Shown here piece after piece: positions 1-64,000 of a DNA stretch of 64,000 nucleotides. The stretch is taken from positions 1-64,000 of the forward strand of contig JAKPPU010000215.1 in the NCBI GenBank assembly GCA_029547185.1, given 5' to 3'. The position numbers and the translations under genes were made by a program. Within the stretch, counting starts at the first letter, position 1. Each line of letters opens with the position of its first letter. The notes below the pieces were generated by a model. That model was given only the letters and a program-made list of their open reading frames with translations, had not been told where the DNA came from and ran no database searches. Source of the stretch: Deltaproteobacteria bacterium (GTDB taxonomy: Bacteria; Desulfobacterota; Desulfomonilia; UBA1062).

Positions 1-225
1 GCGTGAGGTTATCTACAATCAGCTCACACTGAATATATCATCAGGAAATCGAAAATCCCTCCACAGAAACTCATACGATATCAATCCATAAGCCACCATA
101 AAATGCATTCCAATGACAAACTCTTCCTGTATGGGCTTCGACGCATATATTCTATTCATACGAGACTCGTATTCCGTATTGGCAGATCACGGCCGGCAGT
201 GAAGCCGGCCCGGGCACTTAAGACA

Positions 226-801
226 TCAGGCGTGGATCTTCTTGAGGAGCCAGGCCATGTTCTGCCCGAGGACCCGCATGGTGGTGATGCCTTCCTCGTC
301 ACCCTCGGCCTCGCCTCTGTCCATCCCGATGCCGACGTTCCAGTAGTTCGATCCCGGCACGATCATCTGGCTGATGAAGAAGAAGTGGTTGATCGTATCG
401 AAGGTGTGGATGGCCCCTCCCCTGCGCACGGCCACGACCGCGGCCCCGACCTTGCGCCTGAACATGTCCCCGTTCATCTTCGCCACCATGCCCGCCCGGT
501 CGATGAGCGCCTTCATCTCGGCGGTCACGTCGGCGAAATAGGTCGGGGATGCCAGGATGATCCCGTCTGCCGCGCACATCTTCTCGATGCACTCACCCGC
601 GAAATCCTTTTTGACGGCGCACCTTTTGTCCTGGTTCACGCCGCACCTGCCGCAGGCGATGCACCCCCGGATGCTCTTGCCCGAAAGCTGCACCAGCTCG
701 GTGCCGATTCCCTCTTTCTCGAGCTCTTCGAGCACGTATTTCACGAGGATGGCGGTATTCCCGTCCTTGTGCACGCTCCCGTTGAATGCAACCACCTTCA
801 T
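226..801 (-). CDS. Flavodoxin-fold NAD(P)H-dependent oxidoreductase, iron-sulfur flavoprotein-like
   Basis: The 191-residue protein opens with a flavodoxin-type phosphate loop (VAFNGSVHKDGNTA, about residues 4-17). It has a Cys-rich stretch near residues 47-64 (GCIACGRC...KRCAVKKD) of the kind seen in iron-sulfur flavoproteins and related FMN reductases. ASPTYFADVTAEMKALIDR (about residues 84-102) is the conserved flavin-contacting segment of this family. It probably uses FMN for cytoplasmic electron transfer; the substrate cannot be told. The start is the ATG behind a GGGAGGAAA ribosome site. It is leftward like the next gene, but a strong hairpin separates them, so it may be a separate transcript. 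Confidence 0.85.
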   Translation of the reverse strand: MKVVAFNGSVHKDGNTAILVKYVLEELEKEGIGTELVQLSGKSIRGCIACGRCGVNQDKRCAVKKDFAGECIEKMCAADGIILASPTYFADVTAEMKALIDRAGMVAKMNGDMFRRKVGAAVVAVRRGGAIHTFDTINHFFFISQMIVPGSNYWNVGIGMDRGEAEGDEEGITTMRVLGQNMAWLLKKIHA

Positions 802-869
802 GGCATTTCCTCCCTGTACAATGAGATCAGAAATCGGGTGATGATCCCGTGAGATGAAAAATTAGACGA

Positions 870-925
870 ATAACGGGGCTGCGTCTACACCTTTTACGGT
901 AAAAGACTGCAGATGCAGCCCCGGC
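870..925 (-). terminator. Stem-loop terminator behind the secreted protease gene
   Basis: GGGGCTGC (875-882) pairs with GCAGCCCC (915-922), and an inner CTTTTAC/GTAAAAG pair (891-905) sits inside the arm. Read on the minus strand it follows the stop of the protease gene by about 16 bases and is followed by a T-rich stretch. It plausibly ends that transcript before the flavoprotein gene. Confidence 0.5.
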
Positions 926-938
926 GCTCACGTGAAGC

Positions 939-1751
939 CTACAGAATGCCGGCTCCCAGAAGGTTCTGATTCGATCCGGCCGAGGCATCGAGGAGCCTGC
1001 CTATCTCCGTAGAGGGGACGACCATGGAGAACTTTCCCCCTGTCTTGTCATAGATCACGCCGCTGATGAGCCCCACCAGGCTTACACCGTTCCGGACGGT
1101 GAGTTCGCGTCCTTCATAGTACGACTTCCCGGTGTCGAAGACCGGGCCTCCGCTCAGGCCGCTCGTGCTCGGGCTCTGAAGGAGGATGAACGTAGCCAGC
1201 TTCTTGTTGTCGAACCGCTCCATGGTGATGAATCCGGTTGCGGCACGCGTCTCGAGGGAAAGCGGCGACACGAAGCCCCTGGTCCCCAGGCAGAGAGGAT
1301 ACCCCATGACGATGAGGGGAAACTCGCGCGATGGGGGCAGGGGGCGCGCCGTGAGGAGGTCCGCCGGCAGGCACCGGTTGAGAAGCGCCTTATACTCGTC
1401 CCTGCTGTTTGTCTTGATGAGGAACATGGCGACATCCGCCGTGGGAGAGATGTGCCACTTCACGCCCTTGAACCTGCTGGTGACGGCCTGCCCTTCCCGG
1501 CCCGGCATGATGATCTTGAAGCTCGTCCCGATGTCCCGGGCGACATGGCTTGCCGTGATCAGGAACGGCTTGTCGTCCTTCCTGATGAGGAAGCCCGAGC
1601 CGTTTTTGGCGTTTGTTCCGGGCGGAAGATCCTGGGTGAGAAAGACGACGCTCGGCGCAACGTCATCCGCGATGCCGGCCCATGCCGGAAGAGCTGAAAC
1701 AAGCATACTTACCACGAAAACAATCTTCACGATCAAACGGGCATTCTTCAT
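939..1751 (-). CDS. Secreted trypsin-like serine protease
   Basis: 270 residues with an N-terminal signal peptide (hydrophobic core about residues 7-24, ending AWA). A chymotrypsin-fold triad can be read: His69 in ITASHVA, Asp106 in TADVAMF and Ser200 in SGLSGGPVF. No PDZ domain follows, so it is not a full HtrA/Deg protein; it is closer to the short trypsin-like peptidase_2 group. Expected in the periplasm or outside the cell. The start ATG has an AGGAG site upstream. Substrate unknown. Confidence 0.8.
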   Translation of the reverse strand: MKNARLIVKIVFVVSMLVSALPAWAGIADDVAPSVVFLTQDLPPGTNAKNGSGFLIRKDDKPFLITASHVARDIGTSFKIIMPGREGQAVTSRFKGVKWHISPTADVAMFLIKTNSRDEYKALLNRCLPADLLTARPLPPSREFPLIVMGYPLCLGTRGFVSPLSLETRAATGFITMERFDNKKLATFILLQSPSTSGLSGGPVFDTGKSYYEGRELTVRNGVSLVGLISGVIYDKTGGKFSMVVPSTEIGRLLDASAGSNQNLLGAGIL

Positions 1752-2032
1752 TCGATGAAAACTCCTGGATGCAGTAGATGAGAACGATATTCTTATGGTT
1801 AAGCAATTCCCTCGTACTCTGACACAAAGCTATTTTCGTCTTTTTTTGAATTCTTTCCGTTTCGGTAAACTGTCGTCTTTTCGTATACGGGTGATCTCCT
1901 CTATGCCTGCTTTTTCCCTTCCAGTCAACAGGAAGGTGGGGAAGCGCTGCCCGTACACGATTGGGCCGATATGTCTCCCCGGGATTGACATCCCTCGACG
2001 AGCCGGGTAAAAGCCAGAATAAACAGCTGCCC

Positions 2033-3283
2033 ATGGAAAGTCAGTTTCCGTTTGATTCATATCCGCTGAGAAAGAAGAAGAAACGAAGGTTCCTGCGCCT
2101 GAGATACCCTCTTCTTTTCGCCCTCCTGCTCATTGCGGCACACTTTTTTATCTCCGGCAGAGAAGGGGGAGAGGCAGCTCTCAAGGGTGACGTACCGCGC
2201 GATGGGCACAGGCTTGCGAAGGCGCTCAAGGGGCAGGCCACCCCGCTCACGAAAAAAGACCTCGCCTTCATCGATGAGGAAACCATAAAGAAAAACAACC
2301 TCACCATCGACTGGGACCTCCAGCAATTCATCGCCCAGACCGCCTCCAAGTACAAGCTGTACTACGGCTCCATCGTGATCATGGATGCACACACCGGGGA
2401 CGTCCTGGCGCTCTACGGCCAGACGAGATCCGGTCAGGATTGCAGCCTGAGCCTCAACGCCGAGCTTGCCGCGAGCGTGTTCAAGCTGGTGACGGCAACC
2501 GCGGCCATCGAGCAGGCAGGGTTCACCAGCCAGACCAAGATCTTTTATACCGGAAGCCCGTATACCCTCTACAAGAGACAGCTCACGAACAAGAGAGACC
2601 GCTGGTGCGCGGACGTCACGCTGGCCGATGCCTTCGCGCGCTCCAACAACGTCGTCTTCGGCAAGATCGGGACCTTCTACCTCGGGCAGATGCCCATCTA
2701 TCTCACGGCCCAGAAGATGGGATTCTGGAAGCCGCCCATGACGGACTGCGAGATTACGCCGAGCACGAGCTTTCTCCCCAAGGATGACTACAACCTCGCC
2801 GAGCTCGCCTGCGGATTCAACAAGCAGACGCGCATGTCTCCTCTCCATGCCGCCCAGATCGTGACCCCGGTGCTCAACGGCGGGTACATGCTCACACCCC
2901 GGATCGTACGCACCGAAGGCGTTCAGAAGAGGGCCGTCATGAAAAAAGAGACCGCTCAGGATTTGACCCTCATGATGGAGAGAACGGTCAAGGCGGGAAC
3001 CGTTTACCGGACGTTTCGGGGCTCCTCCTCCGACAGGGTGCTCAAGCACCTCGACATGGGCGGAAAGACCGGGAGCATCGACGGCGACGACCCCAAGGGC
3101 AGGAGGAACTGGTTCGTGGGCTTTGCCAGGGATCAGAACACCGGCAAGGCCATAACCATCGGATGCCTCCTCATCCTCGATGACCACTTCTGGATACAGG
3201 CGGACATGTTCTCCCGCCTCGTCATCAGACACTACTTCTCGAACGCGATGGACCTGGCCCAGACGCCGCACGCAAAAGGATAA
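2033..3283 (+). CDS. Penicillin-binding protein transpeptidase domain protein
   Basis: 416 residues from the ATG at 2033, with a basic N-terminus and one membrane anchor (about residues 25-41). The catalytic motifs of a penicillin-binding transpeptidase are all present: SVFK (148-151), SNN (204-206) and KTG (345-347). There is no glycosyltransferase or dimerisation domain, so this is a small monofunctional enzyme or a specialised D,D-transpeptidase acting in the periplasm on peptidoglycan. An in-frame upstream start at 1961 would add 24 residues with no membrane signal; 2033 is preferred because the charged and hydrophobic segments follow directly, though its ribosome site is weak. Confidence 0.8.
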   Translation: MESQFPFDSYPLRKKKKRRFLRLRYPLLFALLLIAAHFFISGREGGEAALKGDVPRDGHRLAKALKGQATPLTKKDLAFIDEETIKKNNLTIDWDLQQFIAQTASKYKLYYGSIVIMDAHTGDVLALYGQTRSGQDCSLSLNAELAASVFKLVTATAAIEQAGFTSQTKIFYTGSPYTLYKRQLTNKRDRWCADVTLADAFARSNNVVFGKIGTFYLGQMPIYLTAQKMGFWKPPMTDCEITPSTSFLPKDDYNLAELACGFNKQTRMSPLHAAQIVTPVLNGGYMLTPRIVRTEGVQKRAVMKKETAQDLTLMMERTVKAGTVYRTFRGSSSDRVLKHLDMGGKTGSIDGDDPKGRRNWFVGFARDQNTGKAITIGCLLILDDHFWIQADMFSRLVIRHYFSNAMDLAQTPHAKG

Positions 3284-3450
3284 CCCGCAGATCGGGACCA
3301 AAGCCTAAAAAAGCCTTCACGATGCCCGTGTGTTCCATTTCAGGCACTCATGCCGAAACAACCGAAACCGATCCTGTATCCGTGATCAATGAAAGCATTT
3401 CCGGGAGAAGGGCACGGCTCCGGGGACATGATGTGCGGCTCGACGCTTGC

Positions 3451-4257
3451 TTACCGCAGCAGGCGTTCTTCTCCGGCATAAACGAACCCGGAATTTCTGC
3501 GCACGTATCCGAGCAGGGTGACGTTATATTTCCGGGCGAGGCTGACTGCGGCGGACGTCGGGGTCGATCGCGACACGACCACCGGAACACCCATCCGGAT
3601 CACCTTGGTGAGAATCTCGGATGAGATCCTTCCGCTCACGAACATCATCCCGCTTCCGGTAAGGTCTGTCTTCCCGCTTTTGAGGAGGACTCCCGCGATC
3701 TTGTCAAAGCAGTTGTGGCGCCCGATGTCCTCGTTGAAGACCGAGAGCGCCTCGTGACGGAAAAGGACGCTGTGCACGCCGCCGATGCCCCTGTAGAGGA
3801 CCGACGATCCCTCGAAGTCCCCCATGGTGCCGAGGATATCGATGAGATTGAACCTTTCACGAACGGGCACGACCCTGAACTTGTCCTGCTTGAGGGGATT
3901 GATGTAGGTGAAGCATCTGCCGCATCCCGAGGTCACGCTCCTGAGGCTCTCGCACCGGTCGACCTTCCTGCCGGGAACGAGGCCGATCATGACGGAAAAC
4001 AGCCGCTCGTTGTAGGCAATGCTTGCCACATCATCCATGGAGTCGATGACGCTCTCGCTGTAGAGAAACCCCAGGGCCAGCTCCTCGGAGAGCTGATTGA
4101 GGCAGAGCAGGGAGGCATATTCCACGGCATCGATGTAGATCTTCAGGGATATCTCTCCGATGACCGGCTTTTCCTGCTCGCGGAGGTCTATACGATCGCC
4201 GGTCCGGACGATCTCCTTGACCGGGAAGACGCTGTAGGTTTTTTCATCGATATCCAT
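3451..4257 (-). CDS. fdhD: Formate dehydrogenase accessory sulfurtransferase FdhD
   Basis: FdhD passes sulfur from a cysteine desulfurase to the molybdenum/tungsten cofactor of formate dehydrogenases. The protein has the family's Cys-x-x-Cys site (SGCGRC) and the conserved stretches EDIGRHNCFDKI, VSGRISSEI and SRSTPTSAAVSLA. The chosen start at 4257 (268 residues) follows an AAGGAT site; an ATG at 4293 in the same frame is possible. It implies formate dehydrogenase elsewhere in the genome, since none lies in this window. Confidence 0.93.
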   Translation of the reverse strand: MDIDEKTYSVFPVKEIVRTGDRIDLREQEKPVIGEISLKIYIDAVEYASLLCLNQLSEELALGFLYSESVIDSMDDVASIAYNERLFSVMIGLVPGRKVDRCESLRSVTSGCGRCFTYINPLKQDKFRVVPVRERFNLIDILGTMGDFEGSSVLYRGIGGVHSVLFRHEALSVFNEDIGRHNCFDKIAGVLLKSGKTDLTGSGMMFVSGRISSEILTKVIRMGVPVVVSRSTPTSAAVSLARKYNVTLLGYVRRNSGFVYAGEERLLR

Positions 4258-4356
4258 ATCCTTCAACCCTCCCTCCGACAACCCCCGGCTCATCCGGCAA
4301 GGGCAAGGACCGTATCACGTTCGATCTCTGTAGTCGGGATTTATGCCGATCCTTCC

Positions 4357-5292
4357 TCAAATACCCTCTCCTTCAATAAAGGCCATCTCTTCAAGTTTTC
4401 CCTGAACGATCTTTGAGCCGGGCGGGACGCTGTGGGAAAGCCAGACGTTGCCGCCGATCTCGGATCCTCTCCCAATGGTGATACGGCCGAGGATCGTGGC
4501 CCCGGAATAGATGGTGACCTCATCTTCCACGATGGGATGCCGTGGGATTTTCTTGATGGGGAATCCGTTCTCATCGAGGGGAAAGCTCTTTGCGCCGAGC
4601 GTCACTCCCTGGTAGATCCGCACGTTGTTCCCTATGACGCTGGTTTCACCGATGACGATGCCGGTGCCGTGGTCCATGAAGAAGTATTCGCCGATCTGCG
4701 CCCCGGGATGGATATCGATCCCGGTCTCGGAATGGGCGATCTCCGTGATGATCCTCGGGATCATGGGGACGCCCAGGGTGTAGAGCTCGTGCGCGACCCG
4801 GTAATTGGTGAGTGCCCGGATGCTGGGATAGCAGAAGATGATCTCTCCCTGGTTGTCGACGGCGGGATCGCCGTTGAAGGCAGCCTGCACATCCGTGGAC
4901 AGGAGGCGGCGAACGTTCGGAAGGCTCTGAATGAACCGGGTTGTCAGATGCTGTGATCTCTCGATGCAATAGCTTTCCGAAGCATTCCGGCAGGCGGTCT
5001 CCCTGAACCACATTCCCCTCAAAATCTGCTCGGAGAGCTTTCTGAATACCGAATCGAGGGTCGAGCCGACGTAGTAGGGCATGGTCTCCATCCTGAGCTC
5101 TGCCGTCCCGAAATACCCGGGGAAGAGCACGGAGCGGAGATCCTCGATGATACCGCTCAAGGCCTCGACCGAAGGCATGGGGACATCATGATTGCTCCGG
5201 TGGGATACGATCGTGTATGACTCCGGGGCGCAAAGCTGCTCCAGGACGCTGACGATCACCTTCTGACTGGTTTGGGGATATCCGTTCCTCAT
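4357..5292 (-). CDS. cysE: Serine O-acetyltransferase
   Basis: It acetylates L-serine with acetyl-CoA, the first step of cysteine synthesis, and feeds the sulfhydrylases across the divergent promoter region. The C-terminal half is a left-handed beta-helix of hexapeptide repeats containing HPGAQIGEYFFMDHGTGIVIGET, which holds the catalytic His/Asp region of SATs. The N-terminal half is the helical SAT domain. The length (311 residues) fits the longer EpsC-like SATs. The ATG at 5292 is chosen over 5310 because AGGAAA lies at the right distance before it. It is divergent from the Rrf2 gene, and a direct repeat lies just upstream of each. Confidence 0.92.
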   Translation of the reverse strand: MRNGYPQTSQKVIVSVLEQLCAPESYTIVSHRSNHDVPMPSVEALSGIIEDLRSVLFPGYFGTAELRMETMPYYVGSTLDSVFRKLSEQILRGMWFRETACRNASESYCIERSQHLTTRFIQSLPNVRRLLSTDVQAAFNGDPAVDNQGEIIFCYPSIRALTNYRVAHELYTLGVPMIPRIITEIAHSETGIDIHPGAQIGEYFFMDHGTGIVIGETSVIGNNVRIYQGVTLGAKSFPLDENGFPIKKIPRHPIVEDEVTIYSGATILGRITIGRGSEIGGNVWLSHSVPPGSKIVQGKLEEMAFIEGEGI

Positions 5293-5314
5293 CTTTTTAT
5301 TTCCTATCATTTTT

Positions 5315-5414
5315 ATAGTAATTAGACAACTACCTCACAATCATTGCCGAAGCAATGGAATACGCTTGACAACAATCATCTGCCATTTATATACTAGTTA
5401 ATCAATAGTAATTA
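5315..5414. promoter_or_regulatory. Divergent regulatory region with sigma70 promoter and paired ATAGTAATTA repeats
   Basis: A near-consensus rightward promoter reads TTGACA (5366-5371), 18 bases, TATACT (5390-5395). The 10-mer ATAGTAATTA occurs twice in the same orientation, at 5315-5324 beside cysE and at 5405-5414 just downstream of the -10 box before the Rrf2 gene. The repeats are natural candidates for binding sites of the adjacent Rrf2 regulator, which would control both directions. The promoter is directly visible; the binding-site role is inferred. Confidence 0.6.
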
Positions 5415-5435
5415 AGATAATTAAAAGGATGCCGC

Positions 5436-5876
5436 ATGAAACTTTCCACAAGGTCACGATACGGCGTGAGATTGCTTCTGGAGCTCGCACTCAACAATGC
5501 GAAGGGACAGGTCTTCCTCAAGGACATCGCCCGGGAAGAGGAGATCTCGGAGAAGTATCTGAGCCTCATCATCATCCCCTTGAAGGCGGCCGGGCTCGTC
5601 AGCTCGATGCGCGGCGCACACGGCGGTTATGTCCTGGCGAAACCTCCTTCAAAGATTACCCTCAAAGAGGTCGTGAACATCCTTGAGGGCGATACCTGCC
5701 TCGTGGACTGCGTGAAGGACCCGTCAAAATGCTCCCGGTCCGGGACGTGCGCAAGCCGGGATATCTGGGGCATCATAAGCGACAGGATCTCCGAGACCCT
5801 GGACTCCTTCACGCTCGAAGACCTGGCCAGGATGAGCAGGGAAAAGGGCGAAGGCGCTCATATGTACCATATCTGA
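5436..5876 (+). CDS. Rrf2-family transcriptional regulator (IscR/CymR type)
   Basis: 146 residues with an N-terminal winged helix typical of Rrf2 (STRSRYGVRLLLELA, then EEISEKYLSLIIIPLKAAGLV, and the wing RGAHGGY). Cys88, Cys92, Cys99 and Cys105 lie where IscR carries its [2Fe-2S] ligands, so the protein may sense Fe-S or cysteine status. It heads the rightward sulfur operon, 16 bases before the desulfurase, and faces cysE, the usual setting for CymR- or IscR-like control of cysteine and Fe-S supply. Spacing of the Cys residues is not identical to E. coli IscR, so cluster binding is not certain. Confidence 0.88.
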   Translation: MKLSTRSRYGVRLLLELALNNAKGQVFLKDIAREEEISEKYLSLIIIPLKAAGLVSSMRGAHGGYVLAKPPSKITLKEVVNILEGDTCLVDCVKDPSKCSRSGTCASRDIWGIISDRISETLDSFTLEDLARMSREKGEGAHMYHI

Positions 5877-5892
5877 AAGAGGGAGCGTCTCA

Positions 5893-7056
5893 GTGAGCAG
5901 GATATACCTGGATCATGCCGCGACGACGCCCGTCGCGCCCGAGGTCGTTGAGGCCATGCTCCCCTATCTGAGCGGCGCCTTCGGGAATACGTCGAGCATC
6001 CACTCCTTCGGCCAGGAGGCAAGAGGTGCGGTCGAGAAGGCGAGGGAACACATCGCCTCCTTCATCGGCGCCCGGCCCGAGGAGATCGTCTTCACCGGCA
6101 GCGGCACCGAAAGCGACAACTTCGTCATCAAGGGCGCTGCCCATGCATTGAAGGACAAGGGGAATCACATCATCACCTCTGCCGTCGAGCACCACGCGGT
6201 CCTCGAGACATGCAGATTTCTCGAAGAGCAGAATTTCAGGGTAACGTATCTCCCCGTCGATGAATACGGCCTCGTGGACCCGAATGATGTCGAGAAGGCC
6301 GTCACGGACAAGACCATCCTGATATCCGTCATGCATGCGAACAATGAGATCGGGACCATCGAGCCCATAGCCGAGATCGGCGCCATAGCCCGCAGCCGCG
6401 GAATATACTTCCATACCGACGCGGTCCAGACCTTCGGCCACATCCCTGTCGATGTCGGCGAGATGAACGTGGACTTCCTCAGCGCATCGGCGCACAAGCT
6501 CTGCGGGCCCAAGGGCGTGGGAATGGCCTACATCCGCAGGGGTACCCGCATGACTCCACTGCTTCACGGCGGCGACCAAGAGAAGAGGCTCAGGGCATCG
6601 ACGCTCAACGTGCCGGGCATCATCGGTTTCGGACGTGCGGTGGAGATCGCAAAAAGCGAGATGGATTCGGAAATGCAGAGGCTGACAAGTCTGAGGGATC
6701 GCCTCATTTCGACACTGCTCTCCTCCATCGGGAACAGCCGGCTCAACGGCCATCCGGTCAAGAGGCTTCCGAACAACGCCAACATCTCCATTGCGTTCGC
6801 TGAGGGCGAGGGAATGCTCCTCAGTCTCGACATGGAAGGCATTGCGGTATCCACCGGCTCGGCCTGCACATCTTCGAGCCTGGAGCCGTCGCACGTGCTC
6901 ACCGCCATCGGCCTTTCCCATGAGCTTGCACACGGTTCCCTGAGGTTCACCCTGGGAAGGACGACGACAAGTGCCGAGATCGATCGGCTCATCGAGGTTC
7001 TCCCGGGAATCGTCGAGAGACTGCGCGACACGTCCCCGCTCGGGAGGAAAGGGTAA
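5893..7056 (+). CDS. Cysteine desulfurase (NifS/IscS family)
   Basis: A PLP enzyme that takes sulfur from cysteine for Fe-S clusters and sulfur cofactors. 387 residues: the N-terminus YLDHAATTP is diagnostic, the PLP lysine is Lys202 (SAHKLCGPKG) and the catalytic cysteine is Cys325 in the loop STGSACTSSS. It starts with GTG behind GAGGGAGCG. Immediately downstream lies nadA, whose product needs a [4Fe-4S] cluster, so local cluster supply is a reasonable role. It could also supply FdhD. Confidence 0.93.
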   Translation: MSRIYLDHAATTPVAPEVVEAMLPYLSGAFGNTSSIHSFGQEARGAVEKAREHIASFIGARPEEIVFTGSGTESDNFVIKGAAHALKDKGNHIITSAVEHHAVLETCRFLEEQNFRVTYLPVDEYGLVDPNDVEKAVTDKTILISVMHANNEIGTIEPIAEIGAIARSRGIYFHTDAVQTFGHIPVDVGEMNVDFLSASAHKLCGPKGVGMAYIRRGTRMTPLLHGGDQEKRLRASTLNVPGIIGFGRAVEIAKSEMDSEMQRLTSLRDRLISTLLSSIGNSRLNGHPVKRLPNNANISIAFAEGEGMLLSLDMEGIAVSTGSACTSSSLEPSHVLTAIGLSHELAHGSLRFTLGRTTTSAEIDRLIEVLPGIVERLRDTSPLGRKG

Positions 7057-7060
7057 ACGA

Positions 7061-7969
7061 ATGAATATCGTTGATGAAATACAGAGGCTCAAACAGGACA
7101 GGAATGCTGTCATCCTCGTCCACAACTACCAGCTCCCCGAGGTGCAGGACATCGCCGATTTCGTCGGCGACTCCCTGGGGCTCTCCATCCAGGCGGCAGG
7201 AACCGATGCCAGGGTGATCGTCTTCTGCGGGGTGCATTTCATGGCCGAGACGGCAAAGATCCTGTCGCCCGACAAGACAGTCCTCCTGCCCGACATCGAG
7301 TCCGGGTGCCCCATGGCGGACATGATCACGGCCAGGGACATGAAAGAGCTGAAAAAGCGGCACAAGGGCGCGACCTTCCTCTGCTACGTGAACACGAGCG
7401 CCGAGGTGAAGGCCGAGTGCGACCTGTGCTGCACGTCCGCCAATGCGGAGAGCATGGTGAGGGACCTCGCCAAAAAGGGAGAGAAGGTCGTGTTCGTGCC
7501 CGATCAGCACCTGGCGGGCTATGCGGCCGAAAAGACCGGCTGCGACATCATAGCCTACAACGGATTCTGCCCGACCCATGCCCGGATCAAACCCGAGGAC
7601 GTATTGAAGCAGAAGGCACTCCATCCGAATGCCGTGGTCCTGGCCCATCCCGAATGCCCATCGATGGTGCGTGCACTGGCGGACAAGGTCGTCTCCACCG
7701 AGATCATGTGCATGTATGCCCACGACATGAAGTCCGACGAGTTCATCGTCTCTACGGAGGTCGGGATCATCCACAGGCTTAAAAAGGAGAATCCTGGAAA
7801 GCGTTTCTACCCTGCCTCCGAAGAGGCGGTCTGCCCGAACATGAAGCGCAACACTCTCGAGAAGGTCTTCGTATCGCTTACGGAGATGAGCCATCAGATA
7901 ACACTGTCCAGAGATACCATGCACAGGGCCCGGAAATGCATCCGCAGGATGCTCGAGTACAGGGCATGA
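7061..7969 (+). CDS. nadA: Quinolinate synthase
   Basis: It condenses iminoaspartate with dihydroxyacetone phosphate to quinolinate in de novo NAD synthesis, using an oxygen-sensitive [4Fe-4S] cluster. 302 residues. The three cluster ligands are Cys83 (SGCPMAD), Cys170 (NGFCPTHA) and Cys258 (EAVCPNMK), spaced almost as in the Thermotoga enzyme. The YVNTSAEVKA and CTSANA motifs are present. The start is 4 bases after the desulfurase stop, so the two are probably co-translated. nadB and nadC are not in the window. Confidence 0.95.
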   Translation: MNIVDEIQRLKQDRNAVILVHNYQLPEVQDIADFVGDSLGLSIQAAGTDARVIVFCGVHFMAETAKILSPDKTVLLPDIESGCPMADMITARDMKELKKRHKGATFLCYVNTSAEVKAECDLCCTSANAESMVRDLAKKGEKVVFVPDQHLAGYAAEKTGCDIIAYNGFCPTHARIKPEDVLKQKALHPNAVVLAHPECPSMVRALADKVVSTEIMCMYAHDMKSDEFIVSTEVGIIHRLKKENPGKRFYPASEEAVCPNMKRNTLEKVFVSLTEMSHQITLSRDTMHRARKCIRRMLEYRA

Positions 7970-7983
7970 CTTCTCCAGGATAA

Positions 7984-9276
<1,293 letters not shown>

Positions 9277-9317
9277 TGGGCCGGCAAGAAAAAAGCCGTG
9301 AATGAAAGGAGAGAACC

Positions 9318-10238
9318 ATGCTGTTCGAAGACATTACGAAAACTATCGGCCAGACGCCGCTCGTCAGGATAAACCGGATGGCCGAAGGATCGGGCGCCAC
9401 GGTCCTGGCCAAGCTCGAATACTTCAACCCTCTCTCCAGCGTGAAGGACCGCATCGGCGTCGCCATGATCGATGCCGCCGAGAAGGCTGGCCTCGTCAAC
9501 AAAGACACGGTCGTCATCGAGCCCACGAGCGGCAACACCGGGATCGCGCTCGCCTTTGTCTGTGCGGCCAGAGGCTACCGACTCATCGTCACCATGCCCG
9601 ACACCGTGAGCATGGAGCGCCGCCGGCTTCTCGATATCCTCGGTGCCGAGCTCGTCCTCACCGAGGGGAGCAAAGGCATGAAAGCCGCCATGGCAAAGGC
9701 CGAGGAGCTCTCCCATGAGATGCCGAACTCCTTCATGCCCCAGCAGTTCAATAACCCGGCGAATCCTGAGATCCACCGGAAGACCACTGCAGAAGAGATC
9801 TGGCGCGACACGGACGGAAAGGTCGATTTCTTCGTGGCGGGCGTCGGCACCGGCGGGACCGTAACCGGCGTGGGCGAGGTCCTTAAAGAGAGGAAGCCTG
9901 CGGTCAAGGTCATCGCGGTGGAGCCCAAGGACTCCCCTGTCCTCTCCGGAGGCAAACCCGGCCCGCACAAGATCCAGGGAATCGGCGCCGGGTTCGTCCC
10001 GAACGTCCTCGACCGGTCGGTCATCGACGAGATCACCGAGGTCTCGAGCGAAGATGCCGGCGCAACCGCCCGCCGCCTTGCCCGGGAGGAAGGAATCCTC
10101 TGCGGCATATCGAGCGGAGCCGCCATGTGGGCTGCCCTGCAGGTGGCCAAGAGGCCCGAGGCCGCAGGCAAGACCATCGTCGTCATCATCCCGGACACGG
10201 GCGAGCGCTACCTCTCCACCTGGCTGTTTCAGGAGTGA
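9318..10238 (+). CDS. cysK: Cysteine synthase A (O-acetylserine sulfhydrylase)
   Basis: It joins sulfide to O-acetylserine made by the divergent cysE product. 306 residues, full length for CysK. The PLP lysine is Lys43 in [11 protein letters not shown], followed by TSGNTG (about residues 74-79), [10 protein letters not shown] and SSGAA, all diagnostic of the family. It is the last gene of the rightward sulfur operon; the next gene starts about 80 bases later and belongs to a metal-efflux set. Confidence 0.95.
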
Positions 10239-10320
10239 GCGTGGCGAACAGCCGGGTAATACGCCGGTCCTTCCCTTTTCAAGGTCTCAGCCTATTAATA
10301 AAATAATGGAGGAATATTGT

Positions 10321-10713
10321 ATGAAGATGAAAAACCTTCTCATCGTGGTCTTGCTCGTTCTCATGGCAGGGGTTGTTCATGCGAAGGGTATGGAGGTTAC
10401 TAAGAAGGCAGGTCCGAACACGGTCACGATAACGCTCCAGAACGATCCTCCGGTGACGGGCAAGAACGCCTTCACCGTCCTCGTAAAGGATGCGGCCGGC
10501 AGGGCCGTGACCGACGCACAGGTGACCCTCGTGTACGAGATGCCCGCCATGCCCGGCATGCCTGCCATGAGGTACAAGACCCCGGCCGTGCTGAAGGGCC
10601 GGCTCTATACCGGAACGATGAACTTCTCGATGGCCGGGCCCTGGCATATCAGCGTGAAGGTGATGCGAGGCGGCAAGACCGGTACGGCAAAGCTCAGCGT
10701 AGACGTTCACTGA
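10321..10713 (+). CDS. Periplasmic YtkA/FixH-like domain protein with Met-rich segment
   Basis: 130 residues: a signal peptide (MKMKNLLIVVLLVLMAGVVHA) followed by one immunoglobulin-like YtkA/FixH domain. The Met-rich run EMPAMPGMPAMRY (about residues 77-89) is typical of this family near copper systems and could bind Cu(I). The ATG at 10321 is chosen because GGAGGA precedes it; the ATG at 10306 overlaps that site. It is first in the Cus-type efflux operon, where CusF would be found in enterobacteria, so a copper chaperone role is a fair inference. Confidence 0.8.
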   Translation: MKMKNLLIVVLLVLMAGVVHAKGMEVTKKAGPNTVTITLQNDPPVTGKNAFTVLVKDAAGRAVTDAQVTLVYEMPAMPGMPAMRYKTPAVLKGRLYTGTMNFSMAGPWHISVKVMRGGKTGTAKLSVDVH

Positions 10714-10728
10714 TTTTAGAAGGGCAGC

Positions 10729-11988
10729 ATGGAGCGCCTCATCCGATCATGGGGTCTTGCGGTCCTCTTGTGGATGATCTTCATCCCCGCTGCATCGGCT
10801 GAAGACGTCCGTCTCGCGGACCTCATGGACGAAGCCCTGAGGAACAACCCGGAGATCCGCACTGCCGAGGCCCAGGCCGCCTCGGCAGCGCAGAGGATAT
10901 CCCGGGAGGCAAGCCTGCCGGACCCGGTGCTCTCTGCCGGCTATCAGAACGAGGGCTTCAAGAGATACACCTACGGAGAGTCCCAGTTCTCCTGGTGGAT
11001 GTTCTCCCTGTCCCAGACCTTTCCCTTTCCCGGAAAACGCTCACTCCAGAGAGAGGCTGCGTCCTATGAAGCCGAGTCTGCCAAGGCTGCGGCCGAGAGG
11101 ATAAGGCGGGAGGTCGTGGGCAGGGTCAGGCAGGCCTATTACGACCTCTTCCTCGCCGACAGGGAGCTCGACCTCATCCGGGAGCGCAAGCCCCTCGCTT
11201 CGAAGCTGGAGGAGGCTGCCCTGGCACGCTATGCCGCTGGCACCGGAACCCAGGAAGACGTGATCATGGCCCAGTCCGCGAAATACATGCTCCTCGAAAA
11301 CGAATCCATGGCCATAAGCAGGAGGGAGTCGGCAGAGGCGGCCATTCGACGGGAGACGGGCAGAACGGGTCTCACGCCCCTGGGCAGACCGGTCGAAACA
11401 CCTCCCACACCGTTCGGCTATACCCTCGAAGAGCTCGTGGGAAAGGCTTCGGCGAATTCACCCGAGCTCGCCGAGCGGCAGAGGATGGTGCTCGTATCGG
11501 AGAAAAGGCTCTCCCGGGCAGAGAGGGAGGCATGGCCGGACATCACCCTCATGCCCCAGTACTTCAGTCTCGGGGACGGGATGGAGGACATGTGGGCCCT
11601 CACGGCGAGCATCCCCCTTCCCGTCTTCTACCGGCAGAAGCAGGGCGCGGCCATAGCGGAATCGTCTTGGAGCCTCGTCAGCTCCAGGAAGGAGCTCGAG
11701 TCGGCACGGCTGAAGGTCGAGTCGGAGATCAGGGACAACCTCGCCACGATAAGCGCATCGGATAAGGTCATCGATCTCTACCGGAATGCGCTCATTCCCA
11801 AGGCCAGGCAGAACATCGACGCGGCAATCGCGCTCTTCTCAGCGGGCAGGATGAATGCATACGAAGCCTTAAGTGCACTCAAAGCGCCCTTCGATTACGA
11901 GCTCACCCTGTGGCAGCAACGCATGCAGAGGGAGAAGGCCATCGCGCGGATCAAGGTCCTCACCGGAGACATGGAGGACGGCACATGA
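10729..11988 (+). CDS. TolC-family outer membrane channel (CusC-like)
   Basis: 419 residues with a signal peptide ending ASA (about residue 24) and two outer-membrane-efflux-protein repeats rich in long coiled helices (ADLMDEALRNNPEIRTAEAQAAS, then VGKASANSPELAERQ). It forms the outer membrane exit duct of a tripartite pump. The stop overlaps the adaptor start (ATGA at 11985-11988), which supports translational coupling and a shared metal-efflux role. Confidence 0.9.
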   Translation: MERLIRSWGLAVLLWMIFIPAASAEDVRLADLMDEALRNNPEIRTAEAQAASAAQRISREASLPDPVLSAGYQNEGFKRYTYGESQFSWWMFSLSQTFPFPGKRSLQREAASYEAESAKAAAERIRREVVGRVRQAYYDLFLADRELDLIRERKPLASKLEEAALARYAAGTGTQEDVIMAQSAKYMLLENESMAISRRESAEAAIRRETGRTGLTPLGRPVETPPTPFGYTLEELVGKASANSPELAERQRMVLVSEKRLSRAEREAWPDITLMPQYFSLGDGMEDMWALTASIPLPVFYRQKQGAAIAESSWSLVSSRKELESARLKVESEIRDNLATISASDKVIDLYRNALIPKARQNIDAAIALFSAGRMNAYEALSALKAPFDYELTLWQQRMQREKAIARIKVLTGDMEDGT

Positions 11989-13247
11989 AAAGGAAGCAGT
12001 GGATCATGCTGAGTTCCGTCATCATCGCAGCAGCGGCCATCCTGATCGCCTTCTTCATTTTGAAAGGCGGCCGCGAGACCGGCAGGGAGGCAGGCCTTGG
12101 ATCGAATACCCCTGCTTCGGCAGACCCTATGACGGACATGCCGGGCATGAATATGGAGAGCACGCCGCAGGAAGGCGAAACTTCTGAAGAAGCACCTGTC
12201 GTCGAGATCCCCGAGGACATGCAGCACCTCGTCGGGGTGAAGACCGCGCCTGCCGCAATCATGGAAATGAAGAGAACCATCCGTCTCACAGGGCGCATCG
12301 GGTATGACGAGAAGAACATCTCCACCGTGAACGCCAAGGTGGAGGGCTGGATAGAGAGGCTCTATGCGGATTATGAAGGCCGGTACCTGAAGAAGGGCGA
12401 GCCGGTCATCGACATCTACAGCCCCGATCTCCTGGCAGCCCAGCAGGAGCTCATAAGCCTCCTCGCATCGAAGGCTCCGGCCGGGAAGACGCAGACAGGC
12501 TCGATGATCGCCTCCGACTGGGAACGTCTGGGGGATGCCGCCAGGAAGCGCCTCAAGCTCTGGGACATATCGGACAGCCAGATCCGTGAGATCGAGCGGA
12601 CGGGCAGGCCCGTGAAGGACATCACCCTGTCGAGCCCGGTGTCCGGATACGTGGTGAAGCGCTATGCCGCGCGGGGCATGAAGGTCTCGGCGGGCGAGCC
12701 CCTGCTCGATATCGTCAATCTCTCCCGGGTGTGGGCCATTGCAGAGGTGAGCGAGCCCGACATCGAGCTCGTCCGGGTCGGGATGCCGGTCAGGATTACC
12801 GTCACCGGGCTCCCCGGCAGGGTCTTTGATTCGAAGATCGATTACGTCTATCCCACGATGAGCGCCGAGACCAGGTCCCTCGAAGTGAGGACTTCGCTTC
12901 CGAACCCGGACGACATCCTCAAGCCTCAAATGTACGCCACGGTCGTGATTACGGCCGATCTCGGCAGGAGGCTCACCGTGCCCGAAGATGCGGTCATCGA
13001 CACCGGCGAGCGCCAGATCGTCTACGTGGACAGGGGCGAAGGGAATTTCGAGCCCAGGGTGGTGACGGCAGGCCTGCGCTCCGACGGCATGAGAGAGATC
13101 ATTTCGGGACTGACAGCCGGAGAGCGTGTCGCATCGTCCGCCCTGTTCCTCATCGATTCCGAGGCGCAGCTCAAGGGCGTTGTCCCTGCTTCAGGGCCGT
13201 CCGCCCCGCAGGAAAAGGCCCCGGAGCATGCCGGGCACCAGCACTGA
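11985..13247 (+). CDS. RND efflux periplasmic adaptor (CusB-like)
   Basis: 420 residues: N-terminal membrane anchor (about residues 7-23), then a Met-rich segment (DMPGMNMES) that in CusB homologs helps bind copper or silver. Next comes the membrane-fusion core with split lipoyl halves (TVNAKVEGWIERLYADYEGRYLKKGEPV; LSSPVSGYVVKRYAARGMKVSAGEPL) around an alpha-hairpin (about 140-210), and a C-terminal beta-barrel. It connects the inner membrane pump to the TolC-like channel. Confidence 0.9.
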   Translation: MKRKQWIMLSSVIIAAAAILIAFFILKGGRETGREAGLGSNTPASADPMTDMPGMNMESTPQEGETSEEAPVVEIPEDMQHLVGVKTAPAAIMEMKRTIRLTGRIGYDEKNISTVNAKVEGWIERLYADYEGRYLKKGEPVIDIYSPDLLAAQQELISLLASKAPAGKTQTGSMIASDWERLGDAARKRLKLWDISDSQIREIERTGRPVKDITLSSPVSGYVVKRYAARGMKVSAGEPLLDIVNLSRVWAIAEVSEPDIELVRVGMPVRITVTGLPGRVFDSKIDYVYPTMSAETRSLEVRTSLPNPDDILKPQMYATVVITADLGRRLTVPEDAVIDTGERQIVYVDRGEGNFEPRVVTAGLRSDGMREIISGLTAGERVASSALFLIDSEAQLKGVVPASGPSAPQEKAPEHAGHQH

Positions 13248-13259
13248 CAGGGAAGGCGC

Positions 13260-16200
13260 ATGATAGCCAGGATCATTCAGTGGAGCGCGAGAAACAGATT
13301 TCTCGTCCTCCTCTTTACCGGGTGCGCCCTTGCCTGGGGCATCTGGGCCATGTATCGGATGCCCCTCGATGCCATCCCCGACCTCTCCGACACGCAGGTG
13401 ATCATCTACACCGAGTGGCAGGGCCGGAGCCCGGACCTCATCGAAGACCAGATCACCTACCCGATCTCCTCCACCCTGCTCGCTGCGCCGAAAGTCCAGG
13501 CTGTGCGGGGATTCTCCTTCCTCGGGTCCTCCTTCATCTACGTGATCTTCGATGAGGGCACGGACATCTACTGGGCCAGGAGCCGCGTCCTCGAATATAT
13601 CCAGGCGGTCAAGAACAAAGTCCCGGCAAACGTCAACCCCGTGCTCGGGCCCGATGCCACGAGCCTCGGCTGGGGGTTCTCCTACGCCCTCATCGACGAG
13701 AAGGGACAGCACAACCTCGCAGACCTGCGCACCATCCAGGATTACACCCTGAAGCTCGGCCTCGAGAGCGTGCCTGGCGTGGCACAGGTGGCCTCGATCG
13801 GCGGCTTCGTGAAGCAATACCAGGTCAATATCGATCCGGTGAAGCTCAAGGCGTACGACATCCCGCTCTCGAAGGTGATGGACTCCATCAGGAGAAGCAA
13901 CCTCGACGTGGAGGGCAGGCTCCTCGATCTCTCCGGCGCGGAGTACATGATCCGCGGCCGGGGCTACATCAGGGGCGTGCAGGATCTCGAAAACATCTCC
14001 CTGGGAACCGACGAAAACGGCACCCCCGTCACGGTCAGGAACGTGGCCAACGTCCAGATCGGCCCGGAGATCAGGCGCGGCGTGGCCGACCTGAACGGCA
14101 AGGGGGAAGTCGCCGGAGGCATCGTGATCGTGCGCTTCGGGCAGAACGTCCTCGACGTGATCGAGCGGGTCAAGGAGAAGATCGACAGAGAGATCGCCCC
14201 CTCGCTCCCCCCCGGCGTGAAGGTCGTGGTCACCTACGACCGGTCGGACCTGATCTACCGGAGCATCGACACCCTCAAAGATGAGATCGTGAAACTCGCC
14301 CTGGCCGTGGCGGTCGTATGCATCGTGTTCCTCTTCCACCTCCCGAGCGCCCTCGTGGTCATCCTCACCCTGCCGGTGGCCATCATCGTCTCCTTCATCC
14401 TCATGTACTACCTGGGGATCACGTCGAACATCATGAGCCTCTCCGGCATCGCCATCGCCATCGGCGCCATGGTCGACGCCTCCATCATCATGGTCGAAAA
14501 TGCCCACAAGAGGCTCGAGGCATGGGAGGAATCGGACAAAAGTGAGTCGAGGGCTTCAGTCATCATCGATGCGGCACGGGAGGTGGGGCCGTCTCTCTTC
14601 TTCTCGCTCCTCGTGATCACGGTGGGCTTCCTGCCGATATTCACGCTCCAGGCCCAGGCAGGAAGGCTTTTCAAACCGCTAGCCTACACGAAGACCTTTG
14701 CCATGCTCTTCTCCTCGATCCTGGCGATCACGCTCACGCCCCTGCTCATGACCTTTTTCATCAGGGGAAAAATCCGGCACGAAGACCGCAACCCCATCAG
14801 CAGGTTCCTGCGGTGGATATACCATCCCATTGCCGAGCTTGCTTTAAAGATCCCCCTCGCCGTCATCCTCATCGCAATCATCATCATGGCAGCCACGGCA
14901 TTTCCCATCCTGAAGATCGGACGTGAATTCATGCCTCCGCTCAATGAAGGAATCCTCTTCTATATGCCCGTGACCGCCCCGGGTCTGTCGATCGCAGAGG
15001 CGAAGAAGCTGCTCGTGATCCAGGATTCGATCATCAGGCAGGTCCCCGAGGTGGAGTCGGTCTTCGGAAAGGCGGGCCGGGCGGAGACCCCGACCGATCC
15101 TGCGCCTCCCGAGATGTTCGAGACGGTCATCAATCTGAAGCCCGAAAGCCAGTGGCGTGCCGGTGCAACCTTGGACAGCATCCGCAACGAGCTGGGCGAT
15201 GCCCTTGCGATCCCGGGAGTCTCGAATTCCTTCACCATGCCCATCAAAGCGAGGATCGACATGCTCGCTACCGGCATCAGGACGCCCGTGGGCATCAAGA
15301 TTCTCGGCCATGACCTCTCGCAGATCGAGAAGATCGGCATGTCTCTCGAGGCCGCACTCCGGGATGTCACGGGTACACGGAGCGTCTATGCCGAGCGTGT
15401 CGGAACCGGATATTATATCGACTTCACGATAAGACGGGATGCCATTGCCCGATACGGCCTCAATGTCGAAGATGTGCAGAACGTGATCGAGTCTGCTGTC
15501 GGGGGGATGAACCTCACCACCACGGTCGAGGGAAGGCAGAGATTTCCGGTGAACATGCGCTACGCGCGGGAGCTGAGAAACGACATCGAGAAGCTCAAAA
15601 GGGTCCTCGTCCCGGTTGCCGGGAACGCCTCCCGGGCAAGCTCCTCCATGGGACCCGGTACGCAGCAAGCACCGGAAAAGCTCGCCTGGATACCCCTCTC
15701 CGAGCTGAGCCTTGTGCAGATCAAGCGCGGACCCACCATGATAAAGAGCGAGCAGGGGCTGCTCGCAGCCTACGTATATATCGACTACGCAGGGCGGGAC
15801 ATGGGAGGCTACATTGCCGAGGCAAAGAAAAAGGCTGCCGAGGTGAAGATCCCTGCCGGCTACCGCCTGGAGTGGAGCGGCGAGTATGAATACCTCCTCA
15901 AGACGGAAAAGGCCCTCACGGTCGTCGTCCCCCTCACCCTTCTCATCATCTTCGTGCTCATCTATTTAAACACGGGCTCGGCAGTGAAGACCTTCATCGT
16001 GCTCCTCGCAGTTCCCTTCTCCCTGGTCGGATCGTTCTGGCTTCTCTACCTCCTCGGCTACAACCTGAGCATCGCCGTGTGGGTGGGCCTCATAGCCCTC
16101 GCCGGACTGGATGCCGAGACCGGCGTGGTCATGCTCCTCTATCTCGATCTTGCCTACGCGAGGTGGAAGGGAGCAGGCAGGCTCATGAGCAGGGACGACC

Positions 16201-16442
16201 TCAGGGACTCCATCATGGAGGGTGCGGTAAAGCGCATCCGCCCCAAGATCATGACCGTGAGCGTCATCCTGGCAGGGCTCGTTCCCATCATGTTCAGCTC
16301 GGGCGCGGGCTCGGACATCATGAAGCGCATTGCCGCCCCCATGATCGGCGGCGTCCTCACCTCCACCATCCTCGAGCTCATCATCTATCCGAGCATATAC
16401 TTTCTCTGGAGAGGACGCTCTCTCGATAGGGGCGCTGGATAG
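13260..16442 (+). CDS. cusA: Heavy-metal efflux RND pump, Cu(I)/Ag(I) type (CusA-like)
   Basis: 1060 residues with the RND layout of twelve transmembrane helices and two large periplasmic loops. The proton-relay helix reads GAMVDASIIMVEN. The three methionines that bind Cu(I)/Ag(I) in E. coli CusA (573, 623, 672) are matched by Met569 (LFYMPVT), Met619 (PPEMFET) and Met668 (RIDMLAT), all offset by four. This argues for monovalent copper or silver rather than zinc or cobalt. It is the last gene of the four-gene efflux operon. Confidence 0.93.
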   Translation: MIARIIQWSARNRFLVLLFTGCALAWGIWAMYRMPLDAIPDLSDTQVIIYTEWQGRSPDLIEDQITYPISSTLLAAPKVQAVRGFSFLGSSFIYVIFDEGTDIYWARSRVLEYIQAVKNKVPANVNPVLGPDATSLGWGFSYALIDEKGQHNLADLRTIQDYTLKLGLESVPGVAQVASIGGFVKQYQVNIDPVKLKAYDIPLSKVMDSIRRSNLDVEGRLLDLSGAEYMIRGRGYIRGVQDLENISLGTDENGTPVTVRNVANVQIGPEIRRGVADLNGKGEVAGGIVIVRFGQNVLDVIERVKEKIDREIAPSLPPGVKVVVTYDRSDLIYRSIDTLKDEIVKLALAVAVVCIVFLFHLPSALVVILTLPVAIIVSFILMYYLGITSNIMSLSGIAIAIGAMVDASIIMVENAHKRLEAWEESDKSESRASVIIDAAREVGPSLFFSLLVITVGFLPIFTLQAQAGRLFKPLAYTKTFAMLFSSILAITLTPLLMTFFIRGKIRHEDRNPISRFLRWIYHPIAELALKIPLAVILIAIIIMAATAFPILKIGREFMPPLNEGILFYMPVTAPGLSIAEAKKLLVIQDSIIRQVPEVESVFGKAGRAETPTDPAPPEMFETVINLKPESQWRAGATLDSIRNELGDALAIPGVSNSFTMPIKARIDMLATGIRTPVGIKILGHDLSQIEKIGMSLEAALRDVTGTRSVYAERVGTGYYIDFTIRRDAIARYGLNVEDVQNVIESAVGGMNLTTTVEGRQRFPVNMRYARELRNDIEKLKRVLVPVAGNASRASSSMGPGTQQAPEKLAWIPLSELSLVQIKRGPTMIKSEQGLLAAYVYIDYAGRDMGGYIAEAKKKAAEVKIPAGYRLEWSGEYEYLLKTEKALTVVVPLTLLIIFVLIYLNTGSAVKTFIVLLAVPFSLVGSFWLLYLLGYNLSIAVWVGLIALAGLDAETGVVMLLYLDLAYARWKGAGRLMSRDDLRDSIMEGAVKRIRPKIMTVSVILAGLVPIMFSSGAGSDIMKRIAAPMIGGVLTSTILELIIYPSIYFLWRGRSLDRGAG

Positions 16443-16479
16443 TTCCCTTATCTATTCCCCATCCTGTGTCCTGGTCTTT

Positions 16480-17550
16480 TTACTCATCATACCTCTTCGC
16501 ATCGGAGAGGTAGTCCTTGAAGTTCTCGGCGTAGATATCCCAGATGGTCACGAAGAGCGCTGCGATGATGGGGCCGATGATGAAGCCCATCAGACCGAAC
16601 ATGCTGATCCCCCCGAGGGTCCCGAAAAAGATCAGGAGCTCGTGGAGCTGGACATCCCTGCCCACGATCCATGGCCTGAGGACGTTGTCGATGGACCCCA
16701 CGAGGAAGGCGCAGAAGGCGAAGAGTCCGGCTGCCCTTGCATACTCGCCGGACACCGCAAGGATGATGGCAGCCGGTAGCCACACCAGTGCCGAGCCGAC
16801 AGAAGGGATGATGGAGAGAAAGGTCATGATGGTTCCCCAGAAGAGTGCGCTGTCTATGCCGACGACCCAGAAGGCGAAACCTGCGAGGCTCCCCTGGATG
16901 AGACCGATCAGCAGCGTCCCCTTGAGGGTCGCGCGGGTTACCGAGGTGAACCTGTCCAGCAGCCGCTTCTCCGCAGTGTCCGGCAGGGGCAGGTAGTGCA
17001 GCACCCTGTCCAGGATACCCCTGCCGTCCCGTAAAAAGAAGAACATGGTGTAGAAGAATATGAGGAGCAGGAAAATCGAATAGAGGGTCATTACCGTGAT
17101 CGCCGAGATGCTGTTGAACAGGGTCGTGCTCAGGCTCCCGACTATCTGCCCCGCCTTCTGGAGGATGAGGTTCCGGTATGCATAGAGCTGCTCGGAGAAG
17201 GGAAGATACCCGAAGAGCTCATCCAAGGCAGACGGCTTTCTCGCCCACTGCTCTATCCAGGGCGTCACGGACTGGCTGATCTTGATCGCCTGTCCGGTCA
17301 CGATGCCCAGCACCCCGGCCAGCGGCAGAAAGATGATGAGCAGGACGATGAGCAGGGTTACGATGGAGGCAAGCGACTTCCTTCCCCTGAACCACCTCTC
17401 GAATCTCTTGTATATCGGCTGGGCCATTGCCGAGAAAATGCCCGCAAGAATGATGGCCATGATGAATCTCCGTATCATGGATACGAAGAGGATCGACACG
17501 ACTAGAACGATAAGCAGAATCGATGCTCTGTTCACCGAGGAACGATTCAT
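16480..17550 (-). CDS. AI-2E family transporter (PerM/TqsA-like)
   Basis: 356 residues with about eight hydrophobic helices in the AI-2E exporter pattern: two near the N-terminus (residues 9-40), one at about 61-85, and a C-terminal group (about 200-345) with the family motif GTIMTFLSIIPSVGSALVWLPAA. Family members export small molecules or act as ion antiporters, so no substrate is assigned. It faces the Cus operon tail to tail, and its start has GGAGGTGAT directly upstream. Confidence 0.88.
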   Translation of the reverse strand: MNRSSVNRASILLIVLVVSILFVSMIRRFIMAIILAGIFSAMAQPIYKRFERWFRGRKSLASIVTLLIVLLIIFLPLAGVLGIVTGQAIKISQSVTPWIEQWARKPSALDELFGYLPFSEQLYAYRNLILQKAGQIVGSLSTTLFNSISAITVMTLYSIFLLLIFFYTMFFFLRDGRGILDRVLHYLPLPDTAEKRLLDRFTSVTRATLKGTLLIGLIQGSLAGFAFWVVGIDSALFWGTIMTFLSIIPSVGSALVWLPAAIILAVSGEYARAAGLFAFCAFLVGSIDNVLRPWIVGRDVQLHELLIFFGTLGGISMFGLMGFIIGPIIAALFVTIWDIYAENFKDYLSDAKRYDE

Positions 17551-17814
17551 ATCACCTCCGGATATCCAGTCAGCAGGGCCGGCTCATACAATTCACTGTA
17601 AAGGGCGCCGCCATTCGGCCTTAAAAGGAAACACTCCCCTTTTGTTTAAGTAACTGCCCGAATTCATCATATCAATATCCCGTTATATTTTGAACAGCTT
17701 TGTGGAGATTCCCGGCAGTGCCCTTCTTGGGGACAGGAGGATTCGGGTCCATCCGCTTGCGCCCCTTACCGGGCCGAATTGCAGACGGGGAACGAACGGC
17801 CGGGAGAGGGACAG

Positions 17815-18981
17815 TTACATCGAGCCGCCCGACGGGGCCGGAGCCGGATTCACCGGAGTATCGACCTTTCCGCCAGGCTGGCCTTTCGCGTCCGGTCCCT
17901 GCTCGGCTCCCCCGGCCCGGCCGTTGCCGGCAGCGCTCTTTCCCTGACCCGGCGTCTTCTGGTTCGACGCGGGAACGAGCGCGTCTTCGGTCTCCCCACC
18001 TTTCTCGTCATTGTACCGCGCATGCTCGGTGATGAGCCTGTCGTAGATCATCATGATGGTATTCACGTATACCTCATGGTGGTTGTAGGCCCAGATGGCC
18101 TGCCGTTTGTTCTTGATCGCCGCATCTTCCTTCCATCCGGCGAGCTTCAGGTAGTTGGCGACGCTCACGATGCAGTCCTCCATGTCGAAGGGATCGACCT
18201 TTCCATCATCGTTGCCGTCCACGCCGAACCTCACGAACGAAGTAGGGATGAACTGGGCGGGCCCGAGCGCGCCTGCAAAGGAGCCGTTGATGCTGATCGG
18301 GTCGATCCCGAGCCTCTCCGACAGGCTGATGAGGGCCGAGAGCTCCTCGAGGCCCCACTTGCCCTTTTTCCGGGCGTCATTGATAACCTTCTCCGTCGGC
18401 ACGTACCCGCTTCTGACAGTCTGGAGCACGGACGTGAAGTACTCCGAGTCGAGCAGGGTCGTGAGCGAGGTATATACCCTGAACACGTTATATTTCATGG
18501 GATAGTCCCCGAGCCTGGTCTCGAGGATCAGAATCGCGGTGATGACCTCCGGAGACACCTGGTAGCGTTCCCACGCCGTCTCGAAGGCGTCTTCATACTC
18601 GGCGATGAACTCGATGCCCTTTTTGTAGAACTTCGGGCTCACCTCCATGACCTTCGGGTTCTTGGCGGACGGCTGCGGGGCCGAATCGAACACGTTCTTG
18701 GTCATGATGGCGGTGTTGACGGTCACCCGCGGGTCGCTGAGCAGGGTGCGGACGTACGCCCTCTTGTGGCCCTTGCTCACGAGCATGTCCTCGACGAAAT
18801 GCTTGGGGTCGAATGCGGCAGCCTCCTCCTTGGGAGGATTCGGCAGCGGATCTTGCTGCAGTTTCGGCTGCGAATTGGGCAGCGGAGGCTTTTCGCTGGG
18901 GATGTGGGTGCATGCCGTCAGGGCGAAGAGCGCAAGCGAGGCCATAAAAACGAGTGTTCCTGGTGCGTTTGTTTTTTTCAT
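17815..18981 (-). CDS. MltB-like lytic murein transglycosylase lipoprotein
   Basis: From the ATG at 18981 this is a 388-residue lipoprotein (lipobox LTAC near residue 24). The SLT_2/MltB domain (about residues 70-320) contains the catalytic-Glu segment ILILETRLGDY and the ALGPAQFIPTSF and DPFDMEDCIVSVANYLK blocks. The enzyme cleaves peptidoglycan to 1,6-anhydro products. The last 60 residues are a Gly/Pro/Ala/Gln-rich tail not seen in E. coli MltB, perhaps a disordered linker. A GTG at 19014 is an alternative start but would bury the lipoprotein signal behind 11 extra residues. Confidence 0.88.
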   Translation of the reverse strand: MKKTNAPGTLVFMASLALFALTACTHIPSEKPPLPNSQPKLQQDPLPNPPKEEAAAFDPKHFVEDMLVSKGHKRAYVRTLLSDPRVTVNTAIMTKNVFDSAPQPSAKNPKVMEVSPKFYKKGIEFIAEYEDAFETAWERYQVSPEVITAILILETRLGDYPMKYNVFRVYTSLTTLLDSEYFTSVLQTVRSGYVPTEKVINDARKKGKWGLEELSALISLSERLGIDPISINGSFAGALGPAQFIPTSFVRFGVDGNDDGKVDPFDMEDCIVSVANYLKLAGWKEDAAIKNKRQAIWAYNHHEVYVNTIMMIYDRLITEHARYNDEKGGETEDALVPASNQKTPGQGKSAAGNGRAGGAEQGPDAKGQPGGKVDTPVNPAPAPSGGSM

Positions 18982-19109
18982 GTCGTCTGCTTTCTTTGAT
19001 ACGGGGATAAACACGTGCTGTTGTGGAGATGATCCTAGCCCATTTCCGGCCCGAGCACAAGGCCTGTCTCAGGCCTGCCTTACCGGACTCCCTTCCAGCG
19101 GGACCGTTA

Positions 19110-19137
19110 CCCCGGCGATGCCTTGAAAGCGCCGGGG
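19110..19137. other. GC-rich hairpin before the Spy/ZraP-like gene
   Basis: CCCCGGCG (19110-19117) pairs perfectly with CGCCGGGG (19130-19137) around a 12-base loop. It lies between two divergently oriented genes, so it is more likely a 5' leader structure than a terminator. No T-run follows. Confidence 0.35.
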
Positions 19138-19180
19138 CAGAACCTTATCAGAAGGGATAATACCCAAAGGGAGGGACGAG

Positions 19181-19663
19181 ATGATGAAGGTGGAGAAACT
19201 CATGACAATCGTTCTGGCCGGCGCCCTCGTGATCGTGCTCGCATCGCCTGTTGTTGCGCAGACCGGAAACCGCATGGGAGGGGGATACGGCATGATGATG
19301 GGCGGCGGACCTCATTTCATGGGCACGCAGCTCACGCCCCAGCAGCAGCAGGCCCTGCAGAACATCGAAGCCGGCCACAGGGATGCGTTCCTCACTCTGC
19401 ATAAAAAGCTCTGGGCAAAGAAAATCCAGCTCGCGGCAGCCCTTACGGAGGACAAGATCGACCAGGGTAAGGTGAACTCCCTGGTGAGCGACATCAACAA
19501 GCTGCGCTCGAGCCTGTTCGAAGAGCAGGTGAAGATGCGTGTCGAGATCGCGAAGGCAGGTCTCGCCTATTATGCCATGGGAAGCGGACACATGATGGGC
19601 CGCGCCATGCGAGCGGGCATGATGGGCCCATGCCCGATGATGGACGCCGATGACTTCGACTAA
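19181..19663 (+). CDS. Periplasmic Spy/ZraP-like heavy-metal-resistance protein
   Basis: 160 residues: signal peptide ending VVAQ (about residue 27), then a helical LTPQQQQALQ...KKLWAKKIQLAAALTEDKIDQGKVNSLVSDI domain typical of the CpxP/Spy/ZraP/CnrX group. Met- and Gly-rich tracts flank it (MGGGYGMMMGGGPHFMG; GHMMGRAMRAGMMGPCPMM) and suggest metal binding. Its place in the same neighbourhood as the Cus pump fits periplasmic metal stress, either as chaperone or metal-sensing partner. No two-component genes adjoin it. Confidence 0.82.
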   Translation: MMKVEKLMTIVLAGALVIVLASPVVAQTGNRMGGGYGMMMGGGPHFMGTQLTPQQQQALQNIEAGHRDAFLTLHKKLWAKKIQLAAALTEDKIDQGKVNSLVSDINKLRSSLFEEQVKMRVEIAKAGLAYYAMGSGHMMGRAMRAGMMGPCPMMDADDFD

Positions 19664-19760
19664 TAGCGTGTCTTTGAGCAGTTGAGTCTTCCTGCCTTCT
19701 CCGGTTTCCTCAGAGCCGGGCATTCTGACAGAGAACCGGGAGAAGGCGGCATGATTTCCA

Positions 19761-20137
19761 TTGATTTGCCGGCAGAGTTGGGGGACAATCGGGACGGATC
19801 CCGCCTTCATGCATCGGCATGTGCATAGCCGGGCCGGGGTCTGGTTTGTATACGAGAACGTCCCGGGAATGGAAATGCTTCATGAGTTCGGGGTGCCGGG
19901 TGACCAGGGGCGACCCATATGCAAGGCTGCGGGATATGCCCCGACCGCTGCCCTGTCGGCCTCCCTCGAACAAACGGCTTCGGTGGACAGGAATCTCTGC
20001 CCGGGCTGAGGGCTCTGCGCCGGCGCCTGCCCGATCGGCGCAATCCCGCTTGGCCGAAACCGGACAGGGAGGAGCCCTTCGGCAGGGCCGTCGATCCCGG
20101 TCTGGCAATCCTCAAGGGCAAGGCAGAATCGGGCTGA
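19761..20137 (+). pseudogene. Remnant of a ferredoxin-domain protein with TGA at a cluster cysteine
   Basis: In the frame of 19761 the sequence reads SVDRNLCPG, then TGA (20007-20009), then GLCAGACPIGAI, which is a [4Fe-4S] motif CxxCxxCxxxCP with the second Cys replaced by a stop. Beyond this the protein-like tail AVDPGLAILKGKAESG lies in another frame, ending at 20137 just before the ribosome site of the next gene. One nonsense codon plus one frameshift make a decayed gene the simplest reading. The preceding Ala-rich helix resembles the stretch before ferredoxin domains of HdrA-like proteins, but this is weak. Confidence 0.5.
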
Positions 20138-20149
20138 CAAGGAGCGGAT

Positions 20150-20803
20150 ATGGACAGCGCATCGCACACGGTCATAACCATTTCCCGGCAGATCGGGAGC
20201 GGAGGAACCTACATCGGCTATCTGCTCGCAAAGGAGCTCGGGTTCAAGTATGTGGACAGGGAGGTCCTCCGCAAGGCAGCGGAACACTTGAAAACCGACG
20301 AACGATGGCTGGAGCAGTATGATGAAAGATCCTCGGGCCTCATCGAGAGCGTCCTGAAGGTTTTTTCGCTCGGACAGCCCGAGACCACCTACATGCCGAC
20401 GGTCAAGTTGCCGGTATACGACAGCGACCTGTTCAGGCTCGAGTGCAGGATCATGAAGGATATTGCCCGGAGATACGATGCCGTCATCGTGGGAAGAGGT
20501 GCCTTCCACGCCTTGAAGGACCACCCGGGGCAGGTCCGCTTATTCATCCATGCCCCCATCGACTTCCGCATACAGCGCCTGATGAAGGTTCAGGGAATCT
20601 CCGATGCCGGGGAGGCGAGGAAAATCGTCGAGGAGTCGGATATGAGGAGGACGAAGTTCGTGCGAGACATGATCGGCGTCGACTGGACCGATGCACGGAA
20701 TTTCCACCTGTGCCTCGATGCGAGCCTCGTCGGTTTTCCTGCGAGTGTAGAGTTGATCCGCTCGCTCGTTCCCGTGAAGACGAAGCGATCCATGAATTCG
20801 TGA
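20150..20803 (+). CDS. Cytidylate kinase-like family protein
   Basis: 217 residues. The N-terminus ITISRQIGSGGTYIGYLLAKELG is a cytidylate-kinase-like P-loop, followed by YVDREVL and the nucleotide-kinase segments VGRGAFHALKDHPGQVRLFIHAP and RRTKFVRDMIGVDW. Family members are annotated as kinase-like; their substrate is generally unknown and they are distinct from housekeeping Cmk. The start follows AAGGAG. It is convergent with the next lipoprotein gene, with only 17 bases between them. Confidence 0.75.
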   Translation: MDSASHTVITISRQIGSGGTYIGYLLAKELGFKYVDREVLRKAAEHLKTDERWLEQYDERSSGLIESVLKVFSLGQPETTYMPTVKLPVYDSDLFRLECRIMKDIARRYDAVIVGRGAFHALKDHPGQVRLFIHAPIDFRIQRLMKVQGISDAGEARKIVEESDMRRTKFVRDMIGVDWTDARNFHLCLDASLVGFPASVELIRSLVPVKTKRSMNS

Positions 20804-20820
20804 AGGCTCTCCTTGGCGTT

Positions 20821-21582
20821 TCAGGGCGCGAAGAAATCCCTCGAGAGCGCCTTTGCCGCATTTTCGAGGAGGTCCTGCAGTGCCTCCGAGATGACGGGAA
20901 TGTCGTCTTCGTTTCCGCATGAGGCATTTACGGGGGAGCTGAAATCGTATTTCTTGCCCCCGGTCCTCCAGAGGATGCGGTTGGTCCTGGCATCGATCAG
21001 CTCTGCACGCACCTGCACCTCGACCGCCATATGGTCGTTGTAGGCATAGACGTAATGGCAGTAGGGGCCGTAGCGTACGAGATCGACCACGATGAGGTAA
21101 TCTGCGCCGTAGGTTTTCCCGAGACCGCGGAAGTCGGTCTTTTCATACGACCTCCTCATGTCCCATTCTCTGAACTTGGGGAAATACGATCTCATGACCA
21201 GCTGATCCACCTTGAATGCCGAGAAACCCCTTCTTTTGAGCCCGCTCACGAAAAGATCTTCAACGAGATGAAATTCCCTTGCATCCAGCTTCAGCATAGC
21301 CTTCTGCAGCGGTTTCATCTCGGCGAGACGCAGAGGCTCGGTGACCATGTCTTCCAGCCAGGGCTCGTTGTTCATCGCAAAGGGGGCCGAGGTATTGAAG
21401 GTCTCTGTCGGGGGCGCCAGCTTTGTCGTTTCGGCAGGCGGCGGCGTCAGCAGGACTACCCCTATCTTCTTTCCCTGCTGCTGCCAGAAGTGAGGGTCGA
21501 GTGGAATGGGCCTGACCGATGAGCAACCTCCCGGGCAAAGCAGAACGGGTATAAGGATGCCTAAGACTATCCTTGATTTCAT
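20821..21582 (-). CDS. Lipoprotein of unknown function, paralog of the one at 30850-31683
   Basis: 253 residues with a lipoprotein signal (PGGC near residue 20). No known family is recognised with certainty. Segments PIPLDPHFWQQQGKKIGVVL, GADYLIVVDLVRYGPYC and RAELIDARTNRILWRTGG are matched closely by the second lipoprotein, showing a duplicated family. The mixed alpha/beta pattern with a repeated 'GADYLIVVD' strand recalls LpoB/CsgG-like periplasmic proteins, but that is only a guess. The start follows AAGGAGGT. Confidence 0.7.
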   Translation of the reverse strand: MKSRIVLGILIPVLLCPGGCSSVRPIPLDPHFWQQQGKKIGVVLLTPPPAETTKLAPPTETFNTSAPFAMNNEPWLEDMVTEPLRLAEMKPLQKAMLKLDAREFHLVEDLFVSGLKRRGFSAFKVDQLVMRSYFPKFREWDMRRSYEKTDFRGLGKTYGADYLIVVDLVRYGPYCHYVYAYNDHMAVEVQVRAELIDARTNRILWRTGGKKYDFSSPVNASCGNEDDIPVISEALQDLLENAAKALSRDFFAP

Positions 21583-21851
21583 GTCTACCTCCTTATCGAG
21601 GCTCTACTCATGATAGTACTGCGCCCGGAGCCGAGCTCAATGGCCCATGTAAGCTCACAAACCAAGGCTGGAAGCCTTCCTGTAATGGATAAAGGGGGGT
21701 TGTTTTGCAACTGGCCGGATATTTTCTGTTTATTGCTATCCAATTTTAGAATATAATATGGTTATTGATGTTGTCCGTTGAGCTCAGGGGCAGCCTTCCT
21801 GGACGTGGCGGAGTGGCATGAGGATATCAGAATACGACAAGGAGGTTGTTT

Positions 21852-23131
21852 ATGAAGAATTCCCGTATCAGGTTGTGCTGCGCGTTCTTTCTCATCGTAA
21901 TCACCCTGTTCGCAGGCTCGACCTCCACGTATGCCGCAACCGGGCGGCAGATGGCCCAGAGTGCGATCACATCGTTGAGATCAAAGGCCCTGACCGTGAC
22001 GACAAGGAATGTCCCGACACTCGAATGGTCATGGTTCGAGGTCAATTTCTACGATGAGGTTTATCCCCTGACCGTGGATTTCGTGGGCAGCAACTTCCAG
22101 TGCCCAAGAAAGGTCATCTATCTTCTCCCGGGGGGAGGCGTAAATTTCAGATCGAGCTTCCTGACCCCCACAAGCGACAATCTCGCCCAGTTCTTCCGGA
22201 AGAACGGCTATCTCGTGGTCGGCATCACCCCGCGGGAGGACAATGTTCCCATCCTGCTTTCCTATCGCTGCATGGAGGGCTGGGGGCTGGAAAAGCACCG
22301 GTTCGACATCCGGAAGATCATCAGCATCATCCAGGGGAAGATCGGCCTGCCCTATACAATTCTCGGTCACTCGTTCGGTGCCGCGTATGCCCTTGATTAT
22401 GCGAGCCGCTACTCCGACAGTGCTCTGGAGAGAGGGTCATCGCTCTCGACATCTACAGCTTCGGCCCTGATGACATCGAAGCCGTCGGCAAATCGATCAG
22501 ATCGAGAGACGCCTACCAGGAGCTGATCAATGAAGGCACATATGCGGACTCGTCCTACTCGCAGATGAAGTCCCTCATTCTCGCCTCGGCGCTCTTCCCG
22601 AACATCGATTCAGGCCAGCCGCGAACAGCCCTCGGCTATCCTGGCAACTTCACCTTCGAGGGCATGCTGTACTTTTCTCTGATCTCCAGTTCCCTGCTCG
22701 ACGGAACCGCCACGCCCAAGACCGGCCTGCCGGGAGACTGGCCTCTGGTCCAGAGTTATGAAGCAGGCTCGTACAACCCCGCATATGATACGCAAGACGA
22801 CGGGTACGGATTATCCGTATCGAGCATGTGCACCCTGAAAGAAGCCGGCCTCAAAGTCGGGAGCGGGCTTGTTCCCTGCGCACTGTATCGCGATTTTTAT
22901 GCCGTTAACGCAGGATCGGGGTCATACGCCATCAACTGGCAGGCGATCACCAAACCGGTCCTGTGGATCAACTCCGCCCTGGGATACGGCAATCGGCAGT
23001 ACGGTGCAGACCGGATAAACAGCGCTCATCCCGGACGCTGCGAGACAGACGAGATTCCCGGGTACGGGCATCTGGATCTGCTCGTCAACCCAACGGCGAA
23101 AACCGATGTCTGGAGCCTGTTCATCGAGTAG
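21852..23131 (+). pseudogene. Secreted alpha/beta hydrolase, frameshifted in a GA repeat
   Basis: Two frames join into one 425-residue hydrolase if two bases are removed from GAGAGAGGG at 22428-22436. The first part has a signal peptide (ending TYA), LPGGGVNF as oxyanion region and the nucleophile elbow GHSFGAAYALDYASRYSDSALE. The second part begins RVIALDIYSFGPDDIEAVGKSIRS and ends with a candidate catalytic His in PGYGHLDLL. AGGAGG precedes the ATG. The extra GA could be a real slippage mutation, a phase-variable tract or an assembly error. Substrate unknown. Confidence 0.75.
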
Positions 23132-23181
23132 TTTTTCAGCGGACAGGCGTTCCGCAAAGAACCCCCCGGATTATTCATGAG

Positions 23182-23211
23182 CCGAGCTCCCGGGTCCGAC
23201 CGGGAGCTCGG
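23182..23211 (+). terminator. Stem-loop terminator after the hydrolase gene
   Basis: CCGAGCTCCCGG (23182-23193) pairs perfectly over 12 bp with CCGGGAGCTCGG (23200-23211), loop six bases, about 50 bases past the hydrolase stop. The following bases are only modestly T-rich. Confidence 0.55.
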
Positions 23212-23343
23212 GCTTCGTCTGCGGCTGTCCATACGAACTCCCACGGCGCATACCCTTGAGAAAACAATATAAGCTTCTAATATCAGGTTATACATTCACG
23301 CTCTTCCGCCTCGATGAAATGATTTTTGCCTTCGGAGGCGCAC

Positions 23344-24969
23344 ATGCCCGCGGTTCTGCACAATGTCGGCTTCTCTCATGCCCGGAGACCGACCGGCCTG
23401 TGCACCCTCTTTCTCATCGCTGCGTGCAGCCTGGCAATCCTCTTCACGAACCTCGGCGTGTATCCCCTCTGGGGCTCTGAAGGCAGGTGGGCAGTCATCG
23501 GGAAGTACATGTTCGAAAGCGGTGACATCTTCACTCCCCTCCTCGGGAAATCGGTCTACTGGGACAAACCCCTCGTCTCATACTGGCAGATCCTGCCCTT
23601 TGCCTCTCTGCTGGGCAGGGTGAGCGAGCTTGCCGCACGGCTGCCGTCTGCCCTGTGGGCCTGCGTCATGCTCCTTCTCACCTATGACCTTGCCCGCAGG
23701 TGGCTCGGCAGATCGAGTGCGCCTGCTGCAGCAGCCGTGCTCTTCACGAGCTGTGGCTTTGTCTTCTGGGGTCGCAATGCCCAAGTCGAGATGACCAATG
23801 CCGCCATGATCACGCTCATCCTCTGGTACTTCTTCACCCGCAGGGAAGGCCGCGGCTCTGCCTGGATCTTTGTGCTCGCCTTCCTCATGGGCATTGGCTC
23901 GAACATGAAGGGGCTCACTGCCTTAGGTGCCCCGGTCTTCTGCATCCTGCTCACGTCGATCGCGACGCATGACTGGCAATGGCTGCCCCGGCCCCGGACT
24001 GCTCTCGCCGCTGCAGCCGTTTTTGCTGCCGCCTTTCTCCTCATCCCCCTTGCAAGCTGTCTGGCATCGTCATCCTGCGGACCTCTGGCGCTGATCTGGA
24101 AAGAAAATGTCGTCCGCTTCTTTCAGCCCTTCGATCATAAAGCATCTTTTTTCGTCTATTTTTACAGGATATTCGACCTGGGTGCGCCCTGGTCGGTCCT
24201 GCTCCCTCTTTCCCTCTTCACCTGTTTCGGGCACGGCAGATACCATGAAGGCGGTGTTAAAAACGCCCTGCTCGTATCAGCGGGCATCTTCCTGTTCTTC
24301 ACCCTTTCCGGCTCACGGCGTTCGTATTACCTCCTGCCCATACTTCCCTTTACCTCGATCCTTCTCGGGGATTTCATCGCCCGATTCATCAGGAACGAGC
24401 TCCCCCCGAAAACAGGGCTTGCGGTAGAACTCACCGGCATCCTGATCGGGGCATCCCTCATGGGGCCGCTTGCAATGTTCTTCATCAGGCCGCTCCTGCT
24501 GCCGCAGAGCATGAGCGTCCTCTTTCCGTGGGCAGTCGTTCTCGCTGCCGGCGGGGCTGTCATGGTACTGAGCTTTCTCCGACGGTATGCCCTCGGCATG
24601 GTTGCACCGGTCGCTCTGGTCTGGCTCGTTTTCGTCTTCGCCGTCATCCCATGGGCGTCCGCCCAGCCCGGGAATATTCGCTCGGAAACGGCAAAGCTCA
24701 ATGCCATGGACAGACCGGTGGGATTCCTCAGCTCGGATGATGCCAAGACCGTTTTCTATCTCGAGAGACCTTACGCGGTTCTGCCCGATATCGATAAGGC
24801 CCGTGTCTGGGCGGAACGGACAGGCGGGGTGATCGTCACAGACAGCAACCTGCCGGATCTGTCCTGGCAGGCCGTCATAGACGAAGGAAGATGGAAGGCC
24901 TTCATCATGAAGAAGTCGAGCGATTACAGCGAAAGCTCCCCGCCGCCCCAGCCGGGACCTGCAGCCTGA
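23344..24969 (+). CDS. Glycosyltransferase family 39 membrane protein (ArnT/PMT_2-like)
   Basis: 541 residues with about twelve hydrophobic helices. The first outer loop, YPLWGSEGRWAVIGKYMFESGDIFTP, carries the acidic residue next to Arg that marks GT-C enzymes (the SEGRWA motif), and YWDKPLVSYW follows. Such proteins move a sugar from a polyprenyl-phosphate donor to lipid A or other envelope acceptors. The C-terminal soluble part is short. The start at 23344 follows GGAGG. Its donor and acceptor cannot be told. Confidence 0.87.
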   Translation: MPAVLHNVGFSHARRPTGLCTLFLIAACSLAILFTNLGVYPLWGSEGRWAVIGKYMFESGDIFTPLLGKSVYWDKPLVSYWQILPFASLLGRVSELAARLPSALWACVMLLLTYDLARRWLGRSSAPAAAAVLFTSCGFVFWGRNAQVEMTNAAMITLILWYFFTRREGRGSAWIFVLAFLMGIGSNMKGLTALGAPVFCILLTSIATHDWQWLPRPRTALAAAAVFAAAFLLIPLASCLASSSCGPLALIWKENVVRFFQPFDHKASFFVYFYRIFDLGAPWSVLLPLSLFTCFGHGRYHEGGVKNALLVSAGIFLFFTLSGSRRSYYLLPILPFTSILLGDFIARFIRNELPPKTGLAVELTGILIGASLMGPLAMFFIRPLLLPQSMSVLFPWAVVLAAGGAVMVLSFLRRYALGMVAPVALVWLVFVFAVIPWASAQPGNIRSETAKLNAMDRPVGFLSSDDAKTVFYLERPYAVLPDIDKARVWAERTGGVIVTDSNLPDLSWQAVIDEGRWKAFIMKKSSDYSESSPPPQPGPAA

Positions 24970-24979
24970 GAAAAGCAAA

Positions 24980-25972
24980 TCATGCATATCCGTGGTCACG
25001 GAACCACTGGATGGATTCCCTGACCGAGCTCTCGACAGGCATGAACTCGAGGCCGAGCTCCTGTCTGGCCTTTGAATTATCGAAATAGAGGTGCTGCGAG
25101 CTGTACTCGATCTCGGGCGGTGTGGACATGGGCGGCTTGTTGGTCACATGATCGGAGAGCCACTTCAAGCACAGAGAACCCGCCTTCGCCAACGGCACGG
25201 GGATCTTCAGGAGGATCCGGTCTTCGAATCCCGCCTCCCTGCAGACGAGTCTCGTAAAATCCTTGATGGAAATGTTGAGGTTCCCCAGGATATAGAGGTT
25301 GCCGGTCTTTCCCTTTTTCGCAGCAAGCACATGCCCCCGCGCCACATCCCGGACATCCACGATGTTGATGCCGCCCGTGAAGTACGTCCTGTTGAGGCCT
25401 TTGAGGATATCCACGATGATCTGGCCCGTGGGCGTGGGAACGATGTCCCCGGGCCCGAACGGGAAGCACGGGTTGACGACCACGAGGTCGAGGCCGTTGG
25501 CGGCAAAGCTCAATGCCTCCTGCTGGGAGAGATACTTGGTGAGGACATAGTGGTTGCCGAGCGTATACTGATTGAAGAGAGTCTGCTCGTCGCTGTACGC
25601 CTGGCCGGGGGCGATGCCTATGGCAGCGATCGAGCTCGTATACACCACCCTGCCCGCCCCTGCCCGCAGGCATGCCCACAGGATATTGCGCGAGCCCTGG
25701 ATGTTCACCTCGTAGATCCTGCTCCAGTCCTTCATCCAGATGGAGTAGACGGCAGCGAGGTGGAAGACGGTATCCACATTCTGAACGGCGTTCCAGACAG
25801 CTGCGACATCGAGGACGTTGCCCCTCATCATCTCCACATCGAGCCCGTTGAGATTCGATACATCCTCACCTGGACGGATGAGGCACCTCACCTCGACATT
25901 TTCGGCGAGGAGCTCCCGAACGACGTGGGAACCTATGAACCCGGCCGCACCGGTAACCAGGACCTTCTTCAT
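24980..25972 (-). CDS. NAD-dependent epimerase/dehydratase (HpnA-like extended SDR)
   Basis: 330 residues. The Rossmann motif TGAAGFIGSHVV is at about residues 7-18, an STIAAIG-like serine stretch (TSSIAAIGIAPGQAYSDE) precedes the catalytic YVLTK (Tyr-x-x-x-Lys), and INIVDVRDVARGHVLAAKKGKTGNLYILG is the typical late block. Hopanoid-associated HpnA and dihydroflavonol-reductase-like proteins share this pattern. A role in sugar or isoprenoid modification is likely but not shown by neighbours. The start follows GGGAGG. Confidence 0.85.
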   Translation of the reverse strand: MKKVLVTGAAGFIGSHVVRELLAENVEVRCLIRPGEDVSNLNGLDVEMMRGNVLDVAAVWNAVQNVDTVFHLAAVYSIWMKDWSRIYEVNIQGSRNILWACLRAGAGRVVYTSSIAAIGIAPGQAYSDEQTLFNQYTLGNHYVLTKYLSQQEALSFAANGLDLVVVNPCFPFGPGDIVPTPTGQIIVDILKGLNRTYFTGGINIVDVRDVARGHVLAAKKGKTGNLYILGNLNISIKDFTRLVCREAGFEDRILLKIPVPLAKAGSLCLKWLSDHVTNKPPMSTPPEIEYSSQHLYFDNSKARQELGLEFMPVESSVRESIQWFRDHGYA

Positions 25973-26238
25973 GGAAACCTCCCTTTTGGGCATACAATAA
26001 TCAGCAATATAATAATAACATGGCTTCCCGTCCTTGTCAACCTGATGTTGTATCAGCGGCTCTGCCAGGAGTCAAGCCGGGGAAAACGAAAGAGTACGAT
26101 CACTTCCCGGAGCCTTGCCGGCATCGATTCTCCAGAAAAGCTTTGCAGGTGCATTTTGCCTGCCCGGGTCATTTAGAGATTATCCGCTCCTTTCCTATAA
26201 TGCATTGTATGCCGTCAGGCGCTCAAAGCGGGGGACAG

Positions 26239-27498
26239 ATGGAACAGGGCAGCGTCCGCAGGAGATCGAGACTCTCATTCATTATCCGGGCCTTCAGCTA
26301 CAGGAACTATGTGCTCTTCTTCAGCGGACAGGGCATATCCATCATCGGAACGTGGATGCAGCAGATAGCCATGACTTGGCTCGTCTACCGCATGACGGGC
26401 TCCACCTTTCTTCTGGGCGTGATCAGCTTCACGGGCATGATTCCCATATTCTTCCTCTCTTCTCTGGCCGGTGTGTTCGCCGACCGCCACAACCGGTACC
26501 GCATCGTGGTTGTAACCAACTTCCTCGCCATGGGGCAGGCTTTCGTCGCGGCGTTCCTCACCCTCACCGGCATCATCACCGTGTGGCACATCGTCGGCCT
26601 GAGCTCTTTCCTCGGCATGGTCAACGCCTTCGAGATACCCGCCCGCCAGGCACTTGTCATCGAGATCGTCGAGAACAAGGAAGATCTGGGCAATGCCATT
26701 GCACTGAACTCCTTCATGTTCAACGGAGGCCGGCTCATAGGCCCCTCGATCGCAGGCATCCTCATCAGCCTTTTCGGGGAGGGGACCTGTTTTCTCATAA
26801 ACGGGTTCAGCTTCCTCGCCATCATCCTGGCCCTGCTGGCCATGAGGATCTCATCAAGAAAACGGGCGGCAGCAGGAATCAGGATCCTGAAAGGACTGGC
26901 GCAAGGATACAGATACGCATTCAGGGCAGCCCCCATCCGCAGCCTTCTCATCCACCTGGGCATCATAAGCTTCCTGAGCATGCCCTATACGGTGCTCATG
27001 CCGTATTTTGCCAGGGACTACCTTCACGGAGGCCCGGACACCCTTGGGGTTCTCATGGCCTCATCGGGGTGCGGGGCCATCATCGGGACTGTCTCCCTCG
27101 CCTCGCGGAACACGATCCGGGGTTTGAGCAGGGTGATCGTCGCTGCCTCCCTCATATTCGGGGCCGCCATGATCGCCTTTGCCTTTTCGAAAATCCTCAC
27201 CGTCTCGATCATCCTGCTGTTTTTTGCCGGATTCGGATTGATCGTGCAGATGGCTTCCAGCAACACGATTCTGCAGACCATCGTCAGGGACGATATGCGC
27301 GGAAGGGTGATGAGCCTCTATGCCATGGCATTTGCCGGAATGGCCCCTTTCGGGAGCCTCCTGGCAGGGGCCCTCTCCTCGAGGATCGGCCCCCAGGAAA
27401 CCCTTGCCGTCAGCGGAATAGCCTGCATCATCGAAGCCCTCGTCTTCATAGGACCGGCTTCCACTCTGGAGAAAGCGGTCAGGGGCCTGAAGACTTGA
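26239..27498 (+). CDS. MFS transporter, EntS-like
   Basis: 419 residues with twelve predicted membrane helices. FRxYSYRNYVLFFSGQGISIIGTWMQQIAMTWLVYRMTGS at the N-terminus and ADRHNRYR in the loop between helices 2 and 3 are typical of the EntS/MFS_3 exporter group, which export siderophores or drugs. The ATG at 26239 is preferred because GGGGGA precedes it and the hydrophobic region starts soon after; the frame stays open upstream without protein-like content. Confidence 0.85.
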   Translation: MEQGSVRRRSRLSFIIRAFSYRNYVLFFSGQGISIIGTWMQQIAMTWLVYRMTGSTFLLGVISFTGMIPIFFLSSLAGVFADRHNRYRIVVVTNFLAMGQAFVAAFLTLTGIITVWHIVGLSSFLGMVNAFEIPARQALVIEIVENKEDLGNAIALNSFMFNGGRLIGPSIAGILISLFGEGTCFLINGFSFLAIILALLAMRISSRKRAAAGIRILKGLAQGYRYAFRAAPIRSLLIHLGIISFLSMPYTVLMPYFARDYLHGGPDTLGVLMASSGCGAIIGTVSLASRNTIRGLSRVIVAASLIFGAAMIAFAFSKILTVSIILLFFAGFGLIVQMASSNTILQTIVRDDMRGRVMSLYAMAFAGMAPFGSLLAGALSSRIGPQETLAVSGIACIIEALVFIGPASTLEKAVRGLKT

Positions 27499-27577
27499 AT
27501 GATTCTCTTCACATTCGACAACGGCCATGAGTGAATGGAAGAGGCTCTGTCGGACAGGGAAAAGGGAAAATGATCAT

Positions 27578-27606
27578 TTGTACAGGGACAGGAAAACATG
27601 TAGTAT
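27578..27606 (+). promoter_or_regulatory. Promoter for the MBL hydrolase operon
   Basis: TTGTAC (27578-27583), 17 bases, TAGTAT (27601-27606), about 40 bases before the ATG at 27647. No operator-like dyad is seen. Confidence 0.45.
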
Positions 27607-27646
27607 TAAATATGGCTTGCAGTACAATGTAAAAAAGAGGGGACCC

Positions 27647-28489
27647 ATGGCTGAAGACGTGAAGATAACGATCCTTTCGGAAAACACCTCGGAGAAGGAG
27701 AACCTGGCCGCTGAATACGGCCTCTCGATGTGGATCGAGGCCGACGGGACCGATATCCTCTTCGATACCGGCATGTCGGGGGCCTTTGCGAAGAATGCCG
27801 AGGTGCTCGGCATCGATCTCTCAAAGGCAGTTCACCTGTGTTTGAGCCACGGCCATTTCGACCATACAGGCGGGGTCGCTCTTGCCCTCGAGCACGCTCC
27901 GCAGGCCCTGGTCCACCTCCACCCCGATGCAGCGAGGCCGAAGTACCTGTCCGGCGGCGCGAACCAGTCGATGCGCATCGGGATGCCGGAGCCCGCCATC
28001 ACGGCCATCCGGAAAGAGACCTCCCGGTGCCTCTTCATGACGGACGTCACCCGAATCACCGAGCATGTCTGCCTCACGGGCACCATTCCGAGGAAGACGG
28101 CCTTCGAAAGGATCGTCGAGCCGTTTACCCTCGACCCCGAAGGCAAAATCCCGGACACGATCCCCGACGACCAGAGCCTATGGATCGAGACCGACAAGGG
28201 GCTGATCGTGGTCCTCGGATGCGCCCACTCGGGCGTGGCGAACACGGTCGAATACATCAGGGAGAAGAGCGGATGCGAGGACATCCGGGCCATCATCGGC
28301 GGCATGCACCTCATGAGCTCGGATCAGGATACCATAGCGAAGACCGCGGAGGCGATCGAAAGCTTTCACCCCGGCCTCATCTCTCCGAACCACTGCACCG
28401 GCGAGCCTGCCAGCACGTATTTCAGGGAGCGGTTCAGGGGTATCTATCAGCCGAGCACAACGGGAACGGTTTTCACCTTTCCGCTATGA
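27647..28489 (+). CDS. Metallo-beta-lactamase-fold hydrolase (dihydropterin/RFA-P synthase-related group)
   Basis: 280 residues. The metal site HxHxDH is His68-Gly-His70-Phe-Asp72-His73 in LCLSHGHFDHTGG. Further ligand regions are VLGCAHSGVANT, GGMHL and NHCTGEPA. This group includes proteins annotated as 7,8-dihydropterin-6-yl-methyl-aminobenzene 5'-phosphate synthase, but most members lack a proven reaction. A second, related gene lies at 39259-40197. It overlaps the region of the next gene's start and is probably co-transcribed with the thioesterase. Confidence 0.85.
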   Translation: MAEDVKITILSENTSEKENLAAEYGLSMWIEADGTDILFDTGMSGAFAKNAEVLGIDLSKAVHLCLSHGHFDHTGGVALALEHAPQALVHLHPDAARPKYLSGGANQSMRIGMPEPAITAIRKETSRCLFMTDVTRITEHVCLTGTIPRKTAFERIVEPFTLDPEGKIPDTIPDDQSLWIETDKGLIVVLGCAHSGVANTVEYIREKSGCEDIRAIIGGMHLMSSDQDTIAKTAEAIESFHPGLISPNHCTGEPASTYFRERFRGIYQPSTTGTVFTFPL

Positions 28490-28512
28490 AAAGCACGACG
28501 GAGGAGAACTGC

Positions 28513-29007
28513 ATGCACGAGAAGGCATTCCAGGATTATTATCCCGATCATTTCAGCCACTGCTACGGATGCGGCAGGCTCAACGAGCAAGGGCTCAAGA
28601 TCAAGAGCTACTGGGACGGAGACGAGACCATCTGCACCTTCACCCCTGAAAAGAAGTACACCGCGATTCCCGGCATTGTGTACGGCGGACTGATCGCATC
28701 GGTGATAGACTGCCACAGCACCGGGTCTGCAGCCGCTTTTGCCTATCGGGCCGAAGGCAGAGAGATGGGCAGCGAACCGGCCATACGGTTCCTGACTGCA
28801 TCCCTCCACGTGGACTACCTCAAGCCCACACCTCTCGGGGCGACCCTGACGCTCAGGTCGCACGTCAAGGAGATCAAGGGACGCAAGGTGATCATCGCCA
28901 CCGAGCTCTCCGCCAACGGCGAGGTGTGCGCACGGGGAGAGCTCGTGGCAGTGAGGGTTCCCGAGGCCCTCGTTCAATCCCTGGTCGATGCGGGGAAGAA
29001 CCTCTGA
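28513..29007 (+). CDS. Hotdog-fold acyl-CoA thioesterase (PaaI-like)
   Basis: 164 residues. The fold is shown by the segments HCYGCGRLNEQGLKIKSYW, YGGLIASVIDCHSTGSAAAFA (hotdog helix with the catalytic-acid region) and LHVDYLKPTPLGATLTLRS. The Cys pair CYGC near residue 18 is common in this subgroup. It should hydrolyse acyl- or aryl-CoA thioesters in the cytoplasm. GGAGGA precedes the ATG at 28513; the ATG at 28486, overlapping the MBL stop, is an alternative. Confidence 0.82.
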   Translation: MHEKAFQDYYPDHFSHCYGCGRLNEQGLKIKSYWDGDETICTFTPEKKYTAIPGIVYGGLIASVIDCHSTGSAAAFAYRAEGREMGSEPAIRFLTASLHVDYLKPTPLGATLTLRSHVKEIKGRKVIIATELSANGEVCARGELVAVRVPEALVQSLVDAGKNL

Positions 29008-29076
29008 CGCCCTGCTGCCGGAAGAATGCCCGATAGAGGCTCTGTCTTTACAATAGTGCAAAGGATACTGCCGGAC

Positions 29077-29472
29077 ATGTTTTACAAGCTCCTCCTGGCT
29101 TTCATTCTCGTCCCCATTGCGGAGATCTATGTCCTCGTCAAGGTCGGAGGGTACATCGGCGCCCTCAATACCGTGGCGATCGTGGTTATCGTGGGAATTG
29201 CCGGTGCATATCTCGCCCGTCTCCAGGGGATGCAGGCGCTCTTCAGGGTCAGGACAAGCCTCCAGCATGGAAGGATGCCGTCTGGAGAGATCGTTGACGC
29301 CTTTTTGATCCTCCTCGCAGGAATCATGCTCCTGCTGCCCGGATTCATCACCGACCTGGCAGGGCTCGCGCTTCTCTTTTCACCGACACGGGAAATGATA
29401 AAGAAGCAGCTCATGAAAAGGATCGACGTCTGGCTCAGGAGCCATACGATCCATATCAACTACGACCCGTGA
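29077..29472 (+). CDS. fxsA: FxsA family inner membrane protein
   Basis: 131 residues with the FxsA pattern: helix FYKLLLAFILVPIAEIYVLVKVG, then IGALNTVAIVVIVGIAGAYLARLQG, and the conserved PSGEIVDAFLILLAGIMLLLPGFITDLAGLALL. In E. coli, FxsA relieves F-exclusion of phage T7; the general role is unknown. The start at 29077 puts the first helix at the N-terminus as in other FxsA proteins; 29026 would add 17 residues. Confidence 0.87.
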   Translation: MFYKLLLAFILVPIAEIYVLVKVGGYIGALNTVAIVVIVGIAGAYLARLQGMQALFRVRTSLQHGRMPSGEIVDAFLILLAGIMLLLPGFITDLAGLALLFSPTREMIKKQLMKRIDVWLRSHTIHINYDP

Positions 29473-29477
29473 AGGGA

Positions 29478-30695
29478 TCACCCCTTCAGCGTCCTCAGCA
29501 GCCTGAAGACATCCTCGTCGTCCATGATCCTGGGCACGGGATAGGGGATGCATTCCCAGTGGATCGAGTCTGCGATCTCACGGAAATCCGATTCTTTGAG
29601 CTCGGGAATGGTTGCCTCTATGCCGTACGTACGGTTAATGCCCCGTAACGCCTCGATAAAGGCCGCCGCCTTCCGGGAATCGCTCATGTCTGGTGTCGAG
29701 ACATTGATGACGTCGGCGAGCCTGCCGAGCCTCTTATGGACCGTATCGCCGTAGTATTCGAAGACCGGGGGCATGACCGCACCGATCACCCTTCCGTGGG
29801 GGAGGTTGTACATGCCGCCGATCTTGTGTGCGAACGGATGGACATAGCCGGTCAGCGACCGGTTGAGCGCGATGCCGGCATAGTACGAGGCGAGGAGCAT
29901 CTGTCCCCGTGAGGCAAGATCCCTGCCGTCTCTGTACACCTTGTCGAGGTTCTCGAAAATGATCCTGACCGCTGCCTCGGAATAGATGTCGCAGACCCGG
30001 CAGTGCGCCGCGCCGATGTAGCCCTCGATCGAATGCGAGAGCGCGTCGATGGCGGTAATGGCCGTAAAGAACGGCGGGAGGCCTAAGGTGAGCTCGGGAT
30101 CGAGCACGATGAAGTGCGGGTGGATCATGAAGTCGTTCACCGTGTACTTCGTATGCTTCGCCGGATCGGTGATGACGGCGGCGCTCGTGGTTTCCGCGCC
30201 CGTGCCTGCGGTCGTCGGCACCGCAAAGATGCGGGGCAGCCTTTTCGGGATGGGGAGCATCACCTTCATGTACCCGCCCAATTTATCTGCTCTGAGGTGA
30301 GGCCTCACCACCCTTCCGGCAACGACCTTTGCGCAGTCCATGGACGAGCCGCCGCCGAATCCGACAACGGCGTCACAGCCGTTTTTCAGATAGAGCGCGT
30401 ATGCATCCTCGACATTGTCGATCGTGGGGTTCGGCTGCACGCCGTCAAAGAGCGCAAAGGGCATGCCGATCGCATCAAGCCCGGTAATCAGGCCTTTAAG
30501 AAGACCCAGCTCCATGAGAATGGAGTCGGTGACGATGAGCGGCTTGCGGACCCCCCGGGCCTTCATCAGCGCGGGGAGCTTCCTGATGCTTCCTGCGCCC
30601 TGCATGACCTCGCTCTCTTGCGGGGGAATGAGATACATCGAATAGGCCAGGGCTGTTTTCAGCGTCCTCAAGAGCGGCTTTCTCAAAGGAACCAT
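29478..30695 (-). CDS. Iron-containing alcohol dehydrogenase
   Basis: 405 residues of the group III (Fe-ADH) family. The NAD motif is GFGGGSSMDCAKV; metal ligands fall in ITAIDALSHSIEGYIG (Asp, His) and GYVHPFAHKIGGMYNLPHGRVIG (two His). It oxidises an alcohol or reduces an aldehyde in the cytoplasm; the substrate is not clear. It is convergent with fxsA, only 5 bases apart. The same family forms the C-terminal half of the fusion protein at 58360-61020. The start follows GGAGGT. Confidence 0.9.
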   Translation of the reverse strand: MVPLRKPLLRTLKTALAYSMYLIPPQESEVMQGAGSIRKLPALMKARGVRKPLIVTDSILMELGLLKGLITGLDAIGMPFALFDGVQPNPTIDNVEDAYALYLKNGCDAVVGFGGGSSMDCAKVVAGRVVRPHLRADKLGGYMKVMLPIPKRLPRIFAVPTTAGTGAETTSAAVITDPAKHTKYTVNDFMIHPHFIVLDPELTLGLPPFFTAITAIDALSHSIEGYIGAAHCRVCDIYSEAAVRIIFENLDKVYRDGRDLASRGQMLLASYYAGIALNRSLTGYVHPFAHKIGGMYNLPHGRVIGAVMPPVFEYYGDTVHKRLGRLADVINVSTPDMSDSRKAAAFIEALRGINRTYGIEATIPELKESDFREIADSIHWECIPYPVPRIMDDEDVFRLLRTLKG

Positions 30696-30849
30696 GTCGT
30701 CAGACCTCCTTATCCAATCTCATCTTCATGTAACACGGCATGACCGTGCCGGGTTGAAGTATATGATAAATCCCATTACTGTCAAGAGGTTCCACCCCAT
30801 GTCATGACCTCGTTCGCCTTCATCCCGGGATTGGTGACGTGACGACCCT

Positions 30850-31683
30850 TCACGGGCGGTTCCTGAAGAGGTCGCTCAGCATGGCATCTCCGACATGGGC
30901 GACCGATCTCTCGAGGGCGCCGCGGATCTTCGGAAAGCAGCCTGCATCGTCGCAACTGCACGAGACCGGGTTCTTCACCTCTACACGAGGACTCTGCCAG
31001 ATGATTTTGCCCGATGCGAGATCTACCATCCTCGCCTGCATGTCTGCATTCACGGAGGCGAGCTCCCGGCCCGAGCGCCGAGTGGGGCAGAAGACACCGT
31101 ACCGCTTGCAGTCGATGATGACGAGGGCATCATATCCCTCGAGTTCCTTGACTTGCCGCACGTCACTCACGTCCCCCTGGATGGGAACGGCACGGTATCC
31201 GGTTTGTTCGAGCCTCTTCACGAAGTGCTTCTGGACAGCCATGGGCAGCTTGGCGTCCAAGGCACGGAGCCTTTCCTCGAGGGTGCCTGTTTCGGCGGAA
31301 GGTGCGGGAAGATGCTTTGCAGAGCTGCCGTAGTCCCTCGTTTCGAGTCCCTCCCCCCCGTACCCGAACTCGCTCTGCATCTCTCCCTGATCGCTGTACT
31401 CTCCGCCCTCATCATACGCCTCGCCTCCTCCGGCAAGGGTACTGCCATAGGGGAGCGGGCGGCCGAAGAGGGTCAGGCTTTCCTTTACCTTTGGCTCGGA
31501 TGTCCCGGCAAGGGCGACCCCGATGGTCAGCTTCTCTCTGGTCCAGAAATCGGCCGGCAGAGGTATGGCCTTCGACGACATGCACGCACCGAGCAGGGCC
31601 ATGATCAGGAAGCAGCCCGGAAGGCGGAAACAGGGTCTCTTCATGACCATAAATCCATGGTTGGTTTTCCCGGCGCCTGTCAT
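30850..31683 (-). CDS. Lipoprotein of unknown function, paralog of the one at 20821-21582
   Basis: 277 residues with a lipobox LLGAC. It shares with its paralog [36 protein letters not shown] and [15 protein letters not shown], plus a Cys-rich region ([11 protein letters not shown]). Its middle is a Tyr/Gly/Glu-rich insert absent from the paralog. The ATG at 31683 overlaps the htpX stop (ATGA), suggesting coupled translation. ATGs at 31650 or 31644 would give a tighter signal peptide but have no ribosome site. Function unknown; an envelope role is likely. Confidence 0.7.
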
Positions 31684-32540
31684 CCCGGCACGATGCTCCC
31701 GTGGGCCATTTCCTCGAGCCGCCTGATCCTTTCTCCCATGGGGGGATGGGTCGAGAACAGGCTCGAGAGGAACTGACCCCTCAAAGGATTGACAATGAAC
31801 AGGGGTGCGGTGACCGGATTGACGTTCACGGGATTCTCCCGGACGCCGGCATCGAGCTTCCGCAAGGAATCGGCCAGAGCCAGAGGGTCTCCGGTCAGGC
31901 GCGCGCCTTCATAGTCTGCCTGGTATTCCCTCGACCGGGAGATGGCAAGCTGGATGATCATGGCGGCAATGGGGGCCAAGATCGCCACTGCCAGCAGTCC
32001 GAGGACCCCTCCCCGGTTTTCATGGTCGCGGCCCATGCCGCCGAACATGGCGCCGAACTGCGCCATCCTGGCGAGGATGAATATGGCGCCGGCAATGGTG
32101 GCGGCAAGGGTTGATATGAGCACGTCCCGGTCCTTCACGTGAGAAAGCTCATGGCCGAGGACACCGCCGAGCTCGCGGTTATCGAGCAGGCCCATGATCC
32201 CGGTCGTTACGGCCACGGCTGCGTGGCTGGGGTTCCTGCCGGTGGCGAAGGCGTTCGGCATGGGCGTGTCCACGATATACAGCCTGGGCATGGGAAGACC
32301 ATCGGCTTGGGAGAGGTTCTTCACGATCGAGTACAGCTTCGGATTATCGGTCTCCCCGATCTCTTTTGCCCGGTACATGGAAAGCACGATCTTGTCCGAG
32401 AACCAGTAGGTGGCGAAGTTCATGATCGCTGCGAAAACGAGGGCAATGATCATGCCCTGCCTGCCGCCGAGGAGGTTGCCGATGGCCATGAGCAGGAAGG
32501 TCAAACCGAGCATCAGGAGAAACGTCTTCAGTGTGTTCAT
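31680..32540 (-). CDS. htpX: Membrane zinc metalloprotease HtpX
   Basis: 286 residues, the usual HtpX length. The zinc motif HELSH is at residues 130-134 ([14 protein letters not shown]), two membrane helices lie near residues 5-40 and two more follow the active site. [14 protein letters not shown] and [17 protein letters not shown] at the end are family marks. HtpX degrades damaged membrane proteins. It is divergent from the DegP-like gene, putting two envelope quality-control proteases side by side. Confidence 0.93.
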
Positions 32541-32719
32541 GGTTCACCTCGATGAAACTGTAGATATTTCCATGGCAATCATTCTCAACACTCGTGCTGG
32601 AACAATCTTTCATAAATCAAAAGCCGCCTCTCTCGTGGAGGATCTCATGCGGAGAGGGATCTCTTGCAGGAGGGAAGATCTTTCCTACTATTACTCTTAT
32701 TTGTACAAGGGAGGGGACC

Positions 32720-34189
32720 ATGGAGAAAATGTCTCTTCGCATGGTTTGCGGCATTGCAGCTCTTGCCTTTTGCACCTGCTCTCTTCACCAAGCCTGTGCG
32801 GAAAGCCCCCTGATAACGCATGTCAAGTCGGACCCTGCCCAAGGCCCTGCCGGTGCAAAAGCAGATCAGGAGAGATTCCGCACCGCCATCATCAGGATCG
32901 CCAAGGACTCTATCCCTGCTGTCGTGCATATCGAGGTAACGGAGAGCCAGGTGGTGGAAAGCCCGTCGCTTCCCTTTGAGGGTGATCCTTTCTTGAGGCA
33001 GTTCTTCAATATTCCCAAGATCCCGAAAAGGCTCCGGAAGGAATTGAAGGGCATAGGGACAGGCATGATCATCAATGACCGGGGATTCATCCTCACGAAT
33101 TACCATGTGGTGGAAGGTGCGACGCAGATCCAGGTGGCGCTCTCCGATGGGAGGGAGTTTCCGGGCAGGGTCATAGGTACGGACCCCAAGACGGATCTTT
33201 CCGTAATAAAGATAGATGCAGAGACAAAGCTTCCCTACGTGACATTCGGCGATTCAGACAAGGTCCAGGTGGGCGAATGGGTAGTCGCCATAGGACAGCC
33301 GCAGGGTCTCAACGAGAGCGTAACCCAGGGCATCATCAGCGCCATGCACAGACAGGGAATCATGGACCCGAATACCTACCAGGATTTCCTTCAGACCGAT
33401 GCGGCCATCAATCCCGGCAACAGCGGAGGACCCCTCATAAACCTTGACGGCAAGGTCATCGGGGTCACTTCCATCATCGCCTCGCAGTCAGGCGGGTTCG
33501 AGGGGATAGGGTTTGCCATTCCGAGCAACACGGCAGTGCACATCGCAAACGCCCTCATGACGACCGGCAAGATAGTACGGGGGTGGGCAGGGATGACGGT
33601 CCAGGATATCGGATATCAGGACATGAAGAAGTACGGCCTCTCTTCGACAAAAGGCGCTCTGGTGAGGGGGATCATAAAGGAGGGGCCGGCGGAAAAAGCC
33701 GGGATCAAACCCGGTGACGTGATCGTATCCTTCAGCGGCAAAGAGGTTCCGGATTCAGGCATGCTGAGGAACCTGACTGCCGGAACTCGGGTCGGGAAAA
33801 ACGTAAGCGTAGGCATCATCCGCAACGGAAAACGGCAGACCCTGACGCTCAGGGTCGGGAACCTCGAAGATGCTGCCAGAATGATGGCCGCTCAGGTGAG
33901 GGAGAGGCTTGGGGCCGACTTCCGACCTCTCAATGCGAGCGAGAGGGAAACCTACGGCCTCGATGAGGGCCTGGGGGTGGCAATCACCAGTATCGATCCT
34001 AAAGGTCCCTTGGGAAAACAGGAGTTCGAAACAGGCGACATCATCCTGATGATAGACAATGAACCCATTGAAGGCATGGAACAGTTCGCCTCGATAATGA
34101 CCGGCCTCAAGCCCGGCCAGTCGGTCACGCTCACTGCCATAGACCACAAAAGCAGGCAGGCAGGGCATGTCCGGGTGAATGTACGATAA
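32720..34189 (+). CDS. Periplasmic Do-family serine protease (DegP/DegQ-like)
   Basis: 489 residues: a signal peptide (core about residues 8-26), a trypsin-like domain with His129 (TNYHVVEG), Asp159 (KTDLSVIK) and Ser235 (NPGNSGGPL), then two PDZ domains (about 285-375 and 390-485). This is the full Deg layout, acting in the periplasm as protease and chaperone. The start ATG follows GGAGGGGAC; the frame is open further upstream but not protein-like. The downstream lipoprotein follows within 12 bases. Confidence 0.92.
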   Translation: MEKMSLRMVCGIAALAFCTCSLHQACAESPLITHVKSDPAQGPAGAKADQERFRTAIIRIAKDSIPAVVHIEVTESQVVESPSLPFEGDPFLRQFFNIPKIPKRLRKELKGIGTGMIINDRGFILTNYHVVEGATQIQVALSDGREFPGRVIGTDPKTDLSVIKIDAETKLPYVTFGDSDKVQVGEWVVAIGQPQGLNESVTQGIISAMHRQGIMDPNTYQDFLQTDAAINPGNSGGPLINLDGKVIGVTSIIASQSGGFEGIGFAIPSNTAVHIANALMTTGKIVRGWAGMTVQDIGYQDMKKYGLSSTKGALVRGIIKEGPAEKAGIKPGDVIVSFSGKEVPDSGMLRNLTAGTRVGKNVSVGIIRNGKRQTLTLRVGNLEDAARMMAAQVRERLGADFRPLNASERETYGLDEGLGVAITSIDPKGPLGKQEFETGDIILMIDNEPIEGMEQFASIMTGLKPGQSVTLTAIDHKSRQAGHVRVNVR

Positions 34190-34201
34190 GGAGGACAAGA
34201 G

Positions 34202-34600
34202 ATGAATTCGAAGACCGTTCTCTGGATTGCAGTGCTCCTGCTGGGATTTTCTTTCCTGTTCGCAGGCTGCGCCGGAATGAAGAAAAAGGAGGCGGCGAGG
34301 ACCGGAGATATCCTCTCCGCTGCGGGATTTACGACCAAGACACCCGATTCTCCCGAGGCCTGGAACAAGTTCAACAGCATGAAGCCCCTCAAGATGATGA
34401 GAACGGAGAAAGACGGCGAGATCATCTACGTGTATCCCGACCCGTACAACTGCAACTGCGTCTATGTGGGGAACGAAAAGCAGTATCAGGATTACAAGCG
34501 GCTTGCCCTGCAGAAGCAGATCGCAGAAGCAAATCTCCAGGCTGCCCAGATGTGGGAAACAGGGGATTTCGGACCCTATGACGGTTGCTGCTGGTGGTAA
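34202..34600 (+). CDS. Small lipoprotein, unknown function
   Basis: 132 residues with lipobox FAGC (Cys near residue 23). The rest is soluble and mostly helical, with a central YVYPDPYNCNCVYVGNEKQYQDY and the end DGCCWW. I recognise no family with certainty. It lies 12 bases behind the DegP-like gene and has a GGAGG site, so the two are one operon and the lipoprotein may serve the same envelope stress role. Confidence 0.7.
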   Translation: MNSKTVLWIAVLLLGFSFLFAGCAGMKKKEAARTGDILSAAGFTTKTPDSPEAWNKFNSMKPLKMMRTEKDGEIIYVYPDPYNCNCVYVGNEKQYQDYKRLALQKQIAEANLQAAQMWETGDFGPYDGCCWW

Positions 34601-34606
34601 GCCTCC

Positions 34607-35085
34607 TCATGGATAGCGATTCTGTCCTCGCCGCCAACCGGCCCAGACCGGAACACCGGAGTCGCTCCTCAAGGTCACGCTCTCATTGCCCTTCTTGATC
34701 TGTCCGGCTATAATGGCCGGTTTGCCCCCGAATGTGACCCGCGAGCCCTTCACTTCGACAGCATCTCCCTTCTGGAGCTTGAGGTCGAGCCTCTCGATAT
34801 ACCACTGGGGGCCGAGGTGAACCGGGATGGTTTCCTTGGGCGTTTTCAGGATGGCGACGATGCCGTAGTGCATTCCCCTCATAGTACGACGGTTTCGATG
34901 GCTTCCACCGTGCCCGAAACGGTCTCGATCTTCGACGGGTCCCACAGTCGGTTGTACGCTCCACCCATACCCCACCCGCCGCTTCCTCGCCATTTGTAGC
35001 CCGGGCATCCCTGGGCAAACGAGTCGATTGTGCAGAAAAGGGCAAGAACCGAAAGCACTGCTGCCATGACGGTAAGCTTCTTCAT
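34607..35085 (-). pseudogene. Small secreted protein, frameshifted
   Basis: The first frame starts at 35085 behind GAGGAGG. It gives a signal peptide (MKKLTVMAAVLSVLALFC...) and GYKWRGSGGWGMGGAYNRLWDPSKIETVSGTVEAIETVVL, ending at a TGA at 34879-34881. The next frame goes on directly with RGMHYGIVAILKTPKETIPVHLGPQWYIERLDLKLQKGDAVEVKGSRVTFGG. The two parts join into one OB-like secreted protein of about 158 residues if one indel near 34880-34895 is corrected. Similar small proteins occur beside metal or redox genes. It is a broken gene or an assembly error. Confidence 0.65.
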
Positions 35086-35361
35086 GACGACCTCCTCGTG
35101 GTTTTGAAGGTAATTCACGTAAGGCTTTTTTCTCTTCTGTTTTAATAAGGGCGCCGCAGGGAAAAGCAACGGGGAGACCTGTTTCCCCGATAAGGTGAAT
35201 CCTCCATTTCCTAGCTGTCCGCTGCCAAGACACTCTCTACCATCTCGCGTTCCTCTTTGGCAGAACCCATAACCTTGGCGATACCCCCACCGAACATCTC
35301 AGGAAAGCCACGGTTTCACTCCCAGCTCATCCTTTTTACAAAATAAGACGTATGGGCAGTG

Positions 35362-37059
35362 CTACTTCTCTCTCGGATACGGCCAGGCAGAGATGCCGCC
35401 CTCCATGACCGTGACCTTTTTCCACCCGTTTGCCTCCAGGATCAGAGCCGCTTCATATCCCCGCAGGGATATCTTGCAGTAGCAGATTATCTCCTGATCC
35501 TTGTCCTGCGGCAGTTCGCCGAGACGCTTTCTCAATGCTCCAATCGGGATGAGGGTCTCGCCGATGCCGAGACGGACTTGCTCGTATTCATCCGGGCCCC
35601 GCACATCGAGGATGAAGGGCTTCTCGCCACTGTCGAGCTTTGCCTTGACCTCGCGTGGCGTGATTCCCTTGAGCCTGCCCTTGATCTTGTTCTGCATGAT
35701 GTGGGCGCCGGCGATGCCGTGGTCGATGGCGAGCGAAAAGGGAGGGGCGTACGGCAGGTCGGCATTCACCATGTCATCGACCGTGAGCCCTCCCTGGACA
35801 GCGAGAGCCCACTGGGCGATCTGCCGGTTGACGTTGCCCGGCCCAACGCACTGTGCACCGAGGATCTTCCCTGTCTTTCTGTCGGCCACGAGCTTGCTGA
35901 CGAGGAGCTGGCCGTTCATGTAGCCCGGCTTGTCAGGACTGGCATTGATGACCGTGACGATGTCCCCGTACCCCAGGCTGCGGGCTGCAGACTCCGACAA
36001 TCCCGTGGACCCGGCCGAATAGTCGAAGATCTTGCAGATCCCGGTCTGGATGGTGCCCGGGAAGGTGACCGTGTTTCCCGCCACTGCATTCTCGCCCGCG
36101 ACTCTGCCCTGGAGATTGGCAAGGTCGCCGTACGGGGCCAGCACCTTCTTTCCCGTGATGCGGTTGACGACCTCCACGCAGTCTCCCGCAGCATAGATGG
36201 CCGGATCGGAGGTCTGCATGAATTCGTTGACCTCGATGCCGCCCACAGCGCCGATCCTGATCCCCGACTCCCTGGCGAGCTTCACGTTCGGCGTGACCCC
36301 GATCGCCACTATTGCGAGCTCGCAGGGAAGCTCGGTGCCGTTTGCCAGCTTGACGCCGGTGAGCACCCCGTTCTCACCGAGGAAGGCGGCAATTCCATTG
36401 CCGGTGATCACATCCGCTGATTTGCTCCGCACGTGATTCTCAACGAGCTTTGCCAGGTCCCAGTCGAGAAAGGTGAGCAACTGGGGCAGCATCTCGATGA
36501 CCGTGATCTCGATCCCGGCCAGGCGGAGCGCCTCGCAGGTTTCGATCCCGATGAGGCCGCCGCCGATGATCACCGCCTTTTGGATCTTCCCGTCGTCCCG
36601 TACTCTCCGCAGATAGTCGGCATCCTGTATCGACTTGAGTGCGGTGACGCCCTTGAGATCAGTGCCGGACACCGGCGGCATCTTGGGAATCGAACCGGTG
36701 GCGATGATGAGACGGTCGTAGTCCAGTTTACCCGAGTTTCCGGTGAGCAGATCCTTGAAGCTGACGGTCCGGTTCTCCCTGTCGATGGCCGTAACCTCGG
36801 TATTGGTCCTCGCATCGATGGCCTTGGCGTTGAGGTAGTACTGCGGGTTGCGGATTACTCCGGTTGGCGTGCTCAGGAGCATGTTCCGGTCGTCGAAACA
36901 GCCGCCCACGTAGTAGGGGAACCCGCAAGATGCCATGGAGAGGTCGGGATCTTTCTGGAGGACTATCACCTCTGCGTGCTCGTCCATGCGCCTGGCCTTG
37001 GCCGCAGCCTTGGGGCCCGCTGCGGATCCGCCGATAACAACGATTCTTTTAGCGCTCAT
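35362..37059 (-). CDS. CoA-disulfide reductase/persulfide reductase with C-terminal rhodanese domain
   Basis: 565 residues. The N-terminal FAD/NAD(P)H pyridine-nucleotide-disulfide reductase has GGSAAGPKAAAKARR and the single-Cys active motif SMASCGFPYYVGG (Cys45) of CoA-disulfide reductases. The C-terminal rhodanese domain (about 460-565) carries its own active Cys528 in ICYCKISLRG. The fusion matches NADH-dependent persulfide or polysulfide reductases of sulfur-reducing anaerobes. The ATG at 37059 follows AAGGAG. It is last in the leftward sulfur/metal-cofactor run. Confidence 0.92.
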   Translation of the reverse strand: MSAKRIVVIGGSAAGPKAAAKARRMDEHAEVIVLQKDPDLSMASCGFPYYVGGCFDDRNMLLSTPTGVIRNPQYYLNAKAIDARTNTEVTAIDRENRTVSFKDLLTGNSGKLDYDRLIIATGSIPKMPPVSGTDLKGVTALKSIQDADYLRRVRDDGKIQKAVIIGGGLIGIETCEALRLAGIEITVIEMLPQLLTFLDWDLAKLVENHVRSKSADVITGNGIAAFLGENGVLTGVKLANGTELPCELAIVAIGVTPNVKLARESGIRIGAVGGIEVNEFMQTSDPAIYAAGDCVEVVNRITGKKVLAPYGDLANLQGRVAGENAVAGNTVTFPGTIQTGICKIFDYSAGSTGLSESAARSLGYGDIVTVINASPDKPGYMNGQLLVSKLVADRKTGKILGAQCVGPGNVNRQIAQWALAVQGGLTVDDMVNADLPYAPPFSLAIDHGIAGAHIMQNKIKGRLKGITPREVKAKLDSGEKPFILDVRGPDEYEQVRLGIGETLIPIGALRKRLGELPQDKDQEIICYCKISLRGYEAALILEANGWKKVTVMEGGISAWPYPREK

Positions 37060-37159
37060 GTGCACATACTCCTTGTATGCATTCGTGCTTCTCCCTGTCG
37101 GGACACTTCCGTGCCCTCTCCATAAGATAGTATTATGCATGCAATGTCATTGATCTGTA

Positions 37160-38122
37160 TCAACGGTCTTCAATATTTTCGTTTTGCTCTCCGTTCAATT
37201 CATCAGCTCCTGCATCGTTCTCCGAGAGCGCCAGGATGGGGGCCACTATATGCTTAAATTCAAGGGCCGCCCTGGTCTGCGGAAACCTGAAGACATAAGG
37301 CGTCCCTTCATCGCAGGCCGCGCCGATGTTCTGATCTATCGAAACACGCCCCAGAAAAGGCACTCCCATCTCGACGGCCATGCGTTCGCCGCCCCCGGCC
37401 TTGAAGATCTCGGTGATCGTCCCGCAGTGCGGGCAGACGAATCCGCTCATGTTTTCCACGACACCGAGCACGGGAAGCTTGAGCTGTCGGCAGAAGCCGA
37501 TGGAGCGGCGCACGTCTGCGGTCGAGACATCCTGGGGGGTGGTGACCACGACAGCGCCGTCGGCATCCTCGATGAGCTGGAGCAGAGAGAGAGGCTCGTC
37601 GCCTGTTCCGGGGGGAAGATCGATGATCAGGTAATCGAGCTCGCCCCAGGCCACGTCGGCGAGGAACTGCCGAATGGCGCTCATCTTCATGGGGCCGCGC
37701 CAGATGACGGGATCGTCGCTGCTCTGCAGGAAAAATCCGATGGACATGACCTTGAGCCCGCCGAGCTCTATGGGGAGAATGGCATTGTCCCCGCTCACGA
37801 TCTGCGAGCCCTCCAGGTGCAGCATCTTGGGAACGCTCGGGCCGTGAATGTCGCAGTCGAGGAGGCCTACGCTCCTGCCTTCGAGCATGAGGGTTGTCGC
37901 CAGGTTGACCGCCACGGTGCTCTTGCCCACGCCGCCCTTGCCGGACATGACGAGGATCTTGTGTGATATGCCACACATGCGCTTGTACAATGCCTGTCTC
38001 TGGGCAAAGTCATGGGGATTTTCGCCGGGACGCTTTGTCTTGGCGCTGCATGACGAACTCGTGCAGGAATCACATGTGCCGCCCTCTGCCTTGCCTTCCT
38101 TGTTCATCCGACCATTTGACAT
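37160..38122 (-). CDS. Mrp/NBP35-family P-loop ATPase, Fe-S carrier
   Basis: 320 residues. The deviant Walker A is SGKGGVGKS (about residues 60-68). The N-terminus carries Cys17, Cys20 and Cys25 (CDSCTSSSC), as in NBP35-type scaffolds, and a CxxC (CPHC) lies later, where Mrp proteins dimerise around a cluster. It helps assemble or transfer [4Fe-4S] clusters in the cytoplasm. GGAGG precedes the start. Neighbours NifX-like and DUF134 are often found with such Mrp genes in anaerobes. Confidence 0.92.
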
Positions 38123-38301
38123 AGTTCCTCCGTAGCTGTGTTCGATCTTTCGTGCTGCAGGCTTTTTGCATGCTCTGTCTCTGCCTCAGACTGACCTTAT
38201 GCGGGATTGGGATAGCATGAGGTATATCTGCGAGGGCAAGCGAGGCCGAGAAACTCGTCTTGCCCGCTCTATTCCCGGTATAGGGGAAACAGCTTCCTTG
38301 G

Positions 38302-38556
38302 CTATCTCTCCCCGCATCCCGGTGTTGAGCATCGCTTCGAGCTTCCGCAGCAGGTCGTGCCCGTGCTCTCGAAGGAGCATCCGCCCGGCTTCTGACTGCG
38401 GGAACCGGCGTCTCTGGTGATGATCCCTGCACCCGGGGCAATCAGACGCCGCACTTCACCGCCGCAGGCAGGACACGCCGGCTCCGGTGCAGACATCGGC
38501 TGGAAGCTCTCGAAACGCTTCTTGCATTGCGAACAGACGAACTCATATGTCGGCAT
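38302..38556 (-). CDS. FmdB-like zinc ribbon protein
   Basis: 84 residues beginning MPTYEFVCSQCKKRFE with two CxxC knuckles (CSQC and CPAC), the FmdB/CxxC_CXXC regulatory-protein domain. It continues with a Cys- and Ser-rich tail (TTCCGSSKRCSTPGCGE) that may bind another metal. Its first relatives were linked to formamidase and amidase regulation; its actual task is unclear. GGAGA lies before the ATG and the next gene upstream (trmO) is about 100 bases away. Confidence 0.82.
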   Translation of the reverse strand: MPTYEFVCSQCKKRFESFQPMSAPEPACPACGGEVRRLIAPGAGIITRDAGSRSQKPGGCSFESTGTTCCGSSKRCSTPGCGER

Positions 38557-38655
38557 TGCATCTCCTTTCTCTGTCAGTTGGTTTCCCGACGCCGCGTCAA
38601 AGGCGCTCGAACCTGCCGCTCATAACCGGCCATCAGGGATACCCTGCCCATGACC

Positions 38656-39168
38656 TCACTTCTTCTTTTGTAATATCTCTCGGGATCCGTACATCCTCCG
38701 GCCCCTTTGCCGGGCTTTCCGGGGGTCGATGGTATCCGTCCAGCCCCCCGTTGCGTTTCCCGGTGCATCGAAGCGGGGCACATAGGGCTTGATATCGATG
38801 ATGGGCGTCCCGTCGAGCACGTCCACATCCTCCAGAATGAGGACCGGACCCTCCCGCCTGATCAGCCGCACCACGCTCAGCCCGATCCGGTTCGGCCTCG
38901 ATGGGTGGCGGGTGGCGAAGATGCCCCGGGGAACATCGTCAAGGAAAGGCTTTATGATGAGCTCCGGATCTCCGGCTTTGTGGAACGAGTAGAGCAGGAT
39001 GAGGTGGGAGAAGGTCTCGATGTCCCTGAGACCTTCTTCGTACTCGGGAAAGACCTCTGCCCTGCCGGCGCACCCCTTCGCGAACTCCGGCTGGACCGGA
39101 GTCTCTTCCGGTATGCGATGCTCGCTCCGTATGGTGCCGACGGGACGGCAGACGATCGTGTCCGTCAT
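38656..39168 (-). CDS. trmO: tRNA (N6-threonylcarbamoyladenosine37-N6)-methyltransferase TrmO
   Basis: 170 residues of the TrmO/TsaA beta-barrel family, which methylates t6A37 of tRNA-Thr using SAM. Diagnostic blocks are VGTIRSEHRIPEETPVQPEF, ATRHPSRPNRIGLSVVRL and LDGTPIIDIKPYVPRFD. In archaea and many anaerobes this gene often sits among metal-cofactor genes, as here. GGAGAG lies before the start. Confidence 0.9.
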   Translation of the reverse strand: MTDTIVCRPVGTIRSEHRIPEETPVQPEFAKGCAGRAEVFPEYEEGLRDIETFSHLILLYSFHKAGDPELIIKPFLDDVPRGIFATRHPSRPNRIGLSVVRLIRREGPVLILEDVDVLDGTPIIDIKPYVPRFDAPGNATGGWTDTIDPRKARQRGRRMYGSREILQKKK

Positions 39169-39258
39169 TGTCTCTCCTTTCGGGAGGCATGCAGGTCGTG
39201 CCGGCCATCCTCAACCCTGCAGCCGGTCCTCACACATCCGCCAGGGCATTTCTTCATA

Positions 39259-40197
39259 TCAGGCAAACGTGAATTTCGTCCCTGCCATGCTGAGGACGAA
39301 GCCCGGCAGCTCGCGTTCCATCGCAAGCATGGCGGTGCGGCCCGTGCAGTGGCACGGAACGATATAATCAGGGGCGATCGCCTTGAGCTCATCGATGGTG
39401 GAGTTGATCACCGCCTCGACGTTCGAGCCGCCGAGGTGGAAGCCTCCGATCACTGCGTGGACCTTATCGATCCCCGTAACCTTCTGAGCATGCCTGATCG
39501 TGTTTATGATCCCGGAATGGGCGCAGCCGCTCAGCACGACGATCCCTTTGTCCCTGAGAGCAAACACGAGGGATGTGTCATCGGGAATGTCATCCTTGTG
39601 CTCGCCTGAAGCATCCGCGTAGTGGGCAAGCGGCATGCCTGTCTCGAAGGGGGTCGATCTCGGTATTTCGCCGAGAAACAGGCCATATCCTCCGATCATT
39701 TCCCGGGGGGCCGTGGACGCCTCGATCTCCAGGCCGTTTTCAGATAGCACAGCGCTTTCCAGTTCAGGAAATTTCAGTTTGAAGTCTTCGGTGAACTTCA
39801 GATACCTGTCCTTATCGAGGGCGAACGGGTGCAGGAAGATCTTTATCGGCTTTCCGATCTTGCTCCTCACCGCTTCGAGCCCGCCGGTGTGGTCCATGTG
39901 CCCGTGGGAAAGAGCCAGCTCTTCAATCTTTGAAGAGTCGACGCCCAGCGCATCCATGTTGTGAACAACACCCAGCGGCGAGTAGCCGAAATCGAAAAGC
40001 AGAACACGCTCGTTTCCGCTGTCCGTCGTTTTCACCAGGGCGGAGAAGCCGTGTTCGGCAATGACGGAATTCTTGATATAGCCGTCCCTGACCGGGTTTG
40101 CGCGTGCAACCATCGCATTCGACGGGGCCTCGACAAGATCGATGTAATTGTCCTGAAGCACGAGTATCTCGATTTTTTCCGCGGTCTTCACCTGCAT
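39259..40197 (-). CDS. Metallo-beta-lactamase-fold hydrolase, related to that at 27647-28489
   Basis: 312 residues. HxHxDH is His98-Gly-His100-Met-Asp102-His103 (LALSHGHMDHTGG), with VLSGCAHSGIINT and VPCHCTGRTA as later metal regions. It is longer at its N-terminus than its relative in this window and shares the same ligand blocks. The reaction is unknown. AGGAGG precedes the ATG at 40197. It lies between the NifX-like gene and trmO in the leftward run. Confidence 0.85.
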   Translation of the reverse strand: MQVKTAEKIEILVLQDNYIDLVEAPSNAMVARANPVRDGYIKNSVIAEHGFSALVKTTDSGNERVLLFDFGYSPLGVVHNMDALGVDSSKIEELALSHGHMDHTGGLEAVRSKIGKPIKIFLHPFALDKDRYLKFTEDFKLKFPELESAVLSENGLEIEASTAPREMIGGYGLFLGEIPRSTPFETGMPLAHYADASGEHKDDIPDDTSLVFALRDKGIVVLSGCAHSGIINTIRHAQKVTGIDKVHAVIGGFHLGGSNVEAVINSTIDELKAIAPDYIVPCHCTGRTAMLAMERELPGFVLSMAGTKFTFA

Positions 40198-40293
40198 AGA
40201 TATCCTCCTCATTCTTTATACGACGCTTTCATAGCAACACCTTATCCTGGCAGTAATCCTTGTAAAGCCTCTTCGCTCGCGGAGAATCTCAGA

Positions 40294-40653
40294 TTATTCG
40301 TGGCAGCCGTGCTCATGGAGCTCACAGGAGACGCCTGAATCCTCGAGCCTGCCCGAAAGCCATGCCTCTGCCACCTGCCTGACGTCACCAGAACATCCCC
40401 GCAGGACCTTTATCCCTACGCTGCCCAGGACATTGACTGCTCCCTGTCCCATGTTTCCGGCAAGCATGAGCTTCACGCCCATTTCCCTTAAGGTGGAGGC
40501 AATGTTGGACCGGCATCCGCAGCCTGCCGGCGAACTGATAATCTCCTGAGAGGAGATAGCGTTGTTCTCGTCGATGGTGAATATGGTGAAGTACTCGCAA
40601 TGCCCGAAATGCTCATCCACCCGGTTCTGTCTCGAAGGAAGTGCAATCTTCAT
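40294..40653 (-). CDS. NifX/NifB-like iron-molybdenum-cofactor-binding domain protein
   Basis: 119 residues of the dinitrogenase iron-molybdenum cofactor domain family: MKIALPSRQNRVDEHFGHCEYFTIF, a CGCRSNIASTLREMGVKLMLAGNMGQGA middle and a His/Cys-rich end (CELHEHGCHE). Proteins of this size are common in anaerobes that do not fix nitrogen, usually beside Mrp and DUF134 genes as here, and may carry metal clusters. AAGGAG precedes the ATG at 40653. Confidence 0.88.
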   Translation of the reverse strand: MKIALPSRQNRVDEHFGHCEYFTIFTIDENNAISSQEIISSPAGCGCRSNIASTLREMGVKLMLAGNMGQGAVNVLGSVGIKVLRGCSGDVRQVAEAWLSGRLEDSGVSCELHEHGCHE

Positions 40654-40667
40654 ATGTTCTCCTTTTA

Positions 40668-41111
40668 TCAAGAATTGTTTTCTCCGTATGGTCTTCCATG
40701 CCGAATCTTCTCTATCTTTCTGCTGCCTTTCCGGCAGAAATGACATCTTCTGCCGTCCTTTCCCCTATCGCATCTCTCGGAGGCCCTCTTGCAGCTTTCA
40801 CACGGGTTCTGGTTCGATCTGATCACAAAGATCTCTCCCCCGGTTATTCGCAAGCCTTTCCCGTTTACGAGGAAGTCGGCGATCTTCATCTGTGCGGAAT
40901 CGATGATCCTGCCGAAGGTAGGGCGGGACACGTTCATCATGGCGGCAGCCTGCTCCTGGTACATGCCTTCATAGTACGCAAGGCGGACCGCCTCGAACTC
41001 ATCGAGGGTCATGACCACTTCGTCCTCTGACGATGCCTGTGCACCTTCAGGCTTGAAGCGGGTGATTTCAGGCATGACGCCGACATTTCGGCAGCACTTC
41101 GGTCTTGGCAT
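40668..41111 (-). CDS. DUF134 (UPF0251) DNA-binding protein
   Basis: 147 residues beginning MPRPKCCRNV. The helix-turn-helix is in TLDEFEAVRLAYYEGMYQEQAAAMMNVSRPTFGRIIDSAQMKIADFLVNG. A C-terminal Cys-rich region (CESCKRASERCDRGKDGRRCHFC) may bind metal. DUF134 proteins occur with NifX-like and Mrp genes and are thought to regulate them. It is the first gene of the leftward run, so self-control from the promoter at 41130-41158 is plausible. Confidence 0.88.
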   Translation of the reverse strand: MPRPKCCRNVGVMPEITRFKPEGAQASSEDEVVMTLDEFEAVRLAYYEGMYQEQAAAMMNVSRPTFGRIIDSAQMKIADFLVNGKGLRITGGEIFVIRSNQNPCESCKRASERCDRGKDGRRCHFCRKGSRKIEKIRHGRPYGENNS

Positions 41112-41129
41112 GACTGTCTCCGGAAACCA

Positions 41130-41158
41130 GTTATAAGCATATGCTCAAAACAAGTCAA
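41130..41158 (-). promoter_or_regulatory. Promoter of the DUF134 run with AGCATATGCT palindrome
   Basis: On the minus strand TTGACT (41153-41158) and TATAAC (41130-41135) are separated by 17 bases. The spacer holds the perfect palindrome AGCATATGCT (41136-41145), just beside the -10 box. That is a good position for an operator of the DUF134 protein. Confidence 0.6.
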
Positions 41159-41248
41159 GGCCTTCTTGACAGGCCGATGATTTCTGGAGTCTTCAGCATA
41201 AAGAAAGGCGCTCATGTTTTCTTACAAGAGATCATCCGGATTTCACTC

Positions 41249-41291
41249 TTGACTCACAGCCATATTCTCATTATTTTACCATTTAGTAAAT
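41249..41291 (+). promoter_or_regulatory. arsR-acr3 promoter with candidate ArsR operator
   Basis: TTGACT (41249-41254), 17 bases, TATTTT (41272-41277), followed by the odd palindrome ATTTAGTAAAT (41281-41291) next to ATTAGTTAACATATA. AT-rich dyads beside the -10 box are normal for ArsR operators. The gene start is at 41320. Confidence 0.5.
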
Positions 41292-41319
41292 TAGTTAACA
41301 TATAGGGGGATCCTTTGGT

Positions 41320-41658
41320 ATGACAAAGGCGCAAGACAAGGACATGGATGCTGCCGTTCACAAGGCAGCCATCTTGAAGGCCCTGGCCCACCCCGTCAGG
41401 ATACGGCTGTTCGAGGCGCTCTCCAAGAGCGAGAAGACGGTCGGAGACCTCGTGCAGATAACGGGCGAGAAGGATGCAAACACGTCCCGGCACTTGGCGG
41501 TGCTCCGGGCGGCAGGGCTCGTATCGACGAGAAAGGACGGCCTCAATGTTTATTACTCGAACAACATGCCCTGCCTCATCCCCATGCTCTCGTGCGTGAA
41601 CCAGGCTCTGTGCAGGATAGCCGACGAGCACATGAAGGTCGCTGCATGCATCAGGTAA
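41320..41658 (+). CDS. arsR: ArsR-family metalloregulator
   Basis: 112 residues with a winged helix ([63 protein letters not shown]), typical of ArsR/SmtB. Cys residues lie near the C-terminus ([14 protein letters not shown]), likely ligands for arsenite, rather than the classical ELCVCDL site. It lies 10 bases before acr3 and so should repress the arsenite pump operon. Confidence 0.87.
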
Positions 41659-41668
41659 TAGCTTTCTC

Positions 41669-42700
41669 ATGAAGAATTTGTCGTTCCTCGACCGCTACCT
41701 CACGCTGTGGATCTTTCTCGCCATGGTCTTCGGGGTGCTGCTGGGGTATTTCATCCCGGGGACGGCAGTCTTCTGGAATACGTTCAGCGTGGGTACGACA
41801 AACATCCCCATTGCTATAGGCCTCATCCTCATGATGTACCCGCCGCTTGCCAAGGTGAGATACGAGGAAATGGGCGAGGCATTCAAAGACGCTCGAGTTC
41901 TGGGGCTTTCCCTGGTCCAGAACTGGATCGTGGGACCTGTCCTCATGTTTGCCCTCGCCGTTATCTTTCTCTATGACAGGCCCGAGTACATGGTGGGGCT
42001 CATCATGATCGGCCTGGCGCGCTGCATCGCCATGGTCATCGTCTGGAACGAGCTTGCCCAAGGCGATACCGAGTACTGCGCAGGCCTCGTCGCTTTCAAT
42101 TCGGTCTTCCAGGTCCTGCTCTTTTCCGTCTATGCCTGGTTTTTCATTACGATCCTTCCGACCTGGTTCGGCCTGAAAGGCATGGCGGTCCACGTCTCGA
42201 TCGGACAGATCGCCCAGAGCGTCTTCATCTATCTGGGCATCCCGTTCATTGCGGGCATGATCACCCGCTTCACGCTCCTCAAGGCCAAAGGCAAGCAGTG
42301 GTACCAGGATACGTTTATCCCGAAGATCGGCCCCATCACGCTCATTGCGCTTATCTTCACCATCGTGGTCATGTTCTCGCTCAAGGGCGAGTATATCGTG
42401 CAGCTTCCCCTCGACGTGGTGAGGATCGCCATCCCCCTGCTCGTCTACTTCGTGCTCATGTTCAATGTCTCGTTCTTCATGAGCAGAAAGGTAGGGGCAA
42501 CCTACGGGCAGTCAGCGACCTTGAGCTTCACCGCAGCCTCGAACAACTTCGAACTGGCGATTGCGGTCGCCATCGCGACCTTCGGCATAGGCAGCGGCGC
42601 AGCGTTCGCAGCCGTCATCGGCCCGCTCGTGGAGGTGCCGGTGCTCATCAGCCTGGTCAACCTCTCGCTCCACTTCAGGAAGAGATACTTCCATCAGTGA
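41669..42700 (+). CDS. acr3: ACR3-family arsenite efflux transporter
   Basis: 343 residues with about ten membrane helices, beginning [28 protein letters not shown]. The ACR3 signature [19 protein letters not shown] holds the conserved Cys needed for arsenite transport, and [23 protein letters not shown] is the other conserved block. It exports As(III) across the inner membrane. It is in an operon with arsR. The genes behind it are broken, see 42726-42960. Confidence 0.93.
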
Positions 42701-42725
42701 ATGATCTAAAAAAGAGAATCCGATC

Positions 42726-42880
42726 ATGAACATCAATGCCCGGTCCGGGATGCGCGAACTGCAAGAAGCTCCTCGAGACCGTGAAGCAGGCAGCAAAAGA
42801 GCTGGGTATCGACGCAGACTTCGAATATGTAACCGACATGAAGGAGATCGTGAAATACATCATGTCCACCCCGGCCTCGT
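42726..42880 (+). pseudogene. Broken small thioredoxin-like protein (MTH895-type)
   Basis: GPGCANCKKLLETVKQAAKELGIDADFEYVTDMKEIVKYIMSTPA is a clear small thioredoxin/glutaredoxin-like domain with its CxxC. The N-terminus MNIN at 42726 is in another frame (two bases seem lost near 42738). After MSTPA the expected LVVDG follows only if one base is restored near 42875. Such proteins usually accompany arsenical permease or acr3 genes. Two indels mean it is not functional as read. An ATG at 42736 could still give a truncated product. Confidence 0.7.
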
Positions 42881-42960
42881 TGTCGACGGATGCCGGGCAT
42901 CGTGACCCCGTTCTGCTCGTGCTCCGCCGTACCCCTCTTCATCGGGTTCGTCCGGGCGGA
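42881..42960 (+). pseudogene. Fragment of an ArsP/SO_0444-type permease
   Basis: Read from about 42890, PGIVTPFCSCSAVPLFIGFVRA is the hallmark membrane segment of putative permeases that often lie beside acr3 and thioredoxin genes (conserved FCSCSAVPLF). Only about 25 residues are present, joined straight to the damaged thioredoxin end. After that the sequence is no longer membrane-like. This is what a deletion between two genes of an arsenic operon would leave. Confidence 0.6.
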
Positions 42961-42995
42961 GAGCTCCTCGATGAGTTTTTCCGCCGGATATATGA

Positions 42996-43012
42996 GCCCT
43001 CCCGGGGAGGGC
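42996..43012 (-). terminator. Hairpin behind the helicase gene
   Basis: GCCCTCCCGGGGAGGGC is an almost perfect 17-base palindrome lying 8 bases past the helicase stop on the minus strand. No T-run follows, so it could be a weak terminator or a pause site. Confidence 0.4.
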
Positions 43013-43019
43013 GGCTGGA

Positions 43020-44234
43020 TCAGTACCCTGCGGAGGCAGCCTTCTTGTGTCTCGGACCGCGCCTGCTCCGATGGCTCCTGTTGGAGACCCTCTTCCGCTG
43101 GCTTTTATCCTCCACGAACAGGCTCTCTTCCGGCCATACCACGGGGATCTTCATGCCGAGATATTTCTCGATGGACTCGAGGGCGTAGATGTAGTCCTCG
43201 CAGGCGAGCGAGATGGCCTTGCCTTCTTTGCCTGCCCTTGCGGTGCGGCCGATGCGGTGCACGTAGTCCTCGCAGTCTTCCGGAAGATCATAGTTGATCA
43301 CGAGGTCGAGATTGTCGACATGGAGCCCGCGCGATGCCACGTTCGTGGCCACGAGCAGGGGGATCCTGCCGCTCTTGATGCCCTCGATGATCCTGGTCCT
43401 CTCCTTCTGCTGGAGGTCGCCGGTGATGAACTCGCACCTGATGCCGTTCATCCCGAGACGCTTGGCGAGGGTGACGGCGGTCGACTTCATGTTGGTGAAC
43501 ACCAGGCAGTTCTTCGGTTTCTCGCGGGCAAGAATCCCGAGGAGGAGGCTCATCTTCTCGTCGTTGCCCACATGGTAGAGCTCCTGGGTCACGGTGTCGA
43601 CGGTCAGATGTTCCGGAGCGATCTCGATCTCGACCGGATCGTTCATGAAACTCCAGGCGAGCTCCTTGACGAGGAAGCTCAGGGTTGCGCTGAAGAGCAT
43701 GGTCTGCCGTTTATGGGCAGGAGGCATGGCCCTGAGCATCCTCTTCAGATCGGGCATGAACCCCATATCGAAGAGTCTGTCGGCCTCGTCGATGACGAGG
43801 ATGCCGATATCCCTGAAGTTCAGCTTATGCGACTTGTTGAAGTCGAGGAGCCTTCCTGGGGTCCCCACGATGATCTCCGCCCCTGCCTCAAGCTGACGCT
43901 CCTGGAGGTTGTATCCCACCCCGCCGTAAATGCATGCGACCTTATAGTCAAGGTGAGCTCCTAGGAGGAGCGCATCTTTTTCCACCTGGACGGCGAGCTC
44001 CCGGGTTGGGACGATGATGAGAGCCTTCTTGCCTTTTTGCTTTCGAAGGTTCTGGAAGATGGTAATGAGGAAAGCTGCTGTCTTTCCTGTCCCTGTCTGG
44101 GATTGAGCACATACGTCCTTGCCCACGAGGCTGTGTTTGAACGTCGCCTCCTGGACAGGGGTACATTCGGAAAAACCCGCATCACGGATGCCGAGCTGAA
44201 TGCGCTCGTCAAGTTGCAGTTCGGTAAAATACAT
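43020..44234 (-). CDS. DEAD-box RNA helicase
   Basis: 404 residues. The Q motif is at FTELQLDERIQLGIRDAGFSECTPVQ, Walker A SQTGTGKT lies near residues 45-52, DEAD at 149-152, then SATL, TGDLQQKERTRIIEGI and HRIGRTARAGKEG. The C-terminus is short and ends in a basic RKRVSNRSHRSRRGPRHKKAA tail, like RhlB or RhlE relatives. It unwinds RNA in decay or ribosome assembly. A leader of roughly 75 bases precedes it, compatible with cold-linked control. Confidence 0.92.
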   Translation of the reverse strand: MYFTELQLDERIQLGIRDAGFSECTPVQEATFKHSLVGKDVCAQSQTGTGKTAAFLITIFQNLRKQKGKKALIIVPTRELAVQVEKDALLLGAHLDYKVACIYGGVGYNLQERQLEAGAEIIVGTPGRLLDFNKSHKLNFRDIGILVIDEADRLFDMGFMPDLKRMLRAMPPAHKRQTMLFSATLSFLVKELAWSFMNDPVEIEIAPEHLTVDTVTQELYHVGNDEKMSLLLGILAREKPKNCLVFTNMKSTAVTLAKRLGMNGIRCEFITGDLQQKERTRIIEGIKSGRIPLLVATNVASRGLHVDNLDLVINYDLPEDCEDYVHRIGRTARAGKEGKAISLACEDYIYALESIEKYLGMKIPVVWPEESLFVEDKSQRKRVSNRSHRSRRGPRHKKAASAGY

Positions 44235-44315
44235 TGATTCTCCTTGGTAGGTTAAGTGGTATATTTATCGACAATGTGGTCCTGATTTCATAAAAAATTT
44301 GCTCAATGAGTTATA

Positions 44316-44343
44316 ATAATAATGTAAATATTCAGAAAGTCAA
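44316..44343 (-). promoter_or_regulatory. Promoter of the DEAD-box helicase
   Basis: On the minus strand TTGACT (44338-44343), 16 bases, TATTAT (44316-44321), followed by an AT-rich leader of about 75 bases to the ATG at 44234. The rest of the 44235-44513 gap shows no gene. Confidence 0.5.
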
Positions 44344-44513
44344 GAATAAATGATTTGGGTCACTCCTCGCGTGCCGTGATCGGTCCTCATGAAGGATCTT
44401 GCTGGCAGTGTCTTGAATCCATCATGACATTCACGAGAGAGGTTTGAGGATAACAATGGAAGCAAAGGCCAAAGGCCTTCGCTTCCATCTGGTAAAACAC
44501 CGAGGAGAGATTG

Positions 44514-45695
44514 CTATTGTGTCTTTTTTGTCTTCTTTTTTCTGTAGTCCGGATTCACCACGCAGTGCATCCTGTTTTCACCGTGCAGCCAGAAGCAGCA
44601 CCTGTTGCACCGGAGACATTTTCTTATGCTGTCTTCCTTCCCCTCCGCCGATTTCCTGACAAAATCCTGATCCGCGACCTGGCTTCTCCCTATGGCGATG
44701 AGATCCGCCTTTTTCTCGGAAAGTATCGCTTCTGCAGTCTTGAGGGAGGTTATCCCGCCCACGGCGATTACAGGAAGCCTTGTATATCTCTTTACTTGTG
44801 TGACGATATCGATATGCGGTGCCTCTCCAAGCTCTTTTATGGGCGTGCACCTTTCGAACGACTCGGTCTGGGTGCCTACAGATACATGCCAGAGATCGAC
44901 CCCTGCCTCATCAAGAATGGGCATGATCGTCGCATAGTCCTCTGGCTCGAGGCCGCCCTCCAGGAAATCCTTGGCGCTAATCCTCACACAGATGATGATG
45001 TCATCCCCTATCCTCTTCCTGCTGTCTTCAACGATCTCCCGTAAGAAGCGGGTCCTGTTCTCGATGCTCCCCCCGTACTCGTCCGTCCTTTTGTTGGTGC
45101 GTCCGGACAGGAACCCGTGCAGCAGGTAGCCGTGGGCTGCATGGAATTCGATGATCTGGGCACCGGCCTTGGCAGCATTGTACGAAGAATTCACGAACTG
45201 GCCACGCACCCGGTCGATATCAGCCTTTGTCATGACATGCAGCTTATAGTTGGGGCTCAGCTGAGACAGGATCGGGTCCGGTATGTTGCTCGGGGCAAAA
45301 AGACCATCGACCCCGGGCGCCGGCGCCAAGGCCTGCCTGCCGTTATGGGCGAGCTGGAGGGACACGGCGCACCCGTACCCTTTTAAGAGGTCGAAAAGGC
45401 CTTTCATTCCGGGAATGCAATCTTCCGTATCGATCCTGAGAACTCCTTCGTATCCGGGTGGAACTTCGGATGCGATTCCCGCTGCTCCCACGGTGATCAT
45501 CCCTGTTCCACCTTCTGCCATCTTCCGATAAAATAAGGTAATCTCTTCAGTTACTTTCCCGTCCTTGGCAAAATTCACTACCCAAGGCGGGTAGACGACT
45601 CTGTTCGGCAACTCCACGTTTTTGATCTTGAATGGAGAAAACGTGATCGGATAATTCCTTTTCACATGATCCAACTCGGCCAGGCTTTTAATCAT
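44514..45695 (-). CDS. Old-yellow-enzyme family oxidoreductase with Fe-S motif (2,4-dienoyl-CoA reductase-like, truncated form)
   Basis: 393 residues. A TIM-barrel OYE domain with LQLAHNGRQA, the active-site region FHAAHGYLLHGFLS and NKRTDEYGGSIENRTRF, and the FMN site VGGITSLKTAEAILSEKKADLIAIGR. At the end, CLRCNRCCFWLHGENRMHCVVNP gives Cys ligands as for the [4Fe-4S] cluster of dienoyl-CoA reductase, but the flavoprotein FAD/NAD half is missing. A partner must supply electrons. It may reduce an enoyl-CoA or related alpha,beta-unsaturated compound. It is third gene of the leftward operon. Confidence 0.85.
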   Translation of the reverse strand: MIKSLAELDHVKRNYPITFSPFKIKNVELPNRVVYPPWVVNFAKDGKVTEEITLFYRKMAEGGTGMITVGAAGIASEVPPGYEGVLRIDTEDCIPGMKGLFDLLKGYGCAVSLQLAHNGRQALAPAPGVDGLFAPSNIPDPILSQLSPNYKLHVMTKADIDRVRGQFVNSSYNAAKAGAQIIEFHAAHGYLLHGFLSGRTNKRTDEYGGSIENRTRFLREIVEDSRKRIGDDIIICVRISAKDFLEGGLEPEDYATIMPILDEAGVDLWHVSVGTQTESFERCTPIKELGEAPHIDIVTQVKRYTRLPVIAVGGITSLKTAEAILSEKKADLIAIGRSQVADQDFVRKSAEGKEDSIRKCLRCNRCCFWLHGENRMHCVVNPDYRKKKTKKTQ

Positions 45696-45831
45696 GGCAA
45701 GACTTCTCCTTGGATGAGGATATGCGATCGTTCATTGTCCTGCTCGCAATCGAAGATCCTGTCTGGTGTAAACACTTCACTTCCGTCGATGCTGATACCT
45801 TCTCCATCGGGCTCATGATGGGCTGATGTTC

Positions 45832-47478
45832 TTATTTTCTCTTTGCCAGCTCCTCCATCCTGAGGTCTTTCCTCAGGATCTTGCCCACGGTGCTCTTGGG
45901 AAGGGCCTCCCTGAACTCGACTTCCTCAGGCCACTTGTATTTTGCGAGCTTGTCCTTGCAGAAATCGATGATCTCTTCCTGTGTCGCTTTCTGTCCGGCC
46001 TTGAGGACGATGAAGACCTTTACGGACTCTCCGCGGCTGGGGTGCGGCACGCCGATCGCACAGGCCTCCTGCACCTTGGGATGCTGATAGAGCACCTCGT
46101 CGATATCCCGGGGATAGATGTTGTACCCGCCGGAGATGATCATGTCCTTGAGCCTGTCCACGATGAAGAAGTACCCGTCTTCATCCATATAGGCGATGTC
46201 TCCGGTATGGAGCCAGCCGTCACGGAGAACCTCTTTGGTCTCGGCGGGCATTCCTTTGTATTTCCTCATCACCTGGGGACCCCGTATGATCAACTCTCCC
46301 GACTTCCCCACCGGCACATCCGTCTTCCGGTCATTTATGTCGACGATCCGGCATTCGGTATCGGGCAGCGGTATCCCGATGCTTCCGGGCTTGGTCTTTC
46401 CCTTTGCAGACGGATTGACGTGTGTAGCAGGGGATGACTCGGTCATACCGAAGCCCTCACAGATAATGGCCCCTGTCTTCTCTTCGAACTGTTTGATGAC
46501 ATCGACGGGAAGCGGGGCGCTTCCGCAGAAGCACCCTGCGATATGGGAAAGATCTATCTCTTTGACCTTGGGATGATTGAGTATCCCGATATACATGGTC
46601 GGGACCATAGGCAGGAATGTGGGCTTGAACTTCTCGAGGGCCTCGATGAGCTTATCGGGCTGGGGTTTCGGCACCAGAACATTTTCCCATGCCATGTAGA
46701 CGGCGTAGTTCATCGATACGTTCAGGCCGAATACATGAAAAAATGGGAGGGCGCCAAGCATTACCTCGCCCCCCCTTTGGAAGGATGTAAACCACGAAGA
46801 AAGCTGTTGAACATTCTTGCTCAGGTTCCCATGCGTGAGCTCTACTCCCTTTGAAACGCCGGTCGTCCCGCCTGTATATTGATATTGTCCAACATCATCC
46901 ATTGTGATCCGGATATCCCGGCTCACCGGAGGATACTGTTCGATCACCTTCTTCCACCGGTGGACCCGGTCGGCTTCCTTGACATCTGCCGCAAGGCCGG
47001 GGATGGGGAGATAATCGGCAATGGAGGCAACAACGATGTTCTCTATCGACGTCTTGGGCCTTAAATCTATCATCCTGTTTGCCAGAAGATCAATGGTTAC
47101 CAGGACTTTTGCACCGGAGTCATTGTACTGATGAAGGAGCTCCTTATCCGAGTAGAGGGGATTGTTCATTACCGCAATGCCCCCTACCTTCAGGATGGCA
47201 TAGTACGCAGCCACACACTGGATCGTATTGGGAAGGATGATCGCAACACTATCCCCCTTCCTGATTCCCAGATCCAGCAGGCATTCCGCAAAGCGATCCA
47301 CCGTATCCTTCAATTGTCTGAAAGTAAGCTTGCACCCGAGAAAGTTCACCGCCGTGTTGTCGGGAAAATCGCGGGCCGACCTCTCTAGAAAGTCAGGGAT
47401 GCACAGCTCCTCGAAATTCACCTTTGCCTGCACACCTTCAGGATAAGAAGACAGCCAGGGCCTCTCCATGTAATTCAT
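45832..47478 (-). CDS. Acyl-CoA synthetase (AMP-binding ligase)
   Basis: 548 residues, the length of medium/long-chain acyl-CoA synthetases. Motifs: YTGGTTGVSKGVELTHGN (P-loop, about residues 215-232), EGFGMTESSPATHVNP, GWLHTGDIAYMDEDGYFFIVDRLKDMIISGGYNIYP and the C-terminal Lys in PKSTVGKILRKDL. It activates a carboxylic acid to its CoA thioester. Its neighbours, an alpha/beta hydrolase before and an OYE-type reductase after, suggest one pathway: hydrolysis, activation, reduction. The gap to the OYE gene is about 135 bases. Confidence 0.9.
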   Translation of the reverse strand: MNYMERPWLSSYPEGVQAKVNFEELCIPDFLERSARDFPDNTAVNFLGCKLTFRQLKDTVDRFAECLLDLGIRKGDSVAIILPNTIQCVAAYYAILKVGGIAVMNNPLYSDKELLHQYNDSGAKVLVTIDLLANRMIDLRPKTSIENIVVASIADYLPIPGLAADVKEADRVHRWKKVIEQYPPVSRDIRITMDDVGQYQYTGGTTGVSKGVELTHGNLSKNVQQLSSWFTSFQRGGEVMLGALPFFHVFGLNVSMNYAVYMAWENVLVPKPQPDKLIEALEKFKPTFLPMVPTMYIGILNHPKVKEIDLSHIAGCFCGSAPLPVDVIKQFEEKTGAIICEGFGMTESSPATHVNPSAKGKTKPGSIGIPLPDTECRIVDINDRKTDVPVGKSGELIIRGPQVMRKYKGMPAETKEVLRDGWLHTGDIAYMDEDGYFFIVDRLKDMIISGGYNIYPRDIDEVLYQHPKVQEACAIGVPHPSRGESVKVFIVLKAGQKATQEEIIDFCKDKLAKYKWPEEVEFREALPKSTVGKILRKDLRMEELAKRK

Positions 47479-47502
47479 AACAACTCTCCTTTTTGACAGA
47501 AG

Positions 47503-48342
47503 CTATTCCTTGTAAAGGAAATCCAGTACGATCCGGTTGAACTCCTCCGGTTTTTCGAAGTTGGGGAGGTGTCCGCTCTCCTCGACAATGTAGACCAGGG
47601 AATTTTTTATTCTCTCATGCCCGTAATACGCATGGTCTACCGGAAAGCTCTTATCATGCCTCCCCCAGATGATCAGGGTCGGGGACTTGATCTCCCCGAG
47701 TCTGGACATCATCGGGTAGACCGCTTCTTTCCTTATGCCGGAAAGGCAGAATAAGGCGCGGAGCAATCTCAGGCAAGCCTGCGACGCCCCGGGCATCGCG
47801 GAAAGCTTATAGTAGAAGTCGATGGTTTCATCGCCCAGAACCTTGGGGTCATAAACGAGAGATTCCAAAAACTGGCGCGTCCCGTTTCTGTTTGGACGGG
47901 TCAGAAGCTCGCCGAGGACAGGCAGAGTCGCGATACGATTGGTAAAGGGAGTGTAGGTTCCGAAGCCTCCGCTGTCCACGGGAATGAGCTTGGCCACTTT
48001 TTGAGGATACTCGAGGGCGACCTTGATGCTCAGCGCCCCGCCAAGAGACACGCCCATGAAATGTGCCTTCTCGATGTTCAACGCTTCCATGAAGCCGTTG
48101 ATGAATTTCGGCATGAAGGATATGAAATCATTTATTGGCGTTTTGTCCGAGAATCCGAAACCCGGAACATCGAATGCAAAGACCCTGAATTTCTTTGCGA
48201 GCTCATCGATATTGTGCCGCCAGATCTCCATCGATGTGCCGAATCCATGGATGAGAATCAATGCATCTCCCTGCTCGCCCACCGACCAGTAACGAGTAGT
48301 GATCCCCTCGATCTTGAGATACTTATCTTCACGCTGGGCCAT
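47503..48342 (-). CDS. Alpha/beta hydrolase
   Basis: 279 residues. The oxyanion region is ILIHGFGTSMEIW, the nucleophile Ser99 is in FMGVSLGGA, the acid lies in IIWGRHDKSFPVDHAYY and the His in VEESGHLPNFEKP. It resembles meta-cleavage-product hydrolases and haloperoxidase-like esterases. It is the first gene of the leftward operon whose promoter (48410-48448) carries a TetR-type operator. The start at 48342 follows GAGGAGG. Substrate unknown. Confidence 0.87.
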   Translation of the reverse strand: MAQREDKYLKIEGITTRYWSVGEQGDALILIHGFGTSMEIWRHNIDELAKKFRVFAFDVPGFGFSDKTPINDFISFMPKFINGFMEALNIEKAHFMGVSLGGALSIKVALEYPQKVAKLIPVDSGGFGTYTPFTNRIATLPVLGELLTRPNRNGTRQFLESLVYDPKVLGDETIDFYYKLSAMPGASQACLRLLRALFCLSGIRKEAVYPMMSRLGEIKSPTLIIWGRHDKSFPVDHAYYGHERIKNSLVYIVEESGHLPNFEKPEEFNRIVLDFLYKE

Positions 48343-48409
48343 ACGCATCCTCCTCAAGTTGAATTACTTCCGGCCACGGACATCCGCTATTCCGAAACCA
48401 TCATTTAAG

Positions 48410-48448
48410 GTATACCAACAGTTTATTTTATTTATCCCTATTAGTCAA
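48410..48448 (-). promoter_or_regulatory. Promoter of the leftward hydrolase-ligase-reductase operon with degenerate operator
   Basis: On the minus strand TTGACT (48443-48448), 17 bases, TAAACT (48420-48425). The -10 box lies inside ATAAACTGTTGGTATAC (48410-48426), which matches the repeat GTATACT-N3-AGTATAC at 11 of 14 positions and in the same register as the rightward sites. About 70 bases to the ATG at 48342. Confidence 0.6.
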
Positions 48449-48758
48449 GCTCGATTTATACTTGCTATTTCAATTTCCTTATCATAATGATTTTTTTATC
48501 ATTTATTGTTTATAATGTTTATCTTCGACTATTATAATTGTATACCATCAGTATTTATAACCATTATTATCATGCCTTGTTTTTGGTTTGGCCGTTCGGA
48601 CGGCCTCACCTTAATCTAAGTCAGGAGATTCGATTTCCGGTTTATATTCAACAAGTAATAGTAGACCGGCAGAATAAATGAATAAGGACAAGTCATAACC
48701 CCCAGCATGCTGAAGAGATCTTTATTCCCGATCTTTCTTGACAAAATCAATGCCCTAT
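48449..48758. other. AT-rich divergent intergenic region
   Basis: Between the leftward and rightward promoters there is no gene. It is markedly AT-rich compared with the flanking genes. It holds a second degenerate operator-like site GTATACCATCAGTATTT (48540-48556, 11 of 14 positions) without clear promoter boxes at the standard spacing, and a small hairpin GGCCGT-TCGG-ACGGCC (48590-48605). Confidence 0.45.
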
Positions 48759-48775
48759 GTATACTAGAAGTATAC
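48738..48775 (+). promoter_or_regulatory. TetR gene promoter with perfect GTATACT-AGA-AGTATAC operator
   Basis: TTGACA (48738-48743), 16 bases, TATACT (48760-48765). The 17-base inverted repeat at 48759-48775 covers the -10 box completely. The repressor gene starts 63 bases later. This arrangement is classic autoregulation by promoter occlusion. Confidence 0.8.
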
Positions 48776-48837
48776 TTCATGAGTACAGCTTGCAAGCGGT
48801 TCTCTTTATAAAATACGTTTAGATAGGATCGATACTC

Positions 48838-49506
48838 ATGGCATTAACAAGTAAAAAGGTTTTCAATCAGGAAGTAAAGCGGCTCACCATCCTCCAGGCA
48901 GCCAAAGAGTTGTTCCTGGAAAAGAAATACAGCGCCATCACGATGGATATGATCGCCCACCGGGCAGAGATCACGAAGAAAACACTGTACTCGTATTTTC
49001 CCTCCAAGCTGGCCCTTTTCATCCATGTTTTCGATGAGTACCTGCAGCAGCTCCACAAGCAGCTCGCCAAGGGAGCGAAAAAGAAGCTGCCCAGCGACGA
49101 ACTGATCCTCTCCCTCGTCGACATCCTGTATAAGTTCACCAAGGAGAACGAAAGGTTCATGCGCCTCTACTGGACGCTCGATTCCGACGAGTTTGACGGG
49201 CTCATCCCTGAAGAGCTGATGAATCGGATCAAGGTCTGGACCAAGGCCATACACGAAGAGATGATCAGGATCATGGACAGGGCCCATAAAGAAGGCCTCC
49301 TCCACGATGAGTATGATACCATGCTGATCATTCACCTGTTCTCGGCCATGAACAAGGGAATATTCGTCCACACGAATAAAGAAAACAAGTTCAATATTGC
49401 CAATGTGGATACTGACAGGCTGTACATGATCGTAACCAGGATGCTCGGCTCCGTGCTCTTTAAAAGGCCCGTAAAAAGCTTGGAGGGAATACGGAAACAG
49501 GCATAG
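48838..49506 (+). CDS. TetR/AcrR-family transcriptional regulator
   Basis: 222 residues. The N-terminal DNA-binding domain is RLTILQAAKELFLEKKYSAITMDMIAHRAEITKKTLYSYFPSKLALFIHVF (about residues 15-65); the rest is an all-helical ligand domain without a recognisable subfamily. It lies just behind a perfect palindrome that recurs at other promoters in the next 8 kb, so it is the likely local repressor. FadR- or acyl-CoA-responsive TetR proteins are common next to acyl-CoA synthetases, so the ligand may be a CoA ester (inference). Confidence 0.9.
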   Translation: MALTSKKVFNQEVKRLTILQAAKELFLEKKYSAITMDMIAHRAEITKKTLYSYFPSKLALFIHVFDEYLQQLHKQLAKGAKKKLPSDELILSLVDILYKFTKENERFMRLYWTLDSDEFDGLIPEELMNRIKVWTKAIHEEMIRIMDRAHKEGLLHDEYDTMLIIHLFSAMNKGIFVHTNKENKFNIANVDTDRLYMIVTRMLGSVLFKRPVKSLEGIRKQA

Positions 49507-49745
49507 CCGGCCTGCAGCCAGAGGCCGGGTGGTCGTCCCTTTACCGATGAGCCTCCTTATCGGACAGCTTCTTCTTTCGCCCTTCGATGGCCGATGCGAA
49601 GAAGTGCGCATACCTCTGGCTATGCCGGCTTACAAGGGTAGGGTTTCTACTGACGGGAGGCAGATAAAATCAGTACTACCACGAATTTACATGCATCTTC
49701 TCTTCCCGTATCTTAGACTTAAATCCATACTCAGGAGGACAACGC

Positions 49746-50999
49746 ATGAACAACTCTGAAAAGCAATTGCTCGAAAAGCTTTGGAACTATCCCCTTTTTG
49801 AAGCCCTTGCCCACAGGAGAGGACTCCGTCTCCCCCAGGGATGCAATATCACGAAAGCTCCCTTCGGTCACATGTCCGCAAAAGAGCCTGTTCCGTTAAA
49901 CGAGTTCGAAACCGCTATCCTGTGCTGGGCCGGCCATGGCGTCACGGGAACCATCTCCTCTGACCTCGACTACACTACGCATTTCATGAACTCTTTCATC
50001 GGCAGGACCCATCCGAATCCCTGCAATGATCAGCACCAGGAACTGATGTACATCGACGACTCCGGCGTTTATCTCTACCGGCCCAAAGACCCGACTCAGA
50101 ATGTGGAGTTCCAGACGCCCGAGGACAGGGAAAAGGTCGTCGCATCGTTTGCGGATGCGAAGATAAAGATTCTGGACGGCAGGCCCTACGTACCCGAAGC
50201 CGCACTGATGAAGAGCAACTACTTCAACACGAACAAGCCAGGCACCACTGCATTCATGCCGGTCGTCGATGTCACCTATGAATATATGAATCTCATCCTG
50301 GGCTCATGTGCATTCGAGCGCTGGCAGATCGTCGATGACCGGACCGGCGAGATGTGCGGTTTGAAAAAATGGGTGGACAACGGTTATCTGAACGGCCCGG
50401 TAGTTCCCTTGAGCTGGTTCGAGATGGCCGCCTTCAACGCATGCATGTCCACGGCACACTATATGGTAATGAACATCTCTCTGGCAGCCACGGCCATGGG
50501 TCTTGCAGGCTGGCATTACGGAGGATACGTATCTCTGATTCTCCTGGGCGGAACGCCGCTGACCAACGGGCTGGGCTTCAGGTTCATCACCGGAAAGGAC
50601 AAGATGCCCACCCCGATCGGCAAGGACGGATTCATCGAGTCGCTCTGTCCGCCCTATGTCAAGAACATGGATGAGGCGGTTGACAAGTTCTATGACATGA
50701 AATACGGCAATACCGGGCACTTCGGCAAGGATTACAACGGCCTTACCCCTTGGAAAGACAAAGAGATGCACAAGAAGATCAACCTCCCGGACGAGCAGAG
50801 CAAGGAGATGGCCAAGTCTTTCCTGAATTACGTCTATAACACCTACGGCAGATGCCCGGCCTTCGTGGACGCGATATTCCTGCCGGTCGCATATGCTGCC
50901 CATCACCCTGACCTTGATTTCTACGATAAGTACTACCCGAAAGAAATGGTCAGTGATGATGTCAGGAACCATATGAAGGTCTGGCACGGAAAGGAATAG
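49746..50999 (+). CDS. Unknown protein, possibly distant nitroreductase-fold oxidoreductase
   Basis: 417 residues, no signal peptide. I do not recognise a family with certainty. PLNEFETAILCWAGHGVTG at about residues 56-74 and MNISLAATAMGLAGWHYGGYVSLILLGG at about 241-268 resemble the helix and flavin-contact segments of nitroreductase/SagB-type oxidoreductases, but the usual N-terminal Arg/Ser FMN motif is not clear. The protein is rich in Trp, Tyr and Met. AGGAGG precedes the ATG. It follows the TetR gene by 240 bases with no promoter of the shared type, so it may be co-transcribed with it. A catabolic flavoenzyme is a guess. Confidence 0.7.
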   Translation: MNNSEKQLLEKLWNYPLFEALAHRRGLRLPQGCNITKAPFGHMSAKEPVPLNEFETAILCWAGHGVTGTISSDLDYTTHFMNSFIGRTHPNPCNDQHQELMYIDDSGVYLYRPKDPTQNVEFQTPEDREKVVASFADAKIKILDGRPYVPEAALMKSNYFNTNKPGTTAFMPVVDVTYEYMNLILGSCAFERWQIVDDRTGEMCGLKKWVDNGYLNGPVVPLSWFEMAAFNACMSTAHYMVMNISLAATAMGLAGWHYGGYVSLILLGGTPLTNGLGFRFITGKDKMPTPIGKDGFIESLCPPYVKNMDEAVDKFYDMKYGNTGHFGKDYNGLTPWKDKEMHKKINLPDEQSKEMAKSFLNYVYNTYGRCPAFVDAIFLPVAYAAHHPDLDFYDKYYPKEMVSDDVRNHMKVWHGKE

Positions 51000-51113
51000 A
51001 CAGAGGATACATCCATGAACGACCGCAACCGGGTAACACTCCGCTCTCCTCTTTCGACGGATAGAGAACCTGACCGGGGCTTGAATCTCGTTCATGGATA
51101 TATTCCAAGCCAT

Positions 51114-51149
51114 AGGCAGGCAGGGTGCCTTAGCAGGTGTCCTGCCTGC
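51114..51149 (+). other. Intergenic hairpin between the 417-residue gene and the small ORF
   Basis: GGCAGGCAGG (51114-51123) pairs perfectly with CCTGCCTGCC (51140-51149), 16-base loop. No T-run follows. It could be an attenuator or mRNA-stability element. Confidence 0.4.
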
Positions 51150-51177
51150 CAAGAAAGTGATCATGGAGGATTAGTGC

Positions 51178-51405
51178 ATGCCGCTGATGAAATCACCCGC
51201 AGGAGATATGGAAATAACCATCAGCAAAATCAGCGCTGACAGTGACAGACTGATAACCACGGGCAAGTTCGGGGCATGGGACTCCACCATTTATTTCACG
51301 GTGGATGACGTCCTTGACATGATGAAGCTCATGCTCAACCGTCAGGTCGTGGGCTTCATCTTGAAGCTGCCCATTCTCATTGTGAAAACCAAACTGCTCA
51401 AGTAA
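51178..51405 (+). CDS. Small hypothetical protein (75 residues)
   Basis: No family is recognised. Sequence MPLMKSPAGDMEITISKISADSDRLITTGKFGAWDSTIYFTVDDVLDMMKLMLN..., with a hydrophobic end (VVGFILKLPILIVKTKLLK) that may touch the membrane or a partner. GGAGG lies upstream and codon use looks like that of the neighbours. It lies between the 417-residue gene and a strong hairpin, so it is likely the last gene of that transcript. Confidence 0.6.
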   Translation: MPLMKSPAGDMEITISKISADSDRLITTGKFGAWDSTIYFTVDDVLDMMKLMLNRQVVGFILKLPILIVKTKLLK

Positions 51406-51462
51406 GGCTTTTGGCAGGAGAGGAACATTATTCCACTTCGCATAGCAGCCTCCTCTACGGAT

Positions 51463-51494
51463 GGGCAGGGAGGATCGTTCGGCCCTCCCTGCCC
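51463..51494 (+). terminator. Stem-loop terminator after the small ORF
   Basis: GGGCAGGGAGG (51463-51473) pairs with CCTCCCTGCCC (51484-51494), 11 bp with a ten-base loop, about 55 bases past the small ORF stop. It covers an ATG at 51461 that would otherwise start the kinase, supporting the later kinase start. Confidence 0.5.
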
Positions 51495-51637
51495 CTGGTA
51501 CGGGATTGTTCGAGGATAAAAGTTCTCTTGACAACACCTCTCGCTTTCTCGTCATAAAATGGGCAGAGAAGGGGCAAGCTCGTGATCTCAAAAAACAGAG
51601 TTCAAGGAGCAGACAACCTGCAGAAGAGGACCGTTCA

Positions 51638-53482
51638 ATGCGATCAGGACAAAAGAATGCCGCCTCACATCCTGAAAGGGAGACAGAGCCTGGGAAATGC
51701 ACCAGAGAGATGATGCCCCTGCTGCTCAATGAGCTGCCTGTGGCTGTCGTCCTGTACCGGGATGACGGTGCAGTTTCCGACTGCAACGATACGGCATTGC
51801 GGCTGTTCGGGTACAGCCGCAGGGAAATGACGGAGCTGCGGCATTCGGATCTGCTGCCCAGGATATTCCTCAAAATCACCCAGGGGCCCTTTACCCGGGA
51901 GAACACGACGAACGGCGAGTTCATATGGGTGTGCAGACGCAGAAAGGACGGGACAGTGTTCCAGTGCGAGCAGAGCAGCAAGATGATCACCTTGGACGGT
52001 CAGGATTTCTGCCTGATGTGCTATCGGCAGTCAGACTCCTTATCAATGCCGGAGAGGAACCCTTCCATCGAAAGCAAGATATCCCGGGTGCTCACTCTCG
52101 ACAATCCTTTCTGCATCCAGACATGGCAGGAGATCAATGGAGAGCTGCATTTAATCGGGTTCAACCCGACATTGGAAGAATACACTGTCGGGAAAATACG
52201 GGACTACACAGGGCGTACCGTCCACGAGTTTTACGGTCAAAGAGGACGAATGGACGTGGTGGACAGTATCTATGAGGTCTACCGGAACAGGGGAATGCTC
52301 CGAATAGAGACCTTCTGCGATTTCCTCGTGACAGGGAACGAGCGCCACGTCGATACGGTTTCGTTTTTCGTCCCGCCGAACATGGTCGTGCAATACATCG
52401 AGGACATCACCGAGCAGCGAAAGGCACTTCTTTCCCTCAAGGAAAGCGAAGAGCGATTCAAGGCACTCTTCCTGGGAAGCCCGATACCGGTCATGACGTG
52501 GAGGCATTCCGAAAACGACTTTGTCCTCATCGAGTACAATTACGCTCTGCAAAAGCTTGCAGGCGAGAAGGTATCAGACCTGTTGGGGGCCGGGTGCTCT
52601 CAGCTCTTCCGTGACTATCCGGGGATTATCGGGGACATGCGCCGCTGTTTCGAGGAAAAGACGATCGTCCATCGCAACACGAAATTCCGGATGATGCTTT
52701 CCGGAGAAGAGAAGCTTCTGGCAGTCACCTTTGCATACGTGCCCAATGACCTTGTCCTCACGCACATCCATGACATCACCGACCAGAAAAAGGCCGAGGA
52801 TGAGCTGATCCGCTACCAGCAGGAACTGAGCAACCTCTATGAAAAGCATCTCGATATTCTCGAACACGAACGCAAGCGCATTTCTCAGGAGCTCCACGAC
52901 GGAATCGGGCAGTACCTTTCCACCATAAAAGTAAGCACTGAAAACCTGCTTGCAAGCAGCAGCTCGAAGCTTGACCGTGAGAAGCTCGAAGAGAGGCTCC
53001 GATCGAATATCGCCCTGCTCAAGGAAGCGATCATCGACGTATCGAGGGTGTCCATGGACTTGCGGCCGTCCATCCTGGACGACCTGGGGCTCATAGCCAC
53101 GATCAACTGGTTCCTCCGGGAATACGGAAAGGTGTACAAGGACATCAAGGTTGAAAAGGACATACGGGTGGAGGACTCCGAGATCCCCCAGAAGATCAAG
53201 ATCGTGGTGTTCAGGGTCCTCCAGGAGTCCATGAACAACATAGCGGCTCACAGTAAAGCCAGCCTGGTACGAATTGCAATGCACAAGGAAGGAGATGCGC
53301 TGGAATTCTCCGTTGCGGACAACGGGAGAGGCTTCGACCTGACGGATCTTCAGAAAAGCCGGTGCGGCCTCGGGATTGCTGGCATGCGCGAGCGGGTGAC
53401 CTTTTCCCAGGGCAGGTTCTGCATCGAATCTTCCAGGGGAAAAGGTACCGTGATACGGATCACCTGGCACCTCGCCCTCTGA
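51638..53482 (+). CDS. Cytoplasmic PAS-domain histidine kinase, NarL-partner type
   Basis: 614 residues without signal peptide or membrane helix. Three PAS-like domains (about residues 26-135, 150-270 and 275-390) are followed by a HisKA_3 dimerisation domain with the phosphorylated His420 in RKRISQELHDGIGQYLS, and a HATPase_c domain with NNIAAHSKA, VADNGRGFDL and GLGIAGMRERV. This pairs with NarL/FixJ-type regulators such as the one at 55435. With no sensor domain outside the cell, it must sense an internal ligand or redox state. ATG 51638 follows GAAGAGGA; an ATG at 51461 lies inside a hairpin. Confidence 0.9.
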   Translation: MRSGQKNAASHPERETEPGKCTREMMPLLLNELPVAVVLYRDDGAVSDCNDTALRLFGYSRREMTELRHSDLLPRIFLKITQGPFTRENTTNGEFIWVCRRRKDGTVFQCEQSSKMITLDGQDFCLMCYRQSDSLSMPERNPSIESKISRVLTLDNPFCIQTWQEINGELHLIGFNPTLEEYTVGKIRDYTGRTVHEFYGQRGRMDVVDSIYEVYRNRGMLRIETFCDFLVTGNERHVDTVSFFVPPNMVVQYIEDITEQRKALLSLKESEERFKALFLGSPIPVMTWRHSENDFVLIEYNYALQKLAGEKVSDLLGAGCSQLFRDYPGIIGDMRRCFEEKTIVHRNTKFRMMLSGEEKLLAVTFAYVPNDLVLTHIHDITDQKKAEDELIRYQQELSNLYEKHLDILEHERKRISQELHDGIGQYLSTIKVSTENLLASSSSKLDREKLEERLRSNIALLKEAIIDVSRVSMDLRPSILDDLGLIATINWFLREYGKVYKDIKVEKDIRVEDSEIPQKIKIVVFRVLQESMNNIAAHSKASLVRIAMHKEGDALEFSVADNGRGFDLTDLQKSRCGLGIAGMRERVTFSQGRFCIESSRGKGTVIRITWHLAL

Positions 53483-53697
53483 TGAACCGTGTGTGTTTGG
53501 CCATTGCGGGATGGACGCTCATCCCAACGTACCCTTGACATTGTCCTGCTCCTCTTTCTGGCCACAACGCTCCATACGGAACTTGCCATGCCGGTTCCCG
53601 CAAGCCCAGGCCCCCGGCGGGAAATCTCCTCTCATGAAAGCCGGTTGCCGTTTCACCTTCGAGAGATAATAAATAAACTGCCGGTATATCATTTCAT
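53483..53697. other. Intergenic region without recognised gene
   Basis: Between the kinase stop and the next promoter I see no gene with a ribosome site, no repeat and no clear terminator. A 70-residue open frame (53489-53701) has no protein-like features. Confidence 0.4.
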
Positions 53698-53736
53698 TTG
53701 ACTACCTGAAGAGTTTTGAGTATACTATCAGTATAC
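53698..53736 (+). promoter_or_regulatory. Promoter of the double SnoaL gene with perfect GTATACT-ATC-AGTATAC operator
   Basis: TTGACT (53698-53703), 17 bases, TATACT (53721-53726). The 17-base inverted repeat occupies 53720-53736, over the -10 box, in the same register as before the TetR gene. About 115 bases lie between this site and the ATG at 53851. Confidence 0.75.
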
Positions 53737-53850
53737 TTTGGGAAAGGGTGCATGTTGTGCCAGAAGGTATTTAAAGGTGGCCACCGTGTGAGATGTACAC
53801 CTCATATTATGTTCCCGGGTACCATAAAATAATCGCGCTGGAGGATAGCT

Positions 53851-54795
53851 ATGGATCTTACGAATGTCAGCAGAGACGACAAGATCTGGAAGGATCATTT
53901 ACGGGCCAGGAAATTGACGAATATCTGGAAGTTCTACGATCATTTCAAAAAAGAGGAACCACTGCCTTACGATGAGATCTTTACCGATTACGCTGTCTGG
54001 ATAATGAACAGCAGATGGACCGACAAGGTGCCCTTTGCGGGTACGTATCAGGGAAAAGAGCAGATCACCAAACTGTTCGATGACTATTTCAAGGCACTTG
54101 AGATAATCAAGTTCGATCACGAGTATGAGATCGTCGACGGGTCTGAGGTCGTGGTGCACTTCAATCTGGTGGCAAAGGTCGTCGCCACGAACAAGATATT
54201 CGATATGGAGTTTTTCGATCATTTCAGGGTCGATGAGAGAGCGAAGATCATCTTCTGCAGAAGATACTATGACACCTTCACCTTTACCCTCCCCTTCAAG
54301 AAAGAGGGCCCCTCTCACATCGTCGACGTAAAGACGAACCCGAAAAACCACAAGATAAACTTCAATGTGGATTATGATCCGGCGAGACTCGTGTGGCAGA
54401 TCTATGAAGATTTCTATGAAGGGAGGCTCGAATCTGCCAAGGCGGCATGCCATCCGAACTTTGAGGTGAGCTACAAAGGGCCCGGGCTTAAGACGGAATA
54501 TGCCCTTGTCCCCTACCCGGGCAAGTATTATGGGATGTCGGGAATGGACGAGTTCATGATCAATCTCGGCATGACGGCAACCATGAATGATATCGACAGG
54601 TACTTCCTCGTGGAAGGCAACTGCGTGGAAATAATCTTCTATGAAGACTGGAGCGTAATAAAGAACGGCAACAAGTATATTGTGTACACGATAAATACCT
54701 GGCTTTTTGATGAAAACGGGAAGGCCATTGAAATGATGTGCTCTCCTGATCTCTATGAAATAGCAAAAGCATACCATCCCGAGTTCGATCTCTGA
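53851..54795 (+). CDS. Tandem SnoaL/NTF2-like domain protein
   Basis: 314 residues with two related halves. Half one (about 15-150) has FDHEYEIVDGSEVVVHFNLVAKVVATNKIFDMEFFDHFRVDERAKIIFCRRYYDTF; half two (about 170-310) has VDYDPARLVWQIYEDFYEGRLESAKAACHPNFEVSYKGPG...VIKNGNKYIVYTINTWLFDENGKAIEMM. Both fit the SnoaL-like NTF2 fold, a cone used for polyketide cyclases, dehydratases, isomerases and plain ligand binding. No catalytic residues can be assigned. GGAGG precedes the start, and the gene has its own operator. A fragment of a relative lies at 55027. Confidence 0.75.
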   Translation: MDLTNVSRDDKIWKDHLRARKLTNIWKFYDHFKKEEPLPYDEIFTDYAVWIMNSRWTDKVPFAGTYQGKEQITKLFDDYFKALEIIKFDHEYEIVDGSEVVVHFNLVAKVVATNKIFDMEFFDHFRVDERAKIIFCRRYYDTFTFTLPFKKEGPSHIVDVKTNPKNHKINFNVDYDPARLVWQIYEDFYEGRLESAKAACHPNFEVSYKGPGLKTEYALVPYPGKYYGMSGMDEFMINLGMTATMNDIDRYFLVEGNCVEIIFYEDWSVIKNGNKYIVYTINTWLFDENGKAIEMMCSPDLYEIAKAYHPEFDL

Positions 54796-54839
54796 GGGAT
54801 GGGATAAACTGTCGGGATAGGCGCCGCCGGAGGCGTGAG

Positions 54840-54889
54840 GGATGGTTCCTCGCGGGTAATCAGAGGGTTCCTGCAGCGAGGAACCATCC
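54840..54889 (+). terminator. Long inverted repeat after the double SnoaL gene
   Basis: GGATGGTTCCTCGC (54840-54853) pairs with GCGAGGAACCATCC (54876-54889), 14 bp perfect with a 22-base loop, 45 bases past the stop. No T-run follows. It is probably a transcription end or an RNA-stabilising structure. Confidence 0.5.
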
Positions 54890-55026
54890 TGCTCCTCTGT
54901 AATCAACCGGTTCTCTAGGATAAGGCATTGTAATTCCGCTCAGTGAGCATGCCTCATCCTTCTCCTTACGCACTCATTTATCCGGATTATCGCTCTCCCA
55001 ACCGATTCGGAGGAGGGGAGAGACCA

Positions 55027-55200
55027 TCAGCCGGGAAGATGGTTCATCCAGATCTCCTGCGAATCGTGGTAGCTCTTGAGCTCCATGAGATGGCCATTCT
55101 CATCAAAAATCAATGACTGGTTCAGGGTGATGTTAAAATCTTTCCCCGTTACGGCATCACCGAAATGAACATCGAGCAAGAAAAATATCGTGCCGGGATT
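55027..55200 (-). pseudogene. C-terminal fragment of a SnoaL/NTF2-like protein
   Basis: On the minus strand an open frame without a start reads TIFFLLDVHFGDAVTGKDFNITLNQSLIFDENGHLMELKSYHD... and ends at a stop at 55027-55029. It matches the end of the double SnoaL protein in kind (IVYTINTWLFDENGKAIEMM). It is cut off at the promoter of the response regulator, as if a rearrangement had placed that promoter inside an older gene. About 57 residues remain. Confidence 0.55.
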
Positions 55201-55238
55201 TGACAAAGAAGGATATCATAGGTATACTGTTAGTATCC
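55200..55238 (+). promoter_or_regulatory. Response regulator promoter with near-perfect operator
   Basis: TTGACA (55200-55205), 17 bases, TATACT (55223-55228). The site GTATACTGTTAGTATCC (55222-55238) has one mismatch in 14 and the same register over the -10 box. It lies about 200 bases before the regulator start, leaving a long leader. Confidence 0.75.
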
Positions 55239-55287
55239 TTAATAAAGGTACACGGAACCGGGAGAGGCCCTTGAGGCCGGAAGAGGG

Positions 55288-55368
55288 ATGAAGGAGAATT
55301 GGCCGCTCGTTTACATGCTCTCTCCCCTGTGGCAGGAATTGAAGCATCCATGGGAGTGCTGGCCGTGA
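55288..55368 (+). CDS. Possible short leader peptide (26 residues, four Trp)
   Basis: Inside the long 5' leader of the response regulator, an ATG behind AGAGG opens a 26-codon frame, MKENWPLVYMLSPLWQELKH then PWECWP, and a TGA at 55366-55368. The four Trp codons are unusual for chance sequence, but there is no clear alternative hairpin pair, so an attenuation role is only a thought. It may simply be noise. Confidence 0.2.
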   Translation: MKENWPLVYMLSPLWQELKHPWECWP

Positions 55369-55434
55369 TGCTACCGTGAAACGGCATGCACGTTGAATGC
55401 CCTGAGAGGAGCCCGAATGGGGGGAGGTATGACC

Positions 55435-56091
55435 ATGCCTGAGAAGTACAAGGTCGTCTTGGCTGAAGATCATGTTGTACTCAGACAGGGCCTGCGCTCA
55501 CTCCTTGAACAAAACCAGGAATTTGAAGTGGTCGCCGAGGCCTCCGACGGTCTGGAGGCCATACGGTGTGTGCAGCAGACTGCTCCGGACGTCCTCATTA
55601 TCGACCTCACCATGCCCCGGATGACCGGGATGCATGCCATAAAAGACATCAAGAGTGCGCATCCAGAGGTGAAGATCATCGTACTGACCGTACATACCGC
55701 TGAGGAATACGTATACGAGAGCCTCAAGGCAGGCGCCGACGGATACGTTCTCAAGGCGGCAGACTTCGGCGAGCTGATCATGGCCATCCGTTGTGTACTC
55801 ATGGGCAAGGCATACATCAGCCCGGACATCTCGGGTACTGTGGTTGTGGGGTACCTTAAAGGGAGTAAGGACAGGGAAGCCCCTTCAGGAAAAGAAAGTC
55901 TTACCCCGCGCGAGCAGGATGTGTTGAAGCTGGTGGCCGAAGGGTACAAGAATCGCGAGATCGGCGATATGCTGTGTGTGAGCATCAAGACCGTGGAAAA
56001 GCACCGGGAGAACATCAAGCGCAAGCTTGACCTCAACGGTACTTCGGCCATGATCGCCTATGCAATGGAGCATGGCATGGTCAAACGCTGA
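55435..56091 (+). CDS. NarL/FixJ-family response regulator
   Basis: 218 residues. The receiver domain has the acidic pair in LAEDH, phosphorylated Asp57 (LIIDLTMPRM), and the conserved Thr and Lys in VLTVHTA and VLKAADF. The C-terminal LuxR helix-turn-helix is LTPREQDVLKLVAEGYKNREIGDMLCVSIKTVEKHRENIKRKL. It is the natural partner of the kinase at 51638. The start at 55435 is chosen because GGAGG lies 7 bases before it; the ATG at 55429 is too close. Its promoter carries the shared operator, so it is under TetR control although the kinase gene is not obviously so. Confidence 0.93.
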   Translation: MPEKYKVVLAEDHVVLRQGLRSLLEQNQEFEVVAEASDGLEAIRCVQQTAPDVLIIDLTMPRMTGMHAIKDIKSAHPEVKIIVLTVHTAEEYVYESLKAGADGYVLKAADFGELIMAIRCVLMGKAYISPDISGTVVVGYLKGSKDREAPSGKESLTPREQDVLKLVAEGYKNREIGDMLCVSIKTVEKHRENIKRKLDLNGTSAMIAYAMEHGMVKR

Positions 56092-56274
56092 AGCTGATGG
56101 CGCAGGCAGGCGTTTGGCATCGGCAAAGCTGCCTCGATTCTTCATTCTCGCGCCTCTCCGAGAAGGACAAACCGGCCCTTTCTCTCATGGTAATCCGTTC
56201 TGGCAATAGGCCGTTTCGAGATATAAGAATTTCACAGTCCTCCATAAAATTTTCCGCAAGGTCCCATTGAGATA

Positions 56275-56313
56275 TGGACTTTCTTCCTCCCTTGGAGTAT
56301 ACTACTAGTATAC
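56275..56313 (+). promoter_or_regulatory. Promoter of the Cache-like protein gene with perfect GTATACT-ACT-AGTATAC operator
   Basis: TGGACT (56275-56280, one change from TTGACT), 17 bases, TATACT (56298-56303). The 17-base inverted repeat occupies 56297-56313. The gene starts 32 bases after it. Confidence 0.75.
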
Positions 56314-56344
56314 TTTTTAGGAGTACTACAAATGAGGAGGAGCG

Positions 56345-57316
56345 ATGCATATGAGAAACGTCATCGAGGAAATCGAAAGGATTGCTGATGATATCCAGTC
56401 CACATCCGTGGACGCGCGGAAAATCTCGGGGGAGATCGTGACCAGGATGGAATCGCTGTTTCGCAACGCGTCTTCCTTCGACACGAACATCGACACCATG
56501 GACCAGCGATACCAGTGGACGGAAAACACCTCGTACATGTGGACCCCCGATGAGGGAGAGGCGGGCTACGGCGTGGTCGCTGCAACCGGAGCGGTGCCTG
56601 TAGACGATGCCGTCAAGAGAGAACTGAGGTTGTACGAATATATGCGGCCGTTCCTCCGGGAGGCGTATGCAAGAAATCCATACGTTGATGAGACATGGTA
56701 CATCGACAAAAAATCCCTGGCGGTCGGCCAGACCTATCTGAGTCTCAGTGGCGCTCTACCTCCCGGATTCGATGCGGCAAAGGTCTGCGCGAGCGGGATC
56801 ACCTACTACGACTATTTTGGCTGGGTTGATGCAGCTCAGAATCCGGAGCGCATCCCGCGCTGGGCCCCGAGTCCCTTCATCGAGCTGCTCAGTTGCTTTA
56901 TCCAGGCTGTCCATGCCCCGATCTATAAAAGAGTGGATGATCCGGAAATGAGCGGATTTGCGGGAGTGCACTACAACCTGGAGTGGGTCAATGCCGCCAC
57001 AGTGGACAAGAGCAAAAACCGGATCATCATCGTCTCCGGCGGGGGAACGCTTGTCGGCGCCAGCATGGATGCGCTGCAGGCCATCCGGATGGAGCCGTTC
57101 GTCAAGCAGAAACCATCGTGGCAGGCATCCCAGGAAGTTCGGCACTATGTTGATGTGGAGCGTAATCTTGAGCGGGAAAAACCGGAAGAGCTGGCAGAGC
57201 TGTCACGGAAAATCCGCACCAGCGAGAGCTTCGAACATACGCTCTACGGCAGGAAATTCTCTGTGGTCCGAAGGAGCGTGCCCGAACTGGACTTCTATGT
57301 AGCAGCGCTCATATGA
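56345..57316 (+). CDS. Stand-alone Cache-like sensory domain protein
   Basis: 323 residues, no signal peptide, no membrane helix and no output domain. The central part, with ETWYIDKKSLAVGQTYLSLSG, SGITYYDYFGWVDAAQNPERIPRWAPSPF and GFAGVHYNLEWVNAAT...RIIIVSGGGTLVGAS, follows the double-Cache ligand-binding pattern normally found outside the cell in chemoreceptors and kinases. The first 45 residues look helical. A free cytoplasmic Cache-like protein under the shared operator, next to a kinase without its own sensor domain, may be a ligand-binding subunit. Function is inferred. GAGGAGG precedes the start. Confidence 0.65.
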   Translation: MHMRNVIEEIERIADDIQSTSVDARKISGEIVTRMESLFRNASSFDTNIDTMDQRYQWTENTSYMWTPDEGEAGYGVVAATGAVPVDDAVKRELRLYEYMRPFLREAYARNPYVDETWYIDKKSLAVGQTYLSLSGALPPGFDAAKVCASGITYYDYFGWVDAAQNPERIPRWAPSPFIELLSCFIQAVHAPIYKRVDDPEMSGFAGVHYNLEWVNAATVDKSKNRIIIVSGGGTLVGASMDALQAIRMEPFVKQKPSWQASQEVRHYVDVERNLEREKPEELAELSRKIRTSESFEHTLYGRKFSVVRRSVPELDFYVAALI

Positions 57317-57380
57317 GATCCGTTCCTGGGATACAGTCCGGGAGATTCTCGGGGGCTTGCCTGTAAGCGGAAGAAACAGC

Positions 57381-57401
57381 AGCTCCCTCCGGAGGGGAGC
57401 T
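57381..57401. terminator. Hairpin between convergent genes
   Basis: AGCTCCCTCC (57381-57390) and GGAGGGGAGCT (57391-57401) pair with one bulge. It lies between the Cache-like gene and the SDR gene, which converge, so it could end both transcripts. Confidence 0.4.
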
Positions 57402-57446
57402 TCAATGAAACCCGGGCAAAGAGCGGGATAATTTGTCTTCTCGGCC

Positions 57447-58259
57447 CTAATTTTCCTTCATCTCCCTGAACGGATCATAGGTCCGATAGTCTTCCCCCAG
57501 GTCGAGGAACCTTCCCATTCCGCCATCCAGCGGGATGATCGCCCCGTTTATATAGTCGGCATCATCCGATGCCAGGAAGGTCACGAGAGCGGCCACGTCT
57601 TCAGTCCGCCCTATCCTGCGCATCGGAATCTTTTCGATGACCTGGTCTCCGATGCGTGTCTCGAGCATGCTCCTGTTCAGTTTGGTCAGGATGAATCCCG
57701 GACAGACCGTATTGACGTTGATCTTATGGGGTCCCAGTTCAGCTGCGACAATAGGTGTCATGGCAATGATCGCCCCTTTTGCCGCCGAGTACGAAGGGGA
57801 TCCCATTCCGATCATTCCCATCATCGAAGCGATGTTGATGATCTTGCCCCCGCCTCTTTTTATCATTTCCGGGGCAGCGTATTTCGTGCAGCGGAAAACG
57901 CTTCCGGGATCGACTGCCATGATGAGATCCCACATCTCTTCCCTGGTCTCGAGCAGCGTCGTTCTCTCTCCGATCCCGGCATTGTTGACGAGGATATCTA
58001 TTCTGCCGTTCTCCCGGATGACTGCCTGTACGAGGTTCCTGATTTCTTCCGATTTGAGGAGATTCACCTGAACGACCTGAGCCCTTCCCCCTTCCTCATC
58101 GATGAGCTTTTTCGTTTCCCTTGCTGCCTTGAGATTGATGTCGGCTATAACGGCCACGGCTCCTTCACGGGCGAATCGCCGGGCTATCTCCCTCCCGATG
58201 TCACCGCCCGCCCCGGTTACGATTGCAACCTTGTCAGTGAATCTCTCTCTTATCACCAT
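57447..58259 (-). CDS. Short-chain dehydrogenase/reductase
   Basis: 270 residues. The NAD(P) site is TGAGGDIGREIARRF, followed by NNAGIGE, the catalytic Ser in IASMMGMIG and the Tyr-Lys pair SYSAAKG. It is full-length and FabG-like. Acidic residues after strand 2 (IADINLKAAR) suggest NAD(H) preference. Substrate unknown. The ATG at 58259 follows AGGAGG. A terminator lies 40 bases upstream, so it may be transcribed partly apart from the cluster to its right. Confidence 0.9.
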   Translation of the reverse strand: MVIRERFTDKVAIVTGAGGDIGREIARRFAREGAVAVIADINLKAARETKKLIDEEGGRAQVVQVNLLKSEEIRNLVQAVIRENGRIDILVNNAGIGERTTLLETREEMWDLIMAVDPGSVFRCTKYAAPEMIKRGGGKIINIASMMGMIGMGSPSYSAAKGAIIAMTPIVAAELGPHKINVNTVCPGFILTKLNRSMLETRIGDQVIEKIPMRRIGRTEDVAALVTFLASDDADYINGAIIPLDGGMGRFLDLGEDYRTYDPFREMKEN

Positions 58260-58298
58260 GGGTGATTCCTCCTGCATAACGGTAAGACTTTTTCATGG

Positions 58299-58338
58299 AA
58301 AAAAGCCACAGAGCACATGGTGTAATGCGCTCTGTGGC
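58299..58338 (-). terminator. Rho-independent terminator after the dehydrogenase fusion gene
   Basis: GCCACAGAGC (58305-58314) and GCTCTGTGGC (58329-58338) form a perfect 10-bp stem. On the minus strand it is followed directly by TTTTTT. It lies 22 bases past the stop of the fusion gene. Confidence 0.85.
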
Positions 58339-58359
58339 CATATCCTAAAGGAGGGATTA

Positions 58360-61020
58360 CTACATCATCTTTTGGTAGATCTCGACGCACTGCTCCATGC
58401 TCGGCACTTTCGGAGTGAACAGAGTCGGGAATTCGGAAAGAGTTGTAACTACGAGATCGGAAATGGCGTCCTCGGGTACTCCCAGCTCGCTCAGCGTCAA
58501 CGGATGGTTGATGTCCTTCATGAGATTGACCACGTACTCGATCGACGCCTCGGCAGCCTTCCTCCTCGACATCTTCGAGGTGTTGATTCCCATGGCCTCT
58601 GCGAACTCAACGAGCAGGTCCTCACAGGGTTCCAGACAGAACCTCATGACATGCGGCAGAGCTACTCCGCACAGGGCTCCGTGATGTGCATGGAACTTTG
58701 CTCCGACTGCATGGGCTATACCGTGCCCCAGACATGTCGCGCTCATATTGATCGCGATGCCGGCATTGGAAGAAGCCAGGAGCATGCCGAACCGTGCATC
58801 CACATCATCACCCTTTTCCACTGCCCTGCGGAAGTACTTGGAGATTTGCCGGACGGCTTCCAGAGCGAATTGCTTGCTCATCACATTTCGCCTTACACCC
58901 AAGACGGTTTCAATCGCGTGGCTCAAGGCATCCATGCCGGTGGCCGCGGTTATCTTTGCAGGCAGACCTACCGTGAGCAACGGGTCCAGAATGGCCACAT
59001 TGGGCGATGCCGGATACTCGCAGAGATTTATCTTGCGGTTGATGGCGCGGTTCATGACCACCGCGATGTTCGTCATCTCACTCCCGGTTCCTGCCGTGGT
59101 GGGAATGGCGATATGCGGGGTTATGGGGTCATGGAGTGCATACATCGTGATGTTGTCCATGGCCTTACCGCCCCGTGCCAGAGTAACGGCGGCAACCTTG
59201 GCCGTATCGATGGAGCTTCCGCCGCCGAGACTTACAACGCACTCGGCACCGACTTTCTTGCAGAATTCAACGGCCTCGTCAATTGTCTCATAGCCCGTAT
59301 TTTCGACTACGTTATCGAATACACCCACACAGTAGCTCCCCATCGCCTTGACTACGGAGTCCACCAATCCGGCCGCCTTGATTCCCTTGTCAGTAATGAC
59401 GACCGCTCTTTTGACGTTCATAAGGTGCATCTCATACTGGAGGCTCGATATGAAGCCCGGACCGGCACTGACCTTGGTCGGGTGATTGAAGTGGAACGAT
59501 TTCGCCGGAGTCGTATACTGATGAAGGACATTGAACAACAGGCAGCGTTCACGCTCTGCCTCCGGGTTCGACTCGATCCGCTTGATCTGCGTGTACTCTT
59601 CCAGGCCCGCTGCACCCCACTCACGGCCGAAACCGCTCTGTTTGTAACCGCCGAAGGGATTCATATCGCCGTAGTTGTGCCAGTCGTTGATCCAGATGGT
59701 TCCCGCCTTTATCCTGGCTGCGATGTCTTCAGCCCTGTTCATGTCCTTTGTGAACACGCCTCCGGCAAGTCCGAACGGGGTATCGTTCGCGATCTCGACG
59801 GCCTCGTCGTAGTCCTTGAAGGGAATGACGCAGAGCACGGGCCCGAAGATCTCCTCCTGGGCGATCCTCATGGAATTCTTCACATCGGCGAATATGGTTG
59901 GTTCGCAGTAGAATCCGCCCTTGAGCTTGGGATCATCCACCAGGTTGCCGCCGTAAACCAGCCTGGCGCCTTCCTTTTTTCCGATATCGATGTATCCCAT
60001 TATCGTATCGAGCTGTTTTTTACTCACAATGGGCCCGAACTGTGTTGTTGGCTCTAGCTGATATCCGATTCTCAAGCCCTTGGTACGTGCGACGAGCTTG
60101 TCGAGGAATTTGTCGTAGATCTTCTCATGAACGAGGAGCCTCGTACCGGACTCGCAGATCTGCCCTGAATGGAGAAACGTGCCGCACATTGCGCCGTCCA
60201 CCGCAAATTCCATATCTGCATCCTCGCAGATGATGTTCGGTGATTTGCCGCCGAGCTCGAGGGTGACCTTCTTGATGTTCTTGGCCGCCATGCTCATGAT
60301 ATCGATGCCCACTTCGGTGGAGCCGGTGAAGGCGATCTTGTCGATCTTCGGATTCATGCATAGGGCTCTCCCCACAGTCGATCCTGGGCCGGTAACGACA
60401 TTCAGGACCCCTTTGGGAATCCGGGTTCTCTTGAGCGCCTCGGCAATGAGCAGCATGGTAAGGCTCGTATCCGATGCGGGCTTGACCACCACGGTGTTTC
60501 CCATGGCAAGCGCGTGGATACATTTGTACATGGCGGACAGGAAGGGGAAATTCCACGGCACGATGCCCACGCAGACGCCCAACGGCTCTCTTCTCTGGTA
60601 ATTCATCTGTGCCACGAAACCGCTGCGGGACTTGGGCAGATCTTCCTTCCACTTGAAATCGTAGGCAGCATACCGAGAGAGGTTTCTCAATCCGCCAATA
60701 ACGGTGACGACATCGAAAATGGTCCTCGTGATCAGGCCACCGGAATCGAGCGCCTCATACTGGGCGATGATCGGCATGTATTCATACAGGAGGTCAGAAA
60801 GCTCGATGAGTATCCTTGAGCGTTCCACCGGTGGCATATCGCTCCACACCCCTGAATCAAAAGCTTTGCGTGCTGCATCGACTGCAGCATCCGCATCTTC
60901 GGGACCCCCGTAGGCGAATGTGGCGAAAGGCTTCCCGGTCCCCGGGTCGATGGCTTCAGCCTTGCCCCCTTTTATCGCCTCAACTTGCTCACCGTTGATG
61001 AACATCTTGAAGTGTTCCAT
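58360..61020 (-). CDS. Fusion of non-acylating aldehyde dehydrogenase and iron-dependent alcohol dehydrogenase
   Basis: 886 residues in one frame. Residues 1-485 are a class of NAD(P)-dependent ALDH: PWNFP (Asn157), the general base Glu255 in VTLELGGKS, and the nucleophile Cys289 in HSGQICESGTR. These match the hydrolytic ALDHs that make free acids, not the CoA-acylating domain of AdhE. Residues about 505-886 are an iron ADH: GGGSSID (599-605), with likely Fe ligands Asp697, His701, His766 and His780. It would oxidise a primary alcohol through its aldehyde to the acid, or work in reverse. AGGAGG precedes the ATG. It is leftward behind the racemase-family gene. Confidence 0.88.
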   Translation of the reverse strand: MEHFKMFINGEQVEAIKGGKAEAIDPGTGKPFATFAYGGPEDADAAVDAARKAFDSGVWSDMPPVERSRILIELSDLLYEYMPIIAQYEALDSGGLITRTIFDVVTVIGGLRNLSRYAAYDFKWKEDLPKSRSGFVAQMNYQRREPLGVCVGIVPWNFPFLSAMYKCIHALAMGNTVVVKPASDTSLTMLLIAEALKRTRIPKGVLNVVTGPGSTVGRALCMNPKIDKIAFTGSTEVGIDIMSMAAKNIKKVTLELGGKSPNIICEDADMEFAVDGAMCGTFLHSGQICESGTRLLVHEKIYDKFLDKLVARTKGLRIGYQLEPTTQFGPIVSKKQLDTIMGYIDIGKKEGARLVYGGNLVDDPKLKGGFYCEPTIFADVKNSMRIAQEEIFGPVLCVIPFKDYDEAVEIANDTPFGLAGGVFTKDMNRAEDIAARIKAGTIWINDWHNYGDMNPFGGYKQSGFGREWGAAGLEEYTQIKRIESNPEAERERCLLFNVLHQYTTPAKSFHFNHPTKVSAGPGFISSLQYEMHLMNVKRAVVITDKGIKAAGLVDSVVKAMGSYCVGVFDNVVENTGYETIDEAVEFCKKVGAECVVSLGGGSSIDTAKVAAVTLARGGKAMDNITMYALHDPITPHIAIPTTAGTGSEMTNIAVVMNRAINRKINLCEYPASPNVAILDPLLTVGLPAKITAATGMDALSHAIETVLGVRRNVMSKQFALEAVRQISKYFRRAVEKGDDVDARFGMLLASSNAGIAINMSATCLGHGIAHAVGAKFHAHHGALCGVALPHVMRFCLEPCEDLLVEFAEAMGINTSKMSRRKAAEASIEYVVNLMKDINHPLTLSELGVPEDAISDLVVTTLSEFPTLFTPKVPSMEQCVEIYQKMM

Positions 61021-61149
61021 TGATTCCTCCTTTTCTCACTACCCTTTTGTTTTTTATCTTAGTATCTTGAATCGTCCACCCATGGCGGATTCGTCTCCCG
61101 ATACCTTCATACAGCGATGTTTCCAGGCACTTCTTTTACCTGATCGAGC

Positions 61150-61923
61150 TTATTTCCATTGGGAGAAATACTTGTCCGCATGATCTTTAGGAGGAGTCCT
61201 GTACATGCTCTTCCGGCTGATCCAAGGGATGCCCGACTTCTTGAGCCCACCGAAGAGCTCGGCATATTTAATGGCAGCAATGCAGGGATCAATGAGGGGT
61301 ATACCATCGACCTCATGGATGCCGAGGGCGGTAATCGTCGGGATCCATGCCCAGCACCCGAGGATGACGACTTCTGCCCCGTCGTCTGCGAGACCCCTCA
61401 CGGTGTCCTTGAAGCTGTTTATTATCTCGCTCGGATCCACTTCGGCCCAGTTCATCCTCTTGATGCAGCGTATCGGGCGGTTGTCGATCATCCTGTTCCT
61501 GAGGCCGTAGGTGAGGGAGTTTCTCAGCATGACGTGCTGGCATTCATAGTTCGGGGTCACGATACCGAACTTCTCGCCCATGGAGCAGGCAAGATGCATG
61601 GCCGCTTCCGCGCTGCCGATGACCGGAAGATTCACGACGCCGCGCACAGCCAATAACGCCGGGTCATAGAAGCATCCCATTACCAGCGCATCGGCGCCCT
61701 TGTTCTGCTCCTCGTACATCCCCATCAGCATGGTTGTTTCGCAGAAAAGGTGGAAAGCGTAAATGTCTCCATCGTCCACATGGGTCAATCCTTTCCCCAG
61801 GTTCTTGTACTCTATCTCCGTATCCGGATTCTTTGCTTTGTTCGCAACGTCGAGGATAATTTTGTCCGCCCCGAAACTCTCAATGAGACCGTCTGTAAAT
61901 GCTCCTAAAATGGTTATCTTCAT
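61150..61923 (-). CDS. Asp/Glu/hydantoin racemase-family protein
   Basis: 257 residues. Two facing cysteines typical of the family are Cys84 (VMGCFYDPAL, like hydantoin racemase GCFGDPGL) and Cys190 (VILGCWAW). The protein may be a racemase or, as in maleate isomerase or arylmalonate decarboxylase of the same fold, act on a dicarboxylate. Its neighbours, hydro-lyase and dehydrogenases, favour a dicarboxylate or branched acid over an amino acid. It is about 130 bases ahead of the fusion gene on the same strand. Confidence 0.85.
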   Translation of the reverse strand: MKITILGAFTDGLIESFGADKIILDVANKAKNPDTEIEYKNLGKGLTHVDDGDIYAFHLFCETTMLMGMYEEQNKGADALVMGCFYDPALLAVRGVVNLPVIGSAEAAMHLACSMGEKFGIVTPNYECQHVMLRNSLTYGLRNRMIDNRPIRCIKRMNWAEVDPSEIINSFKDTVRGLADDGAEVVILGCWAWIPTITALGIHEVDGIPLIDPCIAAIKYAELFGGLKKSGIPWISRKSMYRTPPKDHADKYFSQWK

Positions 61924-61978
61924 AGAATCTCCCTCCCCATCTCGTTCTTTTTAACCAAACGCTGCAGGCATTCCTTTC

Positions 61979-62710
61979 CTAGTAATAGACCGAGGTCTCC
62001 AGGACCTTCATGTCATGGCCGGGAATAATCACAGCCCCGAGCTTGGAGACCTTTATCTGGGTTTCGTAGTATTCGCGCAGATTCACGAAGAGACCGTTCG
62101 GCCAGGGCGGATTGTGGTTGAGCGATTCATAGAGAGGAACACAGTCACCTGCCAGGAAGTAGCGGTTGTCCTGCGCCTCAACCAGGACACCCTGAAGGCC
62201 TTCGGTATGACCGGGGGCAAAGATGACCGATACGCCTTTCACGATCTCCTTGTCTCCCTCTATCGTGGTGTACCGGATCTCTTCCAGGCATTTTCTGATA
62301 TAGGCAATGGAAAGGAACGGGGGAACAGGGTTGAGGGCCGACTCAAGCTCTTTCTTCTGCACGATGAATTCAGCGTTGGGAAAAAGATCGTTGCCCGCAC
62401 AGTGGTCCCAGTGGAGATGGTTGTTGATCACGATGTCGATCTCTTCCGGATTCACTCCCACCTTGTTTTTTAGGGCATTGATGATCTCCTGGTCCTTTTC
62501 GCGGACATAAGGGCCCCGCAGTTTTGCCTCCAGAGGATCTTTGGGATCGGACCCGCCGGTGTCCACCAGGATCTTCTTGTCTGCTCCCTCGATATAGAAA
62601 GCGAGGATGGGAAGATCCATTGAAACACCATACCCGATCTTGAACATGAAACTGTCCTTATGCCTGGTTATGGTGCCCAGATGCAGCGGATGAATCCTGA
62701 TCGTCGACAT
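61979..62710 (-). CDS. MBL-fold hydrolase of the N-acyl homoserine lactonase group
   Basis: 243 residues. HxHxDH is His98-Leu-His100-Trp-Asp102-His103 (VINNHLHWDHCAGN), with later ligand regions FAPGHTEGLQG, FLAGDCVP and IPGHD. The layout fits AttM/AiiA-like lactonases. Set among dicarboxylate enzymes, it may open a lactone pathway intermediate rather than quench signals. The start follows GGGGG, and the gene runs in the same direction as its neighbours. Confidence 0.87.
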   Translation of the reverse strand: MSTIRIHPLHLGTITRHKDSFMFKIGYGVSMDLPILAFYIEGADKKILVDTGGSDPKDPLEAKLRGPYVREKDQEIINALKNKVGVNPEEIDIVINNHLHWDHCAGNDLFPNAEFIVQKKELESALNPVPPFLSIAYIRKCLEEIRYTTIEGDKEIVKGVSVIFAPGHTEGLQGVLVEAQDNRYFLAGDCVPLYESLNHNPPWPNGLFVNLREYYETQIKVSKLGAVIIPGHDMKVLETSVYY

Positions 62711-62815
62711 CGTATACCCCCTTTCACTGCTTGTCTGCTCTCTCTTGCACGAGAAGCATCCATTTAAGGTCTGTTTGAATTCAGTCCTCTTTCCCGGCAG
62801 GCATGTCCGGATACC

Positions 62816-63307
62816 TCACCCCTTCGCCAGGTCCTTCAGAATCCCGTCAATGCCGCCTGCGTTGATGATCTCCCGCATCTTTTCCGGCAGAGGTGATGCA
62901 AAAAACTCCTGTCCGGTCGATTTCACAATTACCCGGCCGCTGTCGAGGGAAACGCTGATCTGGTCCACGCCCCTGTCTATCTCTGAAATGCCCTTCACGG
63001 TCAGGGATGGTAACCCGACGGCGATAGCGTTGCGGAAGAAAATGCGTGCAAAGTCTTCGGCCAGGATGCATCCGATCCCCAGGTGTTTGAGTACCTGCGG
63101 GGCCATCTCACGACTCGATCCACACCCGAAATTCTTGCCTGCCACGATGATATCACCGGCCTTCACGTTCCTGACGAATGAAGGCTCGATGGCCTCGAAG
63201 ACGTGTTTCGCCTGCTCTTCCAGCGTTGCCATGAGATACTGCCCGGGAACAATGAGATCGGTATCGATGTTGTTTCCGAAAATCCATGCCTTGCCCTGAA
63301 TAATCAT
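62816..63307 (-). CDS. Aconitase-superfamily hydro-lyase small subunit (LeuD-like)
   Basis: 163 residues: the swivelling domain with GNNIDTDLIVPGQYL, the active-site loop GKNFGCGSSREMAPQVLKHLG and FFRNAIAVGLPSL. The family makes 3-isopropylmalate, homoaconitate, dimethylmalate or methylmalate dehydratases; length and YLMATLEEQAKHVFEAIEPSF at the front are compatible with archaeal-type LeuD and DmdB proteins. The ATG directly follows the stop of the large-subunit gene, so they form one enzyme. Confidence 0.9.
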   Translation of the reverse strand: MIIQGKAWIFGNNIDTDLIVPGQYLMATLEEQAKHVFEAIEPSFVRNVKAGDIIVAGKNFGCGSSREMAPQVLKHLGIGCILAEDFARIFFRNAIAVGLPSLTVKGISEIDRGVDQISVSLDSGRVIVKSTGQEFFASPLPEKMREIINAGGIDGILKDLAKG

Positions 63308-64000
63308 TTAAGCAACCTCCCGCGGATCTGTGATCTTCCCGGTCAAGGCTGAAGCCGCTATTGTTGCCGGCGAGGCCAGGAATACCTTTGCATCCGGACT
63401 TCCCATTCTTCCCTTGAAGTTTCTGTTCGTAGACGATATGCAGACCTCGCCGGAGCCGAGCAGTCCACCCTGACTCCCAAAACAAGGACCGCAGGAAGCG
63501 GAGCAGATAATGGCACCCGACGCAGAGAGCGTCTGCATGATCCCTTCGTCCATGGCCTGCAGCATGACCTGCCTGGAGGCGGGATACACATACATCCGAA
63601 CAGAGGGGGCCACCTCTTTCCCTTTCATGATCCCGGCGGCTATCCTTAAGTCCTCGAGCCTGCCGTTCGTGCACGATCCAAGGAGAACCTGGTCGACCTT
63701 TTCACCTGCCACCTCTCGAACCGGTTTGACATTATCCACTGTGTGCGGCAGTGCGATCATGGGTTCAAGGTTGCCGACATCGAACTTGTAGGTGTACTCA
63801 TACTGCGCACCGTTATCAGGATAGAGCTCCTCGATATCCTGCTGCCCGACAGACTTCATGTAGTCATGCGTGACGCCGTCCACGGGAAATAACCCGAACT
63901 TCGCTCCGAACTCTACGGACATGTTGCTCAGGACGAGCCGCGAGTCGATGGAAAGGTTCTTTACCAAGTCACCAGTAAATTCGATTGAGCGATACTGTGC
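63308..64000 (-). CDS. Aconitase-superfamily hydro-lyase large subunit (LeuC-like), 5' end outside window
   Basis: The last 230 residues of the large subunit, open to the window edge. EFTGDLVKNLSIDSRLVLSNMSVEFGAKFGLFP and the Cys ligands of the [4Fe-4S] cluster (LGSCTNGR, then CSASCGPCFGSQGGLLGSGEVCISSTNRNFKGRMG) are visible. It dehydrates or isomerises a hydroxy-di/tricarboxylic acid with the small subunit. Its other end and the first Cys ligand lie beyond 64000. Which substrate it takes cannot be told from sequence alone. Confidence 0.9.
   Translation of the reverse strand, partial: AQYRSIEFTGDLVKNLSIDSRLVLSNMSVEFGAKFGLFPVDGVTHDYMKSVGQQDIEELYPDNGAQYEYTYKFDVGNLEPMIALPHTVDNVKPVREVAGEKVDQVLLGSCTNGRLEDLRIAAGIMKGKEVAPSVRMYVYPASRQVMLQAMDEGIMQTLSASGAIICSASCGPCFGSQGGLLGSGEVCISSTNRNFKGRMGSPDAKVFLASPATIAASALTGKITDPREVA

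Follow-up and report, generated by a model that had tools for sequence, protein, structure and literature searches.

A predicted TetR-family regulon with a palindromic operator on -10 boxes, and second operator copies upstream of its catabolic operons, in a Deltaproteobacteria bacterium

The palindrome GTATACT-N3-AGTATAC recurs at several promoters around a TetR-family gene in a 64,000-nucleotide stretch of DNA (the window) from a Deltaproteobacteria bacterium. Do these copies mark one regulon, which protein reads them, and why do some promoters carry two? The five places named in the first-pass annotation are all present: 48759, 53720 and 56297 are perfect, 55222 has one mismatch, and 48410 has three (11 of 14). 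One further copy with three mismatches, at 48540, was absent from that list. The window holds seven motif places at three mismatches or fewer, against a shuffle mean of 0.24, and seven was reached in none of 100 shuffles. The predicted sites are as follows.

48410..48426, minus strand: predicted main operator of the hydrolase / acyl-CoA synthetase / OYE operon; -10 TAAACT, -35 TTGACT, spacer 17
48540..48556, minus strand: upstream partner site, 130 bp from 48410, without a -35 box; the intervening DNA is 79% A+T
48759..48775, plus strand: perfect predicted operator on the -10 box of the tetR promoter (TTGACA-16-TATACT)
53673..53689, plus strand: weak operator-like site, 47 bp upstream of 53720
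53720..53736, plus strand: perfect predicted operator on the -10 box of the SnoaL gene promoter (TTGACT-17-TATACT)
55222..55238, plus strand: predicted operator with one mismatch on the -10 box of the response-regulator promoter (TTGACA-17-TATACT); none at the orthologue in the relative G297
56297..56313, plus strand: perfect predicted operator on the -10 box before the 323-aa gene (TGGACT-17-TATACT, a weak -35 box of 4/6)

A three-mismatch operator-like copy at 48770-48786 overlaps the end of the tetR operator.

The whole genome (4,191,688 bases, 215 contigs) was scanned with the motif, using the reversed motif as control. At two mismatches or fewer, 15 places were found (five perfect, two with one mismatch, and eight with two), compared with six for the control. 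All seven places with at most one mismatch lie on the contig of the window, between 48759 and 76950, which is 28.2 kb of 4.19 Mb; all eight two-mismatch places are on other contigs. The genome hits therefore cluster here, as the earlier annotation had proposed to check, and the cluster continues beyond the window edge. This concentration argues for a TetR regulon.

The placement of the sites on promoters points the same way. The first half-site had been described as the -10 hexamer itself, with a -35 box 16 or 17 bp upstream, and this is true at all five places; the hexamer is TATACT, or TAAACT at 48410. The comparison was extended to 14 gene-proximal sites in two genomes, where the best -35 box was scored 15-18 bp before the -10 hexamer of the operator; main and partner sites were separated by nearness to the gene. 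A -35 box of at least 5/6 was found at 11/14 gene-proximal sites, nine of them with a perfect TTGACA, and at 0/8 upstream partners. On the opposite strand the counts were 0/14 and 0/8, and among 20,000 random places 1.4%. The exceptions are 56297 (4/6), 76934 on the contig (2/6), and C79:606 in G297 (2/6). The contrast between gene-proximal sites, partners and background supports repression at the -10 box.

The genes around these sites within the window are listed below.

44514..45695, minus strand: OYE-family flavin oxidoreductase (domain/family matches)
45832..47478, minus strand: AMP-binding acyl-CoA synthetase (domain/family matches)
47503..48357, minus strand: alpha/beta hydrolase, HsaD/BphD-like, under the equivalog cut-offs
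48838..49506, plus strand: TetR-family regulator, 222 aa, candidate binder (PF00440, E 1e-13)
49637..49692, plus strand: conserved non-operator element before the 417-aa gene, GGTAGGGTTTYTACTGA then AAAATC.GTA.TACCACGAAT
49746..50999, plus strand: 417-aa protein without a Pfam match, presumed to be read from the tetR promoter; 90% identical in G297
51461..53482, plus strand: PAS sensor histidine kinase (HisKA_3, HATPase_c) without its own operator
53851..54795, plus strand: SnoaL-like protein, single SnoaL_2 match
55393..56091, plus strand: NarL-type response regulator (Response_reg and GerE)
56345..57316, plus strand: 323-aa protein without a Cache match
57447..64000, minus strand: distal part of the run headed by the operator at contig position 67469, past the window (SDR, ALDH-Fe-ADH fusion, Asp/Glu racemase family, metallo-beta-lactamase fold, LeuD/DmdB family, aconitase-type large subunit)

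Some of the domain names given at first sight have to be changed. The protein called a double SnoaL has one SnoaL_2 match (and is SnoaL-like), and its halves are only weakly alike (E 0.02). A Pfam search of the 323-aa protein, described as Cache-like, gives no Cache domain. The idea of a complete private sensing pathway finds only partial support: the NarL-type gene does have a one-mismatch site, but the idea is overstated because the kinase gene lacks a site of its own, the response-regulator site is missing in the relative, and no Cache domain was found. Transcription from the tetR promoter may extend to the kinase gene.

The view of a compact regulon with one operator over its -10 boxes is well supported in kind and too small in extent, as the contig has three more sites beyond the window. 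A perfect site at contig position 67469 stands before a leftward run of eight genes from 67222 to 57447, in the order MmgE/PrpD, PrpF, aconitase-type large subunit, LeuD family, MBL fold, Asp/Glu racemase family, ALDH-Fe-ADH fusion, and SDR; the leftward genes that end the window on the right are thus part of the same set. Another perfect site, at 76548, precedes a leftward run from 76402 to 68270 (PEP-mutase/ICL family, BNR-type repeats, MMPL/RND, DUF1302, DUF1329, and a 249-aa protein). Each leftward run is probably one operon, judging from the common strand and short gaps. The third site, at 76934, has one mismatch, lies 445 bp before an OmpA-family gene and has no -35 box. Two overlapping operator-like sites are seen at 76923-76950, ahead of the same gene.

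The 417-aa protein occurs in 16/395 genomes of the phylum, including its own, the others in that count being 30-39% identical; the G297 protein is 90% identical. None of ten relatives has a Pfam match. The profile of the relatives gave no PDB match, and the single sequence gave one chance-level match (E 0.83). A likeness to nitroreductases was seen by eye only. Conserved RRxxRF-like and AMGLGGW-like motifs are present in the alignment. The element at 49637-49692 is strongly conserved between the two genomes, whereas the surrounding spacer has diverged, and its first 17 bases occur once per genome at two mismatches or fewer in both. The response regulator might bind it. An RNA leader was considered for this element and rejected, with no Rfam match in the window and folding that is not unusual (z -0.29 and -0.39).

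The relative G297 is the MAG Deltaproteobacteria SM3-B3m, from the same genus, and its TetR is 75% identical; G297 and G326 were taken as one genome, since contig numbers and positions agree. Relatives of the hydrolase (two, 54% and 73%), the synthetase, OYE, TetR, the 417-aa protein, the kinase, the 323-aa protein, SnoaL and SDR are found on two G297 contigs, which also carry genes of both far operons (prpD and dml/exporter). The order is rearranged: downstream of tetR, on one strand, come the 417-aa, kinase and 323-aa genes, a 317-aa relative of the 323-aa protein precedes SnoaL and SDR, and the second hydrolase gene is divergent to the prpD run. The tetR promoter is likewise TTGACA-16-TATACT. 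Motif sites head the rearranged runs, including those with the SnoaL, SDR and 323-aa genes; that these genes sit in other runs which again start with a site counts for the regulon. G297 also has the response regulator (79% identical). Its gene, which follows an ALDH-ADH gene and a hairpin-like stretch, has no site in 4.4 kb, so control of the response regulator is not conserved.

In a comparison of 42 genomes from the class, sites with at most one mismatch number seven in the window genome, three in G297, and one or two in four others; control matches number 1-3 in 17 genomes. Six members of the genus without the TetR have no site at this threshold. The exporter gene shows the same presence pattern in the genus as the TetR, and the pattern therefore ties the motif to the whole island rather than to the TetR alone.

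Taken together, these observations make an autoregulated TetR-family regulon with repression at the -10 box the probable reading. A dimer of the TetR encoded at 48838-49506 would bind GTATACY-N3-RGTATAC, a palindrome that provides the -10 hexamer of TTGACA-like promoters (spacer 15-18) in its first half, and bound TetR would keep RNA polymerase off. A ligand, perhaps a pathway acid or acyl-CoA, would release it. The predicted single targets are tetR (perhaps with the 417-aa and kinase genes) and the SnoaL, response-regulator and 323-aa genes. The predicted operon targets are hydrolase-synthetase-OYE, prpD/mii-like/dmdAB-like/ALDH-ADH, and dml-like/RND exporter.

The paired layout is new relative to the first-pass annotation, which omitted the partners 120-130 bp from the operators of three leftward operons. 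Eight promoters in the two genomes, mainly of catabolic operons, are preceded at 109-131 bp by a second, non-promoter copy, with A+T-rich DNA in between. The spacings, start to start, in the window genome and G297 are 130 and 129 for the hydrolase operon, 129 and 129 for dml/exporter, and 120 and 131 for prpD; G297 adds the second hydrolase (130) and the 317-aa/SnoaL/SDR run (109). Pairs head every catabolic run seen, plus the SnoaL run in G297. At the response-regulator, 323-aa and G297 tetR promoters, no partner within 300 bp exceeds a score of 4.4. The remaining promoters have sites at other distances: the tetR promoter of the window shares 48540 at 219 bp, the SnoaL promoter has the weak site at 47 bp, and 76934 has a shared site at 257 bp.

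The site matrix was trained on 14 sites, including the G297 partners 9637 and 15734, whose scores are thus inflated; the other six partners were outside the training set. The 131-bp partner of the G297 prpD promoter (L101:9852) scores 6.6, under the 9-bit limit, and was accepted by its place. In 200 mononucleotide shuffles of each upstream stretch, 0-2% reached the best partner score at paired promoters, the score used for G297 prpD being that of a shared site at 279 bp and not of the 131-bp partner. The stretch from -23 to -112 is 70-90% A+T at the eight paired promoters, compared with 47-61% at six others. The DNA between the pairs is 67-88% A+T, with 7/8 at 70% or more, compared with 96/20378 overlapping 110-bp windows of the contig stretch.

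How might the second copy work? At the three operons the TetR may join the promoter operator and the weaker copy 120-130 bp upstream in a small loop, which would tighten repression; this part of the explanation is tentative and somewhat less likely than not. Helical phasing of the paired sites is suggestive, no more. With all eight pairs at 10.5 bp, R is 0.914 and p is 0.00015 (0.0015 with a period scan) against a null of random spacings of 90-160. With one value per family, a small sample in which the second hydrolase is counted with the first, p is 0.009 or 0.032 by choice of member, and 0.034 or 0.083 with the period scan. Orthologous spacers retain some likeness (85 and 83 of 112 positions, z 3.7 and 4.9), so the equal spacing may be inherited. 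In a fuller version of the looping idea, likewise somewhat doubtful, the single-domain TetR would have two tiers of promoters: lone -10 operators for itself and accessory or signalling genes, and phased, looped pairs about 12 turns apart for the catabolic and export operons.

It is quite possible, if short of probable, that the same TetR regulon uses the upstream site without a loop. The site would then bound or block an A+T-rich activator or UP-element region, or be a relic or decoy. The A+T content of the intervening DNA fits such a role, as does its general lack of helical AA/TT periodicity (p<0.1 in 2/8 spacers), and the sample behind the phasing is small. Against this explanation stand the recurrence of 129-130 bp at non-orthologous promoters and the fact that the sole orthologous promoter with a different spacing is off by 11 bp.

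Two further candidates were set aside. Curved DNA between the sites was rejected, as the shuffle p fell below 0.1 just for E_G297 (0.037) and C_G297 (0.077) among the eight. Two two-mismatch sites 148 bp apart in the window genome (C211:59233 and 59381; L013 4234 and 4382) were considered as an eighth target and left unconfirmed. They precede PorG/PorA/PorB- and NuoEF-like genes (pyruvate:ferredoxin oxidoreductase-like, named by eye from translations), have no good -35 box, and have no counterpart site at the loci of either G297 PorG homologue (84% each). This pair was excluded from the eight; its inclusion lowers R from 0.914 to 0.807 (p 0.001 at 10.5 bp).

The TetR regulon, with or without loops, depends on the TetR being the reader of the palindrome, and it is the best candidate. 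The protein exceeds the TetR_N (PF00440) cut-off of 24 with 51.2 bits, and its AlphaFold model is all-helical (ten helices, mean pLDDT 86.5, pTM 0.80). It scores under the cut-off in all 22 listed NCBIfam named TetR groups (FasR, KstR, BetI, FadR, RutR and others), the best being 55.8 bits against 330 for FasR. As first described, the only TetR gene here follows the first perfect site: one of the 25 TetR_N genes of the genome is on the site-bearing contig, with an operator on its own promoter, which counts for the TetR as binder. The palindrome is at the tetR promoter in the window genome and G297, as a variant in G051, and absent in G318. A TetR search of the phylum at E 1e-20 found 2/297 genomes (its own and G051), and of the class at E 1e-15, 3/42.

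G051 belongs to another family of the same phylum, and its TetR is 43% identical. The promoter there is TTGACA-16-TATAAT, followed 10 bases on by GTAGACCGACGGTATAC, in which the two changed inner positions (C, G) are symmetrical; a single C there is also found at 48410 and 48540. The 3.7-Mb genome has 75 places at three mismatches or fewer, about 0.003 expected per 150 bp, and as a whole shows no motif excess (75 against 92 for the control). The variant palindrome gives a separate tie of the motif to the TetR. In G318, the TetR is 58% identical, and its gene shares a run with SDR, SnoaL-like, aconitase-type and lyase-like genes. No site was found in the 3.6-kb tetR locus or at the promoter of the gene run, there are two weak distant matrix matches in 18.8 kb, and the genome has two places at two mismatches or fewer compared with 12 for the control. 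A TetR without the motif counts against the TetR reading.

This case, together with the response regulator being conserved in G297 too, is what could be said for another island regulator, such as the NarL-type protein, reading the palindrome while the TetR is merely located there. We regard this as rather improbable: the variant palindrome stands on the tetR promoter of G051, where the 15-kb stretch has no other match to the proteins of the contig stretch (E 1e-8). That TetR-dependent sites activate at some promoters is very improbable. In its favour, the operator at G297 C79:606 precedes TTGACA instead of covering a -10 box and C9:76934 lacks a -35 box; against it, 11/14 gene-proximal sites cover a -10 box with a good -35, a repressing place.

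The gene content of the proposed TetR regulon gives some indication of function. The best solved match of the PrpF-like protein is 3-methylitaconate isomerase 3g7k (E 5.5e-103), the small subunit exceeds the LeuD/DmdB cut-off, and the lyase-like protein matches petal death protein 1zlp and 2,3-dimethylmalate lyase 3fa3. The PrpF-like and lyase-like proteins are under the NCBIfam equivalog cut-offs for prpF, OMA tautomerase and prpB. An isomerase, a hydratase and a lyase acting together could convert an alkylitaconate-type acid to pyruvate plus a carboxylic acid for the synthetase, which could activate it. The cluster looks like one for the breakdown and export of a greasy compound, a substrate class suggested by its genes.

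Mii, DmdAB and Dml are enzymes of the lower nicotinate-fermentation pathway. The PrpF-like, LeuD/DmdB-type and lyase-like proteins are shared with that set, although the PrpF-like and lyase-like members fall below equivalog level. AmeABCD of Castellaniella defragrans is described as an exporter of apolar monoterpenes (PMC6394551). DUF1302, DUF1329 and RND proteins occur together in that system (PMC6394551), as in the run 76402-68270.

With a whole, partly conserved regulon and a sharply defined operator, the targets, ligand and hierarchy are open to joint testing. Autoregulated local regulons of the TetR family are known from the KstR, FadR and RutR type. The TetR_N helix-turn-helix, the palindromic operator, and control of the own promoter and neighbouring operons are shared with that type; the differences here are that most main sites are fused to the -10 box, that remote second sites exist, and that the protein stays under the named-model cut-offs. 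In LacI/GalR repression loops, two operators lie some 10-13 turns apart, one of them at the promoter. The operator layout here is alike, but the protein family is unrelated and the loop is inferred. In the TetR-like repressor Mce3R of Mycobacterium tuberculosis the TetR motif is doubled and the site is not a palindrome; the authors suggest that looping between operators may occur (PMC11667970), whereas here a single 222-aa TetR is matched with a palindrome. Among the literature matches listed, which mostly leave out subscription papers, no demonstrated looping by a TetR-family repressor was found, the Mce3R suggestion being the only one. If the operator pairs described here do loop, they would exemplify DNA looping by a TetR-family protein, which in the literature consulted is so far only suggested for Mce3R, and a single protein in a single cell would provide a natural comparison of repression from paired and from single sites.
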